Shown here: positions 1 through 32,952 of the stretch, piece by piece | Layout: each line of letters begins with the position of its first letter | Position numbering within the stretch: position 1 is the stretch's first letter | Assembly: GCA_949294455.1 (NCBI GenBank) | Contig: CASFHD010000012.1 | Span: 1-32,952, forward strand | DNA length: 32,952 bases | Direction: 5' to 3' | Origin: an uncultured Christensenella sp. | GTDB taxonomy: Bacteria; Bacillota; Clostridia; Christensenellales; UBA1242 | Notes under the pieces: generated by a model | What the model saw: only the letters and a program-made list of their open reading frames with translations | The model's database searches: none | Told to the model about the DNA's origin: nothing | Position numbers and translations under genes: made by a program

Positions 1-237
1 TAATATATTTATTTATAATATATATATACATACGCGCGCGTACAAATAAATATTTATGTAGATATAGTATATTATTTATTACTATTTATTATAAAAATAT
101 TATAATTGATAAAAAAATAAATAAGAACAAAAAAAATAAATGTATAAAACAAATTATATCAAAATTTAAAAGAAATTAAATTTTTGAAACTTATAAATAT
201 ATAAATAAATTAATTTAATATTGTTAAAATATTTAAC
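1..237. other. AT-rich intergenic region at window edge
   Basis: I find no gene here. The sequence is almost entirely A and T, except for a short alternating purine-pyrimidine tract at 19-44 that contains a run of CG dinucleotides. No promoter can be singled out from such a biased background. Confidence 0.6.
19..44. repeat. Alternating pyrimidine-purine tract with CG core
   Basis: A 26-bp stretch alternates strictly between pyrimidine and purine. It begins as TA repeats and passes into CGCGCGCG at 33-40. Positions 31-42 form a perfect 12-bp palindrome. Such tracts can adopt left-handed DNA under negative supercoiling. The CG run stands out in an otherwise almost GC-free region. Confidence 0.5.
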
Positions 238-266
238 AAAAAACTTTACATAATAGTAAAGTTTTT
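238..266 (-). terminator. Intrinsic terminator of the small membrane protein gene
   Basis: AAACTTTAC (241-249) pairs with GTAAAGTTT (256-264) around a 6-base loop. Read on the minus strand, the stem is followed by a T run with one interruption. It lies about 40 bases past the stop codon of the minus-strand gene that ends at 306. The plus strand also has Ts after the stem, so it may work in both directions. The stem is AT-rich and only moderately stable. Confidence 0.6.
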
Positions 267-305
267 AAGTTTTGCAATTTTTTTAAGTTAAACTTACATC
301 TTTTA

Positions 306-740
306 TTATTTGTTTAATTTGTCAACAGCAGTTGCGTTTTCAATTAAACTTTCACCAGTTAAGTATGCTGCAATCATAGATGCGCTTACAGATAGTGATA
401 AAACAACTAGTGAAACATAAACGTGTAAGAAGTCAGCAGGCAATCCTGTTTCTCTGGTGTATATTACATATAACAATACAGCCATAATTACAGCAATTAC
501 ACTTAAAACATAAATAATTAATCCTGAACTGAATTTCATTTTTCCAAGACAAGAACATACTATGTCATAGATTAGTGTAAAGCATACTACTGCTAACCAA
601 ATCAAATAAATAACTCTTATCCACATTTTTACATCTCTTGCTATCAAAATATAAGCGAAGAAGAAACTTAACAAAAATGCTAATGGTACTAATGTAAAGT
701 ATATAATGTATGATAATGTTCTTTTGTTGTTAACGCTCAT
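306..740 (-). CDS. Small multi-pass membrane protein of unknown function
   Basis: I do not recognise this 144-residue protein. It has four hydrophobic segments, at roughly residues 10-34, 40-62, 72-92 and 107-127, joined by short loops, so it is almost certainly an integral membrane protein with both ends on the same side. The C-terminal tail is short and polar. The ATG at 738-740 is well supported: on the minus strand it is preceded by AGGAGGGAG (744-752), a strong ribosome binding site. A hairpin terminator lies just downstream. It is divergent from the Ca2+ ATPase gene. No catalytic or transport motif is visible, so no function is assigned. Confidence 0.75.
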   Translation of the reverse strand: MSVNNKRTLSYIIYFTLVPLAFLLSFFFAYILIARDVKMWIRVIYLIWLAVVCFTLIYDIVCSCLGKMKFSSGLIIYVLSVIAVIMAVLLYVIYTRETGLPADFLHVYVSLVVLSLSVSASMIAAYLTGESLIENATAVDKLNK

Positions 741-953
741 TTACTCCCTCCTATTAGAATACAATTTTATTTTTTTCAATAATCTATTAATTATTCATTT
801 TTTTTGGGTTTTATTTTGAGAATTGACGAAAAATAATTTTTTTTGTTAACATAATAATATAACAAAAAAATAAGAAATTTTAAATTTTTGATTAGTAAAG
901 GATATATTGTTCTAATGATAATTTATTAGCATAAATCTATTTAGAGGTGTAAT

Positions 954-3533
954 TTGTATAATAAAAATATTACAGATGTTTTAAAAATTTTAAATTCTAG
1001 AATATCTGGTTTAAGTGAAGAAGAAATTTCAAAATCAAGGACAAGTTTCGGTGAAAATCGTTTAAAAGAAAACAAAAATAAAAGTTTTATTTTAAGGTTT
1101 TTTTCGCAGTTTTTAAATCTTATGGTTATGATACTTTTAGTTGCTGCATGTATCTCGTTATTTTTTGCTATACGAAATAATGATTTTAGTGATTATTTTG
1201 AAAGTTTTGTTATATTTTTTATTGTTATTCTTAATGCTTTAATAGGCGTGTTTCAAGAGTATAAATCCGAAGAATGTTTAAAGTCCTTGAAAAATAGTTC
1301 AAAATGGGTATGTAAGGTTTTAAGAAATAATAATTATTATGAAATAAATATTGAAGAATTAGTTGTAGGAGATATTGTTTTATTAGAAGCAGGAGATGTT
1401 GTTCCTGCTGATATCAGATTAATTGAAAGTAGTAACTTAAAATGTGATGAAAGTAGTTTAAGTGGTGAATCTATACCTGTGGATAAAGACGCTAAAAAAA
1501 TCTTAAAAGAAAATACTGCACTATCTGAAAGAGAAAATATGATTTTTAAAGGCACAAGTGTTACCATGGGAAGATGTACAGGAGTTGTTGTATCTGTTGG
1601 TGAAAATACGGAATTAGGTAAAATCGCAAATTTAATTAATGATACAAAAAAAGATATGACTCCGCTTCAAAAAAGCATTAATAAAATTGGTAAAGTTTTA
1701 ACTTATGGAATATTAGTGATATGTGCAATAATTTTTATAATAGAAATATTTTTAGCTAAAAATGGTTTTATAAATTCTTTGATGACAGCAGTGGCTTTAG
1801 CAGTCGCTGCAATTCCTGAAAGTTTGCCTGCAGTTATAACAATAATACTTGCAATGGGCGTTCAACGATTGGCGAAAAGAAAGGTTATTATAAAACAATT
1901 ACACGCTGTTGAAACATTAGGTAGTTGTGAAGTTATATGCTCTGATAAAACAGGTACAATTACAGAAAATAAAATGCGTGTAAATGAAATTTTTTATGAT
2001 AATACGAATACTTTAAATAAAGATAATGAAGTGTTTAAAATTCTTATTCAGTGTATGTTAAACTGTAATAATTGTAAGAAAAATTCTGGAAAATTAATTG
2101 GAGAACCAACTGAAAAAGCATTAATGGAATACGCACTAAATTTTAATAATAATATACAAAATAGAATAAAAGAAATTCCTTTTGATAGTAACAGAAAATG
2201 TATGACTACTATAAATCAAAGTGATGGGAAATTAATAAGTTTTACAAAAGGTGCTTATGATATACTTATAAAAAAATGCAATAAGATAGTTACAAATTCT
2301 GGAGTTTTTGATCTAACTGACAATTTACGAAAAAAAATAAATGATGTAAATACAACTATGGCAAAAAAAGCATTGCGCGTGATGGCTTTTGCGTATAATA
2401 ATGACACTGTTGACAGTGAAAATAATATGACTTTTATAGGATTGGTAGGATTAATTGATCGTCCTAAAAAAGAAGTATATTCTGCCATTAAAAAGTGTAA
2501 AAAAGCAAAGATAAAGCCCGTTATGATTACAGGAGACCATAAACTTACAGCGTTTGCTATTGCCAAAGATATAGGTATTGCTACTACTGAAAGTGAAGTA
2601 ATAACAGGTGAAGAAATTGATAATATGTCAGAAGAAGAATTTAATAAAAAAGTTAATAACTTCACAGTATTTGCAAGAGTAACGCCTGAACATAAAGTTA
2701 AAATTGTAAAAGCATTAAAAGGATTAAAAAAGATAGTTGCAATGACTGGTGATGGAGTTAACGATGCACCTAGTTTAAAAATGGCAAGCATTGGTGTGGG
2801 AATGGGAAAAAGTGGCACTGATGTTGTTAAAAATATCGCAGATTTACTTGTTATGGACGACAACTTTTCAAGTATAATAGTAGCAGTCGAAGAAGGTAGA
2901 ATTGTTTATAACAACATTCAAAAAACTCTACAATATTTAATCAGTACTAACACAGTTGAAGTTTTTGGAGTATTATTAGCATTAATATTTTTCCCAGGGG
3001 CTGTATTTTTGTCGGCGTCTCAAATGTTATATATCAATTTGATTACAGATAGTTTGCCAGCATTTGCTCTTGGTATGGAAAAAGCAGAACCTGATATTAT
3101 GGAAAGACCTCCTAGAAAATCATCGTCAAATATAATGGGCGGAATAACAGGATTTGCAACTATTTATCAGTCTATTTTACAGTGTTCTATTGTTCTAATT
3201 GTATTTGTTTGTGCTATTAAATTTTACAATCCATCAGTTGCTTCTACAATGGTTTTCTTCACAATAATTTTTATGCAACTTTTACATAGTGTTAATGCAA
3301 AATCTAATAAAAGCATTTTTGATAGAAAATTATTAGATAACAAAACATTTAATTTATGCTTTTTAATAATCCTTTTATTAAATTTTATTGTCTGTGTTTT
3401 ACCTTTTTCATACACATTATTTTCTATGTCTAAATTAAATTTACAACAATGGATTTTTGTAATTATTGCATCGGTTAGTATTATTCCTTTATGTGAGATA
3501 GTAAAATTATTTAAAAAAGAAAAATCTTATTAA
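954..3533 (+). CDS. P-type Ca2+-transporting ATPase (SERCA/PMCA-like, type II)
   Basis: This 859-residue pump uses ATP to move a cation, most likely Ca2+, out of the cytoplasm. All P-type landmarks are present: SGES in the actuator domain (170-173), PESLP in M4 (288-292), the phosphorylated aspartate D331 in DKTGT, MITGD (524-528) and TGDGVNDAP (598-606). M5 has the NxxE pattern (YLISTNTVEV) and M6 has NLITD, which match the calcium-liganding positions of SERCA. That supports Ca2+ over other ions and suggests that both binding sites could be intact. An N-terminal cation-ATPase domain and ten likely membrane segments fit the family length. The start is TTG at 954, four bases after AGAGGTG; the nearby GTG is followed at once by a stop. 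The glycosyltransferase gene follows after 31 bp with no terminator between, so the two are probably co-transcribed. Confidence 0.95.
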   Translation: MYNKNITDVLKILNSRISGLSEEEISKSRTSFGENRLKENKNKSFILRFFSQFLNLMVMILLVAACISLFFAIRNNDFSDYFESFVIFFIVILNALIGVFQEYKSEECLKSLKNSSKWVCKVLRNNNYYEINIEELVVGDIVLLEAGDVVPADIRLIESSNLKCDESSLSGESIPVDKDAKKILKENTALSERENMIFKGTSVTMGRCTGVVVSVGENTELGKIANLINDTKKDMTPLQKSINKIGKVLTYGILVICAIIFIIEIFLAKNGFINSLMTAVALAVAAIPESLPAVITIILAMGVQRLAKRKVIIKQLHAVETLGSCEVICSDKTGTITENKMRVNEIFYDNTNTLNKDNEVFKILIQCMLNCNNCKKNSGKLIGEPTEKALMEYALNFNNNIQNRIKEIPFDSNRKCMTTINQSDGKLISFTKGAYDILIKKCNKIVTNSGVFDLTDNLRKKINDVNTTMAKKALRVMAFAYNNDTVDSENNMTFIGLVGLIDRPKKEVYSAIKKCKKAKIKPVMITGDHKLTAFAIAKDIGIATTESEVITGEEIDNMSEEEFNKKVNNFTVFARVTPEHKVKIVKALKGLKKIVAMTGDGVNDAPSLKMASIGVGMGKSGTDVVKNIADLLVMDDNFSSIIVAVEEGRIVYNNIQKTLQYLISTNTVEVFGVLLALIFFPGAVFLSASQMLYINLITDSLPAFALGMEKAEPDIMERPPRKSSSNIMGGITGFATIYQSILQCSIVLIVFVCAIKFYNPSVASTMVFFTIIFMQLLHSVNAKSNKSIFDRKLLDNKTFNLCFLIILLLNFIVCVLPFSYTLFSMSKLNLQQWIFVIIASVSIIPLCEIVKLFKKEKSY

Positions 3534-3564
3534 ACAAAATTATTAATATTTCATATATAAAATT

Positions 3565-4653
3565 ATGAACTATAAAGTATGTGTTTATGCGATTTGTAAA
3601 AATGAAAGTAAATTTATATTAGATTGGTACGAAAGTGTTAAAGACGCCGACTATGTATGCGTTTTAGATACAGGTAGTGATGATAATTCTTTTGAACTAT
3701 TAAAAAGTTTAAATATTATTACAAAACAAGTCAAATTTTCTCCTTGGAGATTTGATACTGCAAGAAATGAAAGTTTAAATTTAGTTCCAACTGATGCAGA
3801 TATACTAGTTTGCACAGATTTAGATGAATTTTGGCAAAAAGGTTGGGTTGAAAAATTGAAAAATGCCTGGCATAATGGTGTTGGCAGAGCAAGATATGAA
3901 TATATTTGGAATTTTGATGAATTTGGACGCCCAGCAACTATATTTTATACAGACAAAATTCACGCAAATCATAAATATAAATGGATTTATCCCGTTCACG
4001 AAATATTGACGCCAACAACAGATGAAAATTTACAAACTATAACTGTTGAAGGATTGAGTTTACATCATCATGCAGACAACAAAAAATCAAGAAGTTCATA
4101 TCTTCCGCTTTTAGAATTAAGTGTAAAAGAATTTCCTAAAAGTGATAGAAATATGCATTATTTAGGTCGAGAATATATGTTTCACGGTCAGTACGAAAAT
4201 GCTATAAAAACATTAAAGAAACATCTTAAAATGCAAAATTCTACTTGGGCAGATGAAAGAAGTGCAAGCCTTAGGTTTATATCTAGATGTTATGAAAAAT
4301 TGGGTAATTTTAGACTTGCAAAAAAATTTTTATTAAAAGCAATAGTTGAAACGCCTAAGCTAAGAGAACCCTTTTACGAACTCGCTTTATTGTACTATAA
4401 TAAAAAAGATTATTTAAGTAGTTTAGCAACTTTTGAATCTATGCTGAACATAAAAGACAGAGAATTAAATTATATTTCTGAACCGAATTGTTGGAATGAA
4501 ACATGCTATGACTATATGTCGATTTGCGCTTATTATTTAGGTTTAAAAAACAAAGCAATTTATTATTGTAATCAAGCATTGCAAATAAAATATGATGAAA
4601 GAATTGCAAATAATTTATCAATAATTCAAAATAGTAATATGAAAACTAGGTAA
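3565..4653 (+). CDS. Family 2 glycosyltransferase with C-terminal TPR-like repeats
   Basis: The 362-residue protein has an N-terminal GT-A fold typical of family 2 transferases: the start VYAICKNE, then VLDTGSDDNS around residues 33-42, and the metal-binding acidic motif DLDE at 85-88. From about residue 190 onward it is helical with TPR-like spacing (LGREYMFHGQYENAIKTLKK, then further units near 230-345). The architecture resembles SunS-type and related glycosyltransferases that modify proteins or peptides, but the acceptor and sugar cannot be read from sequence. There is no signal peptide or membrane segment, so it should act in the cytoplasm. No clear SD precedes the ATG. It probably shares a transcript with the Ca2+ ATPase, and its stop codon lies inside the terminator hairpin. 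Confidence 0.85.
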   Translation: MNYKVCVYAICKNESKFILDWYESVKDADYVCVLDTGSDDNSFELLKSLNIITKQVKFSPWRFDTARNESLNLVPTDADILVCTDLDEFWQKGWVEKLKNAWHNGVGRARYEYIWNFDEFGRPATIFYTDKIHANHKYKWIYPVHEILTPTTDENLQTITVEGLSLHHHADNKKSRSSYLPLLELSVKEFPKSDRNMHYLGREYMFHGQYENAIKTLKKHLKMQNSTWADERSASLRFISRCYEKLGNFRLAKKFLLKAIVETPKLREPFYELALLYYNKKDYLSSLATFESMLNIKDRELNYISEPNCWNETCYDYMSICAYYLGLKNKAIYYCNQALQIKYDERIANNLSIIQNSNMKTR

Positions 4654-4665
4654 ACTAGTTTTTTT
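4642..4665 (+). terminator. Intrinsic terminator overlapping the glycosyltransferase stop codon
   Basis: AAAACTAG (4642-4649) pairs with CTAGTTTT (4655-4662) around a 5-base loop, followed by Ts to 4665. The TAA stop (4651-4653) lies in the loop. The next promoter starts one base after the T run. Confidence 0.8.
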
Positions 4666-4666
4666 A

Positions 4667-4695
4667 TTGACACTAGTTTTTAAAATGTTTATAAT
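4667..4695 (+). promoter_or_regulatory. Consensus sigma-A-type promoter for the 4734 gene
   Basis: TTGACA (4667-4672), a 17-base spacer and TATAAT (4690-4695) match the vegetative consensus at every position. The predicted start near 4702 leaves a leader of about 30 bases carrying the GGAGG ribosome binding site. Confidence 0.85.
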
Positions 4696-4733
4696 ATTTT
4701 AATATAATTATAAATTTATCCATTGGAGGGGTG

Positions 4734-5612
4734 ATGGAAAAAATACGAAGGAAGAGATTTTCTTTACAAACTATAATAATAATTATTATTTGTATTTTGC
4801 TTGCTTTAACAACTGCTGGAGTGGTAGTTTTTGTGTATTTTAATAGTATCAATTCAATCAATCCAACTGGTGAACTCAGTTACTCTAATATTATGCTAGG
4901 TGTGAATCTTGAAACTCAAACAGTATCTGTAGATTCACCCAAAACGCCAGGCGATACATGTGCGACCATTTCTGTTGATGTTAGTAAAGGATTTGTTCAA
5001 GTGGTTGTAGGGTATCAATATGAAAAAGGCACACAATATTTCTTGTTAGAAAATGGCGTGTATGTTTACAAGGGAACAACAACAACTGATGATGTGATGC
5101 TAGGAAATGAAAATCCTAATTATTATGTTTTGAAAAGAAATGATAATATAACTGGTATTTATTTTGAAATTGAAATTTCTTGTCTAGATGAATCAAAATA
5201 TGTTCCATTGCGTTATTTAACAATCGACAATAATACTGAGACTTGTGACAAAAATTATGAATTGTATGAAAGTTCAGAAAATAAAATTATTTTTACATAT
5301 ACAGAATCAACTAATTCAATGCAAGGAAAAGAAATTTACGAATTAGGTGATTTAATATTTAACGATGATACTGGCAACTCACAACAAAACAAACAAATAA
5401 ATTTGTTGTATAAAGTAAAGGCTATACAATCATCTTCAGTTAACTATGTGTATTACAGAGAACCAGACCAAAATGCTGGTGAAATTGGCAAACAATTAGT
5501 TATTTCAGAAATGCAATTAGATGAATATTTACAAGATGATGAATTGACTAAAAGTGAACGAGCAGAAGCCATTCATAATGCTATTGACTATTATACAAAT
5601 TTATCAAATTAA
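4734..5612 (+). CDS. Membrane-anchored exported protein of unknown function
   Basis: I do not recognise this protein of about 292 residues. A basic N-terminus (EKIRRKR) is followed by one very hydrophobic segment at about residues 12-35. The rest is polar, rich in Asp, Glu, Asn and Thr, and mostly beta-like, so it looks like a signal-anchored extracellular protein. No lipobox, sortase motif or enzyme motif is visible. The C-terminal end is a short helical stretch. I place the start at ATG 4734, four bases after GGAGG (4725-4729); the GTG at 4731 directly upstream sits only one base from the SD core. A perfect promoter drives it. The next gene also encodes an unknown exported protein 83 bp downstream, which hints at a shared envelope role. 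Confidence 0.8.
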   Translation: MEKIRRKRFSLQTIIIIIICILLALTTAGVVVFVYFNSINSINPTGELSYSNIMLGVNLETQTVSVDSPKTPGDTCATISVDVSKGFVQVVVGYQYEKGTQYFLLENGVYVYKGTTTTDDVMLGNENPNYYVLKRNDNITGIYFEIEISCLDESKYVPLRYLTIDNNTETCDKNYELYESSENKIIFTYTESTNSMQGKEIYELGDLIFNDDTGNSQQNKQINLLYKVKAIQSSSVNYVYYREPDQNAGEIGKQLVISEMQLDEYLQDDELTKSERAEAIHNAIDYYTNLSN

Positions 5613-5695
5613 TAAAAATGTATTATCATAAATCATTAATTGTTTAATAATGTCTATAATAGTATTAATTTTATTTTTTTGAATATATATTAATT

Positions 5696-6478
5696 ATGGT
5701 AAAAATAATTAACAAAATTATTTTATTAACATTTGTAATGCTTTGTGGCGTTACTTTTTTTGCTTGCAGAGAAACACCTACATATATTTTAAATAAATTA
5801 GATGAAATAAGAATTGATTTAACAATTAATAATGCTAGTCAAATATTGTATAATGATGTAATAGAAAGTGAAACAAAATTAAAGGAAAATTACATTAGTA
5901 AACTGTTGTTGCTAACTCCTGAAATGCAAAAAGAAATATTGAATTCAATCACTATAGAAGTGTCAAAATTAGATAATGGCAGATTTACTATAAAAAAACA
6001 ATTTGATAATTATAATTACTTTTGTTTTTATTATGGATTAGATTATGTTGAAAATTGCATAAATGTAAAAACTTTGGAAAACTCTTTTTTGACAAGTAGA
6101 TATTATTCAAATTTTGATTTTTTTAATACATTCTATGAGTATGACAACACTGCAAATATCTTAAAGCTAAATTCTCAAAACTTAAATTCAAATTGTGTAT
6201 TACTAATTAAAACAATATATTCAAGATTTAATAGTAGTGCTGATGTAAAATATCTAGATGAATCAGGCAAATTTAACCACATATTCATATCGGATAATTT
6301 TGAAAATAAATCAAACGATATATATGTAAATGTTGCGAATCGTTTTAGGTGGTTTATGCTTATTTTAATATCTATGTTGATAGTTTCTATAATCCTTCTT
6401 TTAGTAATTTTTATTTTAAAGTGTATTAAATACCATAATTACCGAAAGTCAAAACAATCCCAGCATAAATTGAATTGA
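5696..6478 (+). CDS. Putative lipoprotein with a C-terminal membrane segment, unknown function
   Basis: This 260-residue protein begins with a signal peptide ending in FFAC (cysteine at residue 24), an imperfect lipobox. If it is used, the mature protein is lipid-anchored. A second hydrophobic segment at about 216-240 is followed by a short basic tail, so the middle domain would be outside the cell and the tail inside. The middle part (30-210) resembles no family I can name. No SD precedes the ATG at 5696. The last 53 bp overlap the 3' end of the convergent amidase gene, so the two transcripts can pair. It may share a transcript with the exported protein upstream; no convincing terminator separates them. 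Confidence 0.75.
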   Translation: MVKIINKIILLTFVMLCGVTFFACRETPTYILNKLDEIRIDLTINNASQILYNDVIESETKLKENYISKLLLLTPEMQKEILNSITIEVSKLDNGRFTIKKQFDNYNYFCFYYGLDYVENCINVKTLENSFLTSRYYSNFDFFNTFYEYDNTANILKLNSQNLNSNCVLLIKTIYSRFNSSADVKYLDESGKFNHIFISDNFENKSNDIYVNVANRFRWFMLILISMLIVSIILLLVIFILKCIKYHNYRKSKQSQHKLN

Positions 6479-7130
6479 TGATTTTGTTTCTGTATTCATC
6501 TGTATTTAACATTATTTCTTCTTCTTTATTTGATAAAAATCCAAATTCAACTAAAATTGCAGGAGTTGATGAACAGTTTAATATATAGAAATCACCTGCC
6601 TTTATATTTCGCCCTTCCTTTATTTCTTTCAATTCCATATATTTATTTATATTATGTGCCACCTCTTTACTTGATTCATCATCAATTTTGTAATATATAC
6701 TTGCTCCTCTACAAGATGAATCTGGGAAACTGTTCATATGTATACTAATGGTTAGTGTTGGTTTAGTCTCATTTATAATTTTACATCTGTTTTTCATATC
6801 GTCTAGTTTTTTGTTATTAGCATTTTCGTCATATAATGCATTGTCATCAGTACGCGTCATAATAATATTGTAACCTGCGTTTTCTAATACCTCTTTTAGC
6901 GCTGTTGCATAAGTTAAATTAATTTCTTTTTCAATAGTGCCATTAAATCCTATACAACCTCCATCTCTACCGCCGTGACCTGCGTCGATTACAATTGTTT
7001 TTTTATAACTTTCACTGAATGCTAATGCGTCAATCGTTGGTGAAAGTTTTTTGCAAAATGTAATTAATAATGAAACCATAATTATAATTTGAAAGATTAA
7101 ACATATATTTATTATAATTTTCTTATACAT
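6426..7130 (-). CDS. cwlD: N-acetylmuramoyl-L-alanine amidase, CwlD-like (Amidase_3)
   Basis: This zinc amidase cleaves the bond between muramic acid and the peptide stem in peptidoglycan. Its 234 residues comprise one N-terminal membrane segment (about 5-26) and a single Amidase_3 domain from residue 44 to the end, the size and layout of Bacillus CwlD (about 237). The zinc ligands are H52 (DAGHGG), E67 (IEKEINL) and H131 (SIHMNS), and the catalytic glutamate is E195 (VEFGFLSN). CwlD acts with PdaA in making muramic-lactam in spore cortex, so the gene hints at sporulation ancestry. A vegetative amidase of the same fold is the main alternative. On the minus strand AAAGGAA (7135-7141) precedes the ATG. 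It is divergent from the radical SAM gene and convergent with, and overlapping, the lipoprotein gene. Confidence 0.85.
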   Translation of the reverse strand: MYKKIIINICLIFQIIIMVSLLITFCKKLSPTIDALAFSESYKKTIVIDAGHGGRDGGCIGFNGTIEKEINLTYATALKEVLENAGYNIIMTRTDDNALYDENANNKKLDDMKNRCKIINETKPTLTISIHMNSFPDSSCRGASIYYKIDDESSKEVAHNINKYMELKEIKEGRNIKAGDFYILNCSSTPAILVEFGFLSNKEEEIMLNTDEYRNKIINSIYAGIVLTFGNYGI

Positions 7131-7162
7131 AAAATTCCTTTAAAATAAACAGTATTTTTGAT

Positions 7163-7208
7163 TTATCCACCGAGTTATCCACAAAATGTGGAAAAGTATT
7201 GTGGATAA
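7163..7208. promoter_or_regulatory. Cluster of four DnaA-box-like sites
   Basis: The 9-mer TTATCCACA occurs perfectly at 7175-7183 and, inverted, at 7200-7208. One-mismatch copies lie at 7163-7171 (TTATCCACC) and, inverted, at 7187-7195 (TTTTCCACA when read on the minus strand). The two perfect boxes form 12-bp inverted arms (7173-7184 and 7199-7210). They sit between divergent genes, and the last box ends 4 bp before a -35 element. This suggests DnaA binding and possible control of both genes. A repressor operator is the alternative reading. Confidence 0.65.
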
Positions 7209-7212
7209 CTTA

Positions 7213-7241
7213 TTGACATTCTATCTTGTGCAAAATATAAT
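7213..7241 (+). promoter_or_regulatory. Consensus promoter giving a nearly leaderless radical SAM mRNA
   Basis: TTGACA (7213-7218), 17 bases and TATAAT (7236-7241) form a perfect consensus promoter. Transcription should begin near 7247-7249, two to four bases before the ATG at 7251, leaving no room for a ribosome binding site. Confidence 0.8.
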
Positions 7242-7250
7242 TATATATGT

Positions 7251-8138
7251 ATGAACAAGTTGTGTAATCTCTGTCCTAGAAAATGCAATGCAAATAGAAC
7301 TAATATAAAAGGATTTTGCGGTTGTGGAAGATTAATACATATATCAAAAGTTATGTTGCACCATTGGGAAGAACCTATAATAAGCGGTCAAGAATCTAGT
7401 AAGGGTAGTGGTGCAATATTTTTTTCTGGTTGTAACTTAAAATGCGTTTATTGTCAAAATGAATTAATTAGCCGAAGTGAAAATGGCACTGAATATAAAA
7501 CAAAACAATTTTTAAATTTGATAAAAGAACTTGAAAAAATGGGAGCGTTGAACATTAATTTGGTAACCCCAACGCATTATGTTGAAGAAATTATCAAAGC
7601 ATTAAAAATTTACAAACCTAAAATTCCTGTTGTGTACAATACTAGTGGCTATGAAGACCCGAAAGTTATTAAAAAATTAAATAATTTGATAGATATATAT
7701 TTAGTTGACTATAAATATTGTGATAATGATATATCTTTTAAATATAGTAGAGCAATAGACTATAATATTAATTGTGTAAATTCCATTAATGAAATGTTAA
7801 AACAATGTCCAAAAAATATTTATAAAATAGAAGATGGTGTTGAGTTGTTGACCAAGGGTGTAATCATAAGGCATTTAGTTTTACCTAACAATGTTGATAA
7901 TAGTAAAAAGGTGTTAGATTCTATAAAAAAAGAATTTGGCACAGATGTTTTGTTGTCAATTATGTGTCAATATGTACCTTGTGGAGATTTAAAAAATTTT
8001 CAAGAAATAAATAGAAAATTAAAACCTATTGAATATAAAGCGGTTATAACTTATGCACAAAGGTTGGGTTTTAAAGATTTTTTTATTCAAGAATTTGATA
8101 GTGCAAGTAAAAGTTATATACCTGATTTTAAACTTTGA
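7251..8138 (+). CDS. Radical SAM protein, PflA/PflX-like (COG1313-type)
   Basis: The 295-residue protein carries the radical SAM cluster motif CNLKCVYC (C61, C65, C68), which binds a 4Fe-4S cluster and S-adenosylmethionine. The N-terminus has a second cysteine-rich stretch, LCPRKCNANR with C5, C8 and C12 and then GFCGCG with C23 and C25, typical of the COG1313 (PflX-like) group related to pyruvate formate-lyase activating enzyme. Substrates of this group are not established. A QYVP motif near residue 241 is another family hallmark. The start at 7251 is fixed by the conserved CPRxC block; the next in-frame ATG would remove it. No SD exists and the promoter predicts a near-leaderless transcript. 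No partner glycyl-radical enzyme lies nearby. Confidence 0.88.
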   Translation: MNKLCNLCPRKCNANRTNIKGFCGCGRLIHISKVMLHHWEEPIISGQESSKGSGAIFFSGCNLKCVYCQNELISRSENGTEYKTKQFLNLIKELEKMGALNINLVTPTHYVEEIIKALKIYKPKIPVVYNTSGYEDPKVIKKLNNLIDIYLVDYKYCDNDISFKYSRAIDYNINCVNSINEMLKQCPKNIYKIEDGVELLTKGVIIRHLVLPNNVDNSKKVLDSIKKEFGTDVLLSIMCQYVPCGDLKNFQEINRKLKPIEYKAVITYAQRLGFKDFFIQEFDSASKSYIPDFKL

Positions 8139-8483
8139 ATTTTTATAACAATATAGTAAGAGTTAAAATAGATTTAATAGTATATAAAAGTTGTTTAACA
8201 TAGTTAGTTAAAAAATACAGATTTCAAATAATGTAAACAAATGTTATAAAGTAATTTATAAATTTAATTTGAAATAGTTTTTATATAAAGTTTTTTAAAA
8301 TTAAAAAAAATAATAAAAACAATAAATAATTTTAAAAAAATTGTAAAAAATAGATAAAAAAATATAAAAATTATTAAAAAAATATAAAATATTGCAATTT
8401 TTTGTAATTTTTTTTTAGGTTTTCAAAATTTTTAAAAATTACTGAAATATACAGAAGAAAATTAAAAAAACTTATAAAATTAT
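8139..8483. other. AT-rich intergenic region upstream of the giant surface gene
   Basis: About 345 bp, nearly all A and T with long A and T runs, especially 8280-8470. I see no gene, no convincing terminator for the radical SAM gene and no clear RNA structure. Confidence 0.6.
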
Positions 8484-8512
8484 TTGGATTATATGTCGAA
8501 TTTTGGTATAAT
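8484..8512 (+). promoter_or_regulatory. Promoter of the giant surface protein gene
   Basis: TTGGAT (8484-8489), 17 bases and TATAAT (8507-8512) with an extended -10 TGG at 8504-8506. The predicted start near 8519 gives a leader of about 33 bases. The only SD-like element is a weak AGTAGG before ATG 8552. Confidence 0.75.
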
Positions 8513-8551
8513 AATGATAAATATATAAAATATAAAAGAGTAGGTATATTT

Positions 8552-11500
8552 ATGAGTAGTTTAAAAACCAAAAAAATAATAAAAATTATATTTGCTTTGA
8601 TATTGACATTGGTTGCAGGATTTTCAACAAATTCGTTGTTGAATAAATTCTTTAATCCTGAAAACACCTATGCCGCAGAAACAAGATATTATCTTACGAA
8701 CAACGGCGTGTCAGTTTATTACACAACGACAAAACCAACAACTGGTGCAAAATATACGTTTAGTGTAAATGGTATCTTATATTTACATACCGGACAGAGT
8801 TCCTACGCTGCTAGCATGGGTGCAAATGGAGATTATGCTGTTGCATCTATAAGTTATAAAGGGTCGCCAAAAGTAACTTTACGAACAAGTTCAGGCTCTA
8901 TATATTCAACTCTTACTGGTAATTGGACTGCGACAACAGATTCTTCAGGTGTTAGTTATTCGGGAACTACTAGCGTAACACTTCCTGCAAATGCTGGTGA
9001 AAGTGGCGTGTTTATGTATTGGCAAGATGTGTCCACGGGTGCTACGTATAGTGGAGGCAGTTCTTATAGTCTGGCGTATAACACAAATGCAACATTAAAG
9101 GCGGTTTATAATAAAAATCCTGAATACACATTTACGCTTTCCGCAGAAGGTGGTTCAATACCTGCAACGTCAGGTTGGACGGGAAGCGGGGCTAGTGCTT
9201 ACAGAAGAATAACGTTTGGTTCAAGCATTGGTGTATTGCCAAAACCTACTCGAAGTGGCTATACATTTAATGGTTGGTGGACAAGTAATGGTCAAATAGT
9301 CAATGATAATCAACCATACAATACTTATGGAGATTTAACAATTTATGCTGGTTGGGATCAAAATTCAACTGGTAGTATAACTTATTATACTGTAACTTTA
9401 GATGCTTATGCGAATGGTACCATACCTTCAACTGCGGGATGGACTATAACATCATCTAGGTATGCTACAAAACAAGTTGCCGCAGGTGCGGCGGTAGGAA
9501 CATTGCCAACACCAAGGACGAATGATGGGCGTTCATTCTATGGCTGGGTAAGTAATGGTACTACTTATAATGCAACAACTAAGATTTACAATAATGTTAC
9601 CTTGTATGCAAACTGGCAATATAGTGGTGGTGGCGGTGGAACGTCAAACAATGTAGTGTTGACATTAATTGCTGGAAGTGTTAATGGTGGGGTAAGAGGT
9701 AAAATACCAGCGACATCAGGTTGGACTTTGACTAATAACAATTCATCTGCATATAAAGTTTTGGGAACTTCTGGTGGATCATATTCAATTGGTACATTAC
9801 CTATTCCAACTCTTTCAGGGTATTCGCCTTCAGGGTGGCTGTTGCCAAATGGAAGTTCAACACATAGTGCTTATCAAATTTCAACAAGCACTACACTTTA
9901 TGTAGAGTGGACTAATCTTAGTAACTCTTGGTCTAACAACACATCAAAACCAAGCGGAAGTGGCACTTCGTCATCTCCATTTTTAATAAAAACACCCCAA
10001 AACCTAGCTTGGATTGCAACTAGTGTAAATTCGGGTAGTAATTTAAGAGCAGTTATTTCGCTTTGTAATGATATTGATTTATCTGGAAGAATATGGGTTC
10101 CTATTGGTAGCAATGAATATAAATTTGAAGGAACTTTTTATGGTAACAATCATACAATATCAAATTTGACAACTTCTTCTTCTACTGCTTATGGTGGATT
10201 ATTTGGAGTGATTACAGCATCAAAAAGCGGTTCAACTATTTATAAGGCTTATATTTCAAGTGTAAGAATAGACGGTGGCTCAGTAGCATCTACAAATGCT
10301 GCAGGTGGTATTGCCGGTTGGTCAACAACAACGGCTTATGAGACAGATTCAAGACCTTACATTGTCGATTGTTTTGTTAGATTGTCTAGCATAAAAACAT
10401 CGGGTGATAATGCGGGTGGTATTGTTGGTACATCGAATGGTGTTTATATAAATAGTTGTTATGTTGAAATCTCTGGCTCTGCTGGTATTTCAGCTGCTTA
10501 TGCTTCTGGAGGTATAGGTGGCTATTTTATGGGATATGGTACAATTACTAATTCTATAGCAAAAATAAGTGCTATTTCAGGTAGTGCAAAAGGCGCAATA
10601 TTAGCACAAACGAACTATATTATGGCAGCTACCGTATCTAATAATGCTAGTTTTACAAGTGCGACAACAAGTGTTATAGGTGCAAATTATAGTGGAGTTA
10701 GTTATTCAAATTGTTATGTAGGAACTAGTGGGTCATCTTCTAGAAATACATTAACAAATGTTTATTCGACTACATCAGCTATTATACCTACCACTAATTC
10801 TAATTATAAATTCATTTATAAACCAGATTTAAATAGTGGATATCCTATGGTTAAATCTTTGGTGTGGTGTTATGATTTACCTGTTACAATGCAGTTAAAT
10901 GCAAATGGTGGATTAGTATCTAATGTTAGTACATTAAGTTATACTATTACAGTAGGTCAAACAACAAATTTCCCTATAGCTGGTAGAGAGGGGTATACAT
11001 TTTTAGGTTGGTATACTTCTGGAGATATACAAATCACAAATTCTAATGGCGATTTGGTTCAAACAAGTTATACAAACAACTATTCTAAATATAGAGATGA
11101 TTATACTACTATAAAAAATCTATCATCTTCATCAAATTACCATAAAATGTATTATTACATTATGGGAGCATTAACGTTACAGGCTAAATGGCAAGCAAAT
11201 ACTTATACTGTAAATTTTAATGGAAATATGGATACCTATGGTTCAATGACATCGCAATCATTTACTTATGGAACGGCTCAAAATTTAAAAGGTAATGCTT
11301 TTAGAAGAACAGGATATGATTTCCAAGGTTGGTCTACTACTTTGAACGGAGATGTTGTATATTCAAATCAACAAAGTGTTATTAATCTTGTTTCTAACAA
11401 TAAGGGGTCTATAACACTTTATGCTAAGTGGCAACCAAAAAAAATTGTAGTAACAATTGATCCTAATGGCGGGACTTATAATGGAAACACTTCTTATTCA

Positions 11501-14500
11501 TATTTTTCTGGGAATTATGGAGAAAAATCATCGGTTTTATTAATACCTCAAAGGGAAGGTTATACATTTGCTGGTTGGGCACCGATAAGATATGATGCTG
11601 ATAGAAACCCTTGGGTGCAAATATATTATTTTAATAATGCAAATGCAGGTTATTTGTTTACCGCAGAAACTGCTCCTATGACAAATGAAGATGTTTACAG
11701 ATACAGTATGTTATCTAATCTTGATTATATGGAGCATGATGGAAAATATGAATTTCAACTTTATTACCATGACTATTTAAACACTAGTGGACAACCTGTT
11801 TTCAATCATTGGTCACAAACTCAAAACCCATTACATATAGAAAATGGGCAAAATCAAACTGCTGAAAGTATGGGTTATCAAGCGATTGATATAAATTTGA
11901 CTAATATTTGGAATTATGGTTTAGCATCTAATGTTTCAAAAAATGCATATTTAGTTGCAAACGCCGGCGGTGGAAACACTTGGAGACATTCGGTTGGTGC
12001 TTATACTTACCAAACTTCTTCTGATGGCCGAAAAGGAATAGTCGCTGATGATCTAAACAGTTCTATTGGTGGCGGACAATCTTTATTTATAAAAGCAGAT
12101 ATAGATCTAAGTAACATAAGCGATGCTCTTTATGAGGCTGGTGTGTACGCATTTAATGGAGCATTGGATAGTAATGGTCAATTTATTTTCAGACATACAT
12201 TGAATAATCATATTGCTCTTAAAGCAGTTTGGGTTAAAAATGTATATACAGTTACTTTAGATGCCAATGGTGGAACAATAAATCATTTTAAAAACAACTC
12301 TGATATGTCATATACAAGTGATTATAATGAAACAACAGGACATATCAAATTAAATGGCTCAATTTCAAATATTGTTTTGGGATATGAGTATCGTCAATTT
12401 AATTTAAATGAAATTGTAACTCTTACTATTAAACAATTATCAGGAAGTGTAAATAATAATTTTACTTTTTATGCTTATACTCAAGATAGTTCAGGTAATA
12501 ACATTGGCGGAACAAGTTCAGGTATAACATTTACATCATCTGACACGAAAAAAGAACAAACAGTGAGTTATACAATAAATCAAAGTATGGCTGACAATGG
12601 TTTTAAATTTTCCTTTGTAGGTAAATCTGGAGGTTCAAGTACTAGTTTGAATAATCTAGAATTACAAATTATAGTTAAAGTTTCACCTGATACTATAAAA
12701 GTTGATTACGGAGGAAGTTATGGTTTGGCTAACATATACAAAGGTAGTTCTGCTGCTGATATAAATGGCTGGTATAATTTTGCTAATATTTCTAACAATT
12801 TATATCCTGGAACTGAAATGTTTACTACTTATGATCCAAGTATTGAAGCAGGGAGATGTTTTGCGCTAGTTATCGAAATTAAAAATTTTGATGTAGAAGG
12901 AACTATTCAAGCATCGTTCTACTCAGGAGATATTAATAGTAATTATGGTGCAAGTCAGTTTGAATTAATCAGGTCTAATTTACCTTCATATCTAACAGGA
13001 GATGGGACTTATATTTCATATTTAAGGTCAGTTGATTTGTCTTCATATCAATATTCTAAATTTTTCTTGAGATCTCATTTTTATTTGAATTCAGGTGGTA
13101 CAATCAATTCCATCTCTGTAAGATTTTCAATGTACGAAATTGATCCTATTGACTTAAGTACTTGGAATTATACAAAATACAATCAAGTTATTTCGGTACC
13201 TTTTGCTACAGGGAAAGAATTTTTAGGCTGGTATACAGATTATTCAGGAGGAACATTAATAGATGCAGACTCTGTTTATACCGCAACAGAAGATATTACT
13301 TTATATGCTCATTGGCAAAACAACATTTATACTTTGACTTATGATGCACTTGAAGGTACTATCACTGAAGCTAATGGTTGGCAAGTGTCTTCCGATAATA
13401 AAACTGCTACTAAACAAATTGAATATAGCACCTATTATTTAGATTCTATTAACGGAATAGTATTTCCAACGGTTAGTTCGCCAAATGGAAAACATTATTC
13501 TTATACTATAGATAGCAGTGGTGATGAAATTATTGATGGCGTTACAGGTTTCTTCTTAGAATCAAATGAAACTATCACAGCTCATTATGATTATAATACT
13601 TATACGATTGAATATAATTCAAATAAGCCTAGCAATGCTAGTGGTAGCATTACTGGAACAATGTCTGCTTCAACTCATACTTATGGCACATCTAAAGCGT
13701 TAAATGCAAATCAATTTGCATTGACTGGTTGGACATTCGCGGGTTGGAATACAAAAGCAGATGGAAGTGGCACTTCTTATGGCAATCAAGCAAGTGTTAA
13801 AAACTTAACAAGTACAAATAACGGAAGTGTTACTTTATACGCACAATGGACACAAAATAAGTATAATATTACTTACAATCCTAACGGCGGTACAATGAAT
13901 GGAAGTTCATCTAATATCACAATATCTAATGCCGGTACTTATGATAGTAGTAGTTATCAGATACCTAATTATGTGCCGACTAGAACAGGATACACATTTG
14001 CAGGCTGGTATGATGCGGCGTCAGGTGATACTAAGTATATTAATGCTTATACATCGGTAACAAATCCTATAACAGGTGCTAGAACATTCAATAAGGCTAC
14101 AAGTACAACTTTCTATGCTCACTGGACTGTTAATAAGTATTCATTAGTCGTGAATTTGGGTTCTAGTGGTGCTAATGCGCTTGTTTCATCAATGCCTACA
14201 ATAACTATTGAAACTAGTGCTGGAACTCTATCAAGTAGTATAATAACAAGCAAGACTGGCAGTGTAACAATATCTAATATAAATTATGGTGCTAGTGTTA
14301 CAATTACAGCTAGTGTTCCATCTGGTTCTAGTTACTATTTATCAAATAGTTCAACACTTCCAAGTACAGTAGTAACACAAATTAGTGTTGATTCAACTAT
14401 AACTAAAACTGCAAGTAATTCTCAAACATTATCATTCTATTTAACGCAAGTTTATACAATTTCTTATAATTCAAATGGAATGAGTGGAACACTTCCTTCA

Positions 14501-17500
14501 AGTCAATCAGTTTATTACAATAAAAATATTGTTCTTGCTACTAATAATCTCACATCTTCAGGATATTCTCCTGATGGTTGGAGATTGAATAGCACAACAG
14601 GTACTAAATATGCTAGTGGTGCTACTTATAGTAATGTTAAAGCAAATGCTACATTCTTCGCGGATAAATCAGCTAATTCTTATAATATTACATTCAATCC
14701 AAATGGTGGAACAATGAATGGAAGCACTTCTAATATAGTCGTATCAAATGCTGTTAAGTATAATTCTGACAGTTACACAATACCTAACTATGTGCCTGCT
14801 AGGACCGGATATACCTTCTTAGGTTGGTACGATAATGCCACAAGCGGAACAAAATACATTAATGCTTATACTACTGTTAGCAATCCTGTAACAGGTGCTA
14901 GAACTTGGAATAAAGCGTCTAGTGCTACACTTTATGCACATTGGCAAATCAACACATATACCGTTTCAATTCAAGTAAATAATGCCGATTATGGTAGTGT
15001 AGATGTATCTTCTGTTGCAAACGTACCTTATGGTACAAAATTGTCAGTAAATGAAAATGAGTTGACTGTAAATGGAACTGTTGTTACCGCAACAGTAAAG
15101 AACATAACAGGTTATACTACAGAATTTACAAGTTGGACAAATGGAACGGCAACAGTATCTGGAAATTTGTCAGTAACGGCTAATTTTACTAGAACAATTA
15201 ATAGTTATACCTTAACTGCAAACGCCAATGGAGGAACTATTTCTGCAACTGATGGCTGGACTGGAATGGGTAGTACTGCAACAAAAGAATTAGATTATAA
15301 TGAAAACTATGGCATACTTCCAACAATTACAAGAACAGGGTATAGTTTCCTAGGTTGGTTTACTGCTCAAACAGGCGGAAATGAAGTTAGCACAACTACT
15401 AAAATGGGCGCTAATGATACTACAATTTATGCTCATTGGGAAATTAATAGTTATACCTTAACTGCAAATGCAAATAGTGGTACAATTTCAACTACTTCTG
15501 GTTGGACAGGAACAGGTAATACTGCAACAAAAGAATTAGTTTACAATACAGCTTATGGTACACTTCCAACAGTTGCAAGAACGGGCTATAGTTTCTTAGG
15601 CTGGTTTACTGCACAAACTGGTGGTAGTGAAGTTAGTACTACAACTAAAATGGGTGCTAATGATACTACAATTTATGCTCATTGGGAAATTAATAAATTT
15701 ACGGTTAACATAAATGTAAATAATTCAAACTATGGTTCAGTTAGCCCTACAACTGTTGAAAATGTCCCTTATGGTACAAAATTGACAGTTAATGGAAATG
15801 TCCTAACAGTTAATGGAACTAATGTAACAGCTACAATCACAAATTTGGCTGGTTACACAACTTCATTTACAGGCTGGACAAATGGCACTGATACAGTTAC
15901 AAAAGATACTACTGTTGTAGCAAACTTTAGTAGAGTTGCAAATGTTTACAATGTAACCTTACATACAAATGGCGGTACAATTAATTCAAATAATGTAACA
16001 AGTTATACTTATGGAATTGGTGCGACTTTGCCAAATTCTTCAGATATAACCATTCAAGGGGAAACTTTTGTTGGTTGGTATGAAAATGAAGGCTTGACTG
16101 GCAATGTTGTAACAGTAATTAAAACAACTGATATTGGAGATAAAGAGTATTGGGCTAAATATAGCGACAATGAATATTCAGTAACTTTACACACAAATGG
16201 TGGAACAATTAATTCTAATAATGTAACAAGTTATATTTATGGTGAAGGCGCTACTTTGCCAACTGCTAGCGATATTGTTAAAAATGGTTATACATTCGCT
16301 GGCTGGTATGCTTCTTCAACCTTCACAGGACAAGTTATTACAGAAATTTCTGCAACAGAAGTTGGTAATAAAGAGTTCTGGGCTAAATGGAATGTAAACA
16401 CTTATAATCTTACTTATGTTACTAATGGTGGAAATGCGATTTCTTCTAAACTATTAACTTATAACACTTATTATACTGCAGAAGGTTTAATCACTCCTAC
16501 TAGAACAGGTTACTCGTTCGATGGTTGGTATTCTAGTTCGGCTTGTACAGGTGATGAGTTAACAACTAATGATTTATTTGATGTTAACAATGCAGACTTT
16601 GAAAATATTTCAGCGCCAAATACTAATGCTAGAATTTATGCAAAATGGAATATTAATTCATACACTTTAACTGCAAATGCTAATGGTGGAACAATTTCTG
16701 CTACTTCTGGTTGGTCTGGAATTGGTAACACTTCTACAAAAGAGTTGGATTACAACGAAGCGTATGGTACACTTCCTACAGTTTCTAGAACAGGTTATAC
16801 ATTCTTGGGTTGGTTCACTTCTCAAACTGATGGAACACAAGTAAGCGTTTCAACAAATATGGGTGCTGATGATACTACAATTTATGCTCATTGGGATATA
16901 AATAAATTTACAATAACCATAAATGTAAATAATTCTAATTATGGTTCAGTTAACCCTACTACTGTTGAAAATGTACCTTATGGAACTAATATTGTAGTAA
17001 ATGAAAATACTTTAAATATTAATAGTAATGTAGTTACTGCAACAATAAACGAATTGACTGGTTATACTACTAACTTTGTAGATTGGACTATTGATGAAAA
17101 TGTAGTTTATGATGACTTAACTATAACTGCAAATTTTGAAAGATTTGCGAATACTTATACAATCACTTATGATAAAAATGCAGATGATGCAACAGGCAGT
17201 ATGGAAATGTCAACACATACTTATGATGTTTCAAAAGAATTAAACTTGAACAACTATCAAAGAGTGGGTTGGAACTTCCTAGGTTGGTCAACAAATAGCA
17301 CTGCAACAACTGCTACATTTACAGATGGTGAAAGTGTTAAAAATCTATCCTCTGAAAATGGCGACAATGTAATCTTGTACGCTGTATGGGCACAAAATAA
17401 ATATACTTTGGTATTAAATGCTGGTACAAACGCTATAATTGTCGGTGGGGAAGTTGAAAACTTTGTAAAAACACAATCAACTTTGACATCTTCAATTAAA

Positions 17501-20500
17501 TTTGAATATTGGGATTCTATAAATCTTCCTAACTTGTTTAGTGATAGCACACTTGTTAGTATTTTAAGGAATGGTTATAAATTCTTGGGTTGGTCAGTAA
17601 CTGAAAATGACACAACTTCTGATATTCAAAATGGTGGAAACATTAATGGACAAATTTTAGAAGATTTGAACATTTCTGTTGAAAATAATTCGACAATTAA
17701 TTTGTATGCTGTATGGCAGGCTGTAACTTATTCTGTTGAATATGATATAAACGGCGGAGAAGGAACAGTAGCAAATCAAACTCATACTTATAATGTTGCA
17801 CAAGCATTAAGACCATCAACAAACCTTTCAAGCACAGGAAAAACATTTGTTGGCTGGTTGGGTTACAGTGCAAATTTAATAGATACTAATGGTTATACTA
17901 ATTTAAGTAATGTTTATATAGATGAAGATGGTTATTTCCATATAAATATAAACAACACATCTTCAAATAGCATTATTGCAAATATAAATAACACTAAATA
18001 TTTACAATTATTAGCAAGTGAAAATTATTACTTGAATGTATTCATAAAATCAATTAACACAAATGGCAATGTATTGTTCGTAAATGGAAATTCATCACAA
18101 TTTGGTGCTATATCTAAAAACTTTGATGAATTTAATGTTGGAAATAATATATTAGAACTAACAACTATTTCAAATGTTTCAACTGCTGATACACTTTTAA
18201 TGACTAGTGTTGAAGTAGAAGCAGGGGCTAGTGCTGAAATCGTATTCAGATTGGCTTTATATGAAGAAATTAATCACTTGTATCAAGCAAGCGAAATTGT
18301 TAGAAATTTAAGCAATTTACAAGATGATAGTCTAACAATGACAGCATATTGGGAAGCAAATACTTTTGATATTACTTTCAAGTCAAATGGCGGAACAATA
18401 AATGGTAGTGCAGACGATGTTGAAATTATAGATAGTGCAACTTATGGCGAAAATGAATATATCGTGCCTGATTATGTGCCTACAAAAGAAGGTTACAGAT
18501 TCTTGGGTTGGTTTGATGCTGAAATAGGTGGAAATCAATATATTGAAGGTTATTCTTCAGTAGTTAACCCTGTAACAGGTATCAAGAGTTTTGATAAATT
18601 AGAAAATACAATTTTCTATGCACATTATGAAGTTGTAACTTATGAATTAAATGTTAAATTAAATGTTAATGTTTATACAATGACTAATGTAACTATAAGT
18701 GTTTCGGGTATCCACCCAGATACAGGTGTCCAAACTAATTTCTTACCAGTTGATGATAATAGCGTTATGACTTCTGGTGGAACATTGGTTTACAACATTC
18801 CATTCGGAACTAATGTTACTATCACTGCAACAATTAACGGTAACAGATATAATCTTGTTGTAGGAAATATTGATAATGCAACTATTAACAAAAACACTAC
18901 AGCAACTTCTACTTTGACAAAAGATACTTCTGTTCAAACGGTAGAATTCTGTTTAAGTGAAGTTTATACTGTAACATATAATCTAAATGGTGGAACAGGA
19001 CCTTTGCCTTCTTCACAATATTATTTATATGGTCAAAAGATAACTGTTGCTAATCCTTCTGTTATAACTAAAAATGGTTATACAGGTGCTTATTGGTTAT
19101 TGAATACAAGTGATTACAATACTAATGTATATATTAAAGGACTAAGTTCTGGTGATGAATTTAATGTTTATACAGGCGATTCAACATTGTATTGCGGTTT
19201 CTATCCTGATAAAATTAGTGCTATTATTGACTTAAACGATGAAGATGGTTCAACTAGTGCTTCTTATGATGATAATGGCGATATGACAATTATTGGTGCA
19301 GTTGATTATATTGCTTATCTAAAAGAACCTACAAGGGCAGGTTATGAATTTGATTCGTGGACAACAAATAATGGCTTAGTTACTCTTACAAATTATGAAG
19401 ACGGTAATAATAAATGGGAAGCAAAATTCTATGATTATGTAGAAAATGTTTCAACAAAAGAAGACATTCAAAATATTGATAATTCGTATTATAGAGGTAT
19501 AAAATTAATCGATAATTTGAATAATGAATTGACCTTTGATACATCATATATCATTTATGCAACAACTTATGTTAATTCTAGTTCAACAATGGCATTTAGC
19601 GGTAGTTGGAACTATAATACTATTGCGAGCTTGTATGTAAATGATAATTTGATTAATACAGGTAACAACTCTGATATTAATATTGATATAGCATTTACAT
19701 TAAATAAAGGTTGGAATAAAATTGAAGTCGTCTTAACTGTAAAAGAATACTTTGGTAAATTTATATTCAGTTCAAATTTGTCAACAATGGGTGTTGTAAA
19801 TTGTTATGGCGAAAGCATTCAAAATGACAAAATGTATTCTTACACATTTACTGAAAATACTATTGATAATGTTAATGTTGTTTCTGCAAATTGGTCTAAA
19901 AATTCAATTCAGTTGATGTTAGATGCTAATGGTGGTGAAATCTTATCTAACACAATTGATATAACATTTGATGAAATACCTACTAATATGATTGAAGCAA
20001 ACAAGGTTGGTTATACCTTTATTGGTTGGACTATCACAAAAGATGGAACAGATTTTGTATTCGATAAAAATTGTAATGTTGTAACAAATGTCGAAGGCTA
20101 TACTGATAATGTTGGTAATTGGATAATGCCTGAAGATACAACTTTGTATGCTAGTTGGACTGCAATAGAATATATAGTTCATTTTGATAATGGCGGTACT
20201 ATTGGTTCAACTATAGCGACAGGTACAATGAATGATATGTTATTCATTTATAATGAAAGTCAAAATCTATATGCAAATAATTTTGTTCGTAATAATTACA
20301 CATTTGTTGGCTGGACTATGAACAATGTTAACGCAGTAACTTATAGAAATAACTATATTAATAACTTTGGTACAACTGATGAAATTGGTATAGATGATAT
20401 TTTGGCGCTTGAAGATGTTTACGCTGACGGCGAAAGTGTAAAGAACTTGACAAATGTAAATGATAGCATAGTTACATTGTTCGCAATATGGATTCCGAAT

Positions 20501-23500
20501 AGCTATGTTATCTCTTATGTTGCAAATGAACCTGAAGGAACAGCAACAGGAAACACTGAATCTAGTACTCATCTTTGGGATGTTGAAAAGAGTTTAAGTC
20601 CTAATGGTTTTGTGTTACCTGGATATATGTTGACCGGTTGGGCAAAATCAATTGATGGTTCAATTGCTTATACTAATGAACAAACAGTTGTTAATGTGTC
20701 TTCTACAAATATAACATTGTATGGTGTTTGGGCTTCTGATTATGTAACAATTACTTTGGATAATCAAGGTGGCATAGGTGGTTTAGAGTCTATAAATGCA
20801 GTTTATAAACAAACATTCCCTAATGTTCAAACTCCTACAAAAGAAAATTATGTATTTAGAGGTTATTACTCTGAATTAAACGGAAATGGCACAAGATATG
20901 TTGATGAAAATGGTACAGGTATTGCAGAGTCTGACTTTAATACACCTGCTACTATATACGCATATTGGGTACAAGCAAAAGTTGGCGATAACTACTTCTC
21001 ATCAATTCAAACTGCGGTAGATAGCAATACAACGGCAGATATAATTGTTGAAATATTGTGCGATATTGCAATGACTGAAACAGTAAATGTTACAGGTAGT
21101 AGAGTAGTAACATTAATCCCTGAAAATGAAACAATTACTTTAACAAGAGATGAAGCATTTACAGGCAGAATGTTTGTAAATAGCGCAAATGAATTAATAT
21201 TTGATAAAAATTCATTAGATAGTATAATTACATTTGATGGTGAAAATGTTTCAGTAAATACAAGTGCAATTTATTCAAATAATCAACTAACTATAAAGGC
21301 GGGTACATTCCAAAACTTCATAACATCTTCAAATGGTGCTGTCTTGTATATTAATTCAGGTTCACTTGTTATTGAAGGTGGAACATTTACATTAAATAAC
21401 TCATCAAAAAATGGTGGTGTAATTTATATTAATTCTAGTAGTTTAAATCCATCAACTTTAACAATTAAAAATGGAAATTTTGAACAAAATACTGCTTATA
21501 ATGGTGGTGTGGTATATGGGCACACTTCATCAATAATAATGATAGAAAGTGGAACATTTACATCAAATTCAGCAACTTATTATGGTGGTGTAATTTATGG
21601 AAATTCTTCTACAACAATCACAATAGAAGGTGGAACATTTACATCAAACTCAGCAACTTATTATGGTGGTGTAATTTATATTGATTTTAGTAATTCAAAT
21701 CCATCAACTTTAACAATTAAAAATGGGACCTTTGAACAAAATAGTGCTAGTTCTGGTGGTGTAATTTATATTAATTCTAGTAGTTTAAATCCATCAACTT
21801 TAACAATTAAAAATGGAACCTTTGAACATAATACTGCTAATTATGGTGGTGTAGTATATGGATATGATTCATCAACAATAACAGTAGAAGCTGGAACATT
21901 TACATCAAATTCAGCAACTCATAATGGTGGTGTAATTCATGGAGACAGATCATCAACAATTACAATAAAAGATGGAACATTTACATTAAATAACTCATCT
22001 TACAATGGTGGTGTAATAAGTGGATCAACAATTACAATAGAAGATGGGACCTTTGAACAAAATATTGCTAGGTCTGGTGGTGTAATAAGTGGATCAACAA
22101 TTACGATACTAGATGGAAGATTTACATCAAATAGTGCTAATGCTACATACTCTAATGGTGGAGGAGGTGTAATAAGTGGATCAACAATTACTATATTTAA
22201 TGGACAATTTGAACAAAATAGTGCAACTTATAATGGTGGTGTAATATTGGGAAGTGCTTCATCAACAATAACAGTAGAAGGTGGAACATTTACATCTAAT
22301 AGCGCATTTAATGGTGGTGTAATTTGTATTAATTTGGGTACTTCACATTCATCAACTGTGACTATTAAAAATGGATATTTTGAACAAAATAGTGCAGGTA
22401 ATTATGGTGGTGTAATTTATGGAGACGGAAATTGTACAATTGAAAATGGATATTTTGAAGAAAATAGTGCAACAAGATATGGTGGTGTAGTATATGGATA
22501 TGATTCATCAACAATAACAGTAGAAGCTGGAACATTTACATCAAATTCAGCAACTCATAATGGTGGTGTAATTTATGGAGACAGATCATCAACAATTACA
22601 ATAAAAGGTGGAACATTTACATCAAATACTGCAAATTATGGTGGTGTAATTTATGGCAGAACTTCATCAACAATAACAGTAGAAGCTGGAACATTTACAT
22701 CAAACTCAGCAACTTATAATGGTGGTGTAATTGATGGAGACGGAAATTGTACAATTGAAAATGGAATCTTTGAACATAATACTGCAGCTGATGGTGGTGT
22801 AATTTCTAATTCTGGTTCAACTACAATAGAAGGTGGAACATTTGATGCTAATAATGATGTAAATATTCCTTCTTATATATATGCAGACGAATTAAAAATT
22901 ACAGGTGGAATATTTAATAACTTTACAGGTGTTAAGGCTATTAGGTTAGGTTCAACATCTGGCTATGCATATATCGAAATTGATAATCCATTTGAAATCT
23001 TTGAAGTTGCTGTAAAAAGTAGCAATACAAGTAAAATTTACTTTGACAGACCATTAAATAATAACATTCTTATAAATTTCACAACCACTGTTACAGTAAA
23101 TAATCAAGATATAATATACTATTACAGTGATTCATTAAAAGACATTGAAAGCACAACCGTAAATGGTTACACCTACATTTATGGTTGGTTGCAAGGTGTT
23201 GAAAATAATGAAAACACCAAAGTTGAAACATCTAATAGCAATGTAAAGATAGGATTCAGAAAAGACACTTCTGAAGGCTATGAAAAATCTTCATTATATT
23301 TAACAAGAGCATATTTAGCGACTATTGATATCAGTAGTTTTGTTGAAGAATTATACCCAACTGATGACAATAATTTAACTATACTAGAAAGGAATGGCTG
23401 GACAAAAGTAAACAACACACGCTTTACATTAAATGTATTGGGTGGTCAAGAATTTAATGTTTATATTCCTACTAGATTAGGCTACACATTTGCTGGTTGG

Positions 23501-26500
23501 AATGTTACGAGTAATGCTGAATTAATTTCATCTAATTCGGAGTACTATGTTTACAAAGTATCTAACCAAAATGTTACATTTAAACCTACTTGGAACGAAA
23601 CTATATATACAATCACTTATTTAGACAGAGGCGAAACTGACAATATTGAATTCTCTGGAACATTGCCAGACAATGCACCATACGAATACACAATAACATC
23701 TGGTGCAACACTTCAAAATGCAACAAAAATATACTACATCTTTAACGGCTGGTATGACAGTTTCTCTGGTGGAAACAAAGTAACAAATATTCCAGCAGGA
23801 CAGACTGGTGATATTAAGTTGTATGCTGAATGGATTAGAGCAGTAGTAAGAGTAAATGTTTCTAATACTAGTGCTATTAATGGAACTACTTTTGATGATG
23901 GTTATGTTTACTATGCTGACATACAAATGGCTATTGATGATATAATAACAACTGAAAATGTTGTATTAGAATTGTTATGTGATTTTGAGATTAGCAAGGC
24001 TATTTCAATGTCAGATAAAGATATAACAATTAAACCTATTGACTATTCATCAATAACTGATGCGAATGTTACGACAGATAACGATATAACCATAACACGC
24101 GCAAGTGCATATTTTGGATATATTATAGATATCAAATCAAATTCAAAACTTACTATAGATGTAAATGTTGATAAGATATTGTCATTTATTGGAAGTGAAA
24201 ATCAGAATAATTATGGAATTATTTTAAATGCTGGGGAATTAATCATCAATAATGGTATTTTCTCAAATTCATCAAATAGTTCAAATTATTCAAATATAAT
24301 AAACAATTTAACAAATTCTAATTTAACAATTAATGGCGGAGATTTCAGTTCAACAAATGCTCAATTACCATTAATTAGAAATTTAGGAAATGTAACTATA
24401 AATGGTGGTAATTATACAAACGATCTAGTGTTGATTGACACAAATGACAACAGTGAATTACAAACTACATTGAACATATCAAACGGAACATTTAATGGAA
24501 CAATTTCAACAAATAATTCAATCGGTTCAACAATCAATATTAACGGCGGATTATTTAATGGTGCTGTTGAAATTGCAGGAAATACTTTAGCAACAATTAA
24601 TAACGGAACATTTAACGACAACTTAAATGTTGAATATACAAATGGCAGTGTCAAGATTGTAAATGGTAACTTTAGTAAAGTTGTTGTGTCGGGTGAAATT
24701 TCAATAGAAGTTTTAGGCGGTACATTCAATTCTTTAACAAACAATGCAATCTTTGAATTAAGCAATAATGCAAGCATTAAATTATTAAATGATATTGATA
24801 TTGGTTCTGTGAAGTTTAACAACAATTCATTGAATTCTAAAATTTATGCAAAATATAGACCATCTAATGTTATTAAGTTGGTTTATGATAATTGGCAATT
24901 TGATGCTACTAGAAATCTTGTTGAATATTATACTGATGAATATTCAACTGAAGCTACTCATTCTGAAGTTGTAGATGGTGTTACTTATACTTGGAATTAT
25001 GGTTGGTTGTCATACAATCCTGCAACTGACACTGAAGATTATGCAAGTATGTTCCCACTATATTCAGATATAAACAATCAAGTGAGTGGAAATGTTTATT
25101 CATACTTTGTAACTGAATTCTTAATTGAACAAGGTTATTACAAGTCATTCATTAGAGCATACAAAGATGTTACTCTTACAGTAAATCCTAATTACACAGA
25201 AGACTTTGATATGATTAAACAGCACGAAGGCTTGACCGATGAAGAATTATTCACGCTTTACGGCATTTCTTACATCTCAAATAGTTCTGGTAATGAAGAA
25301 GAAATCTTTACGCTCGACAGTTTCACAATAACTAAAACTTATGGTCAGACTTTACAATTTGGTCAAATTTTAAGAAGAGGTTATTCGTTCAATGGTTGGA
25401 CAAGTGATACTTTAAACTTAGACTTTGCAGAAAATGGATTTGTTTATACATTCGGTGCGTCCGACAGTGTAACAATTACTGCTGATTGGTTGGCAGACAC
25501 TTATACAATTAATTTTGTAGGTGGTTCTCAAGATGGCTTTGTTGCTACAGGCTCTATGAATAGCATTGAAGTTCAATTTGATGAAATTGTGCAATTACCT
25601 GCAAATGAATTTGTATTAGATGGTTATAACTTCGTTGGCTGGTTGATTTCTGGCTACAATGAAAATACTGCTAGATATTCAGCAACAAATGAATTTAATC
25701 CTGGTACTTATGTAACTGAAGTAAATAACATTTTGTACGACAAATACTTTGTTTTAAGTTTACAAACTAACGGAATTGTTACTCTTACTGCTCAATGGAC
25801 TAATGCAACATATACTGTTTCATTCGATGCAAATGGTGGTAATGTAGATGAATTATCTAAACAAGTAGTTTATAATCAACCTTATGGCGAACTTCCTATT
25901 CCTACTAGAACAGGTTACGAATTTATCGGCTGGTTTACTGATGCTGATAACGGAACAAAAGTTGAATCTACTACTATTTACTTAATCAATGATGATTCTA
26001 CTCTTTACGCTCATTGGCAAGCTAGCAGTGTTAGATATGTGGTAAGACATTATTATCAAGATTTAACTCAAGATGATAATTTAACTGTAACATTAAGTTA
26101 CACAACTAGCACTGTTGAAGAATTAAGCGGACTTTCTGATAGCATTATAAACATAAACGATTTAGCAAAAGATAAATATGGATTTAATTTCATATGCGGT
26201 AACGAAACAGGAAATCCTTCAGACAGTGTAAATAATATTACAATAAGTCCAAATGGCACAACTGTGGTTTACTTGTATTATGAAAGACTACAAGGAACTA
26301 TTAATATCATTATTAATGATGCAAAAGACAGTCAAGGAATTGTAGTACCTGGTGTACCAAGTGCATCTTCAGTTTCAGGTAGCGGTACATATTACTTTGA
26401 ACAAATTGTGAAATTACAAGCAGTTATTACTTTAGGTTGTGAATTTACTAATTGGGAATCTATGTATGGTTCGTTTGATAATGACACTTTGAACCCTACG

Positions 26501-28183
26501 AATTATACAGTGGAAAGAGTGAATGAAACTGTAAACATTTATGTGAATGCTACTGTTAATGTCTTGAATTTCTCTACTCAAACTTTAAGTTCTGGAAAAT
26601 ACAAAACTGCATATAGTACTAACTTTGCAGGCGCTAGCAATGGTTCAGGAGATTATTCTTATGAATTGATATCTTTAACTATTGATAGCATTGTTACAGA
26701 CATAACTGAAACCGGACTTGAAATTGTCGATACTGAAATTTCAGGTACACCTTTAATCGCAGGCAACTATGTTTTAACTATTAGAGCTATTGATAACATC
26801 ACTAAACAAACCGCAACTGCTAATAAATCTATTGCAATTTCTAAATTTGATTTAAGTGTAGTTATCCCTAATCAATATGGTATCTATGGTTACAATACAG
26901 AAGTTCAACAATTAGAAGGTGAGTTAAGTGCAGAATTGCCAACCGGTGATGATTATTCTACACTTGAAATCACATTAACTAGAAGCCAAGGCGATGTGAT
27001 GGGTATCTATAACATATTGGCAGTATCAGAAAATAAAAATTACAATATTACATTTACTTTAGGAAAGTATTACATTTTAGGCGTATTTGATGTTCAGTTA
27101 GATAATGCAACGGCAACTATTGAAAATGCAGTGCATTTTAGTGATGTCGCAGATGACGATGGTCAATTCATTAAATCTAATTCTGAAATAGAAAGTTTAT
27201 TCGGAAATAACAGCACACTTGATATTTCTAACGGTGATAAAGTCGTTGTTAAACCTACTGAACTTGGAACATTAAAAGGTACTGTAAGTCCAAATTCTAA
27301 CTTTGGTCTATACAGAGTTTACTTGAAAGAAAATGAAACTATTAAAAACTTTACTACTAATAGAAATGTAGGTATTGTAGATTACGAATTGTCTCATTCA
27401 ATTTCTTCTGGTATAATCTATTTTGAAGTTTTAGAATATCTAACTTATTCAAAGGCTAATTATACTTATGAAAAGAAAGAAAGCAGACAACTTGTTATCA
27501 ATTCTGATGAATGGTATTGGGGTAATGTAATTGTTGAAAATAACGATTATTACATTTTAGATGTTAATAATAACTTGATATATTTCTATATTGGACACGA
27601 AGTTAAAATGACAATTTCTGTTCTACAAAGTTATATCGAAAAGAATTACCGTGCTATTAGATTTGAATGTTTTGAAAATACTTCACTTCAAAAAGTATCA
27701 GTAAATTCTTATGGAGAAGTTAACATTGTATGGAATACAGAAGCATATAATTTATCTTTGGGACCAGTCGTAGAAATTAATCTAGGTCAAGAATATTTCA
27801 CAATAGACCCTAACAGTAATTTCAATGGTACGGTATCATTAACTTGCTACGAATATGAATTGACTTATAACGAAGGCGATTTGAATCCTGTAGCAACACC
27901 AACGGATAATATTAGAGCACAATATTCATTAGATATGAATGGCTCTACTTGGACAGATGAAACAACATACTTAACAGGTTATTATGTAATGAGAGTCAAC
28001 ACAAATACTGATTACACATTATCTGTAAATAATAATAATGTATCTGTAAGTGTTGGTGAATCTGTTGATATTGGTGGCTTTGTGATTTATCGCGAGAGTG
28101 TCGATGTATTCAGATTCTACATTGGAAAAGAATTGACTTCAAGACCTGATTCTATCGTATTAAAAATAGATTCAGCAAACTAA
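8552..28183 (+). CDS. Giant secreted InlB B-repeat / beta-helix protein (6,543 residues)
   Basis: This is a secreted protein of roughly 0.7 MDa. A signal peptide (basic start, hydrophobic 10-24, cleavage near residues 41-42 in TYAAE) is followed by a head region of about 150 residues that I cannot assign. Roughly thirty InlB-type B-repeats (Flg_new-like, pattern GYTFxGW ... LYAxW) follow. Interspersed are a GLUG-like block (about 458-773), inserted beta-sandwich-like segments (about 1013-1227, 1232-1537, 3107-3267, 3627-3777), a Pmp-like right-handed beta-helix (about 4142-4853) and a second helix (about 5097-5440). Near the end come a MucBP-like unit (about 5823-6003), a putative Ig domain (6003-6103), an MBG-like domain (6103-6180) and an unassigned tail. 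No LPXTG, membrane segment or other cell-wall anchor is seen at the C-terminus. Such proteins usually act in adhesion; no enzymatic motif is visible. Its own promoter and a strong terminator make it a one-gene unit. Confidence 0.93.
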   Translation: MSSLKTKKIIKIIFALILTLVAGFSTNSLLNKFFNPENTYAAETRYYLTNNGVSVYYTTTKPTTGAKYTFSVNGILYLHTGQSSYAASMGANGDYAVASISYKGSPKVTLRTSSGSIYSTLTGNWTATTDSSGVSYSGTTSVTLPANAGESGVFMYWQDVSTGATYSGGSSYSLAYNTNATLKAVYNKNPEYTFTLSAEGGSIPATSGWTGSGASAYRRITFGSSIGVLPKPTRSGYTFNGWWTSNGQIVNDNQPYNTYGDLTIYAGWDQNSTGSITYYTVTLDAYANGTIPSTAGWTITSSRYATKQVAAGAAVGTLPTPRTNDGRSFYGWVSNGTTYNATTKIYNNVTLYANWQYSGGGGGTSNNVVLTLIAGSVNGGVRGKIPATSGWTLTNNNSSAYKVLGTSGGSYSIGTLPIPTLSGYSPSGWLLPNGSSTHSAYQISTSTTLYVEWTNLSNSWSNNTSKPSGSGTSSSPFLIKTPQNLAWIATSVNSGSNLRAVISLCNDIDLSGRIWVPIGSNEYKFEGTFYGNNHTISNLTTSSSTAYGGLFGVITASKSGSTIYKAYISSVRIDGGSVASTNAAGGIAGWSTTTAYETDSRPYIVDCFVRLSSIKTSGDNAGGIVGTSNGVYINSCYVEISGSAGISAAYASGGIGGYFMGYGTITNSIAKISAISGSAKGAILAQTNYIMAATVSNNASFTSATTSVIGANYSGVSYSNCYVGTSGSSSRNTLTNVYSTTSAIIPTTNSNYKFIYKPDLNSGYPMVKSLVWCYDLPVTMQLNANGGLVSNVSTLSYTITVGQTTNFPIAGREGYTFLGWYTSGDIQITNSNGDLVQTSYTNNYSKYRDDYTTIKNLSSSSNYHKMYYYIMGALTLQAKWQANTYTVNFNGNMDTYGSMTSQSFTYGTAQNLKGNAFRRTGYDFQGWSTTLNGDVVYSNQQSVINLVSNNKGSITLYAKWQPKKIVVTIDPNGGTYNGNTSYSYFSGNYGEKSSVLLIPQREGYTFAGWAPIRYDADRNPWVQIYYFNNANAGYLFTAETAPMTNEDVYRYSMLSNLDYMEHDGKYEFQLYYHDYLNTSGQPVFNHWSQTQNPLHIENGQNQTAESMGYQAIDINLTNIWNYGLASNVSKNAYLVANAGGGNTWRHSVGAYTYQTSSDGRKGIVADDLNSSIGGGQSLFIKADIDLSNISDALYEAGVYAFNGALDSNGQFIFRHTLNNHIALKAVWVKNVYTVTLDANGGTINHFKNNSDMSYTSDYNETTGHIKLNGSISNIVLGYEYRQFNLNEIVTLTIKQLSGSVNNNFTFYAYTQDSSGNNIGGTSSGITFTSSDTKKEQTVSYTINQSMADNGFKFSFVGKSGGSSTSLNNLELQIIVKVSPDTIKVDYGGSYGLANIYKGSSAADINGWYNFANISNNLYPGTEMFTTYDPSIEAGRCFALVIEIKNFDVEGTIQASFYSGDINSNYGASQFELIRSNLPSYLTGDGTYISYLRSVDLSSYQYSKFFLRSHFYLNSGGTINSISVRFSMYEIDPIDLSTWNYTKYNQVISVPFATGKEFLGWYTDYSGGTLIDADSVYTATEDITLYAHWQNNIYTLTYDALEGTITEANGWQVSSDNKTATKQIEYSTYYLDSINGIVFPTVSSPNGKHYSYTIDSSGDEIIDGVTGFFLESNETITAHYDYNTYTIEYNSNKPSNASGSITGTMSASTHTYGTSKALNANQFALTGWTFAGWNTKADGSGTSYGNQASVKNLTSTNNGSVTLYAQWTQNKYNITYNPNGGTMNGSSSNITISNAGTYDSSSYQIPNYVPTRTGYTFAGWYDAASGDTKYINAYTSVTNPITGARTFNKATSTTFYAHWTVNKYSLVVNLGSSGANALVSSMPTITIETSAGTLSSSIITSKTGSVTISNINYGASVTITASVPSGSSYYLSNSSTLPSTVVTQISVDSTITKTASNSQTLSFYLTQVYTISYNSNGMSGTLPSSQSVYYNKNIVLATNNLTSSGYSPDGWRLNSTTGTKYASGATYSNVKANATFFADKSANSYNITFNPNGGTMNGSTSNIVVSNAVKYNSDSYTIPNYVPARTGYTFLGWYDNATSGTKYINAYTTVSNPVTGARTWNKASSATLYAHWQINTYTVSIQVNNADYGSVDVSSVANVPYGTKLSVNENELTVNGTVVTATVKNITGYTTEFTSWTNGTATVSGNLSVTANFTRTINSYTLTANANGGTISATDGWTGMGSTATKELDYNENYGILPTITRTGYSFLGWFTAQTGGNEVSTTTKMGANDTTIYAHWEINSYTLTANANSGTISTTSGWTGTGNTATKELVYNTAYGTLPTVARTGYSFLGWFTAQTGGSEVSTTTKMGANDTTIYAHWEINKFTVNINVNNSNYGSVSPTTVENVPYGTKLTVNGNVLTVNGTNVTATITNLAGYTTSFTGWTNGTDTVTKDTTVVANFSRVANVYNVTLHTNGGTINSNNVTSYTYGIGATLPNSSDITIQGETFVGWYENEGLTGNVVTVIKTTDIGDKEYWAKYSDNEYSVTLHTNGGTINSNNVTSYIYGEGATLPTASDIVKNGYTFAGWYASSTFTGQVITEISATEVGNKEFWAKWNVNTYNLTYVTNGGNAISSKLLTYNTYYTAEGLITPTRTGYSFDGWYSSSACTGDELTTNDLFDVNNADFENISAPNTNARIYAKWNINSYTLTANANGGTISATSGWSGIGNTSTKELDYNEAYGTLPTVSRTGYTFLGWFTSQTDGTQVSVSTNMGADDTTIYAHWDINKFTITINVNNSNYGSVNPTTVENVPYGTNIVVNENTLNINSNVVTATINELTGYTTNFVDWTIDENVVYDDLTITANFERFANTYTITYDKNADDATGSMEMSTHTYDVSKELNLNNYQRVGWNFLGWSTNSTATTATFTDGESVKNLSSENGDNVILYAVWAQNKYTLVLNAGTNAIIVGGEVENFVKTQSTLTSSIKFEYWDSINLPNLFSDSTLVSILRNGYKFLGWSVTENDTTSDIQNGGNINGQILEDLNISVENNSTINLYAVWQAVTYSVEYDINGGEGTVANQTHTYNVAQALRPSTNLSSTGKTFVGWLGYSANLIDTNGYTNLSNVYIDEDGYFHININNTSSNSIIANINNTKYLQLLASENYYLNVFIKSINTNGNVLFVNGNSSQFGAISKNFDEFNVGNNILELTTISNVSTADTLLMTSVEVEAGASAEIVFRLALYEEINHLYQASEIVRNLSNLQDDSLTMTAYWEANTFDITFKSNGGTINGSADDVEIIDSATYGENEYIVPDYVPTKEGYRFLGWFDAEIGGNQYIEGYSSVVNPVTGIKSFDKLENTIFYAHYEVVTYELNVKLNVNVYTMTNVTISVSGIHPDTGVQTNFLPVDDNSVMTSGGTLVYNIPFGTNVTITATINGNRYNLVVGNIDNATINKNTTATSTLTKDTSVQTVEFCLSEVYTVTYNLNGGTGPLPSSQYYLYGQKITVANPSVITKNGYTGAYWLLNTSDYNTNVYIKGLSSGDEFNVYTGDSTLYCGFYPDKISAIIDLNDEDGSTSASYDDNGDMTIIGAVDYIAYLKEPTRAGYEFDSWTTNNGLVTLTNYEDGNNKWEAKFYDYVENVSTKEDIQNIDNSYYRGIKLIDNLNNELTFDTSYIIYATTYVNSSSTMAFSGSWNYNTIASLYVNDNLINTGNNSDINIDIAFTLNKGWNKIEVVLTVKEYFGKFIFSSNLSTMGVVNCYGESIQNDKMYSYTFTENTIDNVNVVSANWSKNSIQLMLDANGGEILSNTIDITFDEIPTNMIEANKVGYTFIGWTITKDGTDFVFDKNCNVVTNVEGYTDNVGNWIMPEDTTLYASWTAIEYIVHFDNGGTIGSTIATGTMNDMLFIYNESQNLYANNFVRNNYTFVGWTMNNVNAVTYRNNYINNFGTTDEIGIDDILALEDVYADGESVKNLTNVNDSIVTLFAIWIPNSYVISYVANEPEGTATGNTESSTHLWDVEKSLSPNGFVLPGYMLTGWAKSIDGSIAYTNEQTVVNVSSTNITLYGVWASDYVTITLDNQGGIGGLESINAVYKQTFPNVQTPTKENYVFRGYYSELNGNGTRYVDENGTGIAESDFNTPATIYAYWVQAKVGDNYFSSIQTAVDSNTTADIIVEILCDIAMTETVNVTGSRVVTLIPENETITLTRDEAFTGRMFVNSANELIFDKNSLDSIITFDGENVSVNTSAIYSNNQLTIKAGTFQNFITSSNGAVLYINSGSLVIEGGTFTLNNSSKNGGVIYINSSSLNPSTLTIKNGNFEQNTAYNGGVVYGHTSSIIMIESGTFTSNSATYYGGVIYGNSSTTITIEGGTFTSNSATYYGGVIYIDFSNSNPSTLTIKNGTFEQNSASSGGVIYINSSSLNPSTLTIKNGTFEHNTANYGGVVYGYDSSTITVEAGTFTSNSATHNGGVIHGDRSSTITIKDGTFTLNNSSYNGGVISGSTITIEDGTFEQNIARSGGVISGSTITILDGRFTSNSANATYSNGGGGVISGSTITIFNGQFEQNSATYNGGVILGSASSTITVEGGTFTSNSAFNGGVICINLGTSHSSTVTIKNGYFEQNSAGNYGGVIYGDGNCTIENGYFEENSATRYGGVVYGYDSSTITVEAGTFTSNSATHNGGVIYGDRSSTITIKGGTFTSNTANYGGVIYGRTSSTITVEAGTFTSNSATYNGGVIDGDGNCTIENGIFEHNTAADGGVISNSGSTTIEGGTFDANNDVNIPSYIYADELKITGGIFNNFTGVKAIRLGSTSGYAYIEIDNPFEIFEVAVKSSNTSKIYFDRPLNNNILINFTTTVTVNNQDIIYYYSDSLKDIESTTVNGYTYIYGWLQGVENNENTKVETSNSNVKIGFRKDTSEGYEKSSLYLTRAYLATIDISSFVEELYPTDDNNLTILERNGWTKVNNTRFTLNVLGGQEFNVYIPTRLGYTFAGWNVTSNAELISSNSEYYVYKVSNQNVTFKPTWNETIYTITYLDRGETDNIEFSGTLPDNAPYEYTITSGATLQNATKIYYIFNGWYDSFSGGNKVTNIPAGQTGDIKLYAEWIRAVVRVNVSNTSAINGTTFDDGYVYYADIQMAIDDIITTENVVLELLCDFEISKAISMSDKDITIKPIDYSSITDANVTTDNDITITRASAYFGYIIDIKSNSKLTIDVNVDKILSFIGSENQNNYGIILNAGELIINNGIFSNSSNSSNYSNIINNLTNSNLTINGGDFSSTNAQLPLIRNLGNVTINGGNYTNDLVLIDTNDNSELQTTLNISNGTFNGTISTNNSIGSTININGGLFNGAVEIAGNTLATINNGTFNDNLNVEYTNGSVKIVNGNFSKVVVSGEISIEVLGGTFNSLTNNAIFELSNNASIKLLNDIDIGSVKFNNNSLNSKIYAKYRPSNVIKLVYDNWQFDATRNLVEYYTDEYSTEATHSEVVDGVTYTWNYGWLSYNPATDTEDYASMFPLYSDINNQVSGNVYSYFVTEFLIEQGYYKSFIRAYKDVTLTVNPNYTEDFDMIKQHEGLTDEELFTLYGISYISNSSGNEEEIFTLDSFTITKTYGQTLQFGQILRRGYSFNGWTSDTLNLDFAENGFVYTFGASDSVTITADWLADTYTINFVGGSQDGFVATGSMNSIEVQFDEIVQLPANEFVLDGYNFVGWLISGYNENTARYSATNEFNPGTYVTEVNNILYDKYFVLSLQTNGIVTLTAQWTNATYTVSFDANGGNVDELSKQVVYNQPYGELPIPTRTGYEFIGWFTDADNGTKVESTTIYLINDDSTLYAHWQASSVRYVVRHYYQDLTQDDNLTVTLSYTTSTVEELSGLSDSIININDLAKDKYGFNFICGNETGNPSDSVNNITISPNGTTVVYLYYERLQGTINIIINDAKDSQGIVVPGVPSASSVSGSGTYYFEQIVKLQAVITLGCEFTNWESMYGSFDNDTLNPTNYTVERVNETVNIYVNATVNVLNFSTQTLSSGKYKTAYSTNFAGASNGSGDYSYELISLTIDSIVTDITETGLEIVDTEISGTPLIAGNYVLTIRAIDNITKQTATANKSIAISKFDLSVVIPNQYGIYGYNTEVQQLEGELSAELPTGDDYSTLEITLTRSQGDVMGIYNILAVSENKNYNITFTLGKYYILGVFDVQLDNATATIENAVHFSDVADDDGQFIKSNSEIESLFGNNSTLDISNGDKVVVKPTELGTLKGTVSPNSNFGLYRVYLKENETIKNFTTNRNVGIVDYELSHSISSGIIYFEVLEYLTYSKANYTYEKKESRQLVINSDEWYWGNVIVENNDYYILDVNNNLIYFYIGHEVKMTISVLQSYIEKNYRAIRFECFENTSLQKVSVNSYGEVNIVWNTEAYNLSLGPVVEINLGQEYFTIDPNSNFNGTVSLTCYEYELTYNEGDLNPVATPTDNIRAQYSLDMNGSTWTDETTYLTGYYVMRVNTNTDYTLSVNNNNVSVSVGESVDIGGFVIYRESVDVFRFYIGKELTSRPDSIVLKIDSAN
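9925..10870 (+). other. GLUG-like block within the giant protein
   Basis: Residues 458-773 begin with SGSGTSSSPFLI and contain FEGTFYGNNHTISNLT and repeated GGLFG, GGIAGW, GGIVG and GGIGGY motifs. This is the usual arrangement of GLUG-motif beta-solenoids in bacterial surface proteins. It interrupts the B-repeat series after the third repeat. Confidence 0.7.
15200..15691 (+). repeat. Tandem duplication of a 246-bp B-repeat unit
   Basis: Bases 15200-15445 and 15446-15691 encode two near-identical 82-residue repeats (SYTLTANAN ... MGANDTTIYAHWEIN). The period of 246 bp is exactly 82 codons. A further related copy begins at 16655. Confidence 0.85.
16655..17150 (+). repeat. Second copy of a two-module block first seen at 15446-15945
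   Basis: The pair SYTLTANAN-module plus INKFTxxINVNNSNYGSV-module recurs with a constant offset of 1,209 bp (403 codons) from 15446-15945. This shows that repeats were copied as a two-module block and not one by one. Confidence 0.75.
21413..21818 (+). repeat. 64-bp exact direct repeat within the beta-helix
   Basis: Bases 21413-21476 recur without mismatch at 21755-21818, an offset of 342 bp (114 codons). They encode GGVIYINSSSLNPSTLTIKNG. Preserved synonymous positions indicate recent duplication. Confidence 0.85.
21842..22621 (+). repeat. 144-bp near-perfect direct repeat within the beta-helix
   Basis: Bases 21842-21985 and 22478-22621 are the same except for two substitutions (CAT/TAT in HGD versus YGD, and GAT/GGT in KDG versus KGG). 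The offset is 636 bp, or 212 codons. Both differences change the amino acid. Confidence 0.88.
23840..24870 (+). other. Second, more diverged beta-helix segment
   Basis: Residues about 5097-5440 start with YYADIQMAIDD ... LELLCDFEI, the same type of entry as the first helix. Rungs of the form xLTINGGxF, VTINGGNY and TLNISNGTFNG follow. The GGVI motif is missing here, so this helix belongs to a different sub-type. Confidence 0.65.
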
Positions 28184-28241
28184 AAAAATGATAAAAAAAT
28201 AAGGACTTAAGGTAAAACCCTTTTGAATATATTAAAGAAAT

Positions 28242-28277
28242 AAAAGGAACTATACGCTTAAATTATAGTTCCTTTTT
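28242..28277 (+). terminator. Strong intrinsic terminator of the giant gene
   Basis: AAAAGGAACTATA (28242-28254) pairs perfectly with TATAGTTCCTTTT (28264-28276) around a 9-base loop, and the arm runs into Ts up to 28277. The A run on the left arm means it could also stop transcription from the other side. Confidence 0.9.
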
Positions 28278-28348
28278 GTATTAGTTTTAAAAGACAATCG
28301 ACAAAAGGTGCAAATATTTTAAAATAATAAGATTGAATTATTTTCAAA

Positions 28349-28377
28349 TTGACATTTTATAATATATGTGTTAACAT
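28349..28377 (+). promoter_or_regulatory. Probable promoter of the 28415 gene
   Basis: TTGACA (28349-28354), 17 bases and TAACAT (28372-28377). The predicted start near 28384 precedes the SD AGGAGA at 28402-28407. A TATAAT at 28358-28363 with a TTGAAT at 28333-28338 (19-base spacer) is an alternative. Confidence 0.55.
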
Positions 28378-28414
28378 TTATTTATCGATTATCGTAGTTT
28401 TAGGAGAAATTATT

Positions 28415-28984
28415 ATGTATGAAGTTGGCAATGGAATAACTAATGGTAAGAATTTAACTAAATATGCTAGTCTTATTTTTGAAAGCAATATGAAGGATAT
28501 AAATTTTATTTGTTTTATTATTTCTAATTTTAAAGAGAAACATCCTGATTTTGTTTTAAAAATAGAAGATTTTTATCAAATGAATATTGATCAAATATTA
28601 AAAAAATTCATTGATTCAAAAACTGACTTAATTAAAGTTATAAGAGATTTTGAACAAATGATACATTCAATTAATAAATTCAATGAAGATCATTCTTTAA
28701 TTCTTTCAAAAGTAAACACTAAAATCTTGCCTAAGTTCAAATCCGAAGTTCTTGAATTTTTGAAGACAGGTTCTATTGAAGATAAAATAAAATTCTTATT
28801 AGAGTATATTAAAAACAGTGACGAAAATAATAGTGTATATGTGGCTGAAATAATAAAATTATGGAATAGTCCTTCAAGAAAAGAATTTGAAAGCAACATA
28901 GACGGTTTGAGAAAGAAATCTATTGATTTTATAAAACAAGTTTTTTTATCAATTCAAACAACAAAAAACAACTTAAAAATATAG
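28415..28984 (+). CDS. Helical protein of unknown function
   Basis: I do not recognise this 189-residue protein. It is predicted almost wholly alpha-helical, rich in Lys, Glu, Ile, Phe and Asn, with no signal peptide, membrane segment or cysteine pair, so it is probably cytoplasmic. The heptad-like spacing of hydrophobics in residues 60-185 would suit a helical bundle. I start it at ATG 28415, seven bases after AGGAGA. The upstream in-frame TTG at 28349 coincides with a likely -35 element and adds a hydrophobic 22-residue stretch with no SD. Its transcript probably runs through the structured region downstream to the terminator at 29087-29126. Confidence 0.7.
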   Translation: MYEVGNGITNGKNLTKYASLIFESNMKDINFICFIISNFKEKHPDFVLKIEDFYQMNIDQILKKFIDSKTDLIKVIRDFEQMIHSINKFNEDHSLILSKVNTKILPKFKSEVLEFLKTGSIEDKIKFLLEYIKNSDENNSVYVAEIIKLWNSPSRKEFESNIDGLRKKSIDFIKQVFLSIQTTKNNLKI

Positions 28985-29010
28985 AAAATTAATAATAAAA
29001 TTTACGCAAA

Positions 29011-29126
29011 TGTATGTTCGGTTAAGCTGGCTTAATCCTTTATTAACAGAAATGCAATAGCGAATAATAAAAGCTTATGCGATAGAGTTGTGTAGGCAAA
29101 AAATCTAGCACGGCTTTTCGTTTTTT
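29011..29126 (+). ncRNA. Candidate structured RNA or structured 3' UTR
   Basis: This stretch is richer in G and C than its surroundings and contains three successive hairpins. GGTTAAG (29020-29026) pairs with CTTAATCC (29031-29038, one bulge). CGAATAA (29061-29067) pairs with TTATGCG (29075-29081, one mismatch). The third is the terminator stem at 29087-29114. Two G-U pairs in the last stem exist only in plus-strand RNA, which fixes the strand. I cannot match it to a known RNA family. It may be an independent small RNA or the 3' UTR of the gene ending at 28984. Confidence 0.35.
29087..29126 (+). terminator. Intrinsic terminator closing the structured region
   Basis: GTTGTGTAG (29087-29095) pairs with CTAGCACGGC (29105-29114), with one bulged G and two U-G pairs, around a 9-base loop. 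It is followed by TTTTCGTTTTTT (29115-29126). Confidence 0.65.
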
Positions 29127-29510
29127 CTCTAATCTAAATATTACCTTTATTGTAAAGATTAAACTTAATTTATATATACAAATGAGTAACCATTATAATA
29201 ACATCTCTTATAACGCCATAAGAATTAAATTTTTTTGCAATAATCATTTTGAAATTTAAAATTAAATTTGAAAAATTGTTATAGTTTTTTTAATCTATAG
29301 ATATTAATAAAATATGTTTACACTATTTATCAATACTAATTAAATATGTTTATAATTTTAATCGTATAAATTTTTAATAAAAACGAAATGTATCTTAAAT
29401 ATTAAATTTTAAACAATATTAACTAATGGAATGTAAATCATATTTAGTTTTAGTTAGCATTAGTTGTAATATTTAATCATCACAAATAATTATTATTTAA
29501 TTTTTAAAAC
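29127..29510. other. AT-rich intergenic region without genes
   Basis: About 380 bp with no coding capacity. The only structure I see is the inverted repeat at 29415-29473. No clear terminator for the minus-strand leucine-rich-repeat gene is present. Confidence 0.55.
29415..29473. repeat. Long imperfect inverted repeat
   Basis: AATATTAACTAATG (29415-29428) is complementary to CATTAGTTGTAATATT (29458-29473) with a 2-base bulge and a loop of 29 bases. There is no T run on the minus strand, so it is not a classical terminator. It lies 40 bases past the stop codon of the leucine-rich-repeat gene and may protect that transcript's 3' end. Confidence 0.45.
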
Positions 29511-30056
29511 CTATTTTTGTAAAGTAGTATCTTCTGCTAAATCTTGAGGTAAATAAATAATTTTTACAGTGTCATCAAATGATTCTTCGCCAATTTTATT
29601 TACACTATTTGGAATATGAACTGATTTCAATGCCGGGCAGTTAGAAAAAGCATAATCCCCGATTTCTTTAACGCCTTCTGCTATTGTTACAGACTTTAGT
29701 GAAGGACAACCATAGAAAGCATTTCTACCTATCTTATTTACACTTCCTGGGATTTGAATAGACGATAGTGATGGGCAATAGAAGAATGCGTAATCATCTA
29801 TTTTTTCAACACCATTTGAAATTTTTACAGATGCTAAATTATATACGCCTTCAAATGCGTTTTTGCCTATTCTTTTTACTGTTCCTGGAATTACAACTTC
29901 GGTTAATGACAAACAATAGAAAAATGCAAAATCACCAATCTCTGTAATTCCTTTTGGTATTACTACTTTTTTTGGATTTCCTATAACTTTTGTTATTACT
30001 CCATTTTTTATCAATAAACCACTTTTTATGCTATTTACAAAATCATTTATTGACAT
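29511..30056 (-). CDS. BspA-type leucine-rich-repeat protein (LRR_5)
   Basis: The protein of 181 residues has about six 23-residue LRR_5 units following the pattern IPxGVxxIGxxAFxxCxSLxxV, arranged so that alternate units resemble each other, as in BspA-like proteins. Family members usually sit on the cell surface and bind host or bacterial proteins. This one is short and has no signal peptide, so its location is uncertain. The N-terminal 35 residues are not repeat-like. I place the start at ATG 30054-30056, with GGAG (30065-30068 on the minus strand) eight bases before it. The longer TTG start at 30090-30092 overlaps the probable -10 box and lacks an SD. It stands alone on the minus strand, divergent from rpmG. 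Confidence 0.82.
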   Translation of the reverse strand: MSINDFVNSIKSGLLIKNGVITKVIGNPKKVVIPKGITEIGDFAFFYCLSLTEVVIPGTVKRIGKNAFEGVYNLASVKISNGVEKIDDYAFFYCPSLSSIQIPGSVNKIGRNAFYGCPSLKSVTIAEGVKEIGDYAFSNCPALKSVHIPNSVNKIGEESFDDTVKIIYLPQDLAEDTTLQK

Positions 30057-30090
30057 TTTATTTGCTCCACTGTAAACATTAATTTTGTAC

Positions 30091-30119
30091 AATGTATTAG
30101 ACTTTCGGTATTTTGTAAA
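30091..30119 (-). promoter_or_regulatory. Probable promoter of the LRR gene
   Basis: On the minus strand TTTACA (30114-30119), 17 bases and TACATT (30091-30096). The start would fall near 30084, downstream of the TTG at 30092, which supports the ATG at 30056. Confidence 0.55.
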
Positions 30120-30179
30120 TATGAATTAAAAAAACATTTTACATATCTTTAATTATTTTTTGTTTAAACATTATTTATT

Positions 30180-30208
30180 TTTACTTTAGTTTAGAATTAC
30201 TATATAAT
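30180..30208 (+). promoter_or_regulatory. Upstream tandem promoter of rpmG-secE-nusG
   Basis: TTTACT (30180-30185), 17 bases and TATAAT (30203-30208). It lies 55 bp upstream of a perfect second promoter, an arrangement common for ribosomal and transcription operons. Confidence 0.5.
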
Positions 30209-30234
30209 ATTTTACAAGAAATTTTTGAAATCTA

Positions 30235-30263
30235 TTGACAATTATTTTTTTACAAGTTATAAT
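30235..30263 (+). promoter_or_regulatory. Consensus promoter of rpmG-secE-nusG
   Basis: TTGACA (30235-30240), 17 bases and TATAAT (30258-30263), perfect at every position. Transcription should start near 30270, immediately before the terminator-like hairpin. Confidence 0.87.
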
Positions 30264-30273
30264 AACTAAAGAT

Positions 30274-30297
30274 AACACCTTTTGCGGTGTTTTTTTT
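30274..30297 (+). terminator. Terminator-like hairpin in the rpmG leader
   Basis: AACACC (30274-30279) pairs with GGTGTT (30286-30291) around TTTTGC, followed by Ts to 30297. It lies between the proximal promoter and rpmG. For transcripts from the distal promoter it could act as an attenuator. For the proximal promoter it begins only about 4 bases after the start point. Confidence 0.65.
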
Positions 30298-30308
30298 AGG
30301 AGAAATGT

Positions 30309-30473
30309 ATGGCAAAAAATATAAAAAGAGATAAGGTTAGATTACAATGTACTGTTTGTAAAGAAATTAACTATGATACTACAAAAAATAAACAGAAAAA
30401 TCCAGAAAGAATTGTTCTTAACAAATTCTGTCCAAAATGTGCTAAAAAAACTGAACACAAAGAAACAAAATAA
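30309..30473 (+). CDS. rpmG: 50S ribosomal protein L33
   Basis: A 54-residue protein of the large ribosomal subunit. The zinc-ribbon cysteines are present in two CxxC pairs (C14/C17 in CTVC and C41/C44 in CPKC), so this is the zinc-binding C+ form. The rest is highly basic, including NPERIVLNKFCPKC near the C-terminus, which is typical of the family. AGGAGA (30298-30303) precedes the ATG by five bases. It is the first gene of the rpmG-secE-nusG cluster, an order widely conserved in Bacillota, and is separated from secE by 15 bp. Confidence 0.95.
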   Translation: MAKNIKRDKVRLQCTVCKEINYDTTKNKQKNPERIVLNKFCPKCAKKTEHKETK

Positions 30474-30488
30474 TTTTAAGGTGGGTAT

Positions 30489-30887
30489 ATGGAAGAAAAT
30501 AAAAATATTCCAAATGAAGAAAATTTAGTTGAAAACTCTGAAAATATAGTTAAAACTAATACTGATGGCACAACTGTTGAAAAACAATCAAATCAAGAAG
30601 ATTCTAAAAAATCTGACAAATTAGTTATTGAAAAAGTAGAGAAATCTAATAAAAAATCAGATAAAAAGAAAGTCGAAAAAACTAAAAAGCCTAGCAAAAC
30701 TAAAAAAGTTGCTAAAGATACATTAAATGAAATCAAAAAAGTAACTTGGCCTAGTTTTAAAACTGTATTAAAGCAAACGGGTATTGTACTAGCGGTAGTT
30801 GTTGTTTTTGCATTGGTAATTTTTGGATTTGATAGAGTTTTAAGTCTTGGATACAATGCTTTAATTAGGCTTGTATCTGGTTCATAA
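30489..30887 (+). CDS. secE: Preprotein translocase subunit SecE
   Basis: SecE clamps SecY and is an essential part of the SecYEG channel, through which the giant protein and other exported proteins here would pass. The family core is at the C-terminus: an amphipathic helix with LNEIKKVTWPS (about residues 80-90) and one membrane segment (about 98-117). The preceding 75 or so residues are an extra acidic, then lysine-rich, low-complexity extension; single-span bacterial SecE proteins are usually about 60-70 residues in all. The ATG is preceded by AAGGTGG (30478-30484). The gene lies in the conserved position before nusG. Confidence 0.95.
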   Translation: MEENKNIPNEENLVENSENIVKTNTDGTTVEKQSNQEDSKKSDKLVIEKVEKSNKKSDKKKVEKTKKPSKTKKVAKDTLNEIKKVTWPSFKTVLKQTGIVLAVVVVFALVIFGFDRVLSLGYNALIRLVSGS

Positions 30888-30896
30888 GGAGAATTT

Positions 30897-31439
30897 ATGG
30901 CAAACTTAGATAGAGAAATTGATAAAGAGCCAAATTGGTATGTACTTCATACTTATTCTGGATATGAGAGCATTGCTAAGCAAAATCTAGAAATCGTTGT
31001 TGATAAATATAATTTGCAAGATAGAATATTTGACATTATAATCCCTATGGAAGATGAATTAGTTGAAAAAAAGGGAAAAAAAGAATTAGTACCTAGAAAA
31101 ATGATGCCAGGATATATCATTGTAAAAATGAAATATGGTGATGATATTTGGCACGCGGTTACTCGTACACAATACATTACAGGATTTGTTGGACCAAAAG
31201 GAAGACCTGTACCAATAACTCCAGATGAAGTTCAAAGACTTCACCTAGAAAGGATTGTTACTAATAACGATGTAAAAGTTGGCGATAGAATTGAAATCGT
31301 AGATGGACCATTGGCTACTTTTGTAGGCGTTGTTACTTCAGTTGATATGGAAAATGGAAAATTAAAGGCAAATGTTGAAATGTTTGGCAGAGAAACAGAA
31401 GTCGAATTAAATATAAATCAAATTAGAGTGGCTAGTTAA
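30897..31439 (+). CDS. nusG: Transcription termination/antitermination factor NusG
   Basis: NusG binds RNA polymerase and modulates pausing, termination and coupling to translation. The 180-residue protein has the NGN domain (WYVLHTYSGYE at the start, PGYIIVKM and GFVGPKGRPVPI in the middle) and a C-terminal KOW domain from about residue 122 (VGDRIEIVDGPLATFVGVV). AAGGAG (30886-30891) overlaps the secE stop codon, so translation of the two is probably coupled. No clear terminator follows, so some transcripts may read into rplK-rplA. Confidence 0.97.
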   Translation: MANLDREIDKEPNWYVLHTYSGYESIAKQNLEIVVDKYNLQDRIFDIIIPMEDELVEKKGKKELVPRKMMPGYIIVKMKYGDDIWHAVTRTQYITGFVGPKGRPVPITPDEVQRLHLERIVTNNDVKVGDRIEIVDGPLATFVGVVTSVDMENGKLKANVEMFGRETEVELNINQIRVAS

Positions 31440-31549
31440 TCTTCCTTTTCTTACAATAAACACAAATTTTTTAATAGTAATTTCTTTAGATTTTACTTTG
31501 TTATTTGTATAAATATTTAATTTTAAAATATGTAAAATTCCAATTCTTA

Positions 31550-31578
31550 TTGACAAATCAAATTTTATGAATTATTAT
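31550..31578 (+). promoter_or_regulatory. Promoter of rplK-rplA
   Basis: TTGACA (31550-31555), 17 bases and TATTAT (31573-31578). The predicted start near 31585 gives a leader of about 100 bases containing the L1-site mimic. Confidence 0.75.
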
Positions 31579-31630
31579 TGGTGTCTATAAAAAAATAAGG
31601 AAACTAATCAGCCTTTAAAGAGAGAGATTT

Positions 31631-31668
31631 CGTGGGAGGATAAAATCTTTATTATCCAATTAACCACG
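31631..31668 (+). promoter_or_regulatory. L1-binding leader (autoregulatory site of rplK-rplA)
   Basis: The outer stem CGTGG (31631-31635) pairs with CCACG (31664-31668). The inner stem GGATAA (31638-31643) pairs with TTATCC (31652-31657). Between them is an asymmetric internal loop with GA on the left and AATTAA on the right. The left strand GTGGGAGG (31632-31639) matches the L1-binding strand of 23S rRNA (GGUGGGAGG opposite GAAAUACCACC, from memory). Ribosomal protein L1 is known to repress L11-L1 operons by binding such mimics. The site ends six bases before the SD AGGAGGAG (31675-31682), so bound L1 would block rplK translation. Confidence 0.8.
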
Positions 31669-31686
31669 CCATTTAGGAGGAGAATT

Positions 31687-32115
31687 ATGGCAAAAAAAAT
31701 CAAATCTATTGTTAAAATTCAACTTCCTGCTGCTAAGGCTACACCAGGCCCACCAGTTGGTTCATCTTTGGGACCTCATGGTATAAATATCGCAGGATTT
31801 GTTAAAGAATTTAACGACAAAACACAAGACAAAGTGGGTTATATTATACCTTGTGTTATCACTATCTATGAAGATAGAAGTTTCACTTTTGTATTAAAAA
31901 CTCCACCTGCTGCAGTTTTAATCTGTAAAGAAGCAGGTATTGAAAAGGGTTCAAGTAAAACCCCTAAAGAAAAGGTTGGAAAAATTACAAAATCACAAGT
32001 ACGCAAAATTGCAGAAATCAAAATGCCTGACTTAAATGCTGCTTCTATTGAAGCTGCTATGAGTATGGTTGCTGGTACTGCTAGAAGTATGGGCGTAGAA
32101 GTAGTGGAGGATTAA
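31687..32115 (+). CDS. rplK: 50S ribosomal protein L11
   Basis: L11 forms the GTPase-associated centre with 23S rRNA. At 142 residues it is the usual length. The N-terminal domain has the conserved [19 protein letters not shown] stretch, the proline-rich linker to which factors bind. The C-terminal RNA-binding domain includes [10 protein letters not shown] and [11 protein letters not shown] strong SD, AGGAGGAG, precedes the ATG at 31687. The gene is first in a two-gene operon with rplA and is expected to be controlled by L1 through the leader. Confidence 0.98.
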
Positions 32116-32118
32116 TCA

Positions 32119-32823
32119 ATGAGTAAAGTTAGTAAAAATATGAAAAAGAGTATTGAACTTATTGATAAGTCTAAAAATTACTCTGCAGAAGAAGCTATCA
32201 ATAAGGTTGTTGAAATTGCTAAAAATTCAACTATTAAATTTGACCAAACTGTAGAACTTCATGTAAAACTAGGAGTTGATGGTCGTCAAGCAGACCAACA
32301 AGTAAGAGGCGTTGTTGTTCTACCTGAAGGTACTGGTAAAAATGTAAAAGTATTAGTTATTGCAAAAGGTGATAATGCTGATATTGCTAAAGCTAATGGT
32401 GCTGATATTGTCGGAGATACTGACATTGTTGATAAAATAGTAAAAGAAAACTTTTTGGATTTCGATGTTTGTATCACAACCCCTGATATGATGAGTGTTA
32501 TCGGTAGAGCGGCTAGAATTTTAGGACCTAAAGGTTTAATGCCAAACCCTAAATCTGGCACAGTTACAACTGATGTTGCAAAAGCAATTAAAGATGTAAA
32601 AGCTGGTAAAGTTGAATACAGACTTGACAAAACTAACATAGTTCACGTTATTCTAGGAAAAGTAAGTTTTGGTGCTGAAAGACTTATGAGAAACTTTGAT
32701 GCAGTTATCAATGCTTTGAATAAAGCAAAACCAGCAGCCGCTAAAGGTACTTATATGAAGAGCGTTTTCGTTGCTCCTACTATGGGTCCTAGTGTTAAAG
32801 TTTCAGGCATAGAAAACAGATAA
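32119..32823 (+). CDS. rplA: 50S ribosomal protein L1
   Basis: L1 binds the mobile stalk of 23S rRNA near the E site and, when in excess, its own mRNA leader. The 234-residue length is normal. Family signatures include [20 protein letters not shown] in domain I, the [18 protein letters not shown] loop, and [13 protein letters not shown] at the end. The ATG lies 3 bp after the rplK stop, with GGAGG (32106-32110) inside the end of rplK, so translation is likely coupled and a single leader can control both. A strong terminator follows. Confidence 0.98.
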
Positions 32824-32835
32824 TTGACTAAACTT

Positions 32836-32862
32836 AAATGAGTGTTTTACACTCATTTTTTT
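32836..32862 (+). terminator. Intrinsic terminator of rplK-rplA
   Basis: AAATGAGTGT (32836-32845) pairs perfectly with ACACTCATTT (32849-32858) around TTT, and the T run continues to 32862. It separates rplK-rplA from whatever lies downstream. Confidence 0.9.
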
Positions 32863-32952
32863 AATATTGCTATTTATTATTTTTTAATATATTCATATCA
32901 CAATTTTAAAAATATTTCATTTTAATATTTGTAATATAATATTTAATTTTTT

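Follow-up and report, generated by a model that had tools for sequence, protein, structure and literature searches.

A conserved DnaA-box array outside the replication origin of an uncultured Christensenella

What is a tight group of DnaA-box-like sites doing between two divergent genes in an uncultured Christensenella, a small gut bacterium? The window, i.e. the whole stretch of 32,952 nucleotides analysed here, carries four such 9-mers within 46 bp between genes for a CwlD-like amidase and a radical SAM protein. A first-pass annotation had read them as a DnaA-box cluster outside oriC, and this reading held: the clustering is non-random, the site is not the origin, and the arrangement is common to related genera.

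A 46-bp array between divergent genes

Two of the four boxes are exact and two carry one mismatch, with gaps of 3, 3 and 4 bp between them (Table 1). All four were recovered where the first-pass annotation had placed them, as were the 12-bp inverted arms it had pointed out (AGTTATCCACAA/TTGTGGATAACT; complementarity 100%, 14 nt in between), which contain the exact boxes. The tandem boxes III and II lie 3 bp apart, within the 2-3 bp that define the double DnaA boxes of E. coli. The amidase is called CwlD-like because its best NCBIfam match, TIGR02883 CwlD, scored 187.9 bits, below the cut-off of 221.55. The boxes are situated within about 80 bp upstream of its start, and a consensus scan gave no match for an amidase promoter; on the other side, 4 bp separate the last box from the -35 element of the radical SAM promoter. 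Farther along the plus strand, positions 8552-28183 form one open reading frame of 6543 aa, which consists mostly of Listeria-Bacteroides repeats (Flg_new, PF09479) and probably encodes a giant surface protein.

Table 1. Positions of the array, its boxes and the flanking features in the window.
Feature	Position	Strand	Remarks
CwlD-like N-acetylmuramoyl-L-alanine amidase (Amidase_3)	6426-7130	-	neighbour common to relatives
Box III of the shared triplet	7163-7171	+	TTATCCACC, one mismatch; aligned with relatives
Box II, exact DnaA box	7175-7183	+	TTATCCACA; 3 bp (GAG) after box III
Box I of the triplet	7187-7195	-	TTTTCCACA, one mismatch; faces box II at a distance of 3 bp
Fourth box, exact DnaA box	7200-7208	-	4 bp from box I; outside the triplet common to genus g12
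Radical SAM promoter TTGACA-17-TATAAT	7213-7241	+	identified by match to the consensus (12/12 positions)
Radical SAM protein related to glycyl-radical-enzyme activating proteins	7251-8138	+	all NCBIfam matches below cut-off; neighbour in the window's genus only

The genome of the window is a 1.13-Mb assembly of 44 contigs. Counted over the whole genome, exact boxes numbered 27 versus 23 in the reversed control and sites with at most one mismatch 433 versus 516, i.e. no global enrichment of TTATCCACA was found. What stands out is the clustering. In 12 simulated genomes of equal length (order-4 Markov), 46 bp never held more than two boxes versus four at the array, and a Poisson estimate from the observed box density gave about 2e-4 expected clusters of this kind per genome. 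Pairs of exact boxes within 46 bp occur at only three places in the genome: at oriC, at the array and inside a helicase gene. Clustering at the array, which the first-pass annotation had proposed to check by a genome-wide count, exceeds chance, and the array shares this grouping of several boxes with the DnaA-box clusters (DBCs) of B. subtilis.

Location relative to the replication origin

The dnaA gene of this genome is found on another contig (C9), between recF and dnaN; its product matches TIGR00362 with 489 bits and carries the C-terminal signature GGRDHTTIMHA. A second Bac_DnaA Pfam match, on contig C31 (342-746), has an internal stop and is possibly the remnant of a DnaC/IstB-like AAA protein. 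The oriC on C9 has an AT-rich 1-kb gap in which weak tandem boxes directly follow dnaA and an exact inverted pair precedes dnaN. In the window, the GC skew is positive on either side of the array and dips only across the minus-strand amidase gene. With 7 kb, the left arm of the window is short for a skew test, and the skew in relatives therefore matters. The sign of the skew changes at dnaA in both relatives investigated, G073 and G025. G073 carries a dense non-origin cluster, its array, 28 kb from dnaA (the genome of the window is itself fragmented across contigs). In G025, of whose contig about 72 kb reads N, a vanW-linked cluster lies 157 kb off and not at the skew switch. No other clusters of at least three boxes besides those at dnaA-dnaN were found in these two stretches, and the reversed control gave 0.

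Box density at the array is comparable to that at the genome's own oriC, which could speak for an origin or a part of one; against this, neither dnaA nor dnaN adjoins the array, the skew is positive on both sides, and the switch occurs at dnaA in two relatives. We discarded the array as an origin, a reading that is extremely improbable, because the dnaA-dnaN locus lies on another contig and the skew of the window keeps one sign. The first-pass annotation had already noted that no dnaA or dnaN gene is in view near the array, and like the B. subtilis DBCs the array is located outside oriC.

Conservation of the array and its neighbours

The only other genome of the window's genus is 99% identical and therefore provides no independent evidence of conservation. 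The exact 20-mer TTATCCACnGAGTTATCCAC turned up in 15 of the 34 listed genomes of genus g12 and, over the whole family, in 24 of 309 genomes, and the reversed control gave 0. Eight g12 species have the full spacing in common: AAAGTTATCCACA-nnn-TGTGGATAA-CTC-TGTGGATAA-CT-TGTGGAwAn-n-GTGTGGAAAA ... TGTGGATAA. Mean pairwise identity among these eight was 0.87-1.0 in all six boxes, four of which lay outside the search pattern, versus 0.40 and 0.37 in the flanks. The other g12 matches keep boxes II and III (by selection) and, in nearly all cases, box I; further downstream they are variable. Read on its minus strand, the window has CTTTTCCACA-TTT-TGTGGATAA-CTC-GGTGGATAA, i.e. the I-II-III core of g12 plus one extra upstream box. 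The arrangement of the array is conserved between two genera.

Among 30 radical SAM loci, the array was present at two, both from the window's genus. None of the 28 loci outside the genus had such an array or a nearby amidase gene, and one of them showed two scattered one-mismatch sites. Because its orthologs outside the genus do without the array, the radical SAM gene was ruled out as a regulated partner; it is an accidental neighbour. Of 59 sampled family genomes, 55 have an amidase ortholog. Arrays lie upstream of the amidase gene in G000/G001, G073 and G012 (genus g12) and box pairs in G061 and G024, while about 49 of the 55 have no array upstream; boxes and amidase start are about 40 to 330 bp apart in this sample. 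In the amidase tree, g1 (G000/G001) and g12 form one clade (support 99/93) with the array in every sampled member; since most g12 rows were picked for carrying the 20-mer, this result speaks to shared ancestry of the array and not to its frequency. The sister of this clade, the G021 amidase, has no array, and the amidases of G024, G061 and L311 are separate cases in the tree, the last one from another family and with a similar triplet about 250 bp upstream.

While the array stays, the gene opposite the amidase changes: radical SAM, DHH/NrnA-like, RelA/SpoT or Na/Ca antiporter. In g12, the array sits between a gene for an NrnA-like DHH protein and the CwlD-like amidase gene. The DHH gene adjoins parAB in several species, giving the order parB, DHH, array, amidase in several genomes. 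It is the more constant neighbour in g12, adjoining the array in all 13 cases with sequence on that side versus about 9-10 of 15 for the amidase gene, and four g12 genomes have the array and the DHH gene with no amidase nearby. The array follows the amidase in g1 and g12, and isolated cases were seen in g24, in g61 and in one further family; a strict tie was rejected as a rule, since most family amidases lack the array and some g12 arrays lack the amidase. Of the link to both flanking genes drawn by the first-pass annotation, the amidase half stands for g1 and g12, and the radical SAM half falls with the 28 array-free loci. Loss of the 9-mers in close relatives, which the same annotation had named as evidence against its reading, was not seen on the amidase side, where relatives keep the boxes.

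Several further box groups were noted. The interval between vanW-like and short-chain dehydrogenase genes contains five to eight boxes in about a dozen family genomes (L140 (G025), L141, L147, L150, L190 and others). In four genera, box groups lie just 3' of a calcium/sodium antiporter gene (L073, L074, L098, L166), and box groups adjoin parB in three lineages (L313, L071, L316), of which one belongs to a different family within the order. The window's own genome has three boxes at the 3' end of a vanW-like gene (contig C1, L005:6652-6756), two of them with the 3-bp tandem of the window.

Possible roles of the array

On balance, we favour an extra-origin DnaA-box cluster that would mainly hold DnaA and would probably have a local effect on transcription; the array is probably a real DnaA control site and not a chance match. 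Several DnaA molecules would bind the closely phased boxes cooperatively, at one set location outside oriC. The main role would most likely be that of a sink, in which DnaA held on the chromosome lowers the level of free DnaA and shifts the timing of initiation, and bound DnaA would probably also alter local transcription, chiefly that of the amidase gene. The binding of DnaA, its retention in a sink and any regulation of genes are predictions. An effect on transcription appears probable because the array covers the upstream region of the amidase gene and touches the -35 element of the divergent gene; a DnaA-holding role of the element as such is favoured because it outlives changes of neighbours and is strictly phased. 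Non-origin box clusters are common in the family, in support of the view that these reduced genomes employ DnaA arrays outside the origin more generally.

In E. coli, DnaA favours boxes separated by 2-3 bp (PMC11317965), and the 3-bp gaps of the array fit this preference. The sink role is suggested by analogy with B. subtilis, which has six DnaA-box clusters outside oriC (Okumura et al. 2012, as cited in PMC5295017 and PMC13220808) and initiates early when all six are deleted (PMC13220808, PMC5295017); at some sites its DnaA also works as a transcription factor (PMC13220808, PMC5295017, PMC4447404). Like the array, the B. subtilis DBCs are groups of closely placed consensus boxes that lie in intergenic DNA outside oriC, again in a Gram-positive lineage, and some are near genes that DnaA may regulate. 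They differ in their neighbours and in the box number and spacing, which here are strictly kept across the species of one relative genus. The double DnaA boxes of E. coli (purH, mutH, polA; PMC11317965), a class from ChIP-seq, likewise have tandem boxes 3 bp apart, whereas the array adds a fourth and an inverted box. Within the same genome, the dnaN-proximal inverted pair of oriC (C9:5121-5151, L003), AGTTATCCACA ... TGTGGATAACT, resembles the array in lying just upstream of a consensus -35 element, but with 22 bp from box to box versus 25, 16 bp before the dnaN -35 versus 4, and no tandem box.

A possible but doubtful alternative is gene-specific control, in which DnaA as a transcription factor couples the CwlD-like amidase gene (in g12 also the NrnA-like DHH gene) to replication and any sink effect is incidental. 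The closeness of the boxes to the amidase start in the window, the persistence of the array beside the amidase from g1 to g12 despite a changed opposite neighbour, and the amidase-linked box pairs of G061 and G024 and triplet of L311 argue for it. The variable distance to the start, the four g12 genomes with array and DHH gene where the amidase is not nearby, the failure of the consensus scan to give an amidase promoter, and the position of other family clusters 3' of vanW or of the Na/Ca antiporter gene all argue against it. The perfect 12-bp arms could also be read as the site of a different regulator that recognises dyads, or as an RNA hairpin in a 5' leader, a prospect to which we give very little credence. 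The array folds better than shuffles on both strands (z about -3), but the part common to relatives is the tandem pair plus one inverted box and not the 12-bp dyad, the unit kept is the DnaA box that also builds the genome's own oriC, and the repeat lies upstream of the radical SAM -35 element and so would not be transcribed from that promoter. Since both tandem and inverted boxes are kept in relatives, another regulator on the inverted arms, as the first-pass annotation had allowed for, is unlikely.

The triplet also invites comparison with the DnaA-reactivating sites of E. coli. Both DARS1 and DARS2, read from the DNA of E. coli K-12 (NC_000913) with box assignments of our own guided by the published description (PMC5742627), have box I reversed, 5 bp, box II, 3 bp and box III; a head-to-head arrangement of boxes I and II characterises DARS (PMC5742627, PMC10380432). 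The array has the same three-box core, box I (7187) facing II (7175) and III (7163), and the same 3-bp gap between II and III, whereas I and II are 3 bp apart and not 5. A DARS-like element, in which convergent boxes I and II with tandem box III would promote ADP release and reactivate DnaA, is possible but quite unlikely: besides the differing gap, B. subtilis lacks DARS (PMC13220808), and the I-II-III triplet adjoins dnaA in four sister-family genomes (L308, L317, L318, L319) and is therefore not confined to sites away from the origin. We do not claim DARS membership; with its different spacing and its occurrence beside dnaA in sister families, the triplet is better regarded as a module found in origins as well. 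A broader idea, which we hold unlikely, is that a DnaA nucleoprotein element of fixed geometry (convergent I, tandem II-III and further phased boxes), located outside the origin and in several relatives beside parAB, modulates the oligomerisation of DnaA or its nucleotide state. If true, it would be a functional counterpart of DARS or datA in a Gram-positive lineage where none is known.

The extra-origin cluster that we favour touches the question of how DnaA activity is kept in check in Gram-positive bacteria that have no Hda, DARS or datA. A short, strictly spaced array is kept across species of a reduced-genome lineage of Clostridia. It offers a compact, testable element that may be a sink, a gene switch or a modulator of DnaA, and it also allows one to ask whether the expression of a cell-wall hydrolase is tied to replication.
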